Assembly (NCBI RefSeq): GCF_024380015.1
Contig: NZ_CP101508.1
Location: 1,984,902-2,048,901, forward strand
Reading direction: 5' to 3'
Origin: Photobacterium atrarenae
GTDB lineage: Bacteria; Pseudomonadota; Gammaproteobacteria; Enterobacterales; Vibrionaceae
DNA length: 64,000 nucleotides
In this document: positions 1-64,000 of the stretch, in pieces
How the letters are laid out: each line of letters opens with the position of its first letter
Position numbering within the stretch: the stretch's first letter is position 1
Program-made: the position numbers and the translations under genes
Notes under the pieces: model-generated
The model's input: only the letters and a program-made list of their open reading frames with translations
Databases searched by the model: none
Told to the model about the DNA's origin: nothing

Positions 1-422
1 CAATCGATATTTAATGGGGATGCCCCCAAAAGCGGCTGGTGCTTGATCTTGTGGTAAGTCATCGCCAGCTGAAGACAATGCTTGAGCACGGGCTCAGGCA
101 GCGGCTCAGCGACATTGAGTACAATCGCCCGGTTTCCCTGAAACACCAACGCTTCACCGTACAGCTCCCGAAAAGTATCCACCAGCTTGGTTTGGCAGTT
201 AAAGAAGAGGTAATAGTGGTGCGGCGTTTTCAGTTTCCAGTCGATACGCACAGGGCTCCCAGCAGTGACGGTATAACTCGGCTCTCCCCACTTGAGCGTT
301 TCCTCAACTTCCCCCAACGCATATTCCTCAGCGATTTGATAAATCAGCGACCGTAAATTATCGAGTAAAGGTTGAACGGCTGCCGGATAATCGTTGAATC
401 GGATTTGTACTGCCTTGTCCAT
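1..422 (-). CDS. DUF1801 family protein (3' end outside window)
   Basis: The reading frame opens at an ATG at 422 (MDKAVQIRFNDYP...) and stays open to the window edge, so the C-terminus is missing; about 140 residues are visible. The central part (ETLKWGEPSYTV followed by IDWK and HHYYLFFNCQT) matches the DUF1801/YdhG-like fold, small cytosolic proteins of unknown biochemical role. No operon partner is visible because the neighbour at 481-936 is separated by about 58 bases. The family call is from motif memory; the function is unknown. Confidence 0.7.
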   Translation of the reverse strand, partial: MDKAVQIRFNDYPAAVQPLLDNLRSLIYQIAEEYALGEVEETLKWGEPSYTVTAGSPVRIDWKLKTPHHYYLFFNCQTKLVDTFRELYGEALVFQGNRAIVLNVAEPLPEPVLKHCLQLAMTYHKIKHQPLLGASPLNID

Positions 423-480
423 GGCGTGTCTCCAGTAAAAATTCATTTTCACGATTTAAAATAACCTCCCCGCCAGTCAT

Positions 481-936
481 CTACCAGCTCATTTCCAGCA
501 CTTCCACTGGCTGGCCATTCACCTGAGCCACAAATTCATCCACCACTTTAAACTGATACTTCAGATACAGGCCGAGTGCCGGGCGATTGGACTTGACGAT
601 ATTTAACGTCAGTGCCCGGCCTTGAGACAAAGTCATGACATGCGCTAATAAAGCACGCCCCAGCCCCAACCGGCGACATTCGGGATGAACGTATAACCAG
701 CCAATCTCTTGATTGGATACCGTGATAAAGCCAGCGATGCTTTTGTGCATCTCCATGACATAAACATCGGAGTTCGTGAACTGCGCCAAGCGCATCGGAT
801 CATCCGTCAGAGCACGAGTTTTTATTTTCACCGCTTCATGGGCGAACTCATCAGGTTTACACAGTGCGTAGATATGCTGGATATCGGAAAAGTCATCCGC
901 AGCATATGTTCGAATGATGAAATCATGCTTAGTCAA
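481..936 (-). CDS. GNAT-family N-acetyltransferase
   Basis: About 151 residues. The acetyl-CoA binding signature is clear: a beta4 segment (GWLYVHPECRR) followed by LGLGRALLAHV, the R/Q-x-x-G-x-G/A loop of GNAT enzymes. I start it at a TTG (936), because the frame upstream runs through the end of the GFA-like gene and no ATG lies between that gene and the first conserved strand; the TTG is 17 bases past the upstream stop codon. The two genes are therefore probably co-transcribed. The substrate cannot be told from sequence; small-molecule and protein N-acetylation are both possible. Confidence 0.75.
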   Translation of the reverse strand: MTKHDFIIRTYAADDFSDIQHIYALCKPDEFAHEAVKIKTRALTDDPMRLAQFTNSDVYVMEMHKSIAGFITVSNQEIGWLYVHPECRRLGLGRALLAHVMTLSQGRALTLNIVKSNRPALGLYLKYQFKVVDEFVAQVNGQPVEVLEMSW

Positions 937-952
937 TGCTTCAAACCCACAC

Positions 953-1300
953 TTAATAGCTGGCCCCATCGATTTTCCGCACCGGGATGGTGCTGAGCAA
1001 TTCCGGCTCTGCCATTTGCATGTTGATAGCAAATATATCGGCATCACATTCCGGCGTGGTGACATAGTGGGTGATACAGCCGCACAACCGACAACGGTGG
1101 AACTCGACTTCTTTATCGCCCCAGATGTAATGGACCGATTTTTCCTGTTTAAACTCTACCGTGACCTCCTGCGGCGTGTAATAAGCCCAGGACGCCGCAT
1201 AACGGCGACAAATCGAGCAATTACACTGCGCAACCTCATCCGGCACAGATGCAGCCGAGATCTGAACATTTCCGCAATGGCAATTCACATTCATTTGCAA
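953..1300 (-). CDS. GFA/CENP-V-type zinc-binding protein
   Basis: 115 residues with the Cys arrangement of the GFA (glutathione-dependent formaldehyde-activating enzyme-like, CENP-V) fold: CHCG near the N-terminus, CNCSIC around residues 26-31, and CRLCGC around 71-76. These Cys groups bind zinc in characterised members. Members were named for glutathione-formaldehyde chemistry, but most are of unproven function, so no reaction is assigned. It lies immediately upstream of the GNAT gene in the same orientation. AT-rich sequence upstream (1301-1475) probably holds the divergent promoters of this gene and the YjiH-like gene. Confidence 0.8.
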   Translation of the reverse strand: MQMNVNCHCGNVQISAASVPDEVAQCNCSICRRYAASWAYYTPQEVTVEFKQEKSVHYIWGDKEVEFHRCRLCGCITHYVTTPECDADIFAINMQMAEPELLSTIPVRKIDGASY

Positions 1301-1475
1301 TCATCCCTTTGCTAAACAATCTATACAAATAAAGCCAATTGCCTAATGTACCACCCTTTAAAACGCAGGGATAAGTGCTTTTTTAGTCACACCGATCACA
1401 TAAACAAAACAGATTGATAACAAGATTGCGTTTTTGTATATACATTTCTATCAGTAAACTATGGAGGGACGACTG

Positions 1476-2783
1476 ATGGAAAATTCCAAATCTGTAACAC
1501 AGGGACAAGGGCTGCACTACTTCCGGCTATTCGGACTCAGTGCACTGGGTGTATTTATCTTTTTTATTCCGATCAGCTTCAACGGCAAAACCAGTATTCC
1601 GCTGGATCATCTGGTCAGTCTGCTCAAAAGCGGGCTCGGCAGCGGGACCAGTTGGTACGCGATGGCGATGATCCTTGCAGGCGCCATTTATCCACTGATC
1701 ACCAAATCCTGGCGTCAAAGTACCACGGATACTGTCTTTCTGGGCCTGAAATGGCTCGGGGTGGTCGCCGGAATTTTTGCCATCACCGGCACCGGACCGG
1801 CGGCGCTGCAATCTCCGGATATGCTACCGTTCTTGTTCAACAAGCTGGTGATCTCCGTGGGCCTGATCGTACCCATCGGCTCCGTTTTCCTGGCGTTTCT
1901 GGTCAGCTACGGCTTGCTGGAGGCCATCGGGATCCTGGTCCAGAAGCTGATGCAACCTATTTGGCGCACGCCGGGCCGCTCAGCCATTGATGCCGTGGCA
2001 TCCTTTGTCGGCAGCTATTCGATTGGTCTGCTGATCACCAACCGGGTGTATACCGCCGGGCAGTACTCTGCGCGGGAAGCGGCCATTATTGCGACCGGTT
2101 TCTCGACCGTCTCCGCGACCTTTATGATTATCGTGGCGAAGACGCTGGGTCTGATGGACATCTGGAATGTTTATTTCTGGGCGACGCTGCTGATCACCTT
2201 TATCGTCACCGCAATCACTGTGCGGATCCCACCACTCTCGACCATGGATAATCACGCGCAGCACCGTGAGCCGGAATGCGAGCCGGGCAACCGAATCAAA
2301 ACCGCGCTGGAGACCGGTTTGACCGTGGCCGAAAAGGCGCCAAGCCTGAGCAAAAGTATTCTCGAGAACTTCAAAGATGGCCTGATCATGACCATCAGTA
2401 TCCTGCCGTCCATCATGTCAGTCGGCCTGATCGGGCTGCTGGTTGCCAAATACACCCCGGTGTTTGACTGGCTGGGGATGGTGTTTTATCCGATAACGAT
2501 GATTTGGGGACTGGAAGATGGCATGGCTTTGGCGCGTGCCAGCGCCGCCGGCCTGGCTGAAATGTTCCTTCCTGCGCTGCTGATGACCGAAGCCAGCGAT
2601 ATCGCCCGCTTTGCCGCCGGTGTCGTCTGTGTCTCATCAGTGCTGTTTTTCTCGGCCTCGATCCCGTGCATCCTGGCAACCCGGATCCCACTGACGGTAG
2701 CGAAACTGGTGATCATCTGGCTGATCCGAACCATGCTGAGCCTATTCCTAGCGATCCCGACGGCCATGCTCCTGCTTGGCTAA
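1476..2783 (+). CDS. YjiH-type membrane protein with nucleoside-recognition/Gate domain
   Basis: About 435 residues, almost entirely hydrophobic segments (for example LSALGVFIFFIPISF near residue 22), as in the YjiH family that carries the Gate (nucleoside-recognition) domain. An ATG 15 bases upstream (1461) is in frame, but the GGAGGG it overlaps is a good ribosome-binding site for the ATG at 1476, so I use that. A soluble, charged linker occurs around residues 260-290 between membrane blocks. Transport is likely but the substrate is unknown. It is transcribed alone and is followed by a strong hairpin terminator. Confidence 0.75.
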   Translation: MENSKSVTQGQGLHYFRLFGLSALGVFIFFIPISFNGKTSIPLDHLVSLLKSGLGSGTSWYAMAMILAGAIYPLITKSWRQSTTDTVFLGLKWLGVVAGIFAITGTGPAALQSPDMLPFLFNKLVISVGLIVPIGSVFLAFLVSYGLLEAIGILVQKLMQPIWRTPGRSAIDAVASFVGSYSIGLLITNRVYTAGQYSAREAAIIATGFSTVSATFMIIVAKTLGLMDIWNVYFWATLLITFIVTAITVRIPPLSTMDNHAQHREPECEPGNRIKTALETGLTVAEKAPSLSKSILENFKDGLIMTISILPSIMSVGLIGLLVAKYTPVFDWLGMVFYPITMIWGLEDGMALARASAAGLAEMFLPALLMTEASDIARFAAGVVCVSSVLFFSASIPCILATRIPLTVAKLVIIWLIRTMLSLFLAIPTAMLLLG

Positions 2784-2841
2784 GCCACGGCTTGAACAAG
2801 AAACGAGTCAGAACGACACACTGACTTAGCGTAGAAACATC

Positions 2842-2870
2842 AATGGAGGCCGCGGCCTCCATTCTTTTGG
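2842..2870 (+). terminator. Rho-independent terminator after the YjiH-type gene
   Basis: A perfect inverted repeat AATGGAGGC/GCCTCCATT around CGCG is followed by TCTTTT. It lies 58 bases after the stop codon of the YjiH-type gene and faces the cio operon tail. Confidence 0.75.
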
Positions 2871-3008
2871 CTTTCATCGCTTAATGGCAGTTGGTGACCA
2901 CTTGCCAAAGCCACTGTAGCCCAGTCCCGGACGGCTTAATCCACGCCACCAAATCTAAGGCAACTTAATCCAAAGCAACTGAGTCTCAGACAGCAACTTC
3001 CCAAGCAT

Positions 3009-3122
3009 CTACATCCCGGGCAACGCCCAGCGGATCAACATCGCCATCAGCAGCAAGGCCACGACTCCGCCGGCCCACAGGGCCAGAAACCACAGCCAGC
3101 GTTTGAGGCACGGATTAAGCAT
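3009..3122 (-). CDS. DUF2474 small membrane subunit of the bd-type oxidase
   Basis: A 37-residue ORF (starts MLNPCLKRWLWF, ends WALPGM) whose ATG directly follows the TAA of the oxidase subunit II gene (TAAATG), so translation is probably coupled. It has one hydrophobic helix, a basic-aromatic N-terminus, and the LWAGGVVAL core seen in DUF2474 proteins. These are encoded after cyanide-insensitive-type bd oxidases and are analogous in position to CydX. Its role as a stabilising subunit is inferred from that position and family. Confidence 0.8.
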   Translation of the reverse strand: MLNPCLKRWLWFLALWAGGVVALLLMAMLIRWALPGM

Positions 3123-4121
3123 TTAATGATACCCCTCCCCTTCTTTGAGCCGACCGCGGAACACCCAATAAGAATAAGCGGTATAGGCGATGATCAACGG
3201 CAGCAGGAACACGGTTCCGGTTAACAGGAACTTCAGGCTGGTATCCGGCGCCGCAGCTTCTGCATACGTCAGGCTATGCGGCACAATGTAAGGATAGGTA
3301 CTGACCCCAAACCCCAGCGAAGCGAGGAAAAACAGCCCCAGGCTCGCCAGATAGGCCTTCACCGGTTTATGCTCGATCAGATCTTTGAACAGCAAATAAA
3401 CCAGGTAGCCAGAGCCAGCCGGGATCAGTAAAAACAGCAAAGCTTGCGGAAACGAGAACCACCGCGCTGCGATTTCATGATTGGAGATCGGCAGCCAGAG
3501 GCTGAGGATCGCCACCATCACCACCATGATCAGTGCGCAGCGCTTGGCCGTCACGTAATAACGGCGATGATAAGGCTTTGGCAACTTGATCAACAGCCAG
3601 CAGGCACCTAACAAGGTGTAGGCGGCAACCGTCACCAATCCGCAAAACACAGTAAACGGCGTAAACCAGTCAAACCAGCCGCCGCTGTACTGCCGATCCA
3701 CCACGGCGATCCCTTGCAACAAAGTCCCCAACATCATCCCCTGGGTAAACGTGGCAATCAGCGAACCGATGAAAAAGGAGCTGTCCCACAGGAATTGGCC
3801 GCGATGGGTACGAAAGCGATACTCAAATGCCACACCACGGAAGATCAGTCCCAGTAGCATCATGATCAAGGGCGCATACAGCGCCGGCATCACCACGGAA
3901 TAGGCCAGTGGAAAGACGGCAAACAAGCCGCCACCACCCAGCACCAGCCAGGTTTCATTGCCATCCCAGACCGGCGCAACACTGTTCATCATCAGATCCC
4001 GCTCCTGAACCGACTCACCGCCGAGAAACAAGATCCCGATCCCTAAGTCGAATCCATCCAGCGCAACATAAGCAAACACCGCGATGGCAATCAGCATGTA
4101 CCAGATCAATGCATAATCCAT
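3123..4121 (-). CDS. cioB: Cytochrome bd-type quinol oxidase subunit II (CioB/CydB)
   Basis: 332 residues of CydB-type membrane protein. The N-terminal signature (FAYVALDGFDLGIGIL, then WDGNETWLVLGGGGLFAVFPLAY) is diagnostic. Subunit II supports the haem-bearing subunit I in the inner membrane, oxidising quinol and reducing oxygen to water without proton pumping. The gene starts 8 bases after subunit I and is followed by a DUF2474 gene, an arrangement typical of the cyanide-insensitive oxidase subgroup. The symbol cydB would be equally acceptable. Confidence 0.93.
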   Translation of the reverse strand: MDYALIWYMLIAIAVFAYVALDGFDLGIGILFLGGESVQERDLMMNSVAPVWDGNETWLVLGGGGLFAVFPLAYSVVMPALYAPLIMMLLGLIFRGVAFEYRFRTHRGQFLWDSSFFIGSLIATFTQGMMLGTLLQGIAVVDRQYSGGWFDWFTPFTVFCGLVTVAAYTLLGACWLLIKLPKPYHRRYYVTAKRCALIMVVMVAILSLWLPISNHEIAARWFSFPQALLFLLIPAGSGYLVYLLFKDLIEHKPVKAYLASLGLFFLASLGFGVSTYPYIVPHSLTYAEAAAPDTSLKFLLTGTVFLLPLIIAYTAYSYWVFRGRLKEGEGYH

Positions 4122-4129
4122 ACGGCCTC

Positions 4130-5497
4130 CTAGAGATTTGAGTGGGTCGTTGAGGTGACGGTGTCACTATCAAGTGGGCGCTCGTACTTGGTGGGTGATT
4201 TGCGCATCAGTCGCAAGAGATAGTAAAAGCCCGCCCCGAACACGGTAAAGTAGACCACCACAAACGCCGCCAGAGACACACTGACCGCAGCGGCATTAAC
4301 CGGAGAAATCGAATCGGCGGTGCGTAACAATCCATACACAGTGAAAGGCTGGCGACCCACTTCGGTGGTGATCCAGCCACAGAGAATGGCGATAAACCCG
4401 GACGGTGCCATCACCACACAGCAGCGGTGAAACCAGTCGGCATGGTACAGCTCTTTTTTCTTGCGCAGCCACAGGCTGACCAGACCAACCGCCAACATCA
4501 GAAAGCCGAGGGCTACCATGATGCGAAAACTCCAGAAGACGATCGCCACCGGGGGATGATCTTCCTCAGGGAAGGCATCCAGCCCTTTCACTTCGCCGGT
4601 AAAGGAATGGGTCAGGATCAGACTCCCGAGGTACGGAATCGACACCTGATAATCTACGGTCTTATTTGCCTGATCCGGCAGTCCGAACAGGATCAACGGC
4701 GCGCCTTCATGGGTCTCGAAATGCCCTTCCATCGCCGCCACTTTTGCCGGCTGATGCGCCAGGGTATTGAGGCCATGCAAGTCGCCGACAATCACCTGGA
4801 TGGGCGTCACAATCGCTGCCATCCACATCGCCATGGAAAACATGGTTCGCGCCAGATGATTTTTCTGAGAGCGCAATAAATGATAAGCACCGACCCCACC
4901 CACCACAAAAGCCGTCGTCAGGAAGGCTGCTAACACCATATGGGTTAACCGGTACGGGAAGGAAGGATTAAAGACGACCGCCCACCAGTCTTCGGGAATA
5001 AACTGACCTTGCGTATTCATACCGTATCCGGCTGGTGTCTGCATCCAGCTGTTTGCCGACAGGATCCAGAACGCCGAAAGCAAAGTGCCGATCGCCACAA
5101 TCACCGTGGCCATAAAGTGCAACCGTCTTCCGACCCGGTTCATCCCGAACAGCATCACACCCAAAAAGCCAGCTTCGAGAAAAAAAGCCGTGAAGACTTC
5201 GTATCCCAGTAGCGGCCCGAGCACCGGCCCGGTTTTGTCCGCAAAAACGCTCCAGTTGGTCCCGAACTGATAACTCATCACAATCCCGCTCACGACCCCC
5301 ATCCCGAAGCTGATGGCAAATATCTTGATCCAGTATTGATAGAGCTCGATATATTTTTGCTGGCCCGTCTTCAGATACAGGCCTTCCAGAACCGCCAGAT
5401 AACTGGCAAGGCCAATCGTAAACGCCGGAAAAATAATATGAAATGACACCGTGAAGGCAAATTGAAATCTTGCCAGATCGACTGCGAGTTCACCCAT
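4130..5497 (-). CDS. cioA: Cytochrome bd-type quinol oxidase subunit I (CioA/CydA, short Q-loop)
   Basis: 455 residues, shorter than the roughly 520 of E. coli CydA, because the quinol-binding Q-loop lacks its C-terminal extension. This is a mark of the cyanide-insensitive (Cio) subgroup. Visible landmarks are the N-terminal haem-ligand helix (FTVSFHIIFPAFTIG), a second conserved His in RLTHMVLAAF, and the segment GWITTEVGRQPF, which in the family usually reads GRQPW; the Trp-to-Phe change is mild. It heads the operon with subunit II and the DUF2474 gene, and a good Shine-Dalgarno-like GGGGGAG precedes the start. Confidence 0.93.
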   Translation of the reverse strand: MGELAVDLARFQFAFTVSFHIIFPAFTIGLASYLAVLEGLYLKTGQQKYIELYQYWIKIFAISFGMGVVSGIVMSYQFGTNWSVFADKTGPVLGPLLGYEVFTAFFLEAGFLGVMLFGMNRVGRRLHFMATVIVAIGTLLSAFWILSANSWMQTPAGYGMNTQGQFIPEDWWAVVFNPSFPYRLTHMVLAAFLTTAFVVGGVGAYHLLRSQKNHLARTMFSMAMWMAAIVTPIQVIVGDLHGLNTLAHQPAKVAAMEGHFETHEGAPLILFGLPDQANKTVDYQVSIPYLGSLILTHSFTGEVKGLDAFPEEDHPPVAIVFWSFRIMVALGFLMLAVGLVSLWLRKKKELYHADWFHRCCVVMAPSGFIAILCGWITTEVGRQPFTVYGLLRTADSISPVNAAAVSVSLAAFVVVYFTVFGAGFYYLLRLMRKSPTKYERPLDSDTVTSTTHSNL

Positions 5498-5777
5498 TGC
5501 TCCCCCTTCTCGCCCGACTCACTTAACCACCGCGAGAGCCAGATCACCCCTTCATGAAACTCTCATGCAGATATGAACAAAGTTAAATTATGGTTCATCT
5601 CGCTCCGGGCTGGAGGGTTTTCCGGCACTTTCCAGCCCCCCGCCCCCGTTTCTCAGCACACAGCATCACTTATGCCGCTGAGCTATCAATACCATGGTGA
5701 TGATTCATTAGACGATCCACCGCAAAAACCACACACTGAAGGCACAGGTTAAGCGATTGAAAAACAAGGAGCGAATG

Positions 5778-6191
5778 ATGAGTAAGAAACAAGCCTTCCA
5801 TAACCCGCACATGCCGGATTTTCGCAATGCTTTCAGCTGGGGGCTGAAACTGAGTGAGTTTGATGAGATCTTTTTCGTGACCGGCCATGCGGACTGCAAT
5901 CCGGAATTTATCACTCAGTTCCCGGATGATCCGGTTTCCCAAACCCGGCTGATCCTGGATCAGATTGACAACCTGATCCAGGAAGCCGGATTCAGCCGCG
6001 ACGACATCATTCGAACCGACTGGACGTTTACCAACGATGTCACCCCTGAACAGTTCAGCGACATCGCGAGTGTCTGGGAAGAGTACCTGGCCGATGTCGC
6101 CGTCAAACCGGCTACCGGTACCCTGCGCTATGTCCAGCGACTGGGGATGCCGGACATGATGGTCGAGTACGAAATGATGCTGGCAAGATAG
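5778..6191 (+). CDS. RidA/YjgF-family protein
   Basis: About 137 residues. It fits the RidA (YjgF/YER057c) fold in size and pattern: an N-terminal FSWGLKLSEFDEIFFVTGHAD strand region, a central helix QTRLILDQIDNLIQEAG, then DDIIRTDWTFTNDV and a C-terminal VEYEMMLAR strand. RidA proteins hydrolyse reactive enamine/imine intermediates, but this is a divergent subgroup and its activity is unproven. Two tandem ATGs exist at 5775 and 5778; the AAGGAG at 5766-5771 is best spaced for the second. The gene is divergent from the cio operon and monocistronic, ending at a hairpin. Confidence 0.8.
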   Translation: MSKKQAFHNPHMPDFRNAFSWGLKLSEFDEIFFVTGHADCNPEFITQFPDDPVSQTRLILDQIDNLIQEAGFSRDDIIRTDWTFTNDVTPEQFSDIASVWEEYLADVAVKPATGTLRYVQRLGMPDMMVEYEMMLAR

Positions 6192-6269
6192 GTTTGAAGG
6201 AAAGCACAGCCGGTGCCTGACTTCAATAAACGCCTTCACAAGTCCCCCACATGTCACGCCCCATCGCTC

Positions 6270-6306
6270 GCAGTCGGCTTTACCGGATAAGCCGACTGCC
6301 ATTTTT
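6270..6306 (+). terminator. Terminator after the RidA-like gene
   Basis: An 11-bp perfect stem (GCAGTCGGCTT with AAGCCGACTGC) has an 8-base loop and is followed by CATTTTTC. Confidence 0.8.
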
Positions 6307-6878
6307 CAACCCTTCGAGTTTGTGAGGACTTTCTTATCCATAACAAACAAAAATATTAACAATAAAATCCCGTCAATCACTCTTGTATAAAACAGCACCA
6401 AAATCTTTGTAGATACATTTATCAAAAAACTGAGTTTAAACTCAAGAATGCATAATAAAAAAGACATCATAGACTAAACAATCAAACAATTTAGATGTTT
6501 GCTTTGCTATTTTTAATGAAAATTAAAAACCAGCAACGACAACATTTTGACGACAAATAAATGACGCATAAAAATGCAAGTATTGGTGTAAAAAAATACT
6601 AATTGCAGATCAAGATGTTGAAATAAAGCCGGTTAAAATGGGACCAATATCACCTGTTTTGCACACTGTTTTAAGTTGATCCCTCATCCGGCATTGATTA
6701 AAGTCAGCTTTGTCAGGGCAATGTCAAGACGCTAAAAAATCACTAGTAATCACGGCATCATTTCGGGAGGACAGCATTTACGCTCAGGGATGAATACGCA
6801 TATTTTGCATCTTAATTTCAAAAAACAAATGCCAGTTCAATTTAAAACAAAACAATTGACTTATATATTAATAAGAAA
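6307..6878. other. AT-rich non-coding stretch upstream of the L,D-transpeptidase gene
   Basis: About 570 bases, strongly AT-rich with no ORF of coding character on either strand. It presumably holds the promoter of the downstream L,D-transpeptidase gene, but I see no convincing -35/-10 pair or binding-site palindrome. A small RNA cannot be excluded. Confidence 0.4.
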
Positions 6879-7367
6879 ATGAAAACATTATTAGTTATTT
6901 TATTCGCGCTATTTTCAAACAGTGTCCTCGCTTTCAGTGCTCTACCTATCGCCGACCTGGTGTTGGTCAAAAAAGCAGAAAGAAAGCTATTTCTGATTAA
7001 AGATAATCAAGTCCTCAAAGAATACCCCATCAGTCTGGGTAAACGACCCGTTGGGCATAAACAATATCAGGGCGATTATCGAACCCCGGAAGGCCTGTAT
7101 ACCATCGATTTTCGTAATCGAAATAGTAAGTTTCACCTGAGCCTACACATTGATTACCCAAACGAGCAAGACAGAGACCGTGCCCGTCAGCAAGGGGTCA
7201 ACCCGGGTGGCGACATTTTCATCCACGGCCTCCCAAACGGCAAGAATATGCCACTGGTCTACCAGGGCGTTGACTGGACCCGTGGTTGTATTGCAGTCAA
7301 CAACAAGCAAATCCGGGAAATAGCCAGCTATGTTGTCGACGGTACGCCCATCCGGATCCATCCCTAG
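6879..7367 (+). CDS. Secreted L,D-transpeptidase (YkuD domain)
   Basis: 162 residues. Residues 1-18 form a clear signal peptide (hydrophobic LLVILFALF, cleavage near VLA). The YkuD domain follows: VKKAERKLFLIKDNQV at the start, ISLGKRPVGHKQYQGDYRTPEG, the HG motif (IFIHGLPN, about residue 113), and the catalytic Cys loop TRGCIAVNN (about 145). Such enzymes make or remodel 3-3 peptidoglycan cross-links or attach proteins to peptidoglycan in the periplasm. It is a minimal single-domain form without LysM. Transcription is monocistronic, converging on the tau operon end. Confidence 0.88.
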   Translation: MKTLLVILFALFSNSVLAFSALPIADLVLVKKAERKLFLIKDNQVLKEYPISLGKRPVGHKQYQGDYRTPEGLYTIDFRNRNSKFHLSLHIDYPNEQDRDRARQQGVNPGGDIFIHGLPNGKNMPLVYQGVDWTRGCIAVNNKQIREIASYVVDGTPIRIHP

Positions 7368-7418
7368 CACAACCCTTCACAGCCGGTGCAACCGAACCAA
7401 CAAGCGCCTTAAACGGAC

Positions 7419-7459
7419 ATACTGAATCAGCGTAGCAACCTGCCACGCTGATTGAGTAT
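7419..7459. terminator. Bidirectional hairpin between the transpeptidase and the tau operon tail
   Basis: The arms ATACTGAATCAGCGT and ACGCTGATTGAGTAT pair with one mismatch around an 11-base loop. The hairpin sits midway between two convergent genes. No strong T-tract follows on either side, so termination is inferred from position. Confidence 0.5.
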
Positions 7460-7508
7460 CAGTTCAACCAGCCTCTGACTCACCGCTTCACTCGGGCAAT
7501 TCCGCTGG

Positions 7509-8000
7509 TCATGGCTGACGGTGATATCCGACGGCTACAATCACATCCCCCACTCGCATAAAGAGGGTATGTTTGGGCTCACCCCGGCTGTCGACCGGGC
7601 TGGTCCAGTGGTATTCAATGCTCCCTTTTCCTGCTTCAACGGCGGTGGTGATCATCTCACGAAAAAAAGGTTTCCCGTACACATCCACCGTGTCCAGCAC
7701 CGTTTCGCCGGCCAGCACGGTCGACGACCCGCCGCTGGCCAGAAACTGCCCGTCCACCCGGACCGCATAAACGTACAACTCACGGTCGAAGAATTTCGGA
7801 TTGGTGTTGAAGTCGGTTACCACCTCTGGCCCATATTTCTCAACATGCTTCACCGCTTTATCCAGCAAGGTCATAGCACGGCGCTCATCTTTAGAAATGA
7901 TGTGCTCGACGGTGGCCTGATTGGCCCAGACAATCGACGCGAACACCACGGCCAACAACGCCGCCAGACCCAGCACCATTTTCGTCGTCATCTTACGCAT
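7509..8000 (-). CDS. Periplasmic single-Cache-domain protein at the end of the tau operon
   Basis: About 163 residues. The start at 8000 is preceded by GAGGAAG and lies 26 bases after the TRAP large-subunit stop, so it is the last gene of tauXYKLM-like transcription. An N-terminal hydrophobic segment (MVLGLAALLAVVFASIVWA) looks like a signal peptide, then a helix (KDERRAMTLLDKAVKHVEKYG) and the ligand-pocket strand set of a single Cache domain (LYVYAVRVDGQFLASG..., GKPFFREMITTA). Cache domains sense small molecules, usually on receptors; here there is no signalling domain, so a free periplasmic binding or accessory role in taurine uptake is a guess. Confidence 0.7.
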   Translation of the reverse strand: MRKMTTKMVLGLAALLAVVFASIVWANQATVEHIISKDERRAMTLLDKAVKHVEKYGPEVVTDFNTNPKFFDRELYVYAVRVDGQFLASGGSSTVLAGETVLDTVDVYGKPFFREMITTAVEAGKGSIEYHWTSPVDSRGEPKHTLFMRVGDVIVAVGYHRQP

Positions 8001-8026
8001 GACTTCTTCCTCAAAATGATTGTTCA

Positions 8027-9367
8027 TCAATACCCCACCATGGACGGTAGCCACAACGACAGTTGCGGAAAGAATGCCACCAGGAACACACCAATCACCG
8101 AGGCAACGACGAACGGGTGGATCCGGGCGGTAATTTGCTCCACGCTTGAGCCGCCAATCCCTGACGCAACGAAGATGTTCTCACCAAGCGGCGGGGTGGC
8201 AAAACCAATCGATAAAGCACACACCACCACCACACCGACATGGGTCGGATCAGCCCCCAGCATATACATGATCGGCAGCAGCACCGGCACGATAATCATG
8301 ATCGCCGCCAGGGTCTCCATAAACATGCCGACAAACAGCAGCAGCATGATGGTCAGCGCCCAGACCAGGTACATATTCTCAGTCAGGCTGAGCAACGATT
8401 CCGCAACCACCACCGGGATCTGCTGCTCAATCAACAACCGACCAAACACGGTTGCAGCAAACAGGATCAGCAATACCCGCCCGGTGATCCAGGTTGTCGT
8501 GGTCAGCGACGTGAAAATACTCTTGACCGACAGCTCGCGATGGAGGAAAAAGCCAACAAACAGCGAGTAGAAGATTGCCACAATGGCCGATTCCGTCGGG
8601 GTGAACATCCCGCTGTAGATCCCGCCGAGGATCAGAAACGGCGCCAGAATCGACCAGGTTCCCCGCTTCACTGTTGCCTTGATATCTGACACCGACCAGG
8701 TTTCAGTCAGTCCTTTGTAACCGCGTTTTTTCGCGATCAGATAGTTGGTCAGGATCAGGGTAGAAGCCATCAGCAGCCCCGGGATCACCCCGGCAACAAA
8801 CAGTTTCGGGATCGACAGCGAAGCAAACTGGCCGTGCTGCGCGACCGCTTCCGGCGGCGGCATCAGGCCCATGGCTGAGATGCCGAATATCACAATCGGG
8901 ATCGACGGCGGAATAATAATCCCCAGCCCGCCGGATGCCGCGGTTACTGCCGACGCATAGCTGCGTTCATAGTCCCGCTTGACCATCGCCGGGACCATCA
9001 GCATTCCCACCGCCGCAGTCGTTGCCGGCCCGGAGCCGGAAATTGCACCGAAAAACAGACAGGCGAACACGGTTGCGGCGCCAAGTCCGCCGGTGACCGG
9101 CCCGGCCAGGCTTTCTGCAATATCCACCAGCCGTTTCGAAATCCCGGCTGCCTCCATCAGCGCCCCCGCCAGCACAAACGCCGGCAGGGCCATCAGCGGA
9201 AAGTTACCAACCGAGGTAAACGCAATTTGCACCAACGCAATCGGGTTCTTGTCCAGGATCAGATAAGCCGCCATGGATGCCCCGGCCAGCGAGACAGTGA
9301 TCGGCGCGCCTAAAATCAGCATCAGCAGAAAGCCGCCAAACAAAATCAGGGTTAAGTAATCTTCCAT
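8027..9367 (-). CDS. tauM: TRAP transporter large membrane subunit (DctM/TauM)
   Basis: 446 residues, about twelve hydrophobic segments, with DctM family hallmarks such as FGGFLLMLILGAPITVSLAG, GSGPATTAAVG and GMFMETLAAIMIIVPVLLP. It is the channel subunit of a Na+-driven tripartite transporter. A strong GGAGGAGG precedes its ATG. It sits between the small subunit gene (24 bases upstream) and the Cache gene. Taurine as substrate is inferred from the tauXY/xsc context; TauKLM is the known taurine TRAP system in other bacteria. Confidence 0.88.
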   Translation of the reverse strand: MEDYLTLILFGGFLLMLILGAPITVSLAGASMAAYLILDKNPIALVQIAFTSVGNFPLMALPAFVLAGALMEAAGISKRLVDIAESLAGPVTGGLGAATVFACLFFGAISGSGPATTAAVGMLMVPAMVKRDYERSYASAVTAASGGLGIIIPPSIPIVIFGISAMGLMPPPEAVAQHGQFASLSIPKLFVAGVIPGLLMASTLILTNYLIAKKRGYKGLTETWSVSDIKATVKRGTWSILAPFLILGGIYSGMFTPTESAIVAIFYSLFVGFFLHRELSVKSIFTSLTTTTWITGRVLLILFAATVFGRLLIEQQIPVVVAESLLSLTENMYLVWALTIMLLLFVGMFMETLAAIMIIVPVLLPIMYMLGADPTHVGVVVVCALSIGFATPPLGENIFVASGIGGSSVEQITARIHPFVVASVIGVFLVAFFPQLSLWLPSMVGY

Positions 9368-9391
9368 GATAATTTCCTCCTCCTTGGCCCG

Positions 9392-9955
9392 TTACTGCGC
9401 CGCCGCTTGGCGGCTCGCATGCTGCTGGCGCTGTTGCAGTTTTTTCAGCTGCAGGGTTTCCGGATCACTGGCCTCTTTGCCCAGGAACAGGCGCTCGTAG
9501 TTGTTCCACAGGATCCGGATGGTCATCAGGGAAAAGGCAATCGGCAGGATCAAATAGAAATACTTCATCGGGATCCCGGTCGTCTGTGACTTCCAGAACA
9601 GGTTCATTTTATTAAAAACAAAGTCATAGCTGAGATAGACAAAATAAAGATTGAACGCCACCCAAATCATGTCGGCGGACACTTCACAAACCGTGCGCAC
9701 CACCGGCGGAAAGAACTTAAAGTGAAAGCTGACCCGGTTATGGGCCGACATCTTGGCCGCAACCACGGCGCCCAGATAGGCGAACCAGACAAACATATAG
9801 GTTGCGACTTCATCGCCCCAGGGGATCGAGTATTGAAACAACTGACGAACCAGGATCTGAGTAAACAGCAGCAGAACAAACGCCGCCAGCAGTAAACAGC
9901 AGGTGTATTCTTCAATGTTATTCAGGTGCTTGCGCACTGTGTGCATTGCAGACAT
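9392..9955 (-). CDS. tauL: TRAP transporter small membrane subunit (DctQ/TauL)
   Basis: About 187 residues with four hydrophobic segments and the DctQ signature region (FTQILVRQLFQYSIPWGDEVATYMFVW split over helices 1-2). The longer in-frame start at 10015 is discounted because GGAGG stands just before the ATG at 9955. The C-terminus is a charged, Gln-rich tail (LKKLQQRQQHASRQAA). It pairs with TauM in the inner membrane. Confidence 0.87.
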   Translation of the reverse strand: MSAMHTVRKHLNNIEEYTCCLLLAAFVLLLFTQILVRQLFQYSIPWGDEVATYMFVWFAYLGAVVAAKMSAHNRVSFHFKFFPPVVRTVCEVSADMIWVAFNLYFVYLSYDFVFNKMNLFWKSQTTGIPMKYFYLILPIAFSLMTIRILWNNYERLFLGKEASDPETLQLKKLQQRQQHASRQAAAQ

Positions 9956-10029
9956 ATGGCCTCCGGAATAGACAACCGGCTGCCCGCCCGGTGTTACATC
10001 AGCGGCGGGCAGCACAGACAGCGGTTGGA

Positions 10030-11031
10030 TTAGCGCCCCAACACAGCCAACGCGGTATCGAGTTTTTCTTTGCCGCCGATGCTGGCATAGAATTTCGGCC
10101 AGACCGTCTCGGTCACTTTCTCAATCCAGGCCTGCTCGCCGTTGGCCGGATCGGTAAAGACCATCCCCTTGGCCGCCAGCTCATCGCGGATTTTCTGCTC
10201 GGTCGTCTGGAGGTAGTTAAAGCTGTATTCGGTCGCTTCTTTGCCAGCCGCCAGGATGGTTTGCTGCATCTGCGGCGATTGTGATTGGAAAATTGATTCA
10301 CTGACAATCAACGGCTCCAGCGAGAAGATGTAGCGAATATTGGTCACGTACTTCTGGACTTCGTTGAATTTCATCGCATGAATGGTGATATACGGATTGT
10401 CCTGGCCGTCGACCACGCCCTGTTGCAATCCAGTGAAGGTTTCAGACCAGGCCATCGGTGTCGGGTTCACGCCCCAGGCCTGATAGGCTGAGATCATGAT
10501 TTCATTGCGCGGCACACGGATCACCAAGCCTTTGAGATCCTCGGGAGATTTAACCGGACGTTTGGAGTTGGTCAACACCCGGAACCCGGAATAGGCCCAG
10601 CCGATAATGCGCACCCCGGCATCCCGGATAGTATTTTCCACCAGCTCCTGACCAATCTCGCCCTGGGTCAGCAACTTGGCTTCATCTGCGCTCTGAATCA
10701 CATAAGGCATGGTGAGCAGACCGACACTGGGTGAAAACGGCGTCACGTTATTAATCGCCAGCACAGAAAAGTCCAGCAGGCCAATCGCTGCATTGTTGAC
10801 CGTATCCTGCTCATTGCCGAGTTGCCCGTTGGGGAACAGATCCACCGTCATCTTGCCGTTGGTTTTCTTATCCAGCAGTTCGGCAAACTTACTCCCCATC
10901 TCCCACTGGGTCCCGCCGGCAGCATCCCCCAGCGCCATCTTGAAGTTCTTGGCCAGCGCTGCAGGCGCAGCAACAGCCAGGCTGACTGCCGTAAAAATTG
11001 GTAGAAGCTTATTTTTATTGAACATCATCAT
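10030..11031 (-). CDS. tauK: TRAP transporter substrate-binding protein (DctP/TauK)
   Basis: 333 residues with a Sec signal peptide ending AAPAALA. DctP-family landmarks follow: MGSKFAELLDKKTNGKMTVDLFPNGQLG, the ligand-contact Arg region in LVIRVPRNEIM, and GVVDGQDNPYI. It captures substrate in the periplasm for TauLM. Three tandem ATGs begin the gene (11031, 11028, 11025) behind AAGGG, so the exact start is ambiguous by two codons. Its ligand is inferred to be taurine (or a related sulfonate) from neighbours. Confidence 0.87.
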   Translation of the reverse strand: MMMFNKNKLLPIFTAVSLAVAAPAALAKNFKMALGDAAGGTQWEMGSKFAELLDKKTNGKMTVDLFPNGQLGNEQDTVNNAAIGLLDFSVLAINNVTPFSPSVGLLTMPYVIQSADEAKLLTQGEIGQELVENTIRDAGVRIIGWAYSGFRVLTNSKRPVKSPEDLKGLVIRVPRNEIMISAYQAWGVNPTPMAWSETFTGLQQGVVDGQDNPYITIHAMKFNEVQKYVTNIRYIFSLEPLIVSESIFQSQSPQMQQTILAAGKEATEYSFNYLQTTEQKIRDELAAKGMVFTDPANGEQAWIEKVTETVWPKFYASIGGKEKLDTALAVLGR

Positions 11032-11180
11032 CTTACCCTTTCGTCAATGTCGCACAGTCAATGCGCAATCCATTCAATGACCGAGGTACAACCGGATGCC
11101 AAAGTTGGTGACCAACCGTGCTGATCCCACTCCCTTGCGCCCCACCCTTTCAGCCATGTCCCTGTTGTTCGAATTAGTGG

Positions 11181-11216
11181 TGGTCGGTCTCCGCTTGTGA
11201 TGGCGCTGACCGACCG
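11181..11216 (-). other. Hairpin in the tauY-tauK intergenic gap
   Basis: The arms GGTCGGT and ACCGACC pair across about 20 bases within the 197-base gap between tauY and tauK. There is no T-tract in the direction of transcription. It could protect or separate the abundant TRAP binding-protein message from tauXY; this is inference. Confidence 0.4.
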
Positions 11217-11228
11217 CGATGGAGCGGT

Positions 11229-12707
11229 TTACAACACTTCGTCTTTGAGGTGATACCAGCGATAAAGGAACCGTTGCCCGAACCGGCGGAACGGCGCGAA
11301 GGCTTCCGATTCCACCATTTCCCGGAGATTCGGGAACGGCAGTTTCGACTGGAAGATCGGTAAATCAAGCTGCTGGGTATCCCCGGCAATCCACTGGGCG
11401 AGTCGCTTGCCCGCTTGTGCCGAGTACATCACCCCGTTGCCACCGTAACCCAAGGCGTAGTAGATCGACTCGCTGGCATTGGGCTGGTAGATGCGCGGCA
11501 TCATGTCATGGCTGACATCAACCCACCCCCACCAGGAATAGTCGACCTGGATCCCATCCAGCGCCGGGAATTTGCGCACCAAATCGGCCTTGAGCATGGC
11601 TTCGTATTTCTGCTCCGGCGCCGCCCGGCCGGTGATCGCACTGCGGGTGCCGATCTGGACCCGGTTGTCCGGCAACAAGCGGTAGTAATGACGCAAGACC
11701 CGGGTATCGGTGATCACCTGATGGGTGTGGAACTGACAGGCTGCCAGCTCCGCTTCGGTCAGCGGCCTGGTCACCATGGAGTTTGACAGAATTGGCAGCA
11801 TGCGGTTTTTCAGCTCACGATGCAGCCCCTGCGAGGTATAGCCACCGGTGGCAACCCCAACGGCGCGGGCTTTGACCACGCCACCCGGCGTTTGGAGGTA
11901 GTGAACCCCGTTCTTGGTTTCCCAGCCCGTCACCGGACTGGCCGGATGCACCGTTGCGCCTAGGGCGCGGGCCTTCTTGAGATAGCCAAAGGCCAGCTTA
12001 CCGGCATGGATCCCAATGCCTTCCGGCTCATGCATCGCCCCGCAGGCTTCCTGATCGCCGACAAACTGGTTCTTCACCGTCTCGGCATCGAGGATCTGGG
12101 CGTCATAGTGAAAGGTGTCGCGCAGCAGCTTGGCTTCTTTTTCCAGCGCCGGCATGACCCGCTCCCGGTGAGCAACGTACAGATGACCACCGGGCTGCGG
12201 CTCACAGTCAATATCCTTGATAAGCTCCTTGAACGTCGCCATGCCCTCCAGGCACTCTTCATGCATTTTCAGCGCGGTATCCAGTCCCCAGCGTTCAATC
12301 CATTGCGAGCGCTTCAAACGCCCGGAAGCACACTGGGCCTGCCCACCGTTCCGGGTACTGCAACCCCAGCTGGCCCGGTTGGCTTCCAGCACCGTCGCTT
12401 TGATGCCATATTTTTCCGCCAGGAAAATCGCCGCCGTCAGGCCGGTAAATCCGGAGCCGATAATCGCCACATCGACATCCACATCGCAGCTGATCGGCCC
12501 GTCATCGGCAGGCGGCTCTCCCGCCGTTCCGACCCAGTAGGTCGGCGCATATTCAGCGCCCTGACCCGGCGTGGCCTGCACCAGCGGATCGTAAGCCGGA
12601 TCGTACGAAGAACACGCTTGCGTTGCCCGCTGTTGGGCGCCCGCTGAGGCTGATGCAGGTCGGACGACATCCTGTTGTTTTTCTTCCGCCAGTACACTCA
12701 TGCTCAA
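11229..12707 (-). CDS. tauY: Taurine dehydrogenase large subunit-like FAD oxidoreductase (TauY)
   Basis: 492 residues of the DadA/glycine-oxidase-like FAD family. The dinucleotide motif IIGSGFTGLTAAIFLAE starts near residue 82, preceded by an unusual 70-residue N-terminal extension. SWGCSTRNGGQ and the C-terminal YALGYGGNGVMYSAQAGKRLA flavin segment are also family features. General annotation would be gamma-glutamylputrescine oxidase-like, but position directly after a SnoaL-like small protein and before a TRAP transporter, with xsc, pta and tauE in the locus, supports TauY: oxidative deamination of taurine to sulfoacetaldehyde. No taurine:pyruvate aminotransferase is seen, consistent with that route. 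AAGGAG precedes the ATG. Confidence 0.78.
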   Translation of the reverse strand: MSMSVLAEEKQQDVVRPASASAGAQQRATQACSSYDPAYDPLVQATPGQGAEYAPTYWVGTAGEPPADDGPISCDVDVDVAIIGSGFTGLTAAIFLAEKYGIKATVLEANRASWGCSTRNGGQAQCASGRLKRSQWIERWGLDTALKMHEECLEGMATFKELIKDIDCEPQPGGHLYVAHRERVMPALEKEAKLLRDTFHYDAQILDAETVKNQFVGDQEACGAMHEPEGIGIHAGKLAFGYLKKARALGATVHPASPVTGWETKNGVHYLQTPGGVVKARAVGVATGGYTSQGLHRELKNRMLPILSNSMVTRPLTEAELAACQFHTHQVITDTRVLRHYYRLLPDNRVQIGTRSAITGRAAPEQKYEAMLKADLVRKFPALDGIQVDYSWWGWVDVSHDMMPRIYQPNASESIYYALGYGGNGVMYSAQAGKRLAQWIAGDTQQLDLPIFQSKLPFPNLREMVESEAFAPFRRFGQRFLYRWYHLKDEVL

Positions 12708-12736
12708 ACTCCTTGTGTGAAACCCGATCCCTGAAT

Positions 12737-13159
12737 TTAGCGATTCTCGCCGGTTACCTGCGCCGGACGATCCTTGCGGAAAGCGTTTTTCACCTGGATT
12801 TTTCCGTCCTTCAGCGTGAACACATCCACCATCCGCGCTTCAATGCGACTGCCGTCTGGCTTGGTCGCGCAAAAGGTCGACTCACTGACTGCCCGATTGC
12901 CGCAGACAAAATGCTCACCGTTGAGCCAGGCTGCATCAGGAAATGTTTTCCAGACCTGCTGGAAACTCTCCCGCACCGCATCACGTCCGGTAAACGAACT
13001 CCCCTGCAAACCAGGACCGGCCGCGGTATGGAAAGTGCAGTCATCGGTCATAAAAGTCATCAGCGCGTCTATATCATGATTGTTCCACGCCTCGCTGAAC
13101 GCCTGTAAAAAAGCGACGCTGACTTCATCTCTGACCATTTCATCCATTTGTGCGCTCAT
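12737..13159 (-). CDS. tauX: Taurine dehydrogenase small subunit-like SnoaL/NTF2-fold protein (TauX)
   Basis: 140 residues with the NTF2/SnoaL pattern: helix FLQAFSEAWNNHDIDALMTFMTDDCTFHTA, then GRDAVRESFQQVW and strands ending VDVFTLKDGKIQVKNAFRK. It is the first gene of the operon and ends 29 bases before tauY. TauX small subunits of taurine dehydrogenase have this size and genetic position, so I assign it on context; sequence alone would only give nuclear transport factor 2-like. GAAGGGA precedes the ATG. Confidence 0.72.
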   Translation of the reverse strand: MSAQMDEMVRDEVSVAFLQAFSEAWNNHDIDALMTFMTDDCTFHTAAGPGLQGSSFTGRDAVRESFQQVWKTFPDAAWLNGEHFVCGNRAVSESTFCATKPDGSRIEARMVDVFTLKDGKIQVKNAFRKDRPAQVTGENR

Positions 13160-13623
13160 TATTCTTCCCTTCTCAATTAACAGGTTACATAATAGTTTTC
13201 GGCCTTAAGCCCATACCTGACAGCGATAACAACCGGACTGAAAGCTGACATCTTTGCCCCTCATCCCTCAAGGGAATACAGCGAGGTGCAATCATTCACT
13301 GCGAAGACGATTTCCGGTTAATGGTTCATCCGGCACTCATTCGGAGTGAAAGTAAAACAGAACAACTCATTAACAAAAATTTAACTTAAAATTAGTCTCG
13401 GGTTTGGGTTCCGTCAACCTGGTTCAATGAATTTCGAGACAAATAATTCCAAAAAGTGACATGTGATTAAAAAGTTCGATTTTTCCTTGAGTTAACCCCT
13501 TCTTTGCACGGCACCGCCTGGCACTAGCCCTGCTCTCAAACCACCCGAATACAAGGCGCAGGATGCCGGCCCCCAGCACAGACGCGGAGGCAGTCAGGCA
13601 GCCCGTGGATTCAGAGAAAACAG
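13160..13623. promoter_or_regulatory. tauX upstream region with candidate operator
   Basis: About 460 bases with no gene, between the tauX start and the FRG gene end. It must hold the promoter of the tauXYKLM unit. On the minus strand 13436-13456 reads TTTTTGGAATTATTTGTCTC, closely matching sites upstream of xsc and pta (see those entries). The site lies nearly 290 bases from the tauX ATG, implying a long leader or a distal operator. The interval 13160-13380 shows no further structure that I can name. Confidence 0.5.
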
Positions 13624-14574
13624 TTAGTCAAAGTCAAAGTCGGCAGTGTACTGCCGCCGGTACTGGCGCAACCCAGATGGCGGGTGGCCGGAAGATATGG
13701 TGCCTGTCAGGGCTGATGCCACCGCCCGGTAGGCCAAGGCCTTGGGAAGTTTCCCCGAGCAACCGCGCAGCTCGCCTTCCATCACATGCGGCGGATTACT
13801 CACCTCCCCCGGTTCAGACTTTGCTGCGCCGATCCCGGCACCGGCTGACTCACCCGTGAGCCAGGCATTTAAATGCTGGCACAGGCCATTCAGTCCGGGA
13901 TACACGGTGCGCTCCGTGATCCCGAAGGTCGCCAGATCCGCCAGCAGTTTCGACTTCATCGCCGGCAGCAGCGGAATTTCCAGCAACCGATCCCGACCAT
14001 GTAGCTCCTGCTCCAGCGGTACAAAGCCCGCTCCCCGAGCAGCTTCCGGATACGCCTCAGTCGTCAGCGCCGGATGGATGGAGTACCAACTGCGCTGGGC
14101 GGTCGCCTCCGGCCGGGCCGCGAGCGGTGAAAACACCCGGGTCTGGCTGATCGCCAGCGGGTCGGTGGCAAAATCGACGTCGTCGAGCCCGTCCGCACGC
14201 AGCAGATAAACATAAGGCTCGGCCGCCCCCCGCTGACAGGCAAACCACAGCGCAATCAGCGGATTTTGGCTCCACGCCAGCAACCGGGTTTTCATGCCGA
14301 ACTGCTGCGCCTGTGACAACAGATGCCAGTCACACACCCGGTCCCCACCGGCGGCGGCTCCCTTCGGGCTAAACTCGCCGTATTGCTGAAACATCGCCAG
14401 CATATGGCGCTCGACCGCCGTCGAGATCGGTCGGTTATTCCGGGCAATCGGCGGCAGCAAGGCCCGACGACGATTGGGCTGGCCGCGAAACAGGATCAGT
14501 TCGCTATCCGCCGTCAGCTCTCGAACGGCTGCTAAATAACCCGAAACGGAGCCAATATAAGTTGATGTTTGCAT
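13624..14574 (-). CDS. FRG-domain protein in the tau locus
   Basis: 316 residues. The N-terminal FRG domain has the eponymous motif (ILFRGQPNR, about residues 26-34), then a His/Gln/Thr core (WHLLSQAQQFGMKTRLLAWSQNPLIALWFAC) typical of the family, and the segment DLATFGITERTVYPGL near residue 225. The C-terminal 80 residues are poorly conserved and likely disordered. FRG proteins have no established reaction; some occur in defence loci. Here it is the third gene behind xsc and a UPF0324 exporter, 12 bases after the latter, with its own AAGGAG. Whether it serves sulfonate metabolism is unknown. Confidence 0.78.
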   Translation of the reverse strand: MQTSTYIGSVSGYLAAVRELTADSELILFRGQPNRRRALLPPIARNNRPISTAVERHMLAMFQQYGEFSPKGAAAGGDRVCDWHLLSQAQQFGMKTRLLAWSQNPLIALWFACQRGAAEPYVYLLRADGLDDVDFATDPLAISQTRVFSPLAARPEATAQRSWYSIHPALTTEAYPEAARGAGFVPLEQELHGRDRLLEIPLLPAMKSKLLADLATFGITERTVYPGLNGLCQHLNAWLTGESAGAGIGAAKSEPGEVSNPPHVMEGELRGCSGKLPKALAYRAVASALTGTISSGHPPSGLRQYRRQYTADFDFD

Positions 14575-14586
14575 AAAAACTCCTTG

Positions 14587-15630
14587 TTAAGCCGCAGACC
14601 ACAGACGGACCAGAAAGACCACGGACAACATATAGCCGGCGATAAACAGCGCATTGCCCAACAACAGCGCAATCGGCTGCCAGCCCAGCTCCGCCAGCTT
14701 TTCGAACGATGTTTTCACGCCGAGTGCGGCAATCGAAATCACCAGGCACCATTTGGACAGATCCGAACTCAGCGTAATTACCTCAGACGGCAACCATCCC
14801 AGGCTGTTCACAATCACCAGGGCCACAAACACCATCAGAAAACCCGGTACCAGCGGTTGCTTCGCAGCGCCAGCCCCACCGGCGGCCACGCGATCCTGAT
14901 GAAACAACACCATCAGCACCACCACGACCGGCATCAGCATCGCGACCCGGAACATTTTTGCCAGCGTCGCGGCATCCCCGACGTCGGTGGAGATCATAAA
15001 CCCGGCCCCGACCACCTGCGCGACATCATGGATCGCCCCGCCGAGAAACAGCCCGGCTTCCGCCGTCGCCAAGCCGGTTGCCGAGACCACCAGCGGATAG
15101 AGCACCATGGCTGCGGTCGAAAATGCCGCCACGCCAATGGCCGTCAGCAAGGTAAAGTGCTCATTGTCGCGGCTCTGGGGCAAGGTGGCTGAAATCGCCA
15201 TCGCGGCGGAAATCCCGCAGATCCCGGTCGCACCACCGGAGAGCAGGCCGAGCATCGGCGGCAACCGGAGCACGCGCGCGAGCAGCAAGCTGAACCCAAT
15301 CGTCAGCCCGACCGCCCCGGCCAGGGCGAATACACCCACAGTGCCGATGGCATGTATGTCGCTGACGGCGATCCGAACCCCGAGCAGCGCCACCCCGATC
15401 CGCACCAGTTTCTTGGCGGCCACTTCAATCCCGGGCAAACATTTCCCGTTGTCAGCCAGAAAGTGAAACGCCATGCCGATCAGTAAGGCGTACAAGAATT
15501 TCGGTCCACCATACTGTCCGGAGACAAAAGAAGCGGCAGCAGCAATCACCATGCACAGCATCAGGCCCGGCACCAACTGCCCCAGCGCACCAAAGGTGTT
15601 GCGCGGTTGACTGAGTGTATTTGTCGCCAT
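14587..15630 (-). CDS. UPF0324/YeiH-family putative sulfur-oxyanion exporter (TauZ/SuyZ-like)
   Basis: About 347 residues and some ten hydrophobic segments, with UPF0324 (COG2855) features: VRIGVALLGVRIAVSDIHAIG, LSGGATGICGISAAMAISA, and GGAIHDVAQVVGAGF. Members next to sulfonate-degradation genes have been proposed to export sulfate or sulfite. I start at 15630 (MATNTLSQ), behind AAGGGA, rather than the in-frame codon at 15684, which falls in the terminator-like hairpin after xsc. The locus also has a TauE-type exporter, so the division of labour is unclear. Confidence 0.82.
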   Translation of the reverse strand: MATNTLSQPRNTFGALGQLVPGLMLCMVIAAAASFVSGQYGGPKFLYALLIGMAFHFLADNGKCLPGIEVAAKKLVRIGVALLGVRIAVSDIHAIGTVGVFALAGAVGLTIGFSLLLARVLRLPPMLGLLSGGATGICGISAAMAISATLPQSRDNEHFTLLTAIGVAAFSTAAMVLYPLVVSATGLATAEAGLFLGGAIHDVAQVVGAGFMISTDVGDAATLAKMFRVAMLMPVVVVLMVLFHQDRVAAGGAGAAKQPLVPGFLMVFVALVIVNSLGWLPSEVITLSSDLSKWCLVISIAALGVKTSFEKLAELGWQPIALLLGNALFIAGYMLSVVFLVRLWSAA

Positions 15631-15650
15631 CAGAAATCCCTTCTTGGCAG

Positions 15651-15723
15651 GAAAAAAAGCCTGGCTCCATCTCACCCGCACCACCAGATGTCACACGGTG
15701 AGCATCGGGTGCCGGAGCCAGGC
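15651..15723 (-). terminator. Terminator or attenuator between xsc and the UPF0324 gene
   Basis: The arms GCCTGGCTCC and GGAGCCAGGC are a perfect 10-bp pair enclosing 45 bases, and in the minus direction the stem is followed by TTTTTTTCC. This is a credible intrinsic terminator that would lower expression of the exporter and FRG genes relative to xsc. Confidence 0.65.
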
Positions 15724-15740
15724 CAAAAGGTCACCAAGGA

Positions 15741-17552
15741 TCAGACGTAGTCTTTGTATTTATCCAGGTAACGGACCGGCTTGGAGAGTGCATCGCGGCG
15801 GAACGGGTCGCCCAGCTCCTGGGTACACATGATCTCAATCACCGTGGTTTTCCCTTCGTTCATCTGCATATCAATCGCTTTTTGCAGCGTCGGGCCGACA
15901 TCTTCCAGACGGTCAACCGTGATCCCTTCCGCGCCCATCGCCCGGGCAATTTCGGCAAAGCTCTGGTTATCCAGCTCACCGGCCACGAAGCGGCGGTTGT
16001 AGAAGTCGACCTGGTTCTTCTTCTCCGCGCCCCACTGGCGGTTGTGGAACACCACCGCAGTCACCGGAATGTTATGACGAACACAGGTCATGGTTTCCAT
16101 CAGGCTCATGCCCCAGGCACCGTCACCGGCATAGGAAATCGCCGGGCGATGCGGTGCCGCGGCCTTGGCGCCGATAATCGTCGGGAAGGCATAACCACAG
16201 TTACCGAAGCTCATCGCGGCAAAGAAACTGCGTGGTTTTTCAAACCGCAGGTAGCTGTTGGCAATCGAGTTGATGTTACCGATATCGGTCGAGACCATGA
16301 CATCGTCCGGCATCGCTTTTTCCAGCTCACGCAGTACCTGGCGCGGGTGCAGATATTCGCCGCCGGAAAAAGGTTTCTCCTGGGCATTTTTGTCGATCAT
16401 ATCGAGGCTGAACTGGTCACGTTCGTGGGTCCACTCATCCAGCTCTTTCTCCCAGATCTCTTTCTCAGCCTGAACCTTGGTAAAGCGATCATCTTTGGTC
16501 GCATCACACGCCAGCGTGCGGCCTGCCAGACGCTCGCTCAGGGCCACCGCTGCCGCCTTGGCGTCACCGCAGATCCCGACCGAGATTTTCTTCACCAGAC
16601 CCAGCATCTTATGGTCAGCATCAATTTGAATGATCTTGGCGTCTTTCGGCCAGTAATCCATCCCGTGCTGCGGCAACGTGCCGAATGGTCCCAGGCGGGA
16701 ACCCAGCGCAATCACCACATCGGCCTGGGAGATCAGTTTCATCGCCGCTTTCGAACCCTGGTAGCCCAGCGGACCGCACCACAGCGGGTGACTGGCCGGG
16801 AACGAGTCATTGTGCAGGTAGCTGTTGACCACCGGCGCGCCCAGACGCTCCGCCAGTGCCTTACACTCTTCGACCGCATCGCCCATCACCACGCCGCCAC
16901 CGGAAATAATGACCGGGAACTTCGCCTCGGCCAGCAGGTCGGCCGCATCATTCAGGCTCTGCTCGCCACCTGGGCCGCGATCCAGACGCGCCGGTTTTGG
17001 AATTTCACAGGTAATTTCGCCATAAAAGTAATCTCGGGGAATGTTCAGCTGGGTCGGCCCCATCTCGCTCATCGCGCGGTCAAAACAGCGACCCGTGTAT
17101 TCCGCCATCCGGCCCGGGTGAGTCACATGTCCCTGATACTTGGTGAACTCCTGGAACATCGGCAGCTGGTTACACTCCTGGAAGCCCCCCAAGCCCATGG
17201 TGTTGGTCCCGGTTTCCGGGGTCACAATCACCACCGGGCTGTGTGCCCAGTACGCCGCCGCAATTGCGGTGACACAGTTACTGATCCCCGGACCGTTTTG
17301 TCCAATCACCACCCCGTGGTTCCCGGATACCCGGGAATAGCCGTCCGCCATGTGCGCAGCACCCTGCTCATGGACCACCGGAATCAGGCGAATGCCGGCC
17401 GGAGCAAAAATATCCATCGCATCCATAAATGCAGAGCCCATGATGCCGAACATATCCGTCACGCCATTGGCCACCATGGTTTCAACAAACGCCTCTGACG
17501 GCGTCATCTTGGTCGGGCCGGTTACCACGCTACGTGCTTCTTGCTCACTCAT
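15741..17552 (-). CDS. xsc: Sulfoacetaldehyde acetyltransferase (Xsc)
   Basis: 603 residues, the expected length of Xsc, a thiamin-diphosphate enzyme that converts sulfoacetaldehyde plus phosphate into acetyl phosphate and sulfite in the cytosol. The N-terminal pyrimidine-binding half (SEAFVETMVANGVTDMFGIMGSAF) contains the FGIMGSAFMDAMD stretch typical of Xsc, and the ThDP motif is seen as GDGAWGMSLMETM through FHNRQWGAEKKNQ. AAGGAG precedes the ATG. It is the key enzyme that labels this locus as C2-sulfonate catabolism and is first in a unit with the UPF0324 and FRG genes. Confidence 0.95.
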   Translation of the reverse strand: MSEQEARSVVTGPTKMTPSEAFVETMVANGVTDMFGIMGSAFMDAMDIFAPAGIRLIPVVHEQGAAHMADGYSRVSGNHGVVIGQNGPGISNCVTAIAAAYWAHSPVVIVTPETGTNTMGLGGFQECNQLPMFQEFTKYQGHVTHPGRMAEYTGRCFDRAMSEMGPTQLNIPRDYFYGEITCEIPKPARLDRGPGGEQSLNDAADLLAEAKFPVIISGGGVVMGDAVEECKALAERLGAPVVNSYLHNDSFPASHPLWCGPLGYQGSKAAMKLISQADVVIALGSRLGPFGTLPQHGMDYWPKDAKIIQIDADHKMLGLVKKISVGICGDAKAAAVALSERLAGRTLACDATKDDRFTKVQAEKEIWEKELDEWTHERDQFSLDMIDKNAQEKPFSGGEYLHPRQVLRELEKAMPDDVMVSTDIGNINSIANSYLRFEKPRSFFAAMSFGNCGYAFPTIIGAKAAAPHRPAISYAGDGAWGMSLMETMTCVRHNIPVTAVVFHNRQWGAEKKNQVDFYNRRFVAGELDNQSFAEIARAMGAEGITVDRLEDVGPTLQKAIDMQMNEGKTTVIEIMCTQELGDPFRRDALSKPVRYLDKYKDYV

Positions 17553-17836
17553 ATCCTTTCTCCTTGATGATGGGACACTGAATCCTTAAAAAGTGGAACC
17601 AAACGTCTCGTTATTGAAATTACAGTTTTAAGCTAGACGGTGGTTTTTTAATCGTCAATAAAATTTAATTAATCGATATGAAATATTCCGAAAAACGATA
17701 CTCATGCAACATTTTTGAAGATTGTACGTTTTGATTTGCGGATCACTCGTTAACAATGACAGTCAGATTTTTGTCCGAATCGCGATCCGGATCCTGATCC
17801 GGCGCAGCAGCGAACGACAGTAAAAAGGAGCAGATC
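17553..17836. promoter_or_regulatory. Divergent xsc / cobS-like promoter region with candidate operator
   Basis: 284 bases between divergent genes, AT-rich in the centre. On the minus strand 17680-17697 reads CGTTTTTCGGAATATTTC, sharing TTYGGAATWWWT with sites upstream of tauX (13436-13456) and pta (22480-22499). The position, about 135 bases from xsc and 140 from the cobS-like gene, suits a regulator acting on both. Confidence 0.5.
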
Positions 17837-18817
17837 ATGATGGAAATGGCAGCGAACCAGCCAGATATTGAAGTGTCCGTGCGCGAGGTGTTCGGAATTG
17901 ACAGCGATCTTCGGGTCCCGGCCTTTTCGGTTCGCGACGATCATGTGCCGGAGATCGATCCCGCTTATCGTTTCAATCCGGAAGTGACCCTGGCGATCCT
18001 GGCTGGGTTTGCCCAGGATCGCCGGACCCTGATCCAGGGCATGCACGGCACCGGCAAATCCACCCATATCGAACAGGTTGCCGCCCGGCTGAACTGGCCC
18101 TGCGTGCGGGTCAACCTGGACGGCCATCTCAGTCGGCTGGATTTAGTCGGGAAAGATACAATTACGCTGCGCAACGGCCAGCAAGTGACCGAGTTCCAGG
18201 AAGGAATTATTCCCTGGTCACTGCAGCGTCCGGTCGCCCTGATCTTCGATGAATACGATGCCGGGCGTCCGGATGTGATGTTTGTGATCCAGCGGATCCT
18301 GGAGCGGGACGGCAAATTTACCCTGCTGGATCAGAACCGGGTGATCCAGCCCCACCCGGCCTTCCGCTTGTTTGCCACCGCCAATACCGTCGGGCTGGGC
18401 AACCTGTCCGGGTTGTATCACGGCACCCAGGTGCTCAATCATGCACAAATCGACCGCTGGAATATCGTCGCGACCCTGAACTACCTCCCGGCCGAAGAAG
18501 AATTGGCCATCGTGCTGGCCCGGGTGCCGGAAAAAAACAGCGACGCCGGCCGCGCGCTGCTGCGCAAAATGATTGCAGTCGCGGAGCTGACCCGGAACGG
18601 CTTTGCCGCCGGGGATATCTCAATCCTGATGTCGCCGCGCACCGTGATCACCTGGGCAGAAAACTGCACCATCTTCCGCAATCCGGCGCTGGCCTTTCGC
18701 TTCTCGTTTCTCAACAAATGCGATGAAGCCGAGCGGCCGCTGATCGCTGAATATTTCCAGCGCTGCTTTAATCAGGAGCTGGAAGAATCCTGGGCTCACC
18801 AAATGGAGCTGAGTTAA
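17837..18817 (+). CDS. CobS-like AAA+ ATPase in the tau locus
   Basis: 326 residues. Walker A GMHGTGKS at about 68-75 and Walker B LIFDEYD at about 135-141, with the CobS-characteristic middle part (VNLDGHLSRLDLVGKD, FATANTVGLGNLSGLYHGT) and arginine-finger region (AQIDRW). True CobS works with CobT and CobN to insert cobalt into hydrogenobyrinate diamide. No cobN or corrin gene is nearby, and the gene overlaps the CobT-like gene by one base. It is likelier a MoxR-type remodelling ATPase for a tau enzyme; that is inference. AAGGAG is 6 bases before the ATG. Confidence 0.85.
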   Translation: MMEMAANQPDIEVSVREVFGIDSDLRVPAFSVRDDHVPEIDPAYRFNPEVTLAILAGFAQDRRTLIQGMHGTGKSTHIEQVAARLNWPCVRVNLDGHLSRLDLVGKDTITLRNGQQVTEFQEGIIPWSLQRPVALIFDEYDAGRPDVMFVIQRILERDGKFTLLDQNRVIQPHPAFRLFATANTVGLGNLSGLYHGTQVLNHAQIDRWNIVATLNYLPAEEELAIVLARVPEKNSDAGRALLRKMIAVAELTRNGFAAGDISILMSPRTVITWAENCTIFRNPALAFRFSFLNKCDEAERPLIAEYFQRCFNQELEESWAHQMELS

Positions 18818-20553
18818 TGAAAGCGCACTCCCGCCAGCAGCAGAAAACGGTCGAGCTCTGTGCCGCCAGTGCAAGGGCCATCAGCCGACAACCAAACCTT
18901 CACTTTCGCGGTCGCCAGCTCTATCGGGGCAACACGCCACAGCCGAGTCCGGCGGTTCACGTGCGCGAGCATGACGCTGAGCGCCCGTATGCCGCCAGTC
19001 GCGGCCGGGCCGATGCGATAGCCCTGCGCCTGCGCCACTCCGATTCGCAGCTGCACCAGCAACAAGCGCCGACCGCCCCGATTGCCCGGCTGATTTTCGA
19101 TCTGCTGGAACAATGCCGGATTGAGTCACAGGCACCGGTCCATCTGCCGGGTGCTGGTGCCAACATCAACGCCAATTTCGAACACTGGGCCAGCCACTAT
19201 TTCCACACCGGGCTGGCGGAAAATCATATCGGCAACCTGATGCTGACCCTGATTTTAATCGTCCGCGCCCGGATCAACGCCGCGCCGGTGCCGGAATACG
19301 CCGAGACTGCCATTGAAGCGACCCGGGCTGCCATCGTGCCCGTGATTGGCCATGCACTGGCTGAACTCAAAGCCTGCCGTCACGATCAGGCCGCTTTTGC
19401 CCGGCCAGCCCGCCAACTGGCAGAAACCGTCTGCGCCATGATCGAAGCCGAGCTGGCCGACCAGCAAGAATCCGGGGACGCAGAGCAATCGGACAACGCC
19501 CTGGCCGCATTCCCGCTGTTATTGGAGATGGAAGAAGAAGGCTCTGAAACGGAGGCCATTGCCACGGCCAAAACCGGCCGCAGCGCGACTTTTAGCAAAC
19601 ATCATCAGCAATATCACATCTATACCACCGAGTTTGATCAGGAAGTCGCCGCCGCCTCCCTGATCCGGCCTGCACTTCTCACCGAGCTGAGAGCACAGCT
19701 GGATCAGCAAATCCACCAGCAGGGGATCAATGTCCGGGAGCTGGCACGCAAGCTGGCCGCAGCCCTGAACCCGCCACAACAACACAGCTGGCTGTTCGGC
19801 CAGGAAGAAGGCCGGATCGACGGCAGACGACTGAGCCAGCTCGTCAGCTCGCCGACTGAACGCCGCCTGTTTTACCAGGATCACCACCAGCCGACCCCGG
19901 ACGCGGTGGTCAGCCTCCTGATCGACTGCTCCGGCTCGATGCGCGAGCATATTGATCAAGTCGCGATCATCGTCGATGTGATGGTCAAAGCGCTGGGTAT
20001 GGCCGGGATCACCAGTGAAGTCCTGGGGTTCTCGACCGCAACCTGGAACGGTGGTCGGGCCCATCAGCAGTGGCTGAGCCGGGGGCGACCCGCACAGCCG
20101 GGCCGACTCAATGAAACCTGCCACCTGATGTTCAAACCGGCCGAGCAAGGCTGGCGCCAGAGCCGAAAATCAATCGCTGCGTTGCTCAAAGCTGACTTAT
20201 TCAAAGAAGGCGTTGATGGCGAAGCCGTCACCTGGGCTTGCCAGCGTCTGCGGCTGAGGGCGGAAGGTCAGCGTTATCTGCTGGTGATCTCGGACGGCTG
20301 TCCGATGGATACTGCCACCAACTTAACCAATGATCCCTTCTATCTGGATAATCATCTCAAAGCGGTGGTGGCGCAGGAAACCCATCGAGGTGGGATCACC
20401 ATTCTCGGACTCGGGGTCGGTTTGGATCTCAGCCCTTACTATCCGCGCAACCTGGCGATGGCAGGCGCCACCGCCGTGGATAACCGCCTGATGACCGAGA
20501 TCGTTGAGCTGTTCGCATCATCTCGTGGCAAAAACTCAGGGACCCGGCGCTAG
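18817..20553 (+). CDS. CobT-like VWA-domain protein, partner of the CobS-like ATPase
   Basis: 578 residues. The N-terminal half is helical with an acidic linker around residues 215-245; the C-terminal half is a CobT-type VWA domain with MIDAS motif DCSGSM (about 369-374), then GFSTATWNGG, PGRLNETCH, the DGEAVTWACQRL helix and VISDGCPMD. The order and spacing match cobaltochelatase CobT closely. The start ATG overlaps the stop of the CobS-like gene (TAATG), so the two are translationally coupled and surely form a complex. Without CobN, the client is unknown. Convergent with tauE, only 16 bases apart. Confidence 0.85.
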   Translation: MKAHSRQQQKTVELCAASARAISRQPNLHFRGRQLYRGNTPQPSPAVHVREHDAERPYAASRGRADAIALRLRHSDSQLHQQQAPTAPIARLIFDLLEQCRIESQAPVHLPGAGANINANFEHWASHYFHTGLAENHIGNLMLTLILIVRARINAAPVPEYAETAIEATRAAIVPVIGHALAELKACRHDQAAFARPARQLAETVCAMIEAELADQQESGDAEQSDNALAAFPLLLEMEEEGSETEAIATAKTGRSATFSKHHQQYHIYTTEFDQEVAAASLIRPALLTELRAQLDQQIHQQGINVRELARKLAAALNPPQQHSWLFGQEEGRIDGRRLSQLVSSPTERRLFYQDHHQPTPDAVVSLLIDCSGSMREHIDQVAIIVDVMVKALGMAGITSEVLGFSTATWNGGRAHQQWLSRGRPAQPGRLNETCHLMFKPAEQGWRQSRKSIAALLKADLFKEGVDGEAVTWACQRLRLRAEGQRYLLVISDGCPMDTATNLTNDPFYLDNHLKAVVAQETHRGGITILGLGVGLDLSPYYPRNLAMAGATAVDNRLMTEIVELFASSRGKNSGTRR

Positions 20554-20569
20554 CAGTAGCGGCACCAGG

Positions 20570-21328
20570 CTAAAACAGCGCCACCAGCGCATTTGCAATC
20601 AGGTACAGGCCAATCAGCATCAACAGCCCAAACACCATCCGCCGCATCGCTGCTGCACTGAGCGGCGGCGGAAAGCGCCTTGCCAGTATGGTGCTGATCA
20701 TCACCACCGGTACGGCAATCCCGGCCAGCAGCACAATATCCATGCTCAGTTGGCCCTGTACCCCAATCAACAAACTGCGGGTGGCAGACGTGAAGGCAAA
20801 ACTGATCAGCAACATATTGCGAATGGTTGTCAGCTCAAACGGCTGGCGGTAAAACTGATAGATCAGCGGCGGTCCGGCCATGCCGAACAGCCCGCCGGTC
20901 AGCCCGGAGCCAAACCCACTGACCACAAAACTCGGATGGCCGGAACGTACGGTTTTCTGCGCCGGTCGCAACAGGAAGTTAACCGCACTGTAGACAATCA
21001 TCCCGCCCAGCAAGCCCTGTAACAAGCTTGTGGCCGACTGGCTGAGCAGCTCCAGTAACCAGACGCCGGCCCCGATGCCGGGTAACACGCCCAGCACCAC
21101 GGCTGACACCGCGCACCAGTCCATCTGCTTCGCTGCGCCCGGCAGTGCCACCGCACAGTTCACCAAAGTGACTAAGCTCACCACCGCAGCAATCACCGCG
21201 ACCGTAGTCAGATCCAGGGCACTGGTGGCCCCCACCACAATGATCCCCAGGCCAAAGCCGGTCACGGTCTGAAAGTATGTGCCGACCATAATGATGGCGA
21301 GCAAAATCAATAAGGTTTCTGTGCTCAT
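20570..21328 (-). CDS. tauE: TauE/SafE-family (TSUP) sulfite exporter
   Basis: About 252 residues with seven or eight hydrophobic segments. The DUF81/TSUP pattern is visible in FQTVTGFGLGIIVVG near the N-terminus and its repeat GFGSGLTGGLFGMAGPPLIYQF in the second half. TauE exports the sulfite that Xsc releases. An in-frame start at 21385 lies inside pta; I prefer the ATG at 21328 because AGGAGAAGAG precedes it. It is the second gene after pta, 28 bases downstream. Confidence 0.88.
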   Translation of the reverse strand: MSTETLLILLAIIMVGTYFQTVTGFGLGIIVVGATSALDLTTVAVIAAVVSLVTLVNCAVALPGAAKQMDWCAVSAVVLGVLPGIGAGVWLLELLSQSATSLLQGLLGGMIVYSAVNFLLRPAQKTVRSGHPSFVVSGFGSGLTGGLFGMAGPPLIYQFYRQPFELTTIRNMLLISFAFTSATRSLLIGVQGQLSMDIVLLAGIAVPVVMISTILARRFPPPLSAAAMRRMVFGLLMLIGLYLIANALVALF

Positions 21329-21356
21329 CGCTTCTCTTCTCCTGAGCGTATCGGGT

Positions 21357-22433
21357 TCAACAGGGATCGCTTTGTGTCGCCGCAACGATAGACGGCGCTG
21401 CGGGTTTCTGGTGGGGTGCTTGCTGGTGGTGGAATGCTTGTTGCTGCGCCTGAACCGCCGTCACCGCAATCACGTGATAAATATCCTGCTCGCTGCAACC
21501 ACGGGAGAGATCATTCGCCGGTTTAGCCAGTCCCTGCAACAATGGGCCGATGGCAACAGCACGGCCGACACGCTCGGCGAGCTTATAACCGATATTGCCC
21601 GCCTCCAGGTTAGGAAAAATCAGCACATTGGATTGTCCTTTCACCTGCGAGTCCGGCAATTTACGCGCTGCGATATCCTGAACAATCGCCGCATCAAGCT
21701 GAACATCACCATCGATGGCCAGCTCAGGCCGGCGGGATTTCACCAGTGCGGAGGCCGCAACCACTTTATCGACCGCCGCATGACGGGCACTGCCACTGGT
21801 CGAGAACGACAGCATCGCCACCCGGGGCGTTTCCATCAGCAGCTGGCGGGCACTTTCGGCGGCCGAGAGCGCAATATCGGCCAGCTCCTCAGCGCTGGGC
21901 TCAACCACCAGCCCGCAATCGGAAAAGATTAGGCCGCCTTTCAGATCATGAAACGGTTCACACAACATCATCAGGAAGAAACTGGACACCAACCGGCAGT
22001 CCGGTGCCAGCCCGATCACCTGAATCGCACTGCGAACCACATTGGCGGTGGTCTGCACCGCCCCCGCCACCGAGCCGTCGGCGGCGCCATAGCGAACCAG
22101 CAGGTTGGCATAACAGAGCGGGTCCAGCACGGCTTGCTTTGCCTGCGTCCGGGTCATCCCTTTACCAGCCCGCAGCGCGAACAGCATATCGGTCAGCGCC
22201 GGCCGCAAGGGGGACGTCGCCGGGTCGATCAGGATGCAGGACGCAATACACGTGCCTTCCTCCTCGGCCCGGGCCTGGATCTGCGGCGTATTGCCGACCA
22301 GGATCACCTCGGCAATCCCGTCCTGCGCGGCCTTGGCGGCGGCACGAAGCACCCTGGTATCATCCCCTTCACTCAGTACGATCCGCACCGGACGCTGCTT
22401 TGCCTGTTCAATAATACGTTCAATAGCCTTCAT
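21357..22433 (-). CDS. pta: Phosphate acetyltransferase, short form (Pta)
   Basis: 358 residues, only the PTA_PTB catalytic domain, as is usual for Pta in sulfonate loci, in contrast to the roughly 700-residue housekeeping enzyme. Motifs: IVLSEGDDTRVLRAA at the N-terminus, GAVQTTANVVRSAIQVIG, FSTSGSARH, and NVLIFPNLEAGNIGYKL near the end. It converts the acetyl phosphate made by Xsc to acetyl-CoA. First gene of a pta-tauE unit, divergent from the IclR regulator. The last ten residues are a poorly conserved tail. Confidence 0.93.
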   Translation of the reverse strand: MKAIERIIEQAKQRPVRIVLSEGDDTRVLRAAAKAAQDGIAEVILVGNTPQIQARAEEEGTCIASCILIDPATSPLRPALTDMLFALRAGKGMTRTQAKQAVLDPLCYANLLVRYGAADGSVAGAVQTTANVVRSAIQVIGLAPDCRLVSSFFLMMLCEPFHDLKGGLIFSDCGLVVEPSAEELADIALSAAESARQLLMETPRVAMLSFSTSGSARHAAVDKVVAASALVKSRRPELAIDGDVQLDAAIVQDIAARKLPDSQVKGQSNVLIFPNLEAGNIGYKLAERVGRAVAIGPLLQGLAKPANDLSRGCSEQDIYHVIAVTAVQAQQQAFHHQQAPHQKPAAPSIVAATQSDPC

Positions 22434-22610
22434 TTCTGCCTGCCTTGTTTGGGTCCCACCACAACAAACAACAATTAATGAGACGATTTATTCCAAATAT
22501 TAACATACAATTTGAATATTAATTGTTCAGCCGATTATGGTCAACGAATATTCAAATAAACGGTATAATTGCTATTATGTATTGATGATACATAGGGAAA
22601 TCAAAGCGAT
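22434..22610. promoter_or_regulatory. Divergent pta / iclR regulatory region
   Basis: 177 AT-rich bases. The arms TTTGAATATT (22511-22520) and AATATTCAAA (22547-22556) form a perfect 10-bp inverted repeat with a 26-base spacer, a likely operator for the adjacent IclR protein. Nearer pta, 22480-22499 contains GAGACGATTTATTCCAAATA, which repeats the tau-locus motif found upstream of tauX and xsc. TATAAT at 22564 may be the iclR -10 element. Confidence 0.55.
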
Positions 22611-23420
22611 ATGACGAGTACAGTGAAAGAAACAACCGATCTTGCCCCCGTGCGTATCGAGGGAGACACGCCGACCCTTCGCCTGTTCTCACTGCTGGAA
22701 GTCATTGCAGAGAAGGACGAATTTTTCTCGCTGCAGAAACTGGTGGAAGAGACCGGGCTGCCGAAGCCGACTCTGCACCGGATGCTGCAACAACTCGAAA
22801 CCGCCGGGATTATCCAGCGTGACGGGGATGAACGGCACTACAGCACCGGTGTCCGGCTGCGGCGTCTGGCGGAAAAGCTGTTGCTGAACAGCACCACCCA
22901 CAGTGCCCGGCATGCCGTGCTGGCCCAGCTGAAAGAGGAAGTCGGCGAAAGCTGTAACCTCACCGCGCTCTCCGGCGGCGAAGTCATTTATGTCGACCGG
23001 GTCGAAACCGAGGCCCCGCTGCGGTTTTATCTCCACCCCGGCTCCCGGGTACCGGTCCACTGCTCCGCCTCCGGCAAACTGTTTCTGGCCAGTATGAGCA
23101 GCTCGCAGCGACGCCGACTGCTGAGTAATGTCGAGCTGACCCAGTACACGGAAAAAACCATCACCGATTTCGACGCGCTGGAAACTGAGCTTGATAATGT
23201 CAAACGCACCGGCTATGCCATCGATAACGAAGAATTCCTGCCGGGCCTGTTCTGTGTCGCCGTTCTGGTGCCGGTCCCATCCGGGCGCTCGAACCTGGGT
23301 ATTGCGATCCAGGCACCCATCATGCGATTAAAACCCGAGCAGGCGCTGCACTTTCTGCCGGCGCTACAGCGCGCCGCAGAAGCCCTGGCCAGAATTGAAG
23401 CGGAAAGCTGGCCGGAATAA
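22611..23420 (+). CDS. IclR-family transcriptional regulator of the tau locus
   Basis: 269 residues. An N-terminal winged helix-turn-helix (LFSLLEVIAEKDEFFSLQKLVEETGLPKPTLHRMLQQLE split about residues 25-65) is followed by the IclR effector domain (VIYVDRVETEAPLRFYLHPGSRVPVHCSASGKLFLA). Position divergent from pta, next to a perfect inverted repeat, makes it the obvious local regulator, probably responding to taurine or sulfoacetaldehyde. This differs from the GntR/MocR-type TauR found with many taurine clusters. The ribosome-binding site is weak; the start at the first ATG is chosen because it leaves a normal-length N-terminus. Confidence 0.88.
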   Translation: MTSTVKETTDLAPVRIEGDTPTLRLFSLLEVIAEKDEFFSLQKLVEETGLPKPTLHRMLQQLETAGIIQRDGDERHYSTGVRLRRLAEKLLLNSTTHSARHAVLAQLKEEVGESCNLTALSGGEVIYVDRVETEAPLRFYLHPGSRVPVHCSASGKLFLASMSSSQRRRLLSNVELTQYTEKTITDFDALETELDNVKRTGYAIDNEEFLPGLFCVAVLVPVPSGRSNLGIAIQAPIMRLKPEQALHFLPALQRAAEALARIEAESWPE

Positions 23421-23448
23421 TACGCCCGGCTCGCTTCAGCAGAAACAA

Positions 23449-23515
23449 GGCCACGTTCCGAAAGAACGTGGTCCAGGTTCGTGGTCCCATAGATGGGTCC
23501 ACAAATACCACTGTG
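23449..23515. terminator. Cluster of hairpins between convergent iclR and helicase genes
   Basis: CCACGTTC/GAACGTGG (23451-23471) forms a tight hairpin, followed by GTGGTCCCAT/ATGGGTCCAC (23481-23502, one mismatch) and a short CCACTGTGG. No T-tract follows, so a bidirectional terminator is suggested only by position. Confidence 0.45.
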
Positions 23516-23520
23516 GCAAC

Positions 23521-25911
23521 TCAGCGTCGTACCCGACTTCTGGCATGGGTAGCAACAATCAGGCGATTGACCAGGACCTGCTGCTTGGTTGGCGGGGCTG
23601 ATTTCAACTCCCGGCACAGGCGGCTGATCTCGCCATCAAGATATTTGGCAGTTTTGCTCCGGATCATCGCCTGCAGCACCTTGGTAGCATTATCCGGCAA
23701 AGGTTGGCGCAGCGCCCAGCCATAGCTGTAATCCGGGTGCTGTCCTGCTGCGATTGCTAACCCGGACGCTAAATCCTCAGATGCTGCCGCATCCAATGTC
23801 GAAACCGCTTGTTCTGGTGTTTCTTTGCAAGGTGCTTCTTGCTTAGGTGGCTCTTTGCAAGGCGCTCGCACATCGGCTTCCCGTCCCAGCCGCTTGTAGT
23901 ATTCCGCGACGATCGGTGAGGCGTGATAAGGCAGCTCGCCCTCCTGATACAACAGCGGACCGACTTCTGTCGCCACGCCGGCTTTGGCCTCCAGCACAAA
24001 GGTACTGGCGTTGGTGGCTTTCCCGGCATTGGCAGCGGTCTTCTCCGGTTCGGTGAAGTAAACTGTCGCTTGCTGCTTAGCCCGGGTCATGGCGACATAA
24101 GCTAACCGCCGCTCTTCTTCAATGTCTGCGCCGATGCTGCCGGACGACTTGTTCATATAAGGAAAGGCATCTTTGTCCCAGAACGGCAGGTAAACCCGAT
24201 CATATTCGCAGCCCTTGGCGCGGAATATGGTGGTCAGCTGTACCCCGCGCGCACCCGCTTCCCTGTCATGATTAACCGATTGCTGGGTATAGTATTCGAA
24301 ATACTGCAACGCTTTCTCGCACGGCTGATCCATGGTTTCCAGCACGGTCGCGACACTGTCGAGCCGCTCCACTGCTTCTTCGATCTCGGTCGCCGTGGCT
24401 TCGGTTTTCCAGATCCAGTTATCCAAACCGCTTTCATTTCGGTACTGGTTAAAAACCTCCAACGCCTGAAAACTGCCCTTGCGTTGCAGCCGAACCAGCA
24501 AGTCCAGCCGCTCGATCAGGTTCTCGAGCTTGAGGCTGCTGTTGGCTTTTTCATAGCGGCGGATAAAAGTCAGCCACTGGCCGGAGTCCATCCCAGCCAG
24601 CTGATCGCACAGCGGGCGCAGGGTTTTGTTCGGCACATAACAGTGCGGGAAGCTCATCAGGTTAAACAACAACTGCCCTTTGTTCGACTCCGGCAATTGA
24701 TCATAACGGCCGGTGGCGAGCGACATCAGTTCGATCAGCAATTTCACTTCCCGGCTACTGGCGAGCACCGACGGCACCGGCATATGGTACGGCACCTGCT
24801 TACTGAGAAACGCCAGCTCAAACAGCAGGGTCTGTGACCAGCGCCGGACCAGAATCGCCTGCTGAGACGGATCGCTCCCTGCCGCCAGATCTTTTTGGAT
24901 CGCCTGGGCAATTTCGCCGACCTGACGTGAAGTGCCGAGTACCTCAAACCGGGTATCGTCGATCCCCCTATCAGAGACAGTCAGAAAATCATGAAAGCGC
25001 TGCTTGTTGTTGGCAATCAGGTGGCTGGCAGAGAGCGCCAGGCTGTGACCAAAGCGGAAGGTTCGTGACAGGGTATAAGTTTTGGCCGGTGCAAAATCCT
25101 GCTCAAAATTGAGCATAAACTGCGGCGCACTGCCGCGCCACTTGTAGATACACTGGTCGACATCCCCCACCGCCAGCAGTTGGGTCTGCGGGCCGAGCAA
25201 CTGCTTGAGCAGCCGGTACTGGGCGGTGTTGATGTCCTGAAACTCATCGACCACCACCAGCTTGCAGTGTTGGTGATAATGGCTGCGGATCGCCTCATTG
25301 TTCTCCAGCAGCTTGACCGACTCCACCAGCCAGTCGTCAAAGAACAACACTTTTTGTTGCTTGCGCAGGGTTTCAAACTGCTCAAACCCATCAAGGATGA
25401 ACAGATAGTCCCGGCTGATCTCTGCCAGTTGAAACACCTCCCGCGGCGGCAGCATGTAGGCTTTGACCAGACCGATAAAGCTCAGTAACAGCTCGATGGT
25501 TTTCGGATCTTTGATCATCTGCTGGCGCTGATAGTTTTTTTCTGTGCCGGCGATGGCGCGAAGCACCTGCTTGACCAGGGATTTATCACTTTCGCCGCTC
25601 TGATAATCAACCCGATATCCCGTCTGGGCCATGAAGCCGGATTGATTGAGCAGGCGCAGACAAAAGCTGTGAAAGGTGTGGACCGGAACGGCCTGGCCGA
25701 GGCCACTGTCCTGGAGCTTCTGCTGAAAGTCGGTACGGATATCGCGGTTAAACATCAGCACCAGCATTTCCCCGGCCGGAATATGTGCCAGCTTTTGTTC
25801 AATCAGACCAACCAGGGTGGTGGTTTTTCCGGTGCCGGCTCCCGCGATACAGAGGGCGTTGCCTGAGTCATGATGAATAAATGCGGTCTGCTCGGGAGTA
25901 TAGCTCGTCAT
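23521..25911 (-). CDS. UvrD/Rep-type superfamily I DNA helicase
   Basis: 796 residues with the full SF1A helicase order: Q-motif YTPEQTAFI, Walker A GAGTGKTTT (about 25-33), motif II VVVDEFQD (about 222-229), motif III GDVDQCIYKWRGS, motif IV SRTFRFG, and motif V/VI regions (GVQLTTIFRAKGCEYD, RRLAYVAMTRAKQQ). It would unwind DNA with 3'-5' polarity in repair or replication. The C-terminal 150 residues hold a Lys-Glu-Pro repeat linker (KEPPKQEAPCKETPEQ) absent from UvrD and Rep, so it is a distinct paralogue. Monocistronic; a strong start is followed immediately by the Q-motif. Confidence 0.9.
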   Translation of the reverse strand: MTSYTPEQTAFIHHDSGNALCIAGAGTGKTTTLVGLIEQKLAHIPAGEMLVLMFNRDIRTDFQQKLQDSGLGQAVPVHTFHSFCLRLLNQSGFMAQTGYRVDYQSGESDKSLVKQVLRAIAGTEKNYQRQQMIKDPKTIELLLSFIGLVKAYMLPPREVFQLAEISRDYLFILDGFEQFETLRKQQKVLFFDDWLVESVKLLENNEAIRSHYHQHCKLVVVDEFQDINTAQYRLLKQLLGPQTQLLAVGDVDQCIYKWRGSAPQFMLNFEQDFAPAKTYTLSRTFRFGHSLALSASHLIANNKQRFHDFLTVSDRGIDDTRFEVLGTSRQVGEIAQAIQKDLAAGSDPSQQAILVRRWSQTLLFELAFLSKQVPYHMPVPSVLASSREVKLLIELMSLATGRYDQLPESNKGQLLFNLMSFPHCYVPNKTLRPLCDQLAGMDSGQWLTFIRRYEKANSSLKLENLIERLDLLVRLQRKGSFQALEVFNQYRNESGLDNWIWKTEATATEIEEAVERLDSVATVLETMDQPCEKALQYFEYYTQQSVNHDREAGARGVQLTTIFRAKGCEYDRVYLPFWDKDAFPYMNKSSGSIGADIEEERRLAYVAMTRAKQQATVYFTEPEKTAANAGKATNASTFVLEAKAGVATEVGPLLYQEGELPYHASPIVAEYYKRLGREADVRAPCKEPPKQEAPCKETPEQAVSTLDAAASEDLASGLAIAAGQHPDYSYGWALRQPLPDNATKVLQAMIRSKTAKYLDGEISRLCRELKSAPPTKQQVLVNRLIVATHARSRVRR

Positions 25912-26050
25912 AGATAGCGATGGCCTGAGTCTGAAAGAAAATAAGCTGACAAACCAGAGATTTTGCCACAGGCGCGGCCATTTCGCCTGACAAAAATTTC
26001 ATTTGGGTAAGATGTGACCACCCGGCCTTGCTGCTCTCCAAAAATTAATT

Positions 26051-26066
26051 GCGCAAACGTTTGCTT
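26051..26066 (+). promoter_or_regulatory. PurR operator upstream of purC
   Basis: GCGCAAACGTTTGCTT matches the PurR consensus ANGCAANCGNTTNCNT at every fixed position except the first. It stands 127 bases before the purC ATG, as expected for purine-repressed purC. Confidence 0.85.
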
Positions 26067-26192
26067 TTGTTGCTGAAAGCCAGTTACGGTTTTGCTATCA
26101 TCAGCGCCATTGGCAGCACGAGCCGTGTTGATTGTTCAACTCGCCGCGCGGCCTGTTTGACTGTATCCCGACTCTTGAAATAGGAATTCACC

Positions 26193-27299
26193 ATGAGCCT
26201 TGCCGATCAAGTTCTCGCTGTAAATGATGACCTCCCGATCCGTACTGACCAGCCTGTCCACAGTGGTAAAGTACGCTCTGTCTACTGGCTGACGGAAGCT
26301 GACAGCCGCCGCCTGATCATAGAGAAAGGCTACAACGTGAAGCCGGATGCCCCGCTGGCCATCATGGTGATCAGTGATCGGATTTCGGCCTTTGACTGTA
26401 TCTGGCACGGCGAAGGCGGCATGAAAGGCGTTCCGGGCAAAGGGGCCGCTTTGAATGCGATTTCCAACCACTGGTTCCAGCTTTTCCGTGACAACGGCCT
26501 GGCCGACAGCCATATCCTGGATATCCCGCATCCGTTTGTCTGGATCGTTCAGAAAGCCAAGCCGGTGAAAATCGAGGCGATCTGCCGCCAGTACATCACC
26601 GGCTCGATGTGGCGTGCCTACGACAAGGGCGAGCGTGCATTCTGTGGCATTGAAGTGCCGGAAGGGCTGAGCAAAGATCAGAAACTGCCGGAGCTACTGA
26701 TCACCCCGTCGACCAAAGGGATCCTCAAAGGCATTCCGGGCGTGCCGGAAGCTGATGATGTCAATATCACCCGCCGCAATATCGAAGACAACTACGCCGC
26801 GTTTAACTTCAGTTCTCCGGCAGACATCGACCGCTACGAAACCCTGCTCAAAGACGGTTTCAAGGTGATCAGCAACGCGCTAGCGAAATTGGATCAGATC
26901 TTCGTCGATACCAAGTTTGAGTTCGGCTATGTTACCGATGCCGAAGGCAAGGAAAAGCTGATTTATATGGATGAGGTCGGCACCCCGGATTCCTCACGCA
27001 TCTGGGATGGTGCCGCGTATCGTGACGGCCGCATTGTTGAAAATTCAAAAGAAGAGTTTCGTCAGCTGCTGCTCAACCACTTCCCGGATCCGGATATCCT
27101 GCTCAATAAAGACCGCATGGATGAGCGTGAGGCGCTGGCGCGTGATAACGCTCTGCCACAGGAAGTCCTGATGCAGGTCTCCAAAGTCTACACTGGCATT
27201 GCTGAGAAAATTACCGGTCAGCCGATTCACCTCAGCGATAACCCGAAAGCTGAAATCATTGATATCTTGCGCAGTGAGTATGATTTGATCGCAGAATAA
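26193..27299 (+). CDS. purC: Phosphoribosylaminoimidazole-succinocarboxamide synthase (SAICAR synthetase)
   Basis: 368 residues, the long form found in Vibrionaceae and relatives rather than the 237-residue E. coli type. Motifs: GKVRSVYWL (nucleotide loop), [32 protein letters not shown], and [31 protein letters not shown] split over the C-terminal half. It condenses CAIR with aspartate using ATP in purine synthesis. It is preceded by a PurR box and followed by a strong terminator, so it is monocistronic and purine-repressed. Confidence 0.96.
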
Positions 27300-27314
27300 G
27301 GTTTCAACTCTGTT

Positions 27315-27349
27315 AAAAATGGCGGCATGTATGCCGCCATTTTTCGTTT
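27315..27349 (+). terminator. purC terminator
   Basis: AAAAATGGCGGCAT pairs perfectly with ATGCCGCCATTTTT around GT, followed by CGTTTT. Confidence 0.9.
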
Positions 27350-27555
27350 TGTTGCATATTTAATCGCTGAAAAGTTGTTGATAGGAACAACATTTCGCTG
27401 TCGAACCACGCCAACCCGTTCAAGATTTAAACAAAAAATGACCTGGAACAAATTATTCATATTCCATGATCACATAATTCGACATCTTTGATTAACATCT
27501 CTATCACCAGCGAGGGACAATACGGCACATCATGTGCTCGTTGAGGTCTCATTCT

Positions 27556-29424
27556 ATGAAGTTCAGCCATAAGATTGTTGCAACATCCTCTGCCATCTTG
27601 CTTGCTGCCCTATCCCTGCTCTCCGCCAACCAATATTTCAAAACCAAAGCTGAGATTCAGTCTCTGGTTGTCCACAGTATCGATGAAATTGTGTCCGGCA
27701 TGAGTAATACCATCAATGCGGAGCTCAACAGCAGTAAATCGCTGGCCCGCTACGCCACCAGCCTGATTGAACAGGATCTGTCGGCGGACAATATCCAGAC
27801 CGTGCTGAATCAGCCGGCCATCCATAATGCTTTCTTGCTGGCCGGACAGGGTTTCGAACGCGATGGCAGCTACATCAGCAGCGATCCAAACTGGAACCCG
27901 GGCGCCAACTGGGATCCGCGCAGCCGCCCTTGGTATAAAGCCACCCAGCAGAGCCGCGACCTGATCATTACCCAGCCGTATCCCGATACCCTGACCAAAG
28001 AAATGCTGGTGTCTATCGCCACCCCTTTATTTGAGCAAAACCGATTTGTAGGCGCCATTTTCTTTGATGTCAGCCTGAGCGGCCTGGCTACACTAGTGAA
28101 CCAGGTCTCGCTGTTTGATGCCGGGTACCTGTTTATCGTCGACAATCACGGCACCGTGATTGCCCACCCGAATGCCGACTATAACGGTCAGGCGATGTCG
28201 TCCTTCCTGGGGAACATCGCGATCAGTGAACAACCAGTGACGCTGGACCAGGACGGTAAGCAGCTGAACGTTTCATTCACTCAGGTGCCGGGTCAGAACT
28301 GGTATGTCGGTGCCGTGCTGGATGAAAGCCTGGCCTTTGCTACGGTCGATAAGCTGAAAACCGATTCCATCCTCTACTCGGTGATTGCGCTGATCACCGG
28401 CATCGTGGCCCTGCTGCTGCTGATCAAAGTGCTGATGCGCCCGATCCAGGATCTCAATGATGCGATTCAGGATGTCGCCTCCGGCCATGGCGATTTGACC
28501 CGCCGCCTGGATACCAATACCGATCAAGAATTTGCCGAGCTGGCGAAAGGCTTCAACGCCTTTACCGAAAAGCTGCAACACTTGATCATCGAGTCCAAGT
28601 CACTGAGCCAGGACATCCTGCACAGCACCGAACAGACTGCCGCCGGGGCCAAGGAGTCCGCCGGGGCAATGTCCTCTCAGCTGTCAGAGCTGGATCAGCT
28701 AGCGACAGCAATGCATGAAATGGCGACAACCTCTGCTGATGTCGCCAGCAATGCCCAGCATGCTGCCTCTGCCGCCCAGGCCGCTGAGTCCTCAGTGTCT
28801 GAAGGGAGCCAGATTGTCTCCCACACCACCGCAGCAATTCATGATCTGTCTGCCCAGATCGATCGCACCGTCGACGTGGTGAAACAGCTGGAAAGCGATA
28901 CCGGCAACATCGAGTCCATCTTGCAGGTGATCAACGAAATTGCCGATCAAACCAACCTGCTGGCCCTCAACGCCGCGATTGAAGCGGCCCGCGCCGGGGA
29001 ATCCGGCCGTGGCTTCGCCGTTGTTGCCGATGAGGTTCGGACCCTGGCCCAACGCACCCAGGAATCCACCACCGAAATTCGCCAGATGATTGAGCAGTTA
29101 CAGTCCGGCGCGACAACGGCTGCCAATGTGATGGGTGACAGCAAGCAAACCGCTGCCAATACGGTCATCAAGGCCCAGGAAGCGGACGAGGCTCTGAATC
29201 AAATCAATGTTGCCATTGAGAAGATCAACGAAATGAACCTGCAAATCGCCTCAGCAGCCGAAGAGCAAAGCCTGGTTGCCGAAGAGATCAACACCAACAC
29301 CCTCAACATCAAAGAGCTGTCGGTGCAGGTGGCTGATGGTGCCGAAAACACCAATCAGGCGATGGAGCAACAGATCCAGAAAGTCCATCAGCAGGAAGAA
29401 GTGATGAGTAAGTTCACGGTTTAA
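27556..29424 (+). CDS. Methyl-accepting chemotaxis protein (dCache sensor)
   Basis: About 622 residues. A first membrane helix ([18 protein letters not shown]) is followed by a periplasmic double-Cache domain of about 230 residues ([20 protein letters not shown] and [23 protein letters not shown] are typical), a second membrane helix ([19 protein letters not shown]), a HAMP domain, and the cytoplasmic coiled coil with the conserved hairpin tip ([20 protein letters not shown]). It signals to CheA/CheW; PWY plus Asp spacing suggests an amino-acid-type ligand, but that is a guess. GAGG sits 9 bases before the ATG at 27556, so the in-frame ATG at 27532 is rejected. Confidence 0.93.
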
Positions 29425-29445
29425 TCGTCCCTACCCCGAAGACCC

Positions 29446-29476
29446 AAAAGCCACGATGTTTCATCGTGGCTTTTTT
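29446..29476 (+). terminator. Terminator after the chemoreceptor gene
   Basis: AAAAGCCACGATG pairs with CATCGTGGCTTTTTT around a short T-rich loop, 22 bases after the stop codon. Confidence 0.9.
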
Positions 29477-29834
29477 GTTGTCTGTGTCCCGCCAACCCGA
29501 TGAAGAACCGCTGATAGACAGTCATCAATGGTATCCTCAGGTTTGCAATATTCATCGTATCGTTCACGAGGAAAAAAAGGCGCTCTTAGCACAGGATCTA
29601 AAACTCTATTTATCTGATATTAAATACTTTTCTATGATAATCTGGTGCATACGAGGTCTCATGACATGCATATAATAGCTTTGCTCGCACGAAAAACCGA
29701 GCATAGATATCAAAGCCAAACCTAAGTGCTTGCTCCTCAAGATAATGTGTTTAAAGTCTAGGCAAGATGATACGCATGTTATTTAGTATTCAGCATCATT
29801 GACTGTTAAGGCTTTATTCAAACAAGGAGTAATA
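29477..29834. other. Non-coding left flank of an AT-rich accessory stretch
   Basis: Base composition drops sharply to AT-rich here, right after the chemoreceptor terminator, and stays low through about 32.4 kb. The only ORF (from 29466) begins inside the terminator and has no ribosome-binding site. I see no integrase, tRNA or clear direct repeat at the boundary. Confidence 0.5.
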
Positions 29835-30629
29835 ATGTTTAAATCTGTTGATGAATTTTGGGTTGAATATCTTTCCTTTGTTTATAAAGATAAATCAGGT
29901 GGCCCAGAATATGTGTTTAGGGGAGTTACAGATCAATCATACAAGTTGATTCCTTCTCTTGGGCGTGGAATAGAGGATGGTGTACATGGCGATATTTCTT
30001 CAGTAGAGCATAATTTGAATGAAGAGTTTAAAAGATTATCGGCACCTGTGTTAAGCTCGGATGATACACCAAAAACAGATTTTGAGTGGTTGTTTCTAGC
30101 GCAACACTATGGGCTCCCAACCCGATTATTAGATTGGACATCTAACCCTCTGGTCGCACTGTTTTTTGCAGTTGAAAAAGACGACGAAACGGATGGTATG
30201 GTATATGCCACTAAGCAGATCATAACAGATCAATATGAAATATTTGATCCAACAACTGCTAACTATATGAAAGAAAAATCTCAAGAACCAATAAGTATAT
30301 TCGCGTTGCAATCTAATCAGGGGAGTTTCATTTTTATCCGCCCTAAGTATAACGATTCGCGTTATTTGAATCAGCGTTCAGTATTCTCTTGCCCGGCTAA
30401 TCCATTTAAACCACTAGAGTTAGATGATGTCAGTTTGTTTAAGATTAAAGGATATTGGAAACCCGAGCTAAGACGTAGGCTCAGAACTTTTGGGATATCA
30501 ACATCATTTATCTACCCGGGTTTGGCTGGCATTGCTCAAGAAGTTAAATCCTTTGTTCACACGCCAATTGAGTCTGGGAAAATGTCAGTATATACAGCAA
30601 AAGTAACTCTTGACCTATCACAGCCCTAA
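29835..30629 (+). CDS. FRG-domain protein (accessory region)
   Basis: About 264 residues. FRG landmarks: YVFRGVTDQSYKLIPSLGR near residue 28, then FEWLFLAQHYGLPTRLLDWTSNPLVALFFA (about 85-115), matching the WLxxxQHxGxxTRLLDWT core, and RLRTFGISTSFIYPGLAGIA at the end. The start is set by AAGGAG 6 bases before the ATG at 29835. It is full length for a single FRG domain, AT-rich, and unrelated in composition to the FRG gene in the tau locus. FRG proteins are recurrent in phage-defence and toxin contexts, but no reaction is proven. Confidence 0.85.
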   Translation: MFKSVDEFWVEYLSFVYKDKSGGPEYVFRGVTDQSYKLIPSLGRGIEDGVHGDISSVEHNLNEEFKRLSAPVLSSDDTPKTDFEWLFLAQHYGLPTRLLDWTSNPLVALFFAVEKDDETDGMVYATKQIITDQYEIFDPTTANYMKEKSQEPISIFALQSNQGSFIFIRPKYNDSRYLNQRSVFSCPANPFKPLELDDVSLFKIKGYWKPELRRRLRTFGISTSFIYPGLAGIAQEVKSFVHTPIESGKMSVYTAKVTLDLSQP

Positions 30630-30749
30630 AGGCAACAAGGTGATGTGTTATACTCGGCGATTTCGGTTTGGAGTTTCGTGGGCTTGGTGAGTTGATCGTG
30701 GCAAACCTTATGCCCACTGAAAGAATAAACTTTATAGAAGGAATTATTG

Positions 30750-31532
30750 GTGGACGATTTTTACATAGATCCAAAAGGATTAGCTGCATACTATGAGATT
30801 CAATGGCTTGATAAACTTCGCCTAAATGGAGTAACTGAACAATTAGAGAGCAAATCTAAGCACGTTCCTGAGTCATTTATCGAATCAAGTCACACACAAA
30901 GCGTGGCTCAGTTTGTTATTGAGGCTATCGAAGCTGAAAATATTTATCCAAAAAGCGCATTAGAAGTGGGGCCGGCTTTAGGAAGAAATAGTTACGAATT
31001 AGTTACTAACATTCCCACCATTCGCTCTGTCACAGTCGTTGAACCATCTCATCGCTTACTATCAAATTTCAAGCAGATCATTATCGAAGGTGCTAAATGT
31101 CAATTCCCTTATATCAAGAGTTTGAAAGAGCTGGGTTATTTTGAATTTGATGCTTCACCAATAGCAAAAGCATGCAATCATGTTGCATTCACCTTGATAG
31201 AAGCACCTTTTGAACATGGTCTGGTTCCCAAAAAATTTGACTTAGTCATTTGCCTCAATGTGCTTGATCAATGTGAGTCGCCAAAAACCATAGTTGAAGC
31301 GTTAATGGATGCAACTGCTTTAAATGGGATGCTGATTTTGTCATGTACTTATCAGTGGAGCAAAAAACACTTAAAAGAAGAAAGTGAAGCAGTCGATGAC
31401 ATTAATGACTACTTTGGTATAAATTGGGAAAAAATATCCGAAGATGAAATTGAGTACAAAATAAGGTTTAATGAACGGTATTCGTTACTTTTTCTTTCCC
31501 ATGTTGTCGCTTACAAAAAAGTTGGTAAGTAA
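30750..31532 (+). CDS. Class I SAM-dependent methyltransferase-like protein
   Basis: About 260 residues, AT-rich. A Rossmann-like motif I (ALEVGPALGRNSYELV, about residues 71-86) is followed by an acidic strand end (VTVVEPSHRLL), and a later motif (KFDLVICLNVLDQC) resembles motif IV of class I methyltransferases. Substrate unknown. GTG at 30750 has AAGGA 7 bases upstream and is preferred to the TTG one codon earlier. It follows the FRG gene by 120 bases and precedes a metallo-hydrolase, but spacing is wide, so an operon is uncertain. Confidence 0.68.
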   Translation: MDDFYIDPKGLAAYYEIQWLDKLRLNGVTEQLESKSKHVPESFIESSHTQSVAQFVIEAIEAENIYPKSALEVGPALGRNSYELVTNIPTIRSVTVVEPSHRLLSNFKQIIIEGAKCQFPYIKSLKELGYFEFDASPIAKACNHVAFTLIEAPFEHGLVPKKFDLVICLNVLDQCESPKTIVEALMDATALNGMLILSCTYQWSKKHLKEESEAVDDINDYFGINWEKISEDEIEYKIRFNERYSLLFLSHVVAYKKVGK

Positions 31533-31630
31533 TATTTAGTGTATGCGAATAACAACACGCCCTGAGGTGACGATTAGAATGATGAGAGATTTACAAATCC
31601 ATGTCATCCGTTAGCATTCAAGAGAGAGTT

Positions 31631-32473
31631 ATGAAGTATTCTATATTGTTAATCATCCTTCTGTCGTTTCAATCTTTTGCACTTGAGCAAGTCGAATTTA
31701 TCCCTGAAAAGACAGAAAAAAATGGATATGTCGAACCTTTTCAGATGTTCGATGACCTGTACTACGTGGGAGACAAGTGGGTATCCGCGTATTTAATCAC
31801 AACTTCAGATGGACTTGTTCTCGTTGATTCCTTAGAAAGCCCCTACGGACGTTGGATCCCTGAAAATATCGAGAAACTCGGACTAAACCCAAAAGATCTA
31901 AAATACATAATCATCACGCATGGGCATTCTGACCATGTAGGTTCTGCAGAATATATTCAGAGAAAATATGGTAGCAAGCTAATCATATCCTATGAAGGCT
32001 CCCTGTTGGCAAAATCTCAATCGGAGAAATCCAAAGGAAAAAATCAATTTGTGCCACCAAGGGTGGACAAATTCGCTCAAGATAAAGATGAACTCGTCGT
32101 TGGAAACAAGCGATTTAAATTCTATTCAACGCCAGGACATACAAAGGGAACCTTTTCAATAGACTTTTTCGTGAAAAACAAAGGCACTGAACACAGAGCA
32201 TTTATTGTTGGTGGAAATGGTACCAACTTCAATGGCCTGGATTTAGCTGAAAAATATGTTCAAAGCGTAGAAAGGATCAGGAGCATTTCACAAGCCACGC
32301 CTGCAGTCGAAGTTAATTTGGCGAGTCACCCCCATCTGGCTCAGATTTTTGCGCGAAAAGCTAAACCCTCCGAAGGAATGAATCCGTTTATCGATAAAGA
32401 TGGGTTCCAAGATTTTCTGGATGTCCTTGAAGCGCGTGGCGCAAAAAAATTGCTGGAAGAACAAAGCAAATAA
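31631..32473 (+). CDS. Secreted metallo-beta-lactamase-fold hydrolase, B3-like
   Basis: About 280 residues with a signal peptide (YSILLIILLSFQSFA). Zinc ligands: HGHSDH (about residues 98-103) gives the HxHxDH motif, PGHTKGT provides the third His, and NLASHPHLAQIF near residue 235 the subclass-B3-like last His. The layout is like subclass B3 beta-lactamases, but many such proteins are not lactamases, so resistance is not claimed. An in-frame ATG at 31601 is possible, but the signal peptide begins at 31631 behind GAGAG. It is AT-rich like its neighbours. Confidence 0.82.
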   Translation: MKYSILLIILLSFQSFALEQVEFIPEKTEKNGYVEPFQMFDDLYYVGDKWVSAYLITTSDGLVLVDSLESPYGRWIPENIEKLGLNPKDLKYIIITHGHSDHVGSAEYIQRKYGSKLIISYEGSLLAKSQSEKSKGKNQFVPPRVDKFAQDKDELVVGNKRFKFYSTPGHTKGTFSIDFFVKNKGTEHRAFIVGGNGTNFNGLDLAEKYVQSVERIRSISQATPAVEVNLASHPHLAQIFARKAKPSEGMNPFIDKDGFQDFLDVLEARGAKKLLEEQSK

Positions 32474-32506
32474 AGAAAAAAATCAACCAACTTCGCCCCA
32501 ACAACG

Positions 32507-32529
32507 CCGGGCGCGCTTAAGCGCGCCGG
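32507..32529. repeat. Perfect GC-rich palindrome after the metallo-hydrolase gene
   Basis: GCGCGCTTAAGCGCGC (32511-32526) is a perfect 16-base palindrome flanked by CCGG and CGG, inside otherwise AT-rich DNA. It may act as a terminator for the hydrolase gene, though no T-tract follows. Confidence 0.5.
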
Positions 32530-32765
32530 TGATTGTGCATTTCATGACGCAATGTTGACCGATTGAAGATGCACTGTTTTGTGAATCAACAACTTGTCTT
32601 GATGCTCCTCACCATGGATACTGAAGCTCATTTCAGCAAAATCAATGCCATGGACAGATTTAGACATAATGGCTTCCGGTGTGTATGAATCAGACATACC
32701 CCGTTGGAAAAGCCTGATGAGGTGGATTCCATGACATTGATGAGTTTTCAAGGAGGATTTCAAAC

Positions 32766-33362
32766 ATGGAAAGTTTGATTCAGTATGCTGGCATCGCTGC
32801 ATCCATATGGATAGTTCTTGGTATTTATATCGCTTCCCTCTTCTATCCCAACTACAGCCATGCCACACAATTTTGTAGTGAGCTGGGTGCATTGGACAGC
32901 CCCACGCAGAAGTTGTCGCCAGCAATCAATAATTATCCCCTGGGTTTTCTTTTCATTCTATTTGGCTACTATCTTGTATCAACCGACTCCGCATCCATAG
33001 CGACCATTGCAATCGGGTCAATGATCATTATTCACGGCTTGTGTACGTGGGTTTGCGGTTTTTTCCCGATGGATGCTGATCCTTACACGGCAACCCCATC
33101 GACAAGTTGCAATATTCACTCATGGTCTGGCGCGGTCATGCTGCTTTCATTCATCATTGCTCCGGCCATTGTCCTTTTTTCAAGTTCATTCCCATTCGCG
33201 CTCCGGACAATTTCCTTTGTTTGCCTGATTGGCAGCTTGTTCTTTTCATACACGCTGAGTTTGGCTTTCAAAGCCAGGACGAATCCTGGCCTGCATCAGC
33301 GGCTAAGCTATGGCTCTCAAATTATATGGCTGTTTGTTTTTTCTATCTTCGAGATATCATGA
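32766..33362 (+). CDS. DUF998-family integral membrane protein
   Basis: 198 residues with six hydrophobic segments. The DUF998 pattern is seen in an early SxLGALDSPTQ-like loop (CSELGALDSPTQKLSP) and in GLCTWVCGFFPMDADP followed by HSWSGAVMLLSF. Family members are small membrane proteins of unknown function. AAGGAGG lies about 10 bases before the ATG. Transcribed alone on the plus strand, convergent with the GNAT gene. Confidence 0.78.
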   Translation: MESLIQYAGIAASIWIVLGIYIASLFYPNYSHATQFCSELGALDSPTQKLSPAINNYPLGFLFILFGYYLVSTDSASIATIAIGSMIIIHGLCTWVCGFFPMDADPYTATPSTSCNIHSWSGAVMLLSFIIAPAIVLFSSSFPFALRTISFVCLIGSLFFSYTLSLAFKARTNPGLHQRLSYGSQIIWLFVFSIFEIS

Positions 33363-33535
33363 AAGAGAAGTAACGCATTATCACAGTCGCCACGTGGCCG
33401 GGACAAAAATAGGCGTCATTTCGAAATCAGGCTGTTCCAATGTAACAAGACCTGATGAGGATACGCCCGACTTAAAACCCTGCACTGATAGCGGTGATAA
33501 GCGCCCCTATTTAACGGAGGCTTGCCGACTCACCC

Positions 33536-34009
33536 TTATCCTATATTCTTAGCCATGTTGTAACCGGTGATCGCAAAACCAACGTCCTGGTACAGCTTGA
33601 GGGCGCGCTGGTTATGATAAGCGACTCGGAGCTTGATCTGCGAAACACCAGCCAGAGCAAGCTGATTTTCCAACGCGGCTATCGCTTGTTTGCCAATACC
33701 TTTGCCACGATATCCAGGGTCAACGAAGAAGTCATAAATGAATGTCGAATGATCGGCGGCATGAATCGAGTGCCAAAGATAGCCGACTAAACACACCTCA
33801 CCGTTGACCTCAGCATCAATACACAACAGAGAATGATCGTTCTTTTCAAGGCCATTCGGGAAGCTTCGGCGTAAATCCTTTTGGGCTAACGCTACCGCAA
33901 CATCCATGGAATGACCGTAGTTTTGCGCAATCTCGCGGCTGTAATCATCAATAAAATAATCACAATATGCGGGATATTCTTCCTGGCGCATTTCCCTTAA
34001 TACAACCAT
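33536..34009 (-). CDS. GNAT-family N-acetyltransferase
   Basis: 157 residues with the acetyl-CoA loop RGKGIGKQAI (about 98-107) after FVDPGY, and the C-terminal KLYQDVGFAITGYNM strand of GNAT enzymes. AAGGAAG precedes the ATG. The length and the Tyr/Asp-rich N-terminus resemble stand-alone bacterial acetyltransferases of unknown substrate. A stretch of 68 bases separates it from the upstream VF530 gene. Confidence 0.85.
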   Translation of the reverse strand: MVVLREMRQEEYPAYCDYFIDDYSREIAQNYGHSMDVAVALAQKDLRRSFPNGLEKNDHSLLCIDAEVNGEVCLVGYLWHSIHAADHSTFIYDFFVDPGYRGKGIGKQAIAALENQLALAGVSQIKLRVAYHNQRALKLYQDVGFAITGYNMAKNIG

Positions 34010-34077
34010 GTACCTTCCTTGCTCGTTTTGTCAGATAGCCCAATGCTCGTAGCCAAAGCGCTGCATGTTTTTCAGGA

Positions 34078-34296
34078 TCAGGTAAAAGTGTGAATATATA
34101 ATGATTCGACTTTGTCCCTCGCCCACTGCGTTTTGCGCAGAAACTTCAGGGAAGACTTTATCGATGGATCGTTGTAGAAGCAGTTCACCTTGATCTCGTT
34201 ATATAAGCCATCCCAACCGTAATGTTCGACTAAGCGTGTGAGGATCTTTTCAAGCGTCAGGCCATGTAATGGGTTGTTCGGTTGTTGCTGGCTCAT
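34078..34296 (-). CDS. VF530-family (DUF2132) DNA-binding protein
   Basis: 72 residues almost wholly made of the VF530 domain: [19 protein letters not shown], then [19 protein letters not shown] and [11 protein letters not shown]. The family was named after a Vibrio fischeri protein with a helical DNA-binding-like fold; the cellular role is unknown. AAAGGAAACC precedes the ATG. Confidence 0.88.
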
Positions 34297-34841
34297 GGAG
34301 CGGTTTCCTTTGTGAAATAGTCAATGCCGTGCCTGATCCAGAGGGAGCTGTCACAGACACAATTTTGGGATTTTACCAGAAAACGCTGTCAACCACGCGA
34401 TTATCATCGCTCTCTTACTGTGTCACAGACGGTCAATGTCAGATTGGTTGACACTGCCTCAAGACGCTTCAAGTCCATCAACGCAACTTCACTTCGGCTG
34501 TTCGCCCCAGTCTTTCCACACACCTGATCGCGCGATGCCTTCTATTGAAAAATGGCGCCCTGCCACTCAGTGAGTTTAATACTGCTGTCAGTATGACTTC
34601 CCACAAAGTCTTTGACGCTCGCCAATGACGTGAATTGATCCTGATCGGCATGGATCACATGGAGCGGAACTGTTGGTTGAGGTAAAACCATCGTTGGTAT
34701 TACTGAATTAATGATGGTTGCAGTTCGAAGCGCAGGATTGCGTAGAAACGCTATCAGAAAAGAAACCGCGGACACAGCGCCGAGTAGCGGATACAATTGG
34801 ATTCATCCAAAACTTGGATCAATCACTTCGGTAATGAGGGC
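34297..34841. other. Gene-poor interval with a hydrolase remnant
   Basis: 545 bases between the VF530 gene and the LysR gene. The part 34297-34540 has no coding pattern; TGTCACAGAC occurs twice (34351 and 34422). The part 34542-34796 holds a decayed ORF described separately. Confidence 0.4.
34542..34796 (-). pseudogene. Possible remnant of an alpha/beta-hydrolase gene
   Basis: An 84-codon ORF whose second half (VPLHVIHADQDQFTSLASVKDF, then SIKLTEW) resembles the C-terminal catalytic-Asp region of alpha/beta hydrolases (hHG-x-x-D-x-x-h pattern). The first half looks unlike such an enzyme and the nucleophile-elbow portion is absent. It is most easily read as a degraded gene end, but chance similarity cannot be excluded. 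Confidence 0.3.
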
Positions 34842-35744
34842 TCATCCTCCCCCGCTCGTCATCGCGGTTTTCAACCACTGCATAAAAATCTGTAAGCGAG
34901 CTTTTTTCGCTGAGTGCGGATCGTAGACGAAGTAGCGTTTCACCGAGTTCGGATGTGGCTGCTCGAATGGGATCACCAATTCACCCGTCTCGAGTTGCCG
35001 ACGACAGAGGTAAATCGCAGCCAACGTGATGCCATGACCACTCAACACCGCATTTAAGGCCATATCTGTGCTGCTGACACGCGTCCACTGTTCATGCTCC
35101 TCCCAACCGTCAACGCCGGCACCTTCAAACCAGTGATGCCAGCTATAGTTGCCGGGATTTTCCAGCGTGACGAGCCAAGTGGAAAGTAAATCTTGCGCAG
35201 ACGTGAATGCCAGCTTTTCGTGAAGCCGGGCTGAACAGACCGGATAGACAAAGTCTTCGCCAAAATACTCACAGGCAAGGCTTTTCGGCGTGTGTTTCTC
35301 CACATCAACCCCGAATCGGATCGCCAGATCGATATGCGAGTGTTTGAGATCATCAAAACCTGGTGAAGAGACGATACGCACTTGGATCTCCGGGTGTAAC
35401 TCGGAAAAGCGCTGCAATCGCGGCATCAGCCATAACGTAGTAAACGCCTGGGTCGAGCTGATGGTCAGCTCCCCTGCAATCTCTTCGGTGTGAATATGAT
35501 TCAAAGTGCGGTTGATCATTTTCAGTGCCTGTTGCGCGCCATCAAACAGGGTCTGCCCTTGCTGGGTCAGTAACATTTGCCGGTTTTTCCGAATAAACAG
35601 CCGGCATCCTAAATCCCGCTCTAACTGTCGCATTTGCTGGCTGACGGCGGCTTGAGAAATACAAAGCTCTCCCGCTGCCAGGCTGTAACTGTGATGCCGG
35701 GCAGCACACTCAAATGTCACGAGTAAATTGATATTTCTATACAT
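34842..35744 (-). CDS. LysR-family transcriptional regulator
   Basis: About 300 residues. N-terminal helix-turn-helix (FECAARHHSYSLAAGELCISQAAVSQQMRQLE over about residues 10-42), followed by GCRLFIRKNRQMLLT and the periplasmic-binding-like effector domain with LTISSTQAFTTLWLMPRL. The frame extends to a TTG at 35774, but the ATG at 35744 gives the standard LysR N-terminus (MYRNINLLVTFE, as in GcvA-like members). It is divergent from a PEP-mutase-family gene, its likely target. Confidence 0.9.
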   Translation of the reverse strand: MYRNINLLVTFECAARHHSYSLAAGELCISQAAVSQQMRQLERDLGCRLFIRKNRQMLLTQQGQTLFDGAQQALKMINRTLNHIHTEEIAGELTISSTQAFTTLWLMPRLQRFSELHPEIQVRIVSSPGFDDLKHSHIDLAIRFGVDVEKHTPKSLACEYFGEDFVYPVCSARLHEKLAFTSAQDLLSTWLVTLENPGNYSWHHWFEGAGVDGWEEHEQWTRVSSTDMALNAVLSGHGITLAAIYLCRRQLETGELVIPFEQPHPNSVKRYFVYDPHSAKKARLQIFMQWLKTAMTSGGG

Positions 35745-35905
35745 TTTGGAATTCTGCGGGCAATTCACGAGCAAGCATTATAAGCATTGCTTATTTAAAA
35801 AGTCGATTTGTATCGTTGGCGTTCATCCATGCCGAGAAGCACAATGAATACAGCAACAAAGGAATGACGCGACAGCCACCAAAACCCTATTGAGGAACCA
35901 AGCGA

Positions 35906-36667
35906 ATGCACACATTTACCCAGTTACACCAACAAGCAACTCCATTACTCATCGGCAACGTTTGGGATGCCGCCAGCGCCCGTTGTGCAGAGCAAGCCGG
36001 TTATCAGGCCTTAGGCACCTCCAGCGCTGCGATCGCCAGCCTGCTTGGGTATGACGATGGCGAACAGATGCCATTTCACGAGTTGGTATTTATGGTCCGG
36101 CGGATTGCCAGCGCAACTTTATTGCCGTTAAGTGTGGATATCGAAGCGGGTTACAGCCAGTCGCCGGAAATCATTGCGGATCATATTCAGCAACTGGCCG
36201 AGCTTGGCGTGGTTGGGATCAATTTCGAAGATAGCCGTGTAGAGACAAACCGTCACCTTTGTGATGCCAATGAATTTGCAACCCTGCTTTTGAACGTGCG
36301 CGAAATCTTGCAACAACGCCAGGTAGAAATCTTCATCAATGTTCGCTGTGATACATTCCTACTGGGTGTGGACGAGGCGCGTGCCGAAACCATCAAGCGC
36401 GCGCAACTATATCAGGCATCCGGAGCCGATGGCCTGTTTGTCCCCTGCATCACCCAGCCGGATGATATCCAAGCTGTCGCAGAAGCAACAAAGCTCCCTC
36501 TCAATGTCATGGCGATGCCGGATCTGCCGGGTTTTGAGATCTTGGCTGAGTTGGGGGTCAAGCGGATCAGCACCGGTAATTTTGCTTTTGAGCGGATGTA
36601 CACTCATTTGAGCCATCAGCTGGTAGAGATGAAACAGCACGGTTCGTGCGCAGCGTTATTCAGCTAA
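35906..36667 (+). CDS. Isocitrate lyase/PEP mutase-family protein
   Basis: 253 residues, TIM-barrel of the ICL/PEPM superfamily: LIGNVWDAASARCAEQAGY, GTSSAAIASLLGYDDGE, the Mg-binding SVDIEAGYSQSPE (about 78-90), and GINFEDSRVE. The active-site loop does not have the KKCGH of isocitrate lyase, so it belongs to the less-characterised PEP mutase-like branch (oxaloacetate hydrolase, carboxyvinyl or lyase activities are possible). GAGGAA precedes the ATG. Divergent from a LysR regulator 161 bases away. Confidence 0.85.
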   Translation: MHTFTQLHQQATPLLIGNVWDAASARCAEQAGYQALGTSSAAIASLLGYDDGEQMPFHELVFMVRRIASATLLPLSVDIEAGYSQSPEIIADHIQQLAELGVVGINFEDSRVETNRHLCDANEFATLLLNVREILQQRQVEIFINVRCDTFLLGVDEARAETIKRAQLYQASGADGLFVPCITQPDDIQAVAEATKLPLNVMAMPDLPGFEILAELGVKRISTGNFAFERMYTHLSHQLVEMKQHGSCAALFS

Positions 36668-36715
36668 AAATGACTCGGAGAAGTGCCGCCGCAGCACTTC
36701 TCCGGCTCATCACGC

Positions 36716-37495
36716 TCAAGCCGGAATTTGCTCGCCTTCCCGCAAGGTTAAAACTTCGAAGCCGTCGGCGGTGACCAGCACGGTATGTTCGAACTGGGCC
36801 GACAGCTTTTTATCCCGGGTGATCACCGTCCAGCCATCGCGCTTGGTTTTGGTCTTTTCGGTGCCCTGGTTAATCATCGGCTCAATGGTGAACGTCATTC
36901 CCTCATGCAGCATCAGCCCGGTATCCGGCAGACCGTAATGCAGCACTTGCGGTTCTTCATGCATTTCCCGGCCGATACCGTGGCCACAATATTCGCGCAC
37001 CACGCTGAATCCGGAGCGTTCGGCATGCTGCTGAATGGCATGGCCGATATCTCCCAGCCGAGCCCCGGGGCGCACTTTCTTGATCCCCTGCCACATCGCC
37101 TGATAGGTGACATCCACCAGCTTGCGGGCAATCGGGGGGGCATCCGGCATCACGTACATCTTGCTGGAATCGGCAATAAAACCGTCTTTTTCCAGCGTAA
37201 CATCAACGTTGATAATGTCCCGCCGACCCAGCTTTTTCTGCTCACTCGGCATCCCGTGGCAGATCACTTCGTTGATCGACGTGTTCAACGCATACGGGTA
37301 ATCATACTGACCTTTGCTGGCCGGTCGGGCCTTCAGCTCACCAGTGATGAACGTCTCAACCCGATCATTGATTGCCATGGTCGTCACGCCGGGCTCGATA
37401 AAGTCATCGAGCATGGCGAAAACCTGCGCCAGCAAACGGCCAGATTCGCGCATTAAGTCGGCTTCCTGGGCCGTTTTAAGCGCCACCCTATTCAT
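36716..37495 (-). CDS. map: Type I methionine aminopeptidase, ParD-linked paralogue
   Basis: About 259 residues with all metal-site signatures: CHGMPSEQKKLGRRDIINVDVTLEKDG (His and two Asp ligands split over 90-115), YCGHGIGREMHEEPQ, FTIEPM and FEHTVLVT. It removes initiator Met from nascent proteins. The ATG at 37495 overlaps the end of the ParD-like gene, so translation is coupled; the in-frame codon at 37528 lies within that gene. Vibrionaceae usually have another map near rpsB-tsf, so this is probably a second copy; I cannot verify that from this window. Confidence 0.93.
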   Translation of the reverse strand: MNRVALKTAQEADLMRESGRLLAQVFAMLDDFIEPGVTTMAINDRVETFITGELKARPASKGQYDYPYALNTSINEVICHGMPSEQKKLGRRDIINVDVTLEKDGFIADSSKMYVMPDAPPIARKLVDVTYQAMWQGIKKVRPGARLGDIGHAIQQHAERSGFSVVREYCGHGIGREMHEEPQVLHYGLPDTGLMLHEGMTFTIEPMINQGTEKTKTKRDGWTVITRDKKLSAQFEHTVLVTADGFEVLTLREGEQIPA

Positions 37496-37694
37496 TGACG
37501 ACCTCCGCCGGCGGCACCACGGTTTCACGCAACAGCATTTGAACTAACTCGTTATAGCTCATGGTCGGATTCATCTCGGCCAGCATCCCCATCTTTACCC
37601 AGAACTCAGCTTGGGCATTGATCGAGCGGGACATTACCTGGCTGGCTTTACGGATCTCCTCGTGGAGATCATCGGAAATTTTCACAATACCCAA
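37488..37694 (-). CDS. ParD-like antitoxin-family protein
   Basis: 68 residues with a ribbon-helix-helix-like start (MGIVKISDDLHEEIRKASQVMSRS over residues 1-24), AEFWVKMGMLAEMNPTMSYNELV and a short tail. This matches the ParD_like family often found immediately before a methionine aminopeptidase gene. No ParE-type toxin follows; map occupies that position and the two genes overlap. It would be expected to bind DNA and autoregulate; an inverted repeat lies just upstream. Confidence 0.8.
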   Translation of the reverse strand: MGIVKISDDLHEEIRKASQVMSRSINAQAEFWVKMGMLAEMNPTMSYNELVQMLLRETVVPPAEVVNE

Positions 37695-37727
37695 AACAGG
37701 CCACCTTGATACACATTAGATATAGAA

Positions 37728-37746
37728 TATATACGGATTGTATATA
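37728..37746. promoter_or_regulatory. Candidate operator of the ParD-like/map operon
   Basis: TATATAC and GTATATA form a perfect 7-bp inverted repeat with a 5-base spacer (GGATT), 34 bases upstream of the ParD-like start. This fits ribbon-helix-helix autoregulation and also overlaps AT-rich -10-like sequence. Confidence 0.5.
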
Positions 37747-37790
37747 GATGGTATGCTGGGTGCAATCGTGCATAGCAACAACCAGACACA

Positions 37791-37820
37791 CAAAAAAAGG
37801 GTTAGCCGAAGCTAACCCTT
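37791..37820 (-). terminator. Terminator of the AGCS symporter gene
   Basis: On the minus strand AAGGGTTAGC pairs with GCTAACCCTT around TTCG, and a run of seven T follows. Confidence 0.9.
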
Positions 37821-37845
37821 ATCTGTCATGAAATGTTTGCCGTGA

Positions 37846-39393
37846 TTAGGCGATCGGCTTCACCGGCTCACCATCCACATCTTCAGGCTGCACAGCAGGC
37901 TTACCTGAATCTTTCAGACGTTTTTCCCAGAAGTCCGCGTTTTTGATGCCCAGCTTCACTGGATCAAAAGTGAACTCTTTCACGCCGGCTTTCTGTTGCG
38001 CTTCATAGTCTTTCAACGCTGCCAGAGCTGGTTTCGCCATGAAGAAGATGATCAGGATGCCGACAATATTCAGCCACGCCATCAGGCCAACACCCACATC
38101 ACCCATGGCCCAAGCCAGATTCGCAGTCTTCACCGTACCGTAGAATACCGCAGCAGTCAGGACCACTTTCAGCGCGAACATCATGCCCGGAATTTTCACG
38201 GAACGACGGATGTAAGCAATATTGGTTTCCGCAATGTAGTAGTACGCCAGGATAGTAGTGAAGGCGAAGAAGAACAGTGCAAAGGCAATGAACGGTTTAC
38301 CAAAGCCAGGCATGGTGCTTTCAATCGCCATCTGCGTGAAGACCGGACCGTTGGCACCAATATCAGCCGCCAGGTTCTGAACCAGGAAGGTTCCTTCCGC
38401 ACCACCGTGAACGTTGTACGCGCCAGTGATGATAATCATGAAGGCCGTTGCAGAACACACCAGCAGGGTATCGATGTAGATCGAGAACGACTGAACCAGA
38501 CCTTGCTGAGCCGGGTGCTGAACATCAGCCGCCGCAGCAGCATGTGGACCTGTCCCCTGACCTGCTTCGTTCGAGTAAACACCCCGTTTAACACCCCAGC
38601 CAATCGCAGCACCCACACCAGCCATTGGTGTGAAAGCATCACCCACAATCATACCGAACACGGTTGGAACCATGTCGATGTTTAGCAGAATGATAACGAA
38701 CGCGATGATGATGTACGCCAGCGCCATGAATGGCACCACGATTTGCGTGAAGTTTGCAATTCGCTTCACACCACCGAAGATAATGAATGCCAGAACGATG
38801 GATACCATAGTACCTGTGATGATCTTCGCCAGGCTGATGGTGCCCATGGTGGTTTCGATCATGCCGCCAGTACCAAACGCCGCTTCAACCGCGTTACCGA
38901 TACTGTTGGACTGAACACCCGGCAGCATCACACCACAGGCAATCACAGTCGCGATAGCAAACAACCAGGCGTACCATTTCTGCCCCATGGCTTTCTCGAT
39001 ATAGTAAGCCGGGCCACCACGGAACTGACCGTCTTCATCTTCTTCTTTATAAATTTGCGCCAATGCAGATTCAGTGTATGCAGTCGCAGCGCCCAGGAAG
39101 GCGACAACCCACATCCAGAATACTGCACCTGGACCACCAAAACCGATTGCTGCTGCAACACCAGCGATGTTACCGGTACCTACACGTCCTGATAAAGAAA
39201 CGGCGAGTGCTTGAAAAGAGGAAATACCTTGATCAGAACTTTTACCGGAAAGTAGCAGGCGCCACATTTCACGGAAGTGACGGACTTGCACGAAGCGTGT
39301 GGTAATGGAATAAAACAGACCTGCACCCAGGCACAGATAAATCAGTACCGGGCTCCATATAATTCCATTCAGAAAATCTACGATCGACTGCAT
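37846..39393 (-). CDS. Sodium:alanine/glycine symporter (AGCS family)
   Basis: 515 residues with some eleven membrane helices. AGCS features: LSGRVGTGNIAGVAAAIGFGGPGAVFWMW (about 66-95, the AGCS signature), GGPAYYIEKAMG, and GVKRGVYSNEAGQGTGPHAAAAA. It imports alanine or glycine with Na+. The C-terminal 60 residues are charged and cytoplasmic. A related symporter in Vibrio cholerae is controlled by a glycine riboswitch, but no such element is visible in the 680 bases upstream here. Monocistronic; GGGAG precedes the ATG. Confidence 0.92.
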   Translation of the reverse strand: MQSIVDFLNGIIWSPVLIYLCLGAGLFYSITTRFVQVRHFREMWRLLLSGKSSDQGISSFQALAVSLSGRVGTGNIAGVAAAIGFGGPGAVFWMWVVAFLGAATAYTESALAQIYKEEDEDGQFRGGPAYYIEKAMGQKWYAWLFAIATVIACGVMLPGVQSNSIGNAVEAAFGTGGMIETTMGTISLAKIITGTMVSIVLAFIIFGGVKRIANFTQIVVPFMALAYIIIAFVIILLNIDMVPTVFGMIVGDAFTPMAGVGAAIGWGVKRGVYSNEAGQGTGPHAAAAADVQHPAQQGLVQSFSIYIDTLLVCSATAFMIIITGAYNVHGGAEGTFLVQNLAADIGANGPVFTQMAIESTMPGFGKPFIAFALFFFAFTTILAYYYIAETNIAYIRRSVKIPGMMFALKVVLTAAVFYGTVKTANLAWAMGDVGVGLMAWLNIVGILIIFFMAKPALAALKDYEAQQKAGVKEFTFDPVKLGIKNADFWEKRLKDSGKPAVQPEDVDGEPVKPIA

Positions 39394-40010
39394 TAAGTTC
39401 TCCCTGTCTTATTAGATTATGGTTAATGCTGGTCAGTATAATAAGCAGATTGTAAGTTGAATGTTAAGATTTTTATTTTGTCACTCAATTCAGCGTGAAC
39501 TCCAGCACACTTAAACAACAATAAAACAACATCCAGGGTCTTTGTCTTTTTGCCCTAAGTCACATAGGTATTCATTCTTTTGCGCATAAAAACACACCAC
39601 AAGCGATTTGTTCAGTTAGTAACCGGACAGCCAATTTTTATGTTATCGATCACACTTAATCCAGCATGAATCCAGTTATTCGCACCATTTCAACATTTTA
39701 TCAGCACAATCTTTATACGAAATGAGTGCAATTCATCGCCTGGTTTTGACCGATAAAACTTTATGCTATGCAAAATCGTATTTCAGCGAATTCTCAGCTC
39801 TGGCTGCCAAAAGTGTATTTACATCACAATTATGGATTAACTTAATTCATCCAAAAGCAGAGATTCATGAGACCGATTCTACCATGGGTGAAATCATGTC
39901 AGGCTGATTGTTCCTATCCAGCTATCTGATGCTTGCCGTCAGTCCGTGACTGAATATGCAGTCTGTTAGAAGCGGGATGGAGGGATGTGAATGAAGGGAT
40001 ATGAAAGATA
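39394..40010. other. Non-coding region upstream of the AGCS symporter
   Basis: About 620 bases of AT-rich sequence between the symporter start and the gnd terminator. The promoter of the symporter must lie here. No gene, riboswitch core (no glycine-type GGAGAG) or clear protein-binding palindrome was found. A 61-codon ORF at 39722 has no ribosome-binding site and is not listed. Confidence 0.4.
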
Positions 40011-40041
40011 AAAAAAGCGCGGTTGGTTCAACCGCGCTTGA
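40011..40041 (-). terminator. Terminator of the zwf-pgl-gnd operon
   Basis: On the minus strand AAGCGCGGTTG pairs with CAACCGCGCTT with a three-base loop, followed by TTTTTTTA. Confidence 0.92.
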
Positions 40042-40070
40042 GTGATGAGTGCTTGTTCGGCAACGTAAGA

Positions 40071-41519
40071 TTAAACGTCGTACGTCGTCGACGAAATATC
40101 GCCGCCTTTACCGGTCCAGTTGGTGTGGAAGAACTCACCACGTGGCTTGTCGGTACGCTCATAGGTGTGCGCACCGAAATAGTCACGCTGCGCCTGTAGC
40201 ATGTTGGCCGGCAGACGCGCCGTGGTGTAACCATTCAGGAACGTCAGCGCCGAAGACATACATGGCATTGGCAAGCCGGATTCAAACGACTTGGCAACGA
40301 CTTGACGCCATGCCGGCAGACAGTTTTCCAGGATTTCCTTGAAGTAAGGATCCAGACCCAGGAAGGCCAGCTCAGGGTTGGCTTCAAACGCATCACGGAT
40401 GTTGCCCAGGAACGCGCTGCGGATGATACAGCCGCCACGCCACATCAGCGCCACGTTGCCGTAGTTCAGATCCCAACCGTTCTCTTCCGACGCTTCACGG
40501 ATCAGCATAAACCCTTGCGCGTAAGAGATGATTTTCGACGCCAGCAGTGCCTGACGCAGGGCATCAACCCATTGCGCTTTGTCACCGTCAATGCTGCTGA
40601 TTGGGTTGTTAAACAGCTTCTCAGCTTCGACACGTTGGTCTTTCAGTGAAGACAGGCAGCGTGCAAATACAGAGTCAGTGATCAGCGTCAGTGGAATACC
40701 GTGCTCCAGGGCGTTGATCCCGGTCCATTTACCGGTGCCTTTCTGGCCCGCAGTGTCGAGGATTTTCTCAACCAGCGGCGCACCGTCTTCATCTTTATAG
40801 CCCAGGATGTCGGCGGTGATTTCGATCAGGTAGCTGTCCAGCTCGGTCTTGTTCCACTCGGCAAAGATCTGCTGCATCTCATCGTGCGACATGCCCAGGC
40901 CTTCTTTCATAAAGTGGTACGCTTCGCTGATCAGCTGCATGTCACCGTATTCGATGCCGTTGTGAACCATTTTCACAAAGTGGCCGGCTCCTTCTTTGCC
41001 CACCCAGTCACAACAGGCTTCGCCTTGCTCGGTTTTGGCAGAAATCGCCTGGAAAATTGGCTTCACATGCGGCCATGCTTCCGGATCGCCGCCCGGCATG
41101 ATAGACGGTCCGAAACGGGCGCCTTCTTCACCGCCAGACACTCCGGCACCGACGTAGCGAATACCTTTCTCGCGCAGTTCAGCGTAACGACGGTTGGTAT
41201 CCGGATAATTGGTGTTCCCCCCATCGATGATGATGTCACCCTCTTCCAGCAGTGGCACCAGGTTATCGATGAACTGATCAACCACCCCACCGGCACGAAC
41301 CATCAGCATTACTTTGCGCGGACGCTCCAGTTGGTCGACCAGATCCTGCAGCGACGTTGCACCCACGATGTTGGTGCCTTTCGCCGGACCATTCAAAAAC
41401 TCGTCAACTTTCGACACGGTGCGGTTATAAGCAACCACTTTGAAACCGTTATCGTTCATGTTCAGGATAAGGTTCTGGCCCATTACCGCCAGGCCAATTA
41501 CACCAATATCTGCTTTCAT
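40071..41519 (-). CDS. gnd: 6-phosphogluconate dehydrogenase, decarboxylating
   Basis: 482 residues, full length. NADP-binding GVIGLAVMGQNLILNMND at the N-terminus, catalytic signature ISGGEEGARFGPSIMPGG-like segment (GVSGGEEGARFGPS, about 128-141), HFVKMVHNGIEYGDMQ with the catalytic Lys, and the C-terminal QRDYFGAHTYER. It oxidises 6-phosphogluconate to ribulose-5-phosphate with NADPH and CO2 release. Third gene of zwf-pgl-gnd, 10 bases after pgl, with GAGGAG before its ATG. Confidence 0.97.
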   Translation of the reverse strand: MKADIGVIGLAVMGQNLILNMNDNGFKVVAYNRTVSKVDEFLNGPAKGTNIVGATSLQDLVDQLERPRKVMLMVRAGGVVDQFIDNLVPLLEEGDIIIDGGNTNYPDTNRRYAELREKGIRYVGAGVSGGEEGARFGPSIMPGGDPEAWPHVKPIFQAISAKTEQGEACCDWVGKEGAGHFVKMVHNGIEYGDMQLISEAYHFMKEGLGMSHDEMQQIFAEWNKTELDSYLIEITADILGYKDEDGAPLVEKILDTAGQKGTGKWTGINALEHGIPLTLITDSVFARCLSSLKDQRVEAEKLFNNPISSIDGDKAQWVDALRQALLASKIISYAQGFMLIREASEENGWDLNYGNVALMWRGGCIIRSAFLGNIRDAFEANPELAFLGLDPYFKEILENCLPAWRQVVAKSFESGLPMPCMSSALTFLNGYTTARLPANMLQAQRDYFGAHTYERTDKPRGEFFHTNWTGKGGDISSTTYDV

Positions 41520-41529
41520 TTCATACTCC

Positions 41530-42246
41530 TCACGCTAGCTCTTGGGCTGCTTCTGAATCTAAATACCACTCTGTCAGGCCGTCAATGGCCTTGACCTGGG
41601 CAGCCGGATAAGCTGTCGCTTGCTCCGCTTCGTCATGAATTTCTTTAATCACTGATGCTTTGCTTGCGCCCATCACCAGGTAGGTAATGCGCTTGGCATG
41701 GCGGATCAGGTGGGCGGTTTTGGTCACCCGGATTTGACGATTTTCCGGATGCGCCGCAACGGCTGCGATCTCAGTGGTGTCGTAATCTGTCTGGCCCGGG
41801 AACAGGGACGCCGTATGGCCGTCGGTTCCCATGCCCAGAATCACCCAGTCAAATGCCGGCACACCGTCTTTCTGCGGGATCTCTGTCAGCATTTCTTCGG
41901 CAAAACGACCCGCTTCTTCCGCAGCAAAGTTCTCACCACGGATGCGGTGGATGTTTTCTGCCGGAATCGCGATGTGGTCAAACAGCAGCGCCTTGGTTTT
42001 GCCGTAGTTGCTTTCCGGATCTTCCGGGCCCACGCAACGCTCGTCACCCCACCAGAAGTGCAGGTTCTGCCACGCAATTGACTCGGCCCAAGGGGCTTGT
42101 GCCAACGTTTTGAACAGCAGGGCCGGCGTGCTGCCGCCCGACAGTGAAATGTGGACCGGACGATTTTCCTTGCTGTACTCAAGCAAGGTTTCAGCCAGTG
42201 AAGTCACGACATGATCAGGTGTTTCAAATACTTGATAATTCATCAT
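41530..42246 (-). CDS. pgl: 6-phosphogluconolactonase
   Basis: 238 residues of the DevB/NagB-like type: ISLSGGSTPALLFKTLA (about 34-50), WGDERCVGPEDPESNYG (about 68-84) and VILGMGTDGHTASLFPG (about 135-151) are diagnostic. It hydrolyses 6-phosphogluconolactone. Its start overlaps the zwf stop (TAATG), so translation is coupled; a second ATG follows immediately. Confidence 0.95.
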   Translation of the reverse strand: MMNYQVFETPDHVVTSLAETLLEYSKENRPVHISLSGGSTPALLFKTLAQAPWAESIAWQNLHFWWGDERCVGPEDPESNYGKTKALLFDHIAIPAENIHRIRGENFAAEEAGRFAEEMLTEIPQKDGVPAFDWVILGMGTDGHTASLFPGQTDYDTTEIAAVAAHPENRQIRVTKTAHLIRHAKRITYLVMGASKASVIKEIHDEAEQATAYPAAQVKAIDGLTEWYLDSEAAQELA

Positions 42247-43745
42247 TATAACTCGCAGTAGTCGGTATCTGTCAGGTTCTTACATGGGAAGCGCCATTCA
42301 CGCTGGTCGTTGGCCAGCAGTGTGTCAGCTTCCTTCGGTCCCCAGGTACCCGCCGCATAGCCATAAAGATGCTCAGGATTCTCTTTATACTCGAGGATCG
42401 GCTGAACATATTTCCAGCAGGCTGTAACTGCATCGGAACGGGCAAACAGGGTGGCGTCCCCCTTCATTGAGTCCAGCAGCAAACGCTCGTAAGCCGTCAG
42501 CATGTTGGTCTCTTCCAGGCTCTCATAATGAAAATCCATCGAAACTTCTTTCGATTCAAAGCCTGCGCCCGGTTTTTTGAGGCCAAATCTCATTAAAATG
42601 CCCTCATCCGGCTGAATACGGATGATCAGCTTGTTCTTTGGCGCATTGGCGCTGAACATCGGATGTGGCGTTTTCTTAAAGTGGATCACGACTTCGGTGA
42701 CTCGGGTTGGCAAACGTTTACCTGTGCGGACATAGAAAGGCACGCCGCTCCAGCGCCAGTTGTCGATGAACATTTTCAAGCCGACATAGGTCTCGGTCCG
42801 GGAATCATCAGCAACACCCTGCTCTTCACGGTAGCCCGGCAGGTGATCACCGCGAACATCGGAAGCCGTGTACTGACCCAGCACCAGATTGTTGTGCAGA
42901 TCGCTTTCCGACAGTGGCTGGAAGCTGTTCATCACTTTCACCACCTCATCACGCATCGAATCGGCGTTAATCGCTGCCGGCGGCTCCATCGCAACCATCG
43001 ACAGCACCTGAAGCAGGTGGTTCTGGAACATATCCCGCACTGCACCGGCACCATCATAGTAGCCGCCACGCTCTTCCACACCGAGGAACTCCGCAGCCGT
43101 GATCTCAACATAGTCGATGAAATTACGGTTCCACAGCGGCTCGAACATCCCGTTGGCAAAACGGAACACCAGAAGATTCTGCACGGTTTCTTTGCCCAGG
43201 TAGTGGTCGATGCGGTAAATCTGATGCTCTTTGAAATGCTGGTGCAGTTTCTCGTCCAGAACTTCCGCAGACGCCAGATCATAGCCAAACGGTTTTTCAA
43301 CAATCAGGCGTTTCCAGCCCTGGGATTCATCATTCAGGCCATGGGCAGCCAGACATTCCGGGATCACGCTGTAAAGGCTTGGCGGGGTCGCAAGATAGAA
43401 AGTCGTGTTGCCTTGGGTGTCATTCTGTTGACCCAGATCATCGAGGCGGTGCTTCAGTTTCGCGTAATCTTCAACATCGGACGTGTTGAGCGCTTGGTAG
43501 TGCAGGTGCTGGCAAAAAGCGTCAAGGGTCGCTTCATCGACTTTTTCTGAGGCTTCAAGTGCAGCTTTGAGCTTGTCCCGGAAAGCTTGATCTGAGTACT
43601 CGGTGCGGCTAACACCAAGAATCGCGAATTTTTCCGAAAGCAGGCCGTTGGCATAGAGGTGATAAAAAGCGGGGATCAGTTTCCGATGAGTCAGATCGCC
43701 TGACGCACCGAAAATAACAATGCAATTATTTTCTGGCTTAACCAT
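42246..43745 (-). CDS. zwf: Glucose-6-phosphate 1-dehydrogenase
   Basis: About 499 residues. N-terminal coenzyme motif [18 protein letters not shown], the active-site signature [21 protein letters not shown] with the catalytic His-Tyr-Leu-Gly-Lys, and the C-terminal [16 protein letters not shown] end ([28 protein letters not shown] in parts). First enzyme of the oxidative pentose phosphate pathway. In-frame ATGs at 43757 and 43745 are possible; the second gives the usual MVxPENxxIVIFGA start and has GGA at a workable distance. Confidence 0.96.
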
Positions 43746-43917
43746 GAGTTTATCCATTCAGATCACACAATACGGTGAACGCGTTCCTGATGGACCGAGA
43801 TATTAACATCTAAATTAATATGAGATACATGGTTTTACCTATTATTTTAATCGGCCAAACCTAATATTTTGTTTTTTTACATATGCACACGCCGACATTA
43901 AATGTTCGAACCCGCTC

Positions 43918-45510
43918 TCAAACCGATGACAAATTAACCAATTCTTGGGTATAAGCATGCTGTGGCTCGGTAAACAACCGCCGGGTTTCTCCCTGCTCTA
44001 CCACCTCCCCCCCCTTTAATACCAGGGTGTAATGACACAAAGATTTCACAACATGTAAATCATGGCTAATAAACAGGTAACTCAGCCCGTGCTTTTGCTG
44101 CAGCTTCTTCAGCAGGGTCAGGACCTGAAACTGCACGGTGCGATCGAGCGATGAGGTGGGCTCATCGAGCAGGATAAACTCCGGTTTCAAGACCAACGCG
44201 CGGGCAATGGCGATCCGCTGCCGCTGGCCGCCGGAGAACTCATTCGGAAACCGATAACGGGTCGCCGGATCCAGTTCGACCTCGCGCATCGCCTGACAAA
44301 TCACCGCATCTTCTTCCTCAGCTGAGAGCGTCTTGTGCACTTTCAAGCCCTCGCCGATGATCTGCGCCACCGACATCCGAGGATTCAGCGCCGAAAACGG
44401 ATCCTGAAACACCACCTGCAACCGGCTGCGATATGGCAGCATCTGCTTGCGGCTCAGCCTCGAGATATCGTGACCGTCAAATTCAATCTGGCCTTCGCTG
44501 CTAAGCAACTTGAGCAGCGCCATCCCAGTGGTCGACTTGCCCGACCCGCTCTCTCCCACCAGCCCGACGCTATGACCGCGCCGCAGCACAAAGCTAACAT
44601 CCGTCACCGCTTTAATATGATCTTTCACCCGTTTGAGGATCCCGCCGGTAATGGGGAACCACACCCGCAGTTTTTCGACCGTGAACAACGGCGCGGCCTT
44701 GGCATCGACCGGCACTGGCAGGCCACTGGGATCGGCGTTGATGAGCTTCACCGTATACGGATCGGAAGGGTTGGTAAAAATCACCTCCCGGGTGTTCGTT
44801 TCAACCAATTTGCCGAGTTGCATCACTGCCACCCGATCGGCAATACGACGCACGATACTCAGATCATGAGTGATGAACAGCATCGCCATCCCCATCTCTT
44901 GCTGCAGATCTTTCAGCAATTCAAGGATCTGGGCCTGGACCGAGACATCCAGTGCGGTGGTCGGCTCATCGGCAATCAACAGCTCCGGCTCATTGATCAG
45001 CGCCATAGCAATCATCACCCGCTGGCGCTCCCCGCCGGAAAGTTCATGGGGGTAGGCCTGCATCCGCTTCTCAGCATTGCGGATCCCGACTTTCTTCAGC
45101 CAGCTCAACGCCCGCTGCTCTGCTACGCGCTGCCGGGTTCCGTGGTGAATTGCCAGCGTTTCACACAACTGGCGACCAATTTTATGCAGCGGATTGAGCG
45201 ACATCATCGGCTCCTGGAAAATCATCCCGATCCGGTTACCGCGGATCCCACGCATCTCCCGCTCGCTACAGGAAAGCATGTCGATGCCGTCGTAGCGGAT
45301 CTGACCGCCGAGATAACGGGTCGATGATTTCGGCAGCAGGCGTAAAATGGCATTGGCCGTCACAGACTTTCCCGAGCCGCTCTCCCCCACCAGCGCCAGC
45401 GTTTCCCCACGGCGGACCGACAGACTGACTTCCTGCGTCACCTGACTCACGCCGCCGCCGGTCTGAAAACCAACGGATAAATTTTCAAGGGTTAATAATG
45501 GTTTCGCCAT
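43918..45510 (-). CDS. yejF: Peptide ABC transporter, fused double ATPase (YejF)
   Basis: 530 residues with two complete ABC domains. First: Walker A GESGSGKSVT (about 40-49), signature LSGGERQRV (about 159-167), Walker B LLIADEPT. Second: GESGSGKSTTG, FSGGQRQRIAIARAL, FILLDEPTS. It powers the Yej importer of oligopeptides, known in enterobacteria also for uptake of microcin C-type compounds. Last gene of yejABEF, 3 bases after yejE. Confidence 0.94.
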   Translation of the reverse strand: MAKPLLTLENLSVGFQTGGGVSQVTQEVSLSVRRGETLALVGESGSGKSVTANAILRLLPKSSTRYLGGQIRYDGIDMLSCSEREMRGIRGNRIGMIFQEPMMSLNPLHKIGRQLCETLAIHHGTRQRVAEQRALSWLKKVGIRNAEKRMQAYPHELSGGERQRVMIAMALINEPELLIADEPTTALDVSVQAQILELLKDLQQEMGMAMLFITHDLSIVRRIADRVAVMQLGKLVETNTREVIFTNPSDPYTVKLINADPSGLPVPVDAKAAPLFTVEKLRVWFPITGGILKRVKDHIKAVTDVSFVLRRGHSVGLVGESGSGKSTTGMALLKLLSSEGQIEFDGHDISRLSRKQMLPYRSRLQVVFQDPFSALNPRMSVAQIIGEGLKVHKTLSAEEEDAVICQAMREVELDPATRYRFPNEFSGGQRQRIAIARALVLKPEFILLDEPTSSLDRTVQFQVLTLLKKLQQKHGLSYLFISHDLHVVKSLCHYTLVLKGGEVVEQGETRRLFTEPQHAYTQELVNLSSV

Positions 45511-45513
45511 AAT

Positions 45514-46536
45514 TTATCTCTGATGATGGGGATCAAACGCATCCCGGACCGCTTCACCGACAAACACCAGCAAGCTGAGCATAATCGATAACACTACAAA
45601 AGCTGACAACCCCAGCCAGGGTGCCTGCAGATTGGTTTTGCCCTGAGCCAGCAGTTCCCCCAGCGACGGCGAGCCGACCGGCAGGCCAAAACCAAGGAAA
45701 TCGAGCGAGGTTAAGGTGGTGACCGAGCCGCTGAGAATAAAAGGCATCATGGTCAGCGAGGCAACCATGGCGTTCGGCAGCATGTGGCGCAGCATGATCC
45801 GGCCATCCCCCACCCCCAGCGCCTGTGCGGCACGAACATAATCGAAATTGCGGCAGCGAAGAAATTCAGCACGTACCACGCCCACCAGCCCCATCCAGCT
45901 AAACAGCACCATGATCCCCAGCAGCCACCAGAAGTTGGGCTCGACAAAGCTCGAGAGAATGATCAGCAAAAACAGGGTCGGCATCCCGGACCAGACTTCA
46001 ATAAAGCGCTGGCCGAACAGATCCACCCAGCCGCCGTAATAGCCCTGGCAGGCACCGACAATCACCCCGATCACGGTTGAAATCAGGGTCAGGGCGAACC
46101 CGAACAACACCGAGATCCGGAAGCCATAGATGATCCGGGCCAGGACATCCCGCCCTTTATCATCAGTACCAAGCCAATTGACCGCATCTGGTGGCGATGG
46201 GGCCGGACCGGGCAGGTTATAGTTGATGGTGTCGTAGTGAAAGCGGATCAGCGGCCAGATCATATAGCCGTCCGCCTGGATAAGCTCCGCCACATACGGA
46301 TCGGTATAATCCGCTTCCGATTCAAACTCTCCGCCAAACTCAGTTTCGGTATATTCCGTGACAATCGGGACATACCAGCTCTGGTTAAAACGGATCAGCA
46401 AAGGTTTATCATTCGCTATCACTTCCGCAAACAGGCTGAGCATGAACAGCAGACCAAACAGCCATAACGACCAGTAGCCCCGCTTGTTGGCCCGAAATCT
46501 GGCCCATCGCTCCTTGGTTAACGGGTTCATCTTCAC
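45514..46536 (-). CDS. yejE: Peptide ABC transporter permease (YejE)
   Basis: 340 residues. N-terminal NPLTKERWARFRANKRGYWSLW segment, then a periplasmic insert, and the binding-protein-dependent permease core with an EAA-like loop (RAAQALGVGDGRIMLRHMLPNA). WLGTDDKGRDVLARIIYGFRIS is typical of OppC/YejE. The GTG at 46536 overlaps the yejB stop by one base and has GAGG 7 bases upstream; the ATG two codons later is the alternative. Confidence 0.93.
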   Translation of the reverse strand: MKMNPLTKERWARFRANKRGYWSLWLFGLLFMLSLFAEVIANDKPLLIRFNQSWYVPIVTEYTETEFGGEFESEADYTDPYVAELIQADGYMIWPLIRFHYDTINYNLPGPAPSPPDAVNWLGTDDKGRDVLARIIYGFRISVLFGFALTLISTVIGVIVGACQGYYGGWVDLFGQRFIEVWSGMPTLFLLIILSSFVEPNFWWLLGIMVLFSWMGLVGVVRAEFLRCRNFDYVRAAQALGVGDGRIMLRHMLPNAMVASLTMMPFILSGSVTTLTSLDFLGFGLPVGSPSLGELLAQGKTNLQAPWLGLSAFVVLSIMLSLLVFVGEAVRDAFDPHHQR

Positions 46537-47621
46537 TAGCGCGCCTCAAAATCAATCCGGGGATCCACCAGGGTATAAGTAATATCGGAGATGATGTTCA
46601 GGATCAGCCCCAGTAAGGTCATGATATACAGGGAGCTGAACACCACCGGGTAATCACGCTGGGTAGTCGATTCAAATCCCAATAAACCGATCCCCTCAAG
46701 TGAGAACATGACCTCAATCAGCATCGCCCCGGTAAAGAAGATACTGATAAAAGCCGCTGGAAAGCCGGCGATAATAATCAACATCGCGTTGCGAAACACG
46801 TGGCGATACAAAATACTACGCTCATCCAGCCCTTTGGCCCGCGCAGTCACCACATACTGTTTGTTGATCTCATCGAGGAAGGAGTTTTTGGTCAGCATCG
46901 ACAAGGTCGCGAAGCCACCAATCACCATGGCGAAAATAGGCAGCGCCAGGTGCCAGAAGTAATCGAGAATCTGCTGGTACCAGGCCAGTTGGTCAAAATT
47001 GGACGACACCAGTCCCCGCAGCGGAAACCAGCTGAAGTAATTGCCGCTGGCAAAAAAGATAATCAGCAAAATGGCAAACAGAAAACCGGGGATGGCATAA
47101 CCGACGATCACCACCGCACTGCTCCAGATATCAAACCGCGAACCGTGATGAATCGCCTTGGCGACCCCGAGCGGAATGGACACCAGATAAATGATCAGGG
47201 TACTCCAGAGCCCGAGCGAAACCGAGACCGGCAGTCGATCGATAATCAAATCAATCACATTGCCGCCGCGAAACAGACTCTCCCCAAAGTTAAAGGTGGC
47301 ATAGTTCTTCAGCATCTCCCAATAGCGCTCATGGAGCGGTTTATCAAAGCCGAACTGTTGCTTGATGGCATCCACCACCTCCGGATCCAGCCCGCGGGAG
47401 CCCCGATAACCGCTACCGTTCTCATCTGAAGCCACGGCCTGAACTTCCTGGCCGCCACCGGTAAAGCGCTCCATGATCCCGGAGCTGCGCCCTTCGAGCT
47501 TCGCCACAGCCTGCTCGACCGGGCCGCCCGGCGCGATTTGGATCACAAAGAAGTTAATGGTGATGATCGCCCACAACGTGGGGATCACCAACAATAAACG
47601 ACGAATAATATAGGCTGACAT
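46536..47621 (-). CDS. yejB: Peptide ABC transporter permease (YejB)
   Basis: 361 residues, OppB-type permease. [25 protein letters not shown] at the N-terminus, a YejB-specific soluble insert (about residues 45-85) ending in [19 protein letters not shown], and the EAA-like loop [27 protein letters not shown] precedes the ATG. It lies 55 bases after yejA. Confidence 0.94.
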
Positions 47622-47676
47622 CTTCCTTGATCCCTACGGCTTGGCAGCAAGTGCTGTCCGGTGATTATCGGTTCAC

Positions 47677-49500
47677 TTAACGTCGCGCTTCGGGCAGCTT
47701 CGCGATCTTGGCGGAATCAATCCACCAGGTATCAAGCCCTAACGCATACTTCGGCCGCACCGACGGGCGGGCAAACTTATTCCAGGTCGCGACCCGGAAC
47801 TGACTGATGTGCCATTGCGGGATCACAAAGAAATTCCACTGCAACACCCGATCCAGTGCCCGGCCCAAACTCAGCAAGGCTTGCGGATCTTCCTGATGCT
47901 TGGCGATTTCCGTGGTGAGGTAGTCAATCGCCGGATCGTTGACCCCTGCCGTGTTATAGGTGCTGTCGATATACTGACTGTTCCAGGCAATCATCAGGTT
48001 CGGGCTCGGGTACGGATTCGCACTGTAGCCGCCCGAAACCATATCAAAGTCGCGGTCCCGCAGGCGCTTGGTAAACTGGGTGGTATCCACGGTGCGAATT
48101 TTCATCTCAATACCCATCAGCTTGAGATTCTTCTGGATCGGGATCGCCAGCCGTTCAGTGGTCGGACTGTAGATCAGCAACTCAAATGCAAACGGCTCGC
48201 CGGTTTTCAGGTTCGTCATCACCCGGTTTTTCACCTCCCAGCCCGCCTGCTTCATCAATTGCAGCGCGGTCCGCATCTGTTTGCGGATCCGGCCAGAGCC
48301 ATCCGTAACCGGCGGCTGATATTCCTCGGTGAACACTCGCGGCGGGACTTTGTCTTTAATAGGCGCCAGCACTGCTCGTTCGGCTTCGCTTGGCAAGCCC
48401 CTGGCTTCATAATCAGTATTCTGGAAATAACTGCGGGTTCGGGTGTATTGGTTATAGAACAACGTTTTGTTCATCCACTCGAAGTCCATCGCATAGCTGA
48501 GTGCCTCACGCACCCGCGCGTCCTGGAAATACACACTTTGGGTATTGAAGACAAAAGCCTGCATCGCCTGAGGGATCTCGTGGGGGATCTCCTCTTTGAC
48601 GATATAACCCTGATCGAAGTTCGTGCCTTCGTACATGGTGGCCCAAAACTTGGCTACATTCTCCTGGCGAAAATCGTATTCCCCGGCTTTAAATGCTTCC
48701 AGGGTCACGGTTTCGTCGCGGTAATAGTCATAGCGTTTGGACGCAAAATTATGGCGACCGACATTGACCGGCAGCGTTTTGGCCCAGTAGTCATCCACCA
48801 GGCTATAGGTGACGCTCTGACCGGGCTGATAATCCGTCACCCGGTAAGCACTGCTGCCAAGCGGCGGTGTGGTGAGTGGCTCACTGAGGTTTTTGTCCTG
48901 CCAGAAATGCTGCGGCAGCACGTTCATTCCCTGCACCAGCGAGAACAACATTTCCCGATTCGGTGTAGCCATGTCGATCCGGGCGGTCAGGGTTGATTTC
49001 GCGGTCACCGACTTGACGTCCTTATAATAGACCCGGAACTGCGGCACCCCTTCTTTCATAAACTTATCAAAGGTAAACGCCACATCCTCAGCGGTGATCG
49101 GGTGACCATCGTGAAAGCGGGCCTTGGGGTTGATGTCCACTTCCATCCAGGAAAAATCATCAGCGTAGCGCACTTTCTCGGCTATCAGCGGATAATAGCT
49201 GTCGATTTCATCGGTCGAGGCCACAAATAGGGTGTCATAAATTTCATCGGCCCCGGCTGCTGAAACGCCCCGGCTGGCATAACGGTTAAAACTATCGTAA
49301 GTGCCAACTTGCGCAAATGTCACTGCGCCGCCTTTGGGTGCGTCCGGATTAACGTAATCAAAATGGGTAAAATTGCTGGGGTACTTGGCCTCGCCAAACC
49401 CGACCAGGCTGGTAGACTCAATCACATCTGCAGCCTGCAGACTGAAGGCTGTGCCAAGTGCCAGTCCGGCTGTCAGCCACGATGAAATGATGATCTGCAT
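47677..49500 (-). CDS. yejA: Periplasmic peptide-binding protein (YejA)
   Basis: 607 residues with a signal peptide (WLTAGLALGTAFSLQA). SBP family 5 pattern: FTHFDYVNPDAPKGGAVTFAQVGTYDSFN in parts, AEKVRYADDFSWMEVDINPKARFHDGHPI, and YETARDVSP-like positions reduced to VREALSYAMDFEWMNK. It captures peptides for YejBEF. GGGAGGGG precedes the ATG. First gene of the operon and divergent from the SPOUT methyltransferase gene. Confidence 0.93.
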   Translation of the reverse strand: MQIIISSWLTAGLALGTAFSLQAADVIESTSLVGFGEAKYPSNFTHFDYVNPDAPKGGAVTFAQVGTYDSFNRYASRGVSAAGADEIYDTLFVASTDEIDSYYPLIAEKVRYADDFSWMEVDINPKARFHDGHPITAEDVAFTFDKFMKEGVPQFRVYYKDVKSVTAKSTLTARIDMATPNREMLFSLVQGMNVLPQHFWQDKNLSEPLTTPPLGSSAYRVTDYQPGQSVTYSLVDDYWAKTLPVNVGRHNFASKRYDYYRDETVTLEAFKAGEYDFRQENVAKFWATMYEGTNFDQGYIVKEEIPHEIPQAMQAFVFNTQSVYFQDARVREALSYAMDFEWMNKTLFYNQYTRTRSYFQNTDYEARGLPSEAERAVLAPIKDKVPPRVFTEEYQPPVTDGSGRIRKQMRTALQLMKQAGWEVKNRVMTNLKTGEPFAFELLIYSPTTERLAIPIQKNLKLMGIEMKIRTVDTTQFTKRLRDRDFDMVSGGYSANPYPSPNLMIAWNSQYIDSTYNTAGVNDPAIDYLTTEIAKHQEDPQALLSLGRALDRVLQWNFFVIPQWHISQFRVATWNKFARPSVRPKYALGLDTWWIDSAKIAKLPEARR

Positions 49501-49731
49501 CCGCCCCTCCCTGCTTTATCCTTCCTTGAGGATGTCCGTGAAAAAGTTCAGCTTTTCATACTTCTACGATAGGACAGGAATCAGGTTTCAACAATGTTAA
49601 CCATCAGTTTGTATGAAATAGTGCCGCTTGTAATACAGACTTGGACCCCTCCTTTCGCTGTGCCGGACCTGCATTTTGGATCAGAATCCGTATAATGACG
49701 CGCTCTGTTTCCTACTGATGATAGACACGAT

Positions 49732-50190
49732 ATGAGCAAAGGCTACGCCTGTGTCGGGCTATTTAACCCGAAAACGCCTGAGAATGTGGGGTCGGTCATG
49801 CGGGCGGCGGGCTGCTACGGCGTGAACTCCGTCTTTTATACCGGTACCCGCTATGATTTAGCACGGCAGTTTTGCACCGATACCTATAGAAGCCACCACG
49901 ACATTCCGCTGATCGGGGTACAGGACTTAAAAGACATCATCCCGCTGGATTGTGTACCGGTCGCCGTCGATCTGATTGAAGGGGCCAAGCCGCTACCCAA
50001 ATATAAACACCCTAAGCGGGCCTTTTATATTTTCGGCCCGGAAGACAACACGTTAAAGAAAGATATCACCGATTTTTGCCGGGAAACCATTTACGTGCCA
50101 ACCCAGGGGTGTATGAACCTGGCTGCAGCAGTGAATGTGATTTTGTATGATCGCCTAGCCAAAGGCGACAACTTCTCGAATCACAAATAA
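49732..50190 (+). CDS. SPOUT-family RNA 2'-O-methyltransferase (TrmH/SpoU type)
   Basis: 152 residues, a minimal SpoU domain without an RNA-binding extension. Motif 1 GLFNPKTPENVGSVMRAAGCYG (about 9-30), motif 2 AFYIFGPEDN (about 95-104), motif 3 PTQGCMNLAAAVNVILYDR (about 122-140), which forms the AdoMet knot. The first motif carries the usual Asn and Arg catalytic positions. The target RNA is not evident; it is not TrmL-like at the N-terminus. Ribosome-binding site is weak. Confidence 0.85.
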   Translation: MSKGYACVGLFNPKTPENVGSVMRAAGCYGVNSVFYTGTRYDLARQFCTDTYRSHHDIPLIGVQDLKDIIPLDCVPVAVDLIEGAKPLPKYKHPKRAFYIFGPEDNTLKKDITDFCRETIYVPTQGCMNLAAAVNVILYDRLAKGDNFSNHK

Positions 50191-50578
50191 GCACCGGCAC
50201 GGGGCTTCAAAAACAACCCACGGCGGCTTCACCAAACGGACCTGTCCAACGAACCGGGATCGCAGAAGTGTCACACTGGTAGGCTAGGCTTTCTCAGACT
50301 AGACTTAATCCGATTTAGCCGTGAATGGCCAAACTTCAAGACACAAGAACGGTGATCTCAATCACGAAAGGGCATGAGTGAAAGCCGTTTCCCATAGATT
50401 GTTCTATCACCAAACCGATCCTGTGGTTTTCTTGAGCGTTTAAGCCAGAAATATGAAAAAGACGGAGCAAAAACAAACAAATGTTCATTTAATCTTAAAT
50501 GAGCTATGTCATGTTTGCCTAAATCAGTGATATACTCCCCCACCGAATAGTGACAGTAATTGTTTATAGAGAAAAACA
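50191..50578 (+). promoter_or_regulatory. fusA2 upstream region
   Basis: 388 bases with no credible gene. TGATATACT at 50528-50536 is a good extended -10 element, about 43 bases before the fusA2 ATG, with a weak -35 about 17 bases upstream. No further operator or leader structure is obvious. Confidence 0.45.
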
Positions 50579-52666
50579 ATGACAGATTTATCTAAATACA
50601 GAAACATTGGTATTTTCGCGCACGTAGATGCGGGTAAAACTACCAGTACCGAGCGTATCCTGAAGCTGACTGGTAAAATCCACAAAATTGGTGATACTCA
50701 CGACGGTACTTCTACTACTGACTTCATGGAGCAGGAAGCAGAGCGTGGTATTACAATCCAGTCTGCTGCGACAACCTGTTTCTGGAACGACCACCGCCTG
50801 AACATCATCGATACTCCAGGACACGTTGACTTCACCATTGAAGTTTACCGTTCCCTGAAAGTACTTGACGGTGGTGTTGGTGTATTCTGTGGTTCTGGTG
50901 GTGTTGAGCCTCAGTCAGAAACGAACTGGCGTTACGCTGACGAATCTAAAGTATCTCGTCTGATCTTCGTGAACAAACTGGACCGTATGGGTGCAGACTT
51001 CTACAAAGTTTGTGACCAGGTTAAGAAAGTTCTGGGTGCAACACCACTGGTGATGACGCTGCCAATCGGTACTGAAGATGACTTCGTCGGTGTTGTAGAC
51101 GTACTGAGCCAGAAAGCATACGTATGGGATGACTCTGGTCTGCCAGAAAACTACGAAATCACTGATATCCCTGCGGATATGGTTGATGACGCTGCTGCTT
51201 ACCGTGAAGAGCTGATCGAAACTGCTGTTGAGCAGGACGACGATCTGATGGAAGCTTACATGGAAGGTGAAGAGCCTTCTGTAGAAGACATCAAGCGTTG
51301 TATCCGTAAAGGTACTCGTGACCTGGCATTCTTCCCAACTTACTGTGGTTCTGCATACAAGAACAAAGGTATCCAGCTGGTTCTGGACGCTGTTGTTGAC
51401 TACCTGCCAGCACCAACAGAAGTTAACCCACAGCCTCTGACTGACAAAGAAACTGGTGAGCCAACTGGTGAAGTTGCAACTGTTTCTGCAGACGAGCCGC
51501 TGCGTGCTCTGGCGTTCAAGATCATGGACGACCGTTTCGGTGCCCTGACCTTCATCCGTATTTACTCTGGTAAACTGAAGAAGGGTGACACCATCCTGAA
51601 CAGCGCAACAGGTAAAACTGAGCGTGTTGGCCGTATGGTTGAGATGCACGCCGACGAGCGTAACGAGATCGATTCAGCACAAGCTGGTGACATCATCGCC
51701 GTTGTTGGTATGAAGAACGTTCAGACTGGTCACACGCTGTGTGATCCTAAGCACGAATGTACTCTGGAACCAATGATCTTCCCAGATCCAGTAATCTCTA
51801 TCGCTGTTACTCCGAAGGACAAAGGCGCTTCTGAGAAGATGGGTGTTGCCCTGGGTAAGATGGTTGCAGAAGATCCATCTTTCCAAGTTGAGTCTGACGA
51901 CGAGACTGGCGAAACTATCCTGAAAGGTATGGGTGAGCTTCACCTGGACATCAAAGTTGATATCCTGAAGCGTACTCACGGTGTTGAGCTGACTGTAGGT
52001 GCACCTCAGGTTGCTTACCGTGAAACAATCACACAGCCAATCGAAGACAGCTACACGCACAAGAAGCAGTCTGGTGGTTCTGGTCAGTTCGGTAAGATCG
52101 ACTACCGCATCAAGCCAGGTGAGCCAAACTCAGGCTTCACGTTCTCTTCAACTGTTGTTGGTGGTAACGTACCTAAAGAATTCTGGCCTGCAATCGAAAA
52201 AGGTTTTGCTGGCATGATGGACAACGGTGTCCTGGCTGGCTTCCCAACGCTGGACGTTGAAGTTGAACTGTTCGACGGTGGCTTCCACGCAGTTGACTCC
52301 TCTGCTGTAGCTTTCGAAATCGCTGCAAAAGGCGCATTCCGTCAGTCTATGCCTAAAGCGGGTCCACAGCTGCTTGAGCCAATCATGAAAGTTGACGTAT
52401 TCACTCCGGAAGATCACGTTGGTGATGTTATCGGTGACCTGAACCGTCGTCGTGGTATGATCAAAGATCAGCAAGCTGGTACAACTGGCGTGCGCATCAA
52501 AGGTGATGTACCACTGTCTGAAATGTTCGGCTACATCGGCTCTCTGCGTACAATGACTTCTGGTCGTGGTCAGTTCTCTATGGAGTTCTCTCACTACGCA
52601 CCATGTCCTGCGAACGTTGCTGAAGCAGTGATTGCAGAGCAAAAAGAGAAAGACGCTAAGAAATAA
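50579..52666 (+). CDS. fusA2: Elongation factor G, second copy (EF-G2 type)
   Basis: 695 residues, all five EF-G domains. G1 AHVDAGKTT (16-24), switch [20 protein letters not shown]3 DTPGHVDF, G4 NKLDRMGAD. Domain IV contains the [12 protein letters not shown] and [11 protein letters not shown] segments. The gene is outside any str operon (no rpsL, rpsG or tuf nearby), as expected for fusA2 of vibrios. Codons are strikingly biased to GGT, GCT, CGT, ACT and TAC, unlike neighbours, pointing to very high expression. It catalyses ribosomal translocation or an accessory stress function. Confidence 0.93.
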
Positions 52667-52688
52667 TTTTTCTTAACGCCCTCTTTGA

Positions 52689-52719
52689 TAACCCCGGCCC
52701 GGTGCCGGGGTTATTTTTA
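52689..52719 (+). terminator. fusA2 terminator
   Basis: TAACCCCGG pairs with CCGGGGTTA around CCCGGTG, followed by TTTTTAT. Confidence 0.92.
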
Positions 52720-52759
52720 TCTACAACATCACATGGCACCCTCTCAGTATCCCCCACCA

Positions 52760-53541
52760 TTATCCCACGCTACACTCCGTCAAATACCGGAAAAGACCGT
52801 ACTGTTTCAACCACGCCAGCTGCTCAGGCCGCTTCACCAAAAAACGGCCGCTATAGTTGAGCGCATTGGCAAACACTTTCTCAATATTATTCTGGCTTCG
52901 CGGCAACACCAGCATCCAGCGTGCTGTCAGCAGGATGTTATAGGGTAAACACGCGGCACTCTCCCGCCCATCTTCATCCATCAAAGACAAACGCACCAAG
53001 GCATCAAGATAAGATTGATGTAAAGTCTTGGCATCCAGACTCTGCTGCGGGTACAGCACATGATGAAACGGTAGTTGACCGCTGATGATACATGGCTCGA
53101 GCGGGATATTGGCTTTGACCAGTTGCATGTGTCGGTGCGGTTGACTCGCCCCGGCGATAGGCCCGCTGTTATAGAAACCCAGCACATCATCGCTGGTAAA
53201 ACCAAGTAACCAGGCGTGAAAATCCTGCTGGGTCAGAGGAGCCGATTGCGACACGAAGTCTTTTGAGCAAATCAGCAAATGTGGCGAGAGCACGGGAACT
53301 TGTTGAGCAGGCAAACATGGGCCGAACCGGCCTGAGCCACGTACATGGATGGCTCATAAGGCAGGAAAGGATTCGCACCCGGAGCCAGTGCAATGGGCTT
53401 CTTACTGGCATTGGGGGTGACGACGTAGCCGAAAAATTTTGTGCCCGCTTCCGACATCATTTCCGCTTCCGTCGTGATCGGCATCAGCGCGCCACTTTCC
53501 AACGCCCGCTGCGTGACTTTCTCCGCTTGCATCCAGAACAT
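52760..53541 (-). pseudogene. Ap4A phosphorylase-like (ATP adenylyltransferase) gene with one frameshift
   Basis: Two adjacent frames together encode one protein of about 260 residues. The upstream frame (53541 to about 53296) encodes FGYVVTPNASKKP and GSAHVCLLNKFP; the downstream frame continues VLSPHLLICSKDFV through the HIT-like active-site SQPHRHMQLV to the end at 52760. Joined, they read HVCLLNKFP-VLSPHLLIC, the normal ATP adenylyltransferase order. One base missing in the CCC run at 53294-53296 explains the break. Intact enzymes cleave or make diadenosine tetraphosphate. Either a genuine lesion or a sequencing error. Confidence 0.82.
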
Positions 53542-53782
53542 TCACTTATCCTTCTCACACCACCAGAGCCCGAATGGAGACTGAGGCACCTCGCCTCTCA
53601 CTCTCCCCGATAGCTTGTTGATTTCTCAAGCATGTGTATGCATTAGTTTACACTTTAACGCAGGTTCCATTGATGCACAAATCCGGCAATTGATAGCCGT
53701 CACAGCAGAAAATTTGTATTATCAACGGCGTTGAAAAACAGGCTTCTTATTCTATTCCCTGAATACTCCAAAAACGAAGCCG

Positions 53783-53851
53783 GATAAACTTCGTTCGGTC
53801 AAACCAAGTTTATCACACGGGCATGAGCGTTCGGTCAAACCTTCATGCCCG
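53783..53851. repeat. Two adjacent hairpins with identical 14-base loops
   Basis: GATAAACTT/AAGTTTATC (53783-53814) and CGGGCATGAG/TTCATGCCCG (53818-53851) are unrelated stems, but both enclose exactly CGTTCGGTCAAACC. Four bases separate the two. The core CGTTCGGTCAA occurs again at 55522-55532, upstream of the permease leader. I do not recognise a family. Confidence 0.7.
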
Positions 53852-53874
53852 CCTATTTCAACAATCAATCTCTG

Positions 53875-53912
53875 AAAAAAGGGCGCTTACCTCGCGGTAA
53901 GCGCCCTTTTTG
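53875..53912. terminator. Terminator of the aromatic permease gene (bidirectional)
   Basis: AGGGCGCTTAC pairs perfectly with GTAAGCGCCCT around CTCGCG, flanked by A6 on the left and T5 on the right, so it could work in both directions. It lies 25 bases after the permease stop on the minus strand. Confidence 0.9.
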
Positions 53913-53936
53913 CCGTGCCTCAATCAGGTGAGAGAA

Positions 53937-55133
53937 TTAGACCAGCTCAGCCGCCAGCAGGAAGCAACCAAACAGGAAGCTCATAGCCAGGGCCAGATGC
54001 CCCCCAGCCGCCTGATAACTTTCGGCAGTGACTGCCTGGCTCTCTTGAGCAGCTTTTGTGGCAACCGGCAGTTCCGGCCCCCGCCGTACTTTTATCGTCA
54101 TCGCCATCGGCACAAACACCGCCAGGAAGACCAGAATAATTCCCGCATAACCCAGCACCGCCAGGAATTTATCTGCCGCCCACAGCGCTCCCATCAGCGG
54201 AAGAATGAAGGTCAGCACATAAGTCACGGCTTTGTTTTGCTTGAAGGTGTCGACATTCTGATCAAACAGGGCCATCGCCACTCCCAAGAAAGAGGTCAGC
54301 AGCGCCAAACCGGTGAAGACAGACAGGACTGCGCTAATCATGCGATGGTTCGCGCCCAGGGCCGCAATCAATTCAGATACATTGCCGAAGGTGCCCATCT
54401 GCGCCGGCGATAAGTTGCCCATTACCGCGTAGAGCCACAACAGGTAGCTAAACAGCGGGATCAATGAGCCGAAAATCACCATGTTTCTCAGCTGTCGGTG
54501 GGAAGCTTCCTGGTTGTAAGAGACCAGGGACGGGATCACCACCATGAAACCAAAGCTGGTAAACAGCACTGAGCTGGTCTTCACCAGAGCCAGCTTGTCG
54601 GCGCTACTGGCAACCAGCAGATAATCCATCGACATGGTTGGCACCAGCGACATCAGTGTCACGGCCAGCATTACCACCATCACGGCAAACAATGCCCGGT
54701 TAAGCTTATCAATTACCGCGGTACCGGCGGCAACCACAGCCCCCGACAGCAAGGTAAAGGCAATCTGGCTTTGAACCATTGTCAGCTCAAGCCCGATACC
54801 GGACAGTAATTTACGCACCAGGTCACCGGCTCCAATGATATAGGCCATCAACAGGCACACCAACAAAGCATAGAGTAAGCCATTGGTCACCAGCTGGCCG
54901 CCTTTCCCTAATGTTTTGCGGGCAATACTATTCATGCCCATCCCACCGCCGGACTTAATGCTGGCTTCCAGCAACAGCAAAGCGGCATAGGTGGTTCCCA
55001 TCCAGATGAATAGCATCATCAAGGTGCCCCACAGCCAGCCAAACTGCGCCAGCACCATAGGGATCGCCAGCATACCTGCACCCAGCGCAGTGCCCGCGAT
55101 GATCAGCGAGCTTCCTAATAACTTCAAATTCAC
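53937..55133 (-). CDS. Aromatic amino-acid permease (HAAAP family, Mtr/TyrP-like)
   Basis: 398 residues with eleven hydrophobic segments. The HAAAP start LLGSSLIIAGTALGAGMLAIPMV, WGTLMMLFIWMGTTYAALLLLE and FGFMVVIPSLVSYNQEASHRQLRNM match Mtr/TyrP. It imports tryptophan or tyrosine with protons across the inner membrane. The start is GTG at 55133; no ATG is near. A Tyr/Phe-rich leader ORF with a terminator-like hairpin lies 162 bases upstream, pointing to translation-coupled control and to Tyr or Phe as a regulatory signal. Confidence 0.88.
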   Translation of the reverse strand: MNLKLLGSSLIIAGTALGAGMLAIPMVLAQFGWLWGTLMMLFIWMGTTYAALLLLEASIKSGGGMGMNSIARKTLGKGGQLVTNGLLYALLVCLLMAYIIGAGDLVRKLLSGIGLELTMVQSQIAFTLLSGAVVAAGTAVIDKLNRALFAVMVVMLAVTLMSLVPTMSMDYLLVASSADKLALVKTSSVLFTSFGFMVVIPSLVSYNQEASHRQLRNMVIFGSLIPLFSYLLWLYAVMGNLSPAQMGTFGNVSELIAALGANHRMISAVLSVFTGLALLTSFLGVAMALFDQNVDTFKQNKAVTYVLTFILPLMGALWAADKFLAVLGYAGIILVFLAVFVPMAMTIKVRRGPELPVATKAAQESQAVTAESYQAAGGHLALAMSFLFGCFLLAAELV

Positions 55134-55289
55134 AACAATAATCTCTGAAAAAAGGGTCTAAAAAGGGTTTTCCAGCATCAGAATACTGAGGCCAGGATCA
55201 GTTTTGTCTATGCATTGGTTTTCCAGAATGTCACTGTGGTCAGCAGTGTTCATTTCAAACTGGTGAATAGAACCCAAAAGGGCACAGAC

Positions 55290-55312
55290 AAAAAATTAGC
55301 GTGAAAAGCTAA
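55290..55312 (-). terminator. Terminator-like hairpin overlapping the end of the leader ORF
   Basis: On the minus strand TTAGC pairs with GCTAA around TTTTCAC and is followed by TTTTTT. The second arm contains the TAA stop of the leader ORF. The stem is only 5 bp, so termination is probably weak and modulable by a ribosome at the stop codon. Confidence 0.5.
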
Positions 55313-55457
55313 ATCGAGAGACGGTCAGAAAACCGTAATACTGGGAGGTAAACGCAGGAAAGCGATAAGATTGGCAATATAAGCGCTTCACGGTGCTGAG
55401 CACCGAGGTCAGGCGGTTCATCGCTGTTATTCGCAGCCCAGGCGAATGATGTGTCAT
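55296..55457 (-). CDS. Putative 53-aa Tyr/Phe-rich leader peptide of the permease gene
   Basis: An ATG at 55457 follows TTTTTGGAG with an 8-base spacer, a good ribosome-binding site. The product begins MTHHSPGLRITAM and from residue 27 is dense in aromatics: LYCQSYRF, then FTSQYYGF, then SRFSFSR at the end (about nine Tyr/Phe in the last 27 residues). An internal perfect hairpin CGGTGCT/AGCACCG (55391-55405) and a terminator-like stem at the stop lie within it. Position, 162 bases before an aromatic permease, supports an attenuation or arrest leader. I know of no matching described peptide; the role is inference. Confidence 0.55.
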   Translation of the reverse strand: MTHHSPGLRITAMNRLTSVLSTVKRLYCQSYRFPAFTSQYYGFLTVSRFSFSR

Positions 55458-55799
55458 TTATCGTACTCCAAAAAACGATATCGTGGATTTCAGAACAATC
55501 ATCCTTTGATTATTCTATTTTCGTTCGGTCAATTAGCAACTTATAGAGCTGAAGTACAAACCACAACAACCGATAATGAAAAATAAGATCCCATTTATGA
55601 AAAACTAGTGCTTAATTGACTTCATCATCATTCACTGCCTTTCTCATGCGTAGCACGTACCAATGATCGGCTAGAGCACTTTCACGCTCATTGCAGACGA
55701 CCCGCTGAAGTGAACGCCTGAAGTCATGGCCTGACTATAAATGCGTTCACCTTGCTCAGATCAGCCGAATCATCCTCGCTCAAGAGTAACCGCTGTGTC
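55458..55799. other. Non-coding region between the permease leader and the YeeE-like pair
   Basis: About 340 bases without a gene. It contains ACGATATCGT (55475-55484), a short palindrome just upstream of the leader, and the third CGTTCGGTCAA copy at 55522-55532, which on the minus strand supplies TTGACC, a plausible -35 element of the leader transcript. No good -10 is placed 17 bases further on. Confidence 0.4.
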
Positions 55800-56234
55800 T
55801 TATTCACGCTTTTTAGTGAACAAACTGCTTACCCATATCCCGAAGATCATGCTGACGACGAAGACCAGCATTTCAAAACTGCCGCCTGACAGCGAGGTGA
55901 CTGCCGGTCCCGGACAAATGCCGGCAATCCCCCAGCCCAGGCCAAACAGCACCGAGCCGCCCATCAATCGGCCATCAATTGCTTTGTTCTGGCTTAAGTG
56001 AAACTCAGTAGTACAAAGCGGCTGAGGGCGACGGCGGATCAGCAGCCCATACGCCGGGGCGAATATCAGCAATGCGCCGCCCATCACAAATGCCAGGCTC
56101 GGATCCCAGTCACCCGCTAGATCCAAAAAGCCAATCACTTTGGCCGGATCGACCATCCCGGACACCATCATGCCCGTGCCAAATAACAAGCCAGCCCCTA
56201 AAGCAACCAGTCGGGAAATCAAATTGAAAAACAT
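55800..56234 (-). CDS. YeeE/YedE-family sulfur transporter, second half-protein
   Basis: About 144 residues with four hydrophobic segments and the conserved Cys motif GWGIAGICPGPA (about residues 102-113) that in YeeE/YedE (TsuA-like) proteins relays thiosulfate. It forms a two-gene, split version of the larger family member together with the gene 10 bases upstream. ATG at 56234 is chosen because GAGG is well spaced; a GTG precedes it by one codon. Likely takes up or exports a reduced sulfur species. Confidence 0.85.
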   Translation of the reverse strand: MFFNLISRLVALGAGLLFGTGMMVSGMVDPAKVIGFLDLAGDWDPSLAFVMGGALLIFAPAYGLLIRRRPQPLCTTEFHLSQNKAIDGRLMGGSVLFGLGWGIAGICPGPAVTSLSGGSFEMLVFVVSMIFGIWVSSLFTKKRE

Positions 56235-56243
56235 CACAGCCTC

Positions 56244-56657
56244 TTACCCATGAACACGAACAAACACAGTGGCAAATGCCGTTGCCATAAAGACCAGCGT
56301 CGCAACCAGCGAGCGTTTCGAGAACCTGCCCATGCCGCAGATCCCGTGACCACTGGTACAGCCGTTGGCGAGCTTAGTGCCCATGCCAACCAACAGCCCG
56401 GCAACCGCCAGCAAACCCAGCGAAGACACCGGCAGCGACTGCGGCAGCGCAAAGCCCAACAAAGGGACAATCCAACCGGCGCATACCATGCCAATCAGGA
56501 ACAGGAGTCGCCATGAGAACTCACCCGGCTGCGGTCTCAGGATACCGGCTACTATCCCGCTGATCCCGGCCACGCGGCCGTTAAACAACAATAACAACAC
56601 TGCAGAGCCCCCCAACATCATGCCTCCGAGTAATGCTTGCCAAGGCCATGTTTCCAT
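56244..56657 (-). CDS. YeeE/YedE-family sulfur transporter, first half-protein
   Basis: 137 residues, four hydrophobic segments, with NGCTSGHGICGMGRFSKRS (about 98-116), the conserved Cys-bearing motif of the family's N-terminal half. GGGAGAAAA precedes its ATG. Its start faces a palindrome-rich region shared with the CoA-disulfide reductase/rhodanese gene, so the three genes are probably co-regulated in sulfide or persulfide metabolism. Confidence 0.85.
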   Translation of the reverse strand: METWPWQALLGGMMLGGSAVLLLLFNGRVAGISGIVAGILRPQPGEFSWRLLFLIGMVCAGWIVPLLGFALPQSLPVSSLGLLAVAGLLVGMGTKLANGCTSGHGICGMGRFSKRSLVATLVFMATAFATVFVRVHG

Positions 56658-56710
56658 AATTTTCTCCCAACCAATAAGTGATTCATCTTTTTATTAGAGG
56701 TTACTGATAC

Positions 56711-56785
56711 ACTAAAATTTAGTCAACACTAAATTAGATTGGCATTAATTAGACAATGCTAAATTTTGAGTTTATAGTGACATCA
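56711..56785. promoter_or_regulatory. Candidate ArsR-type operator between divergent sulfur genes
   Basis: ACTAAAATTTAGT (56711-56723) is a 13-base perfect palindrome, followed by related ACACTAAATTAGA (56726-56738) and ATGCTAAATTTTGAG. Such repeated CTAAAT half-sites resemble ArsR/BigR/SqrR-type operators. No such regulator gene is in the window. Confidence 0.55.
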
Positions 56786-56918
56786 TTTCATCGGCCATCT
56801 ATCCGGCCGTCATGAACCTTAGTAAGCTGGGCATTCAGAATAATCCGGTGTAGCAGGCCACTTTACATATGGGTCGGCCATCACCAGTCCGGTGATATCA
56901 ATCGTTTTGGAGCAAGCA

Positions 56919-58622
56919 ATGACAAAAATTCTTATCGTGGGTGGCGTTGCCGGTGGTGCTTCAGCTGCTGCGCGCGCACGACGCTTGAGTGAAAGTGCGC
57001 AAATTATTATGTTTGAGCGTGGCAACTTCGTTTCCTTTGCCAATTGCGGCCTGCCCTACCATATCGGCGGCGATATCAAAGATCGCAGCAAGTTGTTACT
57101 GCAAACCCCGGACAGCTTTCTGGCCCGGTTCAACGTTGATGTCCGGGTGATGAACGAAGTCACCGGGATTGATCGCCAAAACAAGACGGTGACAGTCAAA
57201 AACCTGCTCGATGGCAGCGAGTACAACGAAAACTACGATTTTTTGCTGCTCAGCCCGGGCGCAGCACCAGTGATCCCACCGATCCCCGGCATTGATAATC
57301 CGCTCACCCACTCGCTGCGCAACATTCCGGACATGGATCGGATCATTGACACCATCCGAATGAACAAGCCCGAGCATGCGACGGTCATCGGTGGCGGCTT
57401 TATCGGCCTGGAAATGATGGAAGCCTTCCACCAGCTCGGGATCAAAACCACCCTGATTGAAATGGCCAATCAGGTTATGACCCCGGTTGACCGTGAAATG
57501 GCCGGCTTTGTCCACGCTGAAATTCGCGAGAAAGGGATCGATCTGCGCCTCGGCGTCGCACTGGAAGCGGTTGAGTTTATGCCGAATGTGTCTGTCGCCA
57601 GCCAAGATGCCGGGGAGCCTGTGGCGCATCAGCATCTGGAAGGAGAGCTGAAACTCAGCCTCAATAATGGCGAACAACTGACCACAGATCTGCTCATCAT
57701 GGCGGTCGGCGTCCGTCCGGAAACCACACTGGCTGCCGAAGCCGGGTTGAAAGTCGGCGAACTGGGGGGGATCTGGACCAACGCCCAGATGCAAACCAGT
57801 GATCCGTCGATATTCGCAGTAGGCGATGCGGTCGAAACACAGAATTTTGTCACCGGGCAACCAAGCCTGGTACCGCTGGCCGGGCCTGCCAACCGCCAAG
57901 GCCGGATGGCCGCGGATAACATGCTGGGACGAAGTGAAACCTATCAAGGCACCCAAGGCACCGCGATATGTAAAGTGTTTGATTTAGCCGTCGCGTCCAC
58001 GGGGACAAACGAGAAACAGCTTCAGCGTGAAGGCATTGGCTACGAAAAAGTCTTCGTCCATGCCGCCAGCCACGCCGGCTACTACCCAGGCGCAGAGATT
58101 GTCTCGTTCAAAATGCTATTCGATCCGCAATCGGGCAAAATCTTCGGCGCCCAAGCCGTCGGAAGAGATGGTATCGACAAACGGATTGATGTGATGGCCG
58201 TGGCCCAGCGTGCCGGCATGACCGTCGAGCAACTCCAGCACCTGGAGCTGACCTACGCGCCGCCTTACGGCAGTGCTAAAGATGTGATCAATCAGGCTGC
58301 ATTTGTTGCCAGCAATATCATCAAAGGTGATGCGACTCCAATCCACTTTGATGAAATCGATCATCTGACCGACGACCAGATACTGCTGGATGTCCGCAAC
58401 CCGGGTGAGCTGGAAAACATTGGTTACCTCGAAGGGGCGGTGAACATTCCGGTTGACCAGTTGCGCCAACGGATCAATGAACTGCCGAAAGATAAAGAGA
58501 TTGTAGTTTACTGCGCTGTCGGCCTGCGCGGCAACGTCGCTTACCGCCAACTGGTCAACAACGGCTTCAAAGCCCGCAACCTGATCGGGGGTTACCGCAC
58601 CTATCAGTTTGCCAACGCATAG
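56919..58622 (+). CDS. CoA-disulfide reductase fused to a rhodanese domain
   Basis: About 567 residues. FAD/NAD disulfide reductase: KILIVGGVAGGASAAARARR at the start, the active-site Cys in FANCGLPYHIGG (about residue 43), NADH motif VIGGGFIGLEMMEAF (about 155), and TSDPSIFAVGDAV. The C-terminal 100 residues are a rhodanese module (LLDVRNPGELENIGYLEGAVNIP) with catalytic loop YCAVGLRGN. Such fusions reduce CoA persulfide/polysulfide using NADH. GGAG is 6-7 bases before the ATG. Divergent from the YeeE-like pair, supporting a sulfur-handling module. Confidence 0.93.
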   Translation: MTKILIVGGVAGGASAAARARRLSESAQIIMFERGNFVSFANCGLPYHIGGDIKDRSKLLLQTPDSFLARFNVDVRVMNEVTGIDRQNKTVTVKNLLDGSEYNENYDFLLLSPGAAPVIPPIPGIDNPLTHSLRNIPDMDRIIDTIRMNKPEHATVIGGGFIGLEMMEAFHQLGIKTTLIEMANQVMTPVDREMAGFVHAEIREKGIDLRLGVALEAVEFMPNVSVASQDAGEPVAHQHLEGELKLSLNNGEQLTTDLLIMAVGVRPETTLAAEAGLKVGELGGIWTNAQMQTSDPSIFAVGDAVETQNFVTGQPSLVPLAGPANRQGRMAADNMLGRSETYQGTQGTAICKVFDLAVASTGTNEKQLQREGIGYEKVFVHAASHAGYYPGAEIVSFKMLFDPQSGKIFGAQAVGRDGIDKRIDVMAVAQRAGMTVEQLQHLELTYAPPYGSAKDVINQAAFVASNIIKGDATPIHFDEIDHLTDDQILLDVRNPGELENIGYLEGAVNIPVDQLRQRINELPKDKEIVVYCAVGLRGNVAYRQLVNNGFKARNLIGGYRTYQFANA

Positions 58623-58687
58623 AAATGGACGAGATGTCACCAATAGCAGCTGGATAGCTGTTTCAGGTGATTTTTTCAGTCCCAAGA

Positions 58688-58719
58688 AAAAGCCTAAAGC
58701 GACTCACTTTAGGCTTTAT
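58688..58719. terminator. Terminator after the CoA-disulfide reductase gene
   Basis: AAAAGCCTAAAG pairs with CTTTAGGCTTT around CGACTCA, flanked by A and T runs. Confidence 0.8.
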
Positions 58720-58822
58720 ACTATACCAATCGTAGTAAATAAGGGGTCAACCTAGCTGGTTAAAACGCTCAATAACTACATTAGAATTTTTGATAAACCA
58801 ATAATGATGGTCCATCGTTCAC

Positions 58823-60175
58823 TTAATAGTCATGATGCCATCTGCCATGGTACTGTCTCCAATCATATTGATGACGGTAGTGGTGATACCATTTTTTGTG
58901 GCTCTTCTTGCTCATGTCTACTGCTTCTAAATCAAGAATGAACATGCAGTCAAAATACAGAGGATCACCAACGCCGCTATTAAATTCGGATAAGTTCACC
59001 ATGCCGGATAAACGAACGGTCCCCTGATGCCCCCCATATTCACCAGATGTGGCAATAACACTATTTTCATCGCTTGATGCCCCGGTAATATGAGTAATCT
59101 CTTCACCGTCTGGCGTGACGGTGGGCTCGTTTACGGGCTGAACCGTCGTCTTACCTCGAGTGACAATTTGTCCATTCGGCAAGTTAAAGAATGTGGTTCC
59201 AACAAGTTTCAACCCGCCATTTTCGCCAGGCTCAATATTAGACAAACAATCCGTCGCTGTCCCCACAAGCTCACCATCTGCAATATTTTTCAAGTCAACA
59301 TCAAAGCAAAATGCAGGATCAGGTTGGCCGTCACCATCAATATCCGGAACCTCCATTTCATACATCTCACCAGTGCCCACTAAATTCAGAGCTAACCGTT
59401 GCTTCTCTGCATCATCACCGGTGCCATAGCCGCCCGCTGTATCATCCGTAGCATCATCCCCGTGACCATAACTACCTGTCATGTCATCGCTTGTGTCATC
59501 ACCAGTGTCATAGTCATCCGCTGTATCGTCCGTGGTATCATCGTCGTAACCACCAGCCATGTCATCGCTTGTGTCATCACCGGTGTCATAGCCGTCCGCT
59601 GTATCGTCCGTGGTATCATCGTCGTAACCACCAGCCATGTCATCGCTTGTGTCATCACCGGTGTCATAGCCGTCCGCTGTATCATCCGTGGTATCATCGT
59701 CGTAACCACCAGCCATGTCATCGCTTGTGTCATCACCGGTGTCATAGCCGTCCGTTGTATCATCCGTGGTATCATCGTCGTAACCATAACTACCTGTCAT
59801 GTCATCGCTTGTGTCATCACCGGTGTCATAGCCGTCCGTTGTATCATCCGTAGTATCATCGTCGTAACCACCAGCCATGTCATCGCTTGTGTCATCACCG
59901 GTGTCATAGTCATCCGCTGTATCGTCCGTGGTATCATTGTCATAACCATAACTACCTGTCATGTCATCGCTTGTGTCATCATCGGTGTCATAGCCGTCCG
60001 TTGTATCATCCGTGGTGTCATCATAAGATGCCGTATCATCACCACTTACCTCGTGATTTGTATACGTACCTCCATCATATACAGAACCACTCGAAACATA
60101 GTTTTCTGAAGCAGCAAAGCCGGAATAACCAATACACACTGCCAGTAATGATAGTGTAACCTTATTTAGTTTCAT
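58823..60175 (-). CDS. Secreted protein with acidic tandem repeats and a barrel-like domain
   Basis: About 450 residues. A signal peptide (KVTLSLLAVCIGYSGFA) is followed by about 210 residues of Asp/Thr/Gly/Tyr repeats: seven modules of 26-28 residues built on DTGDDTSDDM, with AGGYDD and TGSYGYDD variants. A folded domain of about 150 residues follows (FCFDVDLKNI, LVGTTFFNLPNGQIV, GEYGGHQGTVRLSGMV), resembling allene-oxide-cyclase/dirigent-like barrels. The last 27 residues are rich in His, Tyr and Trp. GAGGAATGAG precedes the ATG at 60175. Function unknown; cation binding or surface adhesion is conceivable. Confidence 0.8.
   Translation of the reverse strand: MKLNKVTLSLLAVCIGYSGFAASENYVSSGSVYDGGTYTNHEVSGDDTASYDDTTDDTTDGYDTDDDTSDDMTGSYGYDNDTTDDTADDYDTGDDTSDDMAGGYDDDTTDDTTDGYDTGDDTSDDMTGSYGYDDDTTDDTTDGYDTGDDTSDDMAGGYDDDTTDDTADGYDTGDDTSDDMAGGYDDDTTDDTADGYDTGDDTSDDMAGGYDDDTTDDTADDYDTGDDTSDDMTGSYGHGDDATDDTAGGYGTGDDAEKQRLALNLVGTGEMYEMEVPDIDGDGQPDPAFCFDVDLKNIADGELVGTATDCLSNIEPGENGGLKLVGTTFFNLPNGQIVTRGKTTVQPVNEPTVTPDGEEITHITGASSDENSVIATSGEYGGHQGTVRLSGMVNLSEFNSGVGDPLYFDCMFILDLEAVDMSKKSHKKWYHHYRHQYDWRQYHGRWHHDY
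59420..60045 (-). repeat. Tandem 78-84-bp coding repeats
   Basis: Seven copies of a 78- or 84-bp unit, for example TCATCGCTTGTGTCATCACC recurring at near-constant spacing, encode the acidic modules of the secreted protein. Copies are nearly identical at DNA level, so copy number is likely variable and assembly here may be fragile. Confidence 0.9.
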
Positions 60176-60772
60176 CTCATTCCTCCGCGGACTCATTATG
60201 ACTTGCAAAATAAAACTCATGGTCATGAAGTATAACCACACAATCTAAATAAAAACGCCAACGATGTTTTTAGCATTCATTCCACGAACCAAAGAATATA
60301 TTAAAAAATAGGTGTAAGTTAATAAAACCCAAGACACTTATTCTCAATTCTCACAACTAAGAAGTCACATGAGATGAGAGAGAATTGAAGGTGAACAATT
60401 TTAAAACAAATAAAACCCATCAAACAGCAACAAAACAAACACCAAGAAAACAACCACACAACACAAGACAAAGCAATATAAAACAACATCTTACACCAAT
60501 AACATGTGAACAATAACCCTTACCCTCCTCTCAGAATCATAACGAAATCTATGCAATAACAGATTTAACCCATGGGTACCAAAATAATAAAACGACTGTA
60601 TCTGTAAATAACGAAAATAAAAACAACACAGCACTTTTTAAAAAATTAAATAACTCTAATAGCAAACGGAAGATATACACATATAGAACATCAGATTAAT
60701 AACGAGAAACAGAACTTTCATCACCTTAAAAATACATCACTGACAATGCTTATATTTTTACCAGCTTGTATT
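60176..60772. other. AT-rich region between the repeat protein and the DUF4434 lipoprotein
   Basis: About 600 bases, with a marked lack of G on the plus strand between 60370 and 60500 (runs of A and C). One 64-codon minus ORF here is Cys- and Phe-rich and lacks a ribosome-binding site, so it is not called. The promoter of the repeat protein gene must lie at its right part; none is identified with confidence. Confidence 0.4.
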
Positions 60773-61720
60773 TTATTTTTCTGATGTCAGTACCAACTGC
60801 AACGGCTGCGCCGGAAGTGGCAGGTATCGCATGGAGAACAGGGCGCGGGGATGACAACTGGTTTGATGACGGATCTGCTGATAGGCCGCTGCTTCAAGGC
60901 GCGCCGCTTGAAACTGGCGGCTACTTTTATCTTGCTGAAAAATCTCTTTGACCAACCCGACATTACACGGTAATTGTGACAAATATCGTTGACGGGTCGC
61001 GCTGTCGAGGCTTTGCGTGCCAGCGCCATCCTGGACATAAACCCGGAGTCCCATTGCTGTGAGCTGCGAGACCCATTCAGCAATTTCAGCATCAGTCAGT
61101 TTTCCGGCCAGATACAAGCTGATCATCAGCGGATACGGATAACGGTCTACCTGCCGGGCCAGAATTTGAGAGAGTTGTGCCCGTTGGGCCGCCGTGGGAA
61201 AGTCATAATCACTGAGCTCAAGCGGCAAATACAAGCCCCGGATCTGGTGTCGGTGACGATTGAGCCAGGGCTGCCATTGCTGGTACGTCGCATTCACAGC
61301 GGCGAAGTATTGGTACAGGTAGTGCTGCTGCGATCCAGCATCACTGTGAATCTTCTTAAAATACCCTGGATCTGAATAAAGCCCGAACCACAGTGGCAAA
61401 CCTGCCTGCATCAGAGTCTCCAGATTTTCAGCCAGCCAACCTTGGGGGCCACCGAAGGTCTCAGGGCCATAGTGCGACCACTGCACAATCAACGTGGCGA
61501 TCCCCTCCTGGCGGAGAGTGTGTGCCAGCGTCGTCCACTGTCGTTCGCTGACCGGCTGATCCTGATTCAGCGGCTGGTAAAACAGGTCCGTCGCCGGTTG
61601 GCGGCTCGGGAGCACGCTACACGCACCGAGCAGAAAACTGGTTAAAAAAAAGATGAAAAGCGCAGCAACACGGCGTTGCCTGTATCTTCCAGTGCATCGC
61701 TGTCGAGTATATGTTGCCAT
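60773..61720 (-). CDS. DUF4434-type lipoprotein
   Basis: 315 residues. A basic N-terminus and hydrophobic stretch (AALFIFFLTSFLLGACS) end in lipobox LGAC, so it is probably a lipoprotein. The rest fits a DUF4434 TIM-barrel: FYQPLNQDQPVSERQWTTL, QEGIATLIVQWSHYGPE, GLPLWFGLYSDPGYF, and GLYLPLELSDYDF. Family members resemble glycosidases but have no proven substrate. The ATG lies 79 bases inside the end of the NfrA-like gene, implying co-translation; no other start keeps the signal peptide. Confidence 0.78.
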   Translation of the reverse strand: MATYTRQRCTGRYRQRRVAALFIFFLTSFLLGACSVLPSRQPATDLFYQPLNQDQPVSERQWTTLAHTLRQEGIATLIVQWSHYGPETFGGPQGWLAENLETLMQAGLPLWFGLYSDPGYFKKIHSDAGSQQHYLYQYFAAVNATYQQWQPWLNRHRHQIRGLYLPLELSDYDFPTAAQRAQLSQILARQVDRYPYPLMISLYLAGKLTDAEIAEWVSQLTAMGLRVYVQDGAGTQSLDSATRQRYLSQLPCNVGLVKEIFQQDKSSRQFQAARLEAAAYQQIRHQTSCHPRALFSMRYLPLPAQPLQLVLTSEK

Positions 61721-64000
61721 TCCAGCCCCACTTCAGAAACGACATCATAACCGTCGTAATGGCTCGGGTACCATTCCCAGCGCCAGCTGGCCCCCAACCC
61801 GACCCGGCTATCCTGCTGCCTGGCCAGTTTGCTTTCGTTTTCGCTCCGTTGGCCAAATCCATACGGCGTCAGCAACTGGCGGTGTCGCACCGCTATTTTA
61901 AACGTCTGGCCCAGCTCATAACGGCCATATAAAGCATGTCCGTCATCTCGGTTCAGATAGTACAAGCCATCAAGATACAGGTTTTGGTACAACCAGTGTG
62001 CCTGCCCGAGTTTCCAGGATTTACTCCAGGCATCACGGGAAAACACATCCGCGCTGAACCGCACATACGGCCGGGTTTGGGAGCCCCCACCTGAAAAAGA
62101 TTGCTTGAGGCCGGCTTTTAAATAGTAATTCCAGTTTTTCAGCGGCTGATAGACAAACCCCAAGTCCAGTTCATGGGTTGCCTCACTGCCATTACCTGAT
62201 CGGTACTGTCCGCTGTGCAACCCGGCAAGCGACAGCGCGCTGCGCGGTAGCCAAGTCTCATCCAAATAATAGCGGGCCTCTTCATAAAGGAAGAAATCAC
62301 CGGTGACGTCTGAGTAGCCGGGAACAGCCTGTCCATTGCTCTCCCCGACCCAACCGGCCACGGTGAATTTCCAGCCCTGCTCCAGATCGCGATGGGCGCG
62401 GCGGAAATAATCCAGCTGTTGCCGCTGCCCCACCTCAAGCGTTGCGTTTGCAGCCAGCTGGTCGATATTTTCCGCATAAAGTTCCGCTGCCCGAACTTTC
62501 CGCCCATTCTCAGCAGCCACCCGGGCATATTCAGACTTTAAAGTCAGATCGGTGCGATACGGCTCAACCTGAACAGCTTGCCGAAACAGTTTCTCCGCTA
62601 ACAGCGGAGACGTCGGCGCCAGCAGATAGCCCAGCGTGGCGCTCATCTCACCACGCTGATCAGCGGCATCTTTCTCAACGACGGTCGCCGTTAACACCCG
62701 TAACGCCTGAGTATCACCTGTCGCCAGATAACGCTCAGCCAACTGCCTGGCGACCTGTGGTGATGGCGCCCGGTAAAAGGCCAGCTTTAGCCGCGTGTCA
62801 AACACCCGTTGATCATTGAGCTCTGCAGCCAGGTTCAACCCCAGTAGCCACCAGTATGGATTGTCCTGCTCAAAATCCGTGTTCCGCCAATACAACTCGG
62901 CCAGCTCAAACTCTCCAACTTCATACAAAGTACGAATATAGAGATACCGATCCCCTTCCGACAAGACTGCCGCATTCATGTTGCGCCAGTACGGGTAGCT
63001 TTGCCGGTAAGCCTGGGCCTGAGCATACCAGCGTGCAACAATCGTGCTCTCTGCCAGGCTCGGCGTCTCCGACAAAGTCGCCGCATACAGTTTTGCCGCA
63101 GCTTCAGGCTGCTCAGCAACCAGGCAATACGCAACCACCCGCCGGGCGAAGCGCGCTGTAGCGTAGCGGTCCTGCGGTGTCAGGGCATTACATTTACCCT
63201 GGACCTGCCATTTATAGGGACCAACCTTCGCGCTTTCTGCCAGTGCCGTGTTCAACAAGTCGATCTGCGATACCGTGAACCAGGCGACATTCTGATAAGC
63301 CAGAGTCGCAGCACGATTGACCAGGTTGGCGTGTTTGAGGAAGGCCTTCGGCGTTAAACGCATTCCTTCGGTAAACATCGCCGCCTGTCGCGCCGGTTGA
63401 GGTTCGGACAAGGTACTGAGGGTGTAGGTCGCCGCATCAAGATACGCGACATTGCGCGTGCGCTGATACAACTCAAACAGAATTTTCGCCGCATCCTCTC
63501 CCATCCCGACCTGACGCATGGCCTCAGCCAGCACTTTGCGATCCCCTTCGCGCCGGCTGTGTCTCAGCAGGGCGATAACCCGCCGCCATTCCCCTTGCTG
63601 CTGATAATGTTTCACCAAAACAGCACGACGCTTACGCGCCAGTTCCGGCGATTGAAAAGATTGCTCTGCCAGCAGGGAATACGCCCCCAGAGATTCCGCC
63701 AGCGCCAACCATTTGACCGGGTTATCCTCAACCGGACACTGTGCCAACACAACCCTGCCCCGCTCATCTTCGTGCGCTTGCGCCAGTCTCATGGCTTCTT
63801 TCATGCACGGGCTCAGTACCCGCCTCTCCTCCGTGATTTGTTGCAGTTGTGCGGTACTGAGCATATTCAAACGTGCCCGCTGTTCACGATGGCGATCCGT
63901 AAGCAGGCCCGCCTGCGCCAAGGTATTCAGGACTGTTTTGGCTTCCGCAAGCCGATTGGTGCTGAGCAGTTCATCGACATAGCTTTCCCACAGGCGCTTT
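61642..64000 (-). CDS. NfrA-like outer-membrane protein with TPR-type repeats (5' end outside window)
   Basis: The frame is open to the window edge, so the N-terminus is missing; about 785 residues are visible. Most of it is helical repeats of Leu/Ala-rich TPR type; the last 240 residues form a beta-barrel like the phage N4 adsorption protein A C-terminal domain (LEQGWKFTVAGWVGESNGQAVPGYSD in parts) and end in VLLRFSSFF, a typical outer-membrane C-terminus. NfrA-type proteins serve in export or display of surface polysaccharide. Next to a DUF4434 lipoprotein it suggests an exopolysaccharide export locus continuing beyond the window. Confidence 0.78.
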   Translation of the reverse strand, partial: KRLWESYVDELLSTNRLAEAKTVLNTLAQAGLLTDRHREQRARLNMLSTAQLQQITEERRVLSPCMKEAMRLAQAHEDERGRVVLAQCPVEDNPVKWLALAESLGAYSLLAEQSFQSPELARKRRAVLVKHYQQQGEWRRVIALLRHSRREGDRKVLAEAMRQVGMGEDAAKILFELYQRTRNVAYLDAATYTLSTLSEPQPARQAAMFTEGMRLTPKAFLKHANLVNRAATLAYQNVAWFTVSQIDLLNTALAESAKVGPYKWQVQGKCNALTPQDRYATARFARRVVAYCLVAEQPEAAAKLYAATLSETPSLAESTIVARWYAQAQAYRQSYPYWRNMNAAVLSEGDRYLYIRTLYEVGEFELAELYWRNTDFEQDNPYWWLLGLNLAAELNDQRVFDTRLKLAFYRAPSPQVARQLAERYLATGDTQALRVLTATVVEKDAADQRGEMSATLGYLLAPTSPLLAEKLFRQAVQVEPYRTDLTLKSEYARVAAENGRKVRAAELYAENIDQLAANATLEVGQRQQLDYFRRAHRDLEQGWKFTVAGWVGESNGQAVPGYSDVTGDFFLYEEARYYLDETWLPRSALSLAGLHSGQYRSGNGSEATHELDLGFVYQPLKNWNYYLKAGLKQSFSGGGSQTRPYVRFSADVFSRDAWSKSWKLGQAHWLYQNLYLDGLYYLNRDDGHALYGRYELGQTFKIAVRHRQLLTPYGFGQRSENESKLARQQDSRVGLGASWRWEWYPSHYDGYDVVSEVGLEWQHILDSDALEDTGNAVLLRFSSFF

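Follow-up and report, generated by a model that had tools for sequence, protein, structure and literature searches.

The window, a 64-kb stretch of Photobacterium atrarenae DNA, carries a cobS-like AAA+ ATPase gene and a cobT-like VWA gene that overlap by a single base according to their open reading frame coordinates and diverge from xsc, which encodes the thiamine diphosphate (ThDP)-dependent sulfoacetaldehyde acetyltransferase (Table 1). A sequence-only reading had described the two as overlapping genes of CobS and CobT type lying between xsc and tauE/pta, and profile searches confirm both the families and the motifs, with tauE and then pta, both on the reverse strand, following next after cobT. 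The intergenic region separating xsc from cobS comprises a TATTCCGAAAA-GATA element that, in a by-eye comparison of seven loci, recurs in some congeners. Further along the reverse strand lie two genes whose products we take to be TauX and TauY; on a Caballeronia plasmid, the gene at the TauX-like position beside tauY is annotated as a nuclear transport factor 2 family protein, and the counterpart of the TauY-like protein as an FAD-binding oxidoreductase.

Table 1. Position, strand and basis of assignment of the features at the xsc-cobST locus (window coordinates).
Feature	Position	Strand	Basis
TRAP transporter genes, whole block	8027..11031	-	TIGR00786, TIGR00787, NF037995
DctM (TRAP transporter)	8027-9367	-	NCBIfam matches of the TRAP block
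TRAP small subunit (putative)	9392-10015	-	position
DctP (TRAP transporter)	10030-11031	-	NCBIfam matches of the TRAP block
TauY-like FAD-dependent oxidoreductase (taurine dehydrogenase large subunit)	11229..12707	-	amino-acid-oxidase-type NCBIfam matches, below cut-off
TauX-like small protein (NTF2-like)	12737..13159	-	annotation of the counterpart on a Caballeronia plasmid
YeiH/PF03601-family putative exporter, downstream of xsc	14587..15684	-	profile matches
xsc, sulfoacetaldehyde acetyltransferase (ThDP enzyme), candidate client	15741..17552	-	TIGR03457, 1084 bits
Divergent xsc/cobS intergenic region, 284 bp	17553..17836	.	sequence comparison
cobS-like AAA+ ATPase, xsc-associated type	17837..18817	+	326 aa; TIGR01650, PF12556, AAA_5
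cobT-like VWA protein, xsc-associated type	18817..20553	+	578 aa; PF06213, PF11775, TIGR01651
TauE/SafE-type sulfite exporter	20570..21385	-	PF01925
pta, phosphate acetyltransferase	21357..22433	-	TIGR00651, PF01515
IclR-family regulator	22611..23420	+	PF01614, PF09339

The CobS and CobT proteins

The window CobS matches TIGR01650 with 527 bits (526.9) over residues 5-321 of 326, and CobT matches TIGR01651 with 328 bits (328.1), neither reaching the corresponding NCBI equivalog cut-off (558.55 and 759.05, respectively); CobS stays under its cut-off in all 150 genomes of the window's family. The GMHGTGKS and LIFDEYD motifs of CobS and the MIDAS motif DCSGSM of CobT, at residue 370, are all found in the pair, and the Walker A and B motifs are retained across the xsc-type CobS set, leaving the motor motifs intact. 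With dN/dS values of 0.05 for cobS, compared with a second genome (G111), and 0.10 for cobT, both genes are intact and under purifying selection.

CobS is the best family for the AAA+ protein, rather than CbbQ or NorQ, both of which are distant relatives only (E 4e-7 to 2e-6 and E 5e-6, respectively). The xsc-type CobT proteins show a median length of 574 residues versus 623 for canonical ones, ca. 50 residues shorter, and a less conserved VWA domain, with DCSGSM in 58 of 69 versus DNSGSM in 37 of the 38 comparison proteins, counts from which nine stop-interrupted translations had been removed (CobS L138 and L061; CobT L080, L186, L097, L089, L088, L141, and L063). A phage origin of CobT was considered and dropped, the phage match being single and distant.

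Association with Xsc

In the window's family, full-length CobS and a close Xsc occur in an identical set of 30 out of 150 genomes, so that the co-occurrence which the sequence-only reading had put forward as a check is complete in this sample. In a second family, CobS is present in 74 of 79 xsc-positive genomes versus 1 of 80 xsc-negative ones, and in 1 of 47 when the xsc-negative genomes are restricted to genera also holding xsc-positive members; the lone carrier (G904) is a 4957-bp contig bearing pta-tauE-cobT-cobS. The xsc-positive sample comprises 80 of the 119 available genomes (79 of 118 in the second family, plus G649), picked by genus before any CobS result, and the xsc-negative sample 80 of 181; 20 xsc-negative genomes are listed by name, and the rest are classed as such by their absence from the 118 listed positives. 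The Fisher values computed for this association make no correction for relatedness among the genomes.

All 75 CobS genes of the xsc-positive sample lie on the same contig as xsc, 66 at no more than 6 kb and 9 at 15-29 kb, taking the nearer copy in genomes with two Xsc; among xsc-group loci retrieved by CobS alone, which provide the fairer figure, Xsc is near in 28 of 34. The locus is also present in Comamonas testosteroni ATCC 11996, a species of which another strain, KF-1, grows on taurine (PMC3746432). With the two genes next to xsc, the locus is organised like those of the MoxR-type AAA+/VWA helpers (CbbQO, NorQD), xsc being the candidate client gene. The linkage of CobS to Xsc could reflect a shared mobile island.

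The CobS tree, comprising 118 rows after near-identical removal and a length filter (from 138), displays one branch with 99% SH-aLRT support that parts 64 xsc-group CobS from 54 others, alphaproteobacterial and other orphan, where the xsc label was assigned manually to L172, L180, and L182 (being on a fragment that lacks xsc, or having xsc 22-29 kb off on one contig) and L033, L101, and L107, with a broken or cut xsc, received another label. The window CobS is thus separated by this branch from the alphaproteobacterial CobS taken as canonical. In the Xsc tree (58 rows after near-identical removal, from 82), all 49 CobST-positive rows, including L138 despite a stop in its CobS reading, fall inside one 53-row clade, and none of the seven rows outside has CobS. 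The Xsc proteins accompanied by CobST form one clade with a few losses, namely G191, G332, and G983, searched as whole genomes, and Rhodococcus DK17, of which the plasmid was searched. Because of these CobS-less members, the helper would not be strictly required; moreover, the trees understate the losses, since many CobST-positive Xsc rows stem from loci retrieved for their CobS. In G983, a molybdopterin oxidoreductase resembling sulfite dehydrogenase adjoins xsc and was considered as a stand-in for CobST.

Comparison of 16 Xsc rows discloses no obvious N- or C-terminal tail specific to CobST-linked proteins. Residue 525 alone differs in three of three CobST-less clade members and in all seven outgroup rows, a weak signal given the 370 conserved columns screened.

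Alternative clients and the absence of CobN

The sequence-only reading had suggested Xsc or TauXY as the enzyme that the pair may activate or help to assemble. For Xsc, genomic support is strong, in the form of co-occurrence, clade specificity, and linkage, both within the two large families and outside them; TauXY is disfavored, the pair and TauXY each occurring without the other. Four other readings were weighed. In the likeliest of them, the pair acts on something else encoded at the sulfonate locus, for example Pta, a sulfite exporter, the regulator of the IclR family, or a metalloenzyme not recognised as such, and is merely co-inherited with xsc. Within 9 kb of cobS in 80 xsc-group loci, the families queried are Xsc in 69, IclR relatives in 53, any Pta in 53, TauY in 47, and TauE in 29, in a table where some loci were retrieved around xsc, inflating the Xsc count, and from which 15 CobS loci in other settings (L053, L057-L067, L112, L120, and L189) and L138 are omitted; none of Xsc, TauY, Pta, or IclR lies within any of 44 alphaproteobacterial-type CobS loci. 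The frequency of IclR and Pta, together with the transfer of such islands as blocks, favors the co-inheritance reading, which we nevertheless consider rather unlikely. Pta comprises two different types, and was dropped as a client on this ground and on its presence near cobS in only those 53 loci; TauE is near in a minority; Xsc is the commonest queried neighbour after CobT; CobST lies on the xsc contig even in the nine cases at 15-29 kb; and in two drafts, G414 (L052) and G196 (L055, a long branch of unsure placement), an xsc-group CobS is found with xsc on another contig.

That the pair acts on taurine dehydrogenase TauXY is very unlikely. TauY accompanies CobS in the window and in over half of the loci counted above, but five genomes with xsc and an xsc-group CobS lack a close TauY (G031, G016, a 95% complete draft, G292, G196, and G414). 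Conversely, G882, G905, and G1084 have TauY (65-66% identity) and TauX (62-65%) beside xsc and no CobS, and TauY at 50-56% occurs without CobS in G191 and G332; TauXY was consequently dropped.

A further reading, judged scarcely probable, is that alphaproteobacterial-type Xsc uses canonical CobST in trans, which would make CobST a helper of Xsc at large and the xsc group just a lineage that has shed its B12 role. It draws on a class-wide sample in which seven genomes hold an Xsc-like protein at 45-48% identity, six of them with CobS, of which three (G242, G339, and G363) are without CobN. Against this reading, the Xsc-like gene and CobS are on separate contigs in all six, which are drafts, and eight genomes with Xsc at 64-75% identity have no CobS at all (G204, G257, G374, G460, G854, G882, G905, and G1084). 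The CobS tree includes five of these six CobS, none of them within the xsc group, and the remodeller model set out below offers no explanation for them.

Least probable, and very unlikely, is that the pair simply drives a cobaltochelatase in B12 synthesis, partnered by CobN or an unrecognised large subunit: the pair does show 66-71% (CobS) and 28-41% (CobT, partly over short stretches) identity to alphaproteobacterial CobST loci and closely matches, in sequence, the solved cobaltochelatase subunits CobS and CobT (9ujv and 9uka), and CobN is present in 48 of the 80 genomes of the xsc-positive sample, but the presence of the pair follows xsc and not CobN, the xsc-linked CobS lies on a separate branch under the equivalog cut-off, and the absence of CobN largely refutes this role. 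The earlier statement that no cobN accompanies the pair in the 64 kb extends to the entire genome, since a profile search with PF02514 of all 5.4 Mb, rated 100% complete, returned no match, and the CobS family model matched once only (E<=0.001). No cobalamin genes were seen among the window genes scanned. CobN is likewise absent from 29 of the 30 CobS-positive genomes of the window's family, the window genome included, the ground on which B12 synthesis was rejected as the role of the pair, and from 28 of the 75 CobS-positive genomes of the xsc-positive sample; a ChlI-type AAA+ gene adjoins cobN in four of six CobN loci with scanned flanks.

Proposed role of the pair

The reading we favor, and consider probable, is that the pair represents a distinct CobST subfamily acting outside cobaltochelatase as an ATP-driven remodeller of one subgroup of Xsc, whether as its activase or as its maturase. 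The observations behind it comprise (i) intact motor and MIDAS motifs, (ii) the missing CobN, (iii) the co-occurrence and linkage with Xsc, (iv) the confinement to one Xsc clade, and (v) the divergence of CobT. Genomic association makes Xsc the probable client, with the biochemical step being putative. Counting against this reading are the CobS-less members of the Xsc clade, the possible mobile island, the class-wide sample, where CobS accompanies Xsc of at least 64% identity in only 5 of 11 genomes (the window genome included), the CobS found with the 45-48% Xsc-like proteins, and the CobN of 48 of the 80 xsc-positive genomes. Compared to CobNST, the pair belongs to the same two protein families with conserved AAA+ and MIDAS motifs, but differs in the lack of CobN from its genome, its sub-equivalog scores, the separate branch of CobS, and the shorter CobT with a less conserved VWA domain.

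MoxR/VWA pairs act as enzyme helpers, as described in passages of two papers (PMC9976466, PMC13036017), the first of which ties NorQ/NorD to a single client subtype, being required by cNOR and not by qNOR. NorQ/NorD thus resembles the proposed system as an AAA+/VWA pair dedicated to one client subtype, but its client is a membrane metalloenzyme and NorQ is distant from the window CobS. CbbQ/CbbO, the AAA+/VWA activase of Rubisco, likewise consists of an AAA+ and a VWA protein tied to the metabolic enzyme served and provides the template for a reactivation mechanism; the client is Rubisco rather than a ThDP enzyme, and the activity is demonstrated for CbbQ/CbbO and predicted for the window pair. 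Among the matches listed in a search of the open-access literature, which leaves most subscription papers outside its scope, none links CobST to Xsc, taurine, or sulfoacetaldehyde; a Ruegeria genome annotation paper gives cobS and taurine genes separately.

In the Xsc reaction, sulfite is set free close to the enzyme's thiamine diphosphate. In the proposed remodeller, CobS would assemble an AAA+ ring that the CobT VWA domain would couple to the client, presumably by contacting Xsc, the client being the Xsc subgroup of beta- and gammaproteobacteria plus at least one Streptomyces. Two versions of its action can be envisaged. In the reactivation version, which we prefer tentatively as a possibility, sulfite species would destroy thiamine and CobST would open stalled or damaged Xsc sites, allowing cofactor exchange as CbbQO does on inhibited Rubisco. 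Degradation of thiamine by metabisulfite is described in a passage of one paper (PMC11206890). Thiazole-synthase genes near xsc are rare (three loci and Rhodococcus), so they lend little genomic support to the idea of thiamine damage and, being too few, were discarded as evidence for it. In the maturation version, judged nearly as likely as reactivation, CobST would open newly made Xsc for Mg-ThDP loading, comparable to NorQD and iron in cNOR. A broader scenario, speculative and unlikely as a whole, is that CobST-type motors have been recruited repeatedly away from B12, to Xsc in a widely transferred lineage, to urease on a Pandoraea plasmid, and to AurF-like diiron proteins in small genomes, with the Xsc motor repairing ThDP sites attacked by the sulfite that Xsc itself forms; Xsc would then be, to our knowledge, the first known case of a thiamine enzyme with an activase.

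It is a recognised puzzle that the small and medium subunits of chelatases can occur with no large subunit, a point made for ChlI/ChlD in PMC9227772; here, such an orphan pair has a nameable client and a wide distribution, and is probably an ATP-driven helper of Xsc, a role not known for a CobST motor. If the proposal is true, "cobalt chelatase" labels in sulfonate degraders, such as that of CobT on the Caballeronia plasmid, would be wrong, AAA+/VWA machines would count a ThDP enzyme among their clients besides Rubisco and nitric oxide reductase, and the breakdown of taurine and isethionate in many beta- and gammaproteobacteria would include an overlooked ATP-dependent step.

The gene pair and its locus

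The two genes recognized by the sequence-only reading, a CobS-type AAA+ ATPase and a CobT-type VWA protein, are real; both open reading frames lie at the positions assigned to them and match the CobS and CobT families, with scores below the NCBI equivalog cut-offs in both cases. The genes overlap by one base, cobS is divergent from xsc (sulfoacetaldehyde acetyltransferase) with 284 bp in between, and the low dN/dS relative to genome G111 (0.05 for cobS, 0.10 for cobT) shows that the pair is maintained; the value for xsc is 0.01. At E≤0.001, CobS is matched just once in the window's genome, and both proteins align with the solved CobS and CobT structures.

The genes around cobST encode Xsc, a YeiH-type exporter, TauE, Pta, an IclR regulator, a TauY-like oxidoreductase, a small TauX-like protein and a TRAP transporter; the TauX and TauY names and the assignment to a taurine pathway follow the taurine literature. 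An annotated Caballeronia plasmid carries xsc, pta, IclR genes, the CobST pair, an FAD oxidoreductase and an NTF2-like protein. In addition, an FRG-domain gene evolves far faster than the adjoining genes, and a recurrent element in the xsc-cobS gap is a possible regulator site.

Coordinates of features in the window and in loci (L) cut from other genomes (G) or records
Feature	Location	Strand	Description
cobS	window 17837-18817	+	326 aa; TIGR01650 match over almost full length, PF12556
cobT	window 18817-20553	+	578 aa; PF06213 and PF11775 matches
FRG-domain gene	window 13624-14574	-	within taurine locus; dN/dS about 0.2; 22-75% identity among relatives
xsc-cobS intergenic element	window 17553-17836		roughly GATA then TATTCCGAAAA then GATA, some congeneric loci
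cytochrome bd-type oxidase pair	window 3123-5497	-	short CydA- and CydB-like proteins
second cobST pair	L053:1645-5325 (G414)		non-xsc-type; adjoins B12-binding protein
molybdopterin and iron-sulfur subunits	L171:12013-16793 (G983)		resemble sulfite dehydrogenase; adjoin xsc
plasmid cobS-cobT	L189:4362-11820		directly after ureG in urease cluster
cobST with adjoining protein family	L063:6016-9964		family member AurF-like (diiron) by Pfam
cobST with adjoining protein family	L065:6065-10003		
cobST with adjoining protein family	L067:7346-11729		

The Walker A motif G-x-H-G-[TS]-G-K-S is present in 75 of 77 xsc-type CobS proteins, and the four most frequent Walker B forms, all D-E-Y-D, account for 67 of the 77; the sensor and arginine-finger labels on CobS are our own assignment. 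In the VWA region of CobT (residues 361-510) the mean top-residue frequency is 0.60-0.71 in the xsc set versus 0.83-0.94 in the comparison set, a gap partly due to the xsc set covering more phyla. This region shows residues of its own around 454-465, with DCSGSM in 58/69 xsc-type proteins versus DNSGSM in 37/38 comparison proteins. A retained motor with a diverged adaptor fits a change of client.

Co-occurrence with Xsc

CobS model matches (E≤0.001) occur in 51 of the 150 genomes sampled from the window's family, but are full length in only 30, which score at least 459 bits, against less than 100 bits for the remaining 21. The 30 full-length cases are the same 30 genomes that encode a close Xsc (87% or more), so that the co-occurrence looked for in related genomes is complete. 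CobS, CobT and Xsc are all present in the 29 family loci beyond the window, including one (L033, from G081) where xsc, cobT and transporter genes alike are broken, by sequencing error or joint decay.

In a second family, Burkholderiaceae by inference, Xsc is found in 118/299 genomes and CobS in 74 of the 79 xsc-positive genomes examined (75/80 with G649, from another family). Only 1 of 80 xsc-negative genomes carries CobS (1/47 within genera also having xsc-positive genomes), on a contig of 4957 bp with cobS, cobT, tauE and pta, so short that xsc may sit past its end. CobS and Xsc share a contig in 75/75 cases, 66 within 6 kb and the others 15-29 kb apart. Of 10 plasmid records whose Xsc reaches at least 80%, 7 include CobS, and the other three are Rhodococcus plasmids with the same xsc. 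The link is weaker in the class-wide sample, with CobS in 5 of the 11 genomes whose Xsc reaches at least 64%, counting the window's. Shared islands inflate counts of co-occurrence.

Within 9 kb, the 80 CobS-group loci contain Xsc (69), any Pta (53), an IclR relative (53), TauY (47), a TRAP binding protein (34), TauE (29) and an isethionate-dehydrogenase-like GMC oxidoreductase (15), all absent from the 44 alphaproteobacterial-type CobS loci; where at least 8.5 kb is available on both sides (n=57), Xsc occurs in 52 and TauY in 41. For L173-L175, from three genomes measuring 2.1-2.4 Mb, xsc and cobST are the only queried genes found by tblastn; in L173, Pfam also matches an exporter of the TauE family and binding proteins of the TctC type. 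Judged from these gene contexts, Xsc is the best-supported client of CobST. The earlier proposal of a helper for Xsc or TauXY is supported for Xsc, the commonest neighbour among those counted above, and disfavoured for TauXY, as the pair occurs in genomes without a close TauY and TauXY occurs with Xsc from outside the clade described below and without CobS. Six of the seven genomes with a remote Xsc-like protein at 45-48% have CobS, on another contig, and such proteins might also use CobST in trans.

Phylogeny and relation to cobaltochelatase

The nearest named relatives of the window CobS belong to Aromatoleum, Azoarcus, Cupriavidus, Burkholderia, Paraburkholderia, Pandoraea, Comamonas, Marinobacterium, Pseudomonas and a Streptomyces, and xsc is present in 28 of their 34 loci in the xsc group, the CobS branch with xsc-linked members. 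Loci without it display, within the sequence examined, tauXY and TRAP genes (L086), TRAP genes (L084, L098, L105), only TauE-family genes (L081) or only an IclR relative (L088). In the CobS tree (118 rows), a branch with SH-aLRT 99 sets 54 sequences, of alphaproteobacterial and further orphan pairs, apart from a group of 64 that consists of (i) the named relatives' loci, (ii) the window's family, (iii) Burkholderiaceae-type loci, (iv) L052 and L055, long branches from genomes with xsc on a different contig, and (v) L112, an unexplained row at the base of the group. Every CobST carrier in the Xsc tree falls in a single 53-row clade (SH-aLRT 99.9), CobS being found in 0/7 rows beyond it, and the CobST label changes 4 times in total, where shuffled labels give about 10. 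Both trees come from quick searches, and their midpoint roots serve only for drawing. Clade members without CobST (G191, G332, G983 and a Rhodococcus plasmid) show that the pair is dispensable somewhere, and the tree understates its losses because many CobST-positive rows were fetched for holding CobS. G983, one of these few, is the genome with sulfite-dehydrogenase-like genes.

The window pair resembles cobaltochelatase in the protein families of CobS and CobT, but CobN, family scores and tree position all speak against its being one, and this role is rejected. A genome-wide search, as the sequence-only reading had advised, found no CobN in the window's genome. CobN is missing in 29/30 family genomes with CobS and Xsc (present in G097), and among the other class-wide genomes with both (G196, G292, G373, G414) it occurs only in G292; G414 also carries the second cobST pair. 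In the second-family set together with G649, CobN occurs in 48/80 xsc-positive genomes, 28/75 CobS-positive genomes lack it, and G854 has CobN without CobS. Eight CobN loci were taken with 1.5 kb flanks and neighbours scanned in six: a ChlI-type AAA+ gene adjoins cobN in four (L161, L162, L163, L165), and none was found in the scanned stretches of L159 and L164. CobST appears INDEPENDENCE from CobN, the CobN of at least some xsc-positive genomes probably having its own motor.

The pair of Pandoraea oxalativorans plasmid pPO70-1 (L189) is a further CobST outside a B12 setting. Besides, one protein family adjoins cobST in L063, L065 and L067. The three source genomes all lack CobN, and two measure 1.2-1.3 Mb.

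Possible action on Xsc

No published link of CobST to Xsc, taurine or sulfoacetaldehyde occurs among the open-access matches listed. The CobST of Xsc loci would work like known AAA+/VWA enzyme helpers. In NorQD, a finger of the VWA protein reportedly reaches into the pore of its AAA+ partner, and the proposal is that turnover of ATP twists the client for metal insertion (PMC13036017, PMC9976466); inhibited Rubisco is reported to be freed by CbbQO. By analogy, CobST may remodel Xsc as these systems do their clients.

Xsc produces sulfite beside ThDP. Together with the degradation of thiamine by metabisulfite, described in PMC11206890, this makes exchange of the ThDP cofactor in Xsc an attractive candidate purpose for CobST; loading of Xsc with Mg-ThDP would be about as likely.
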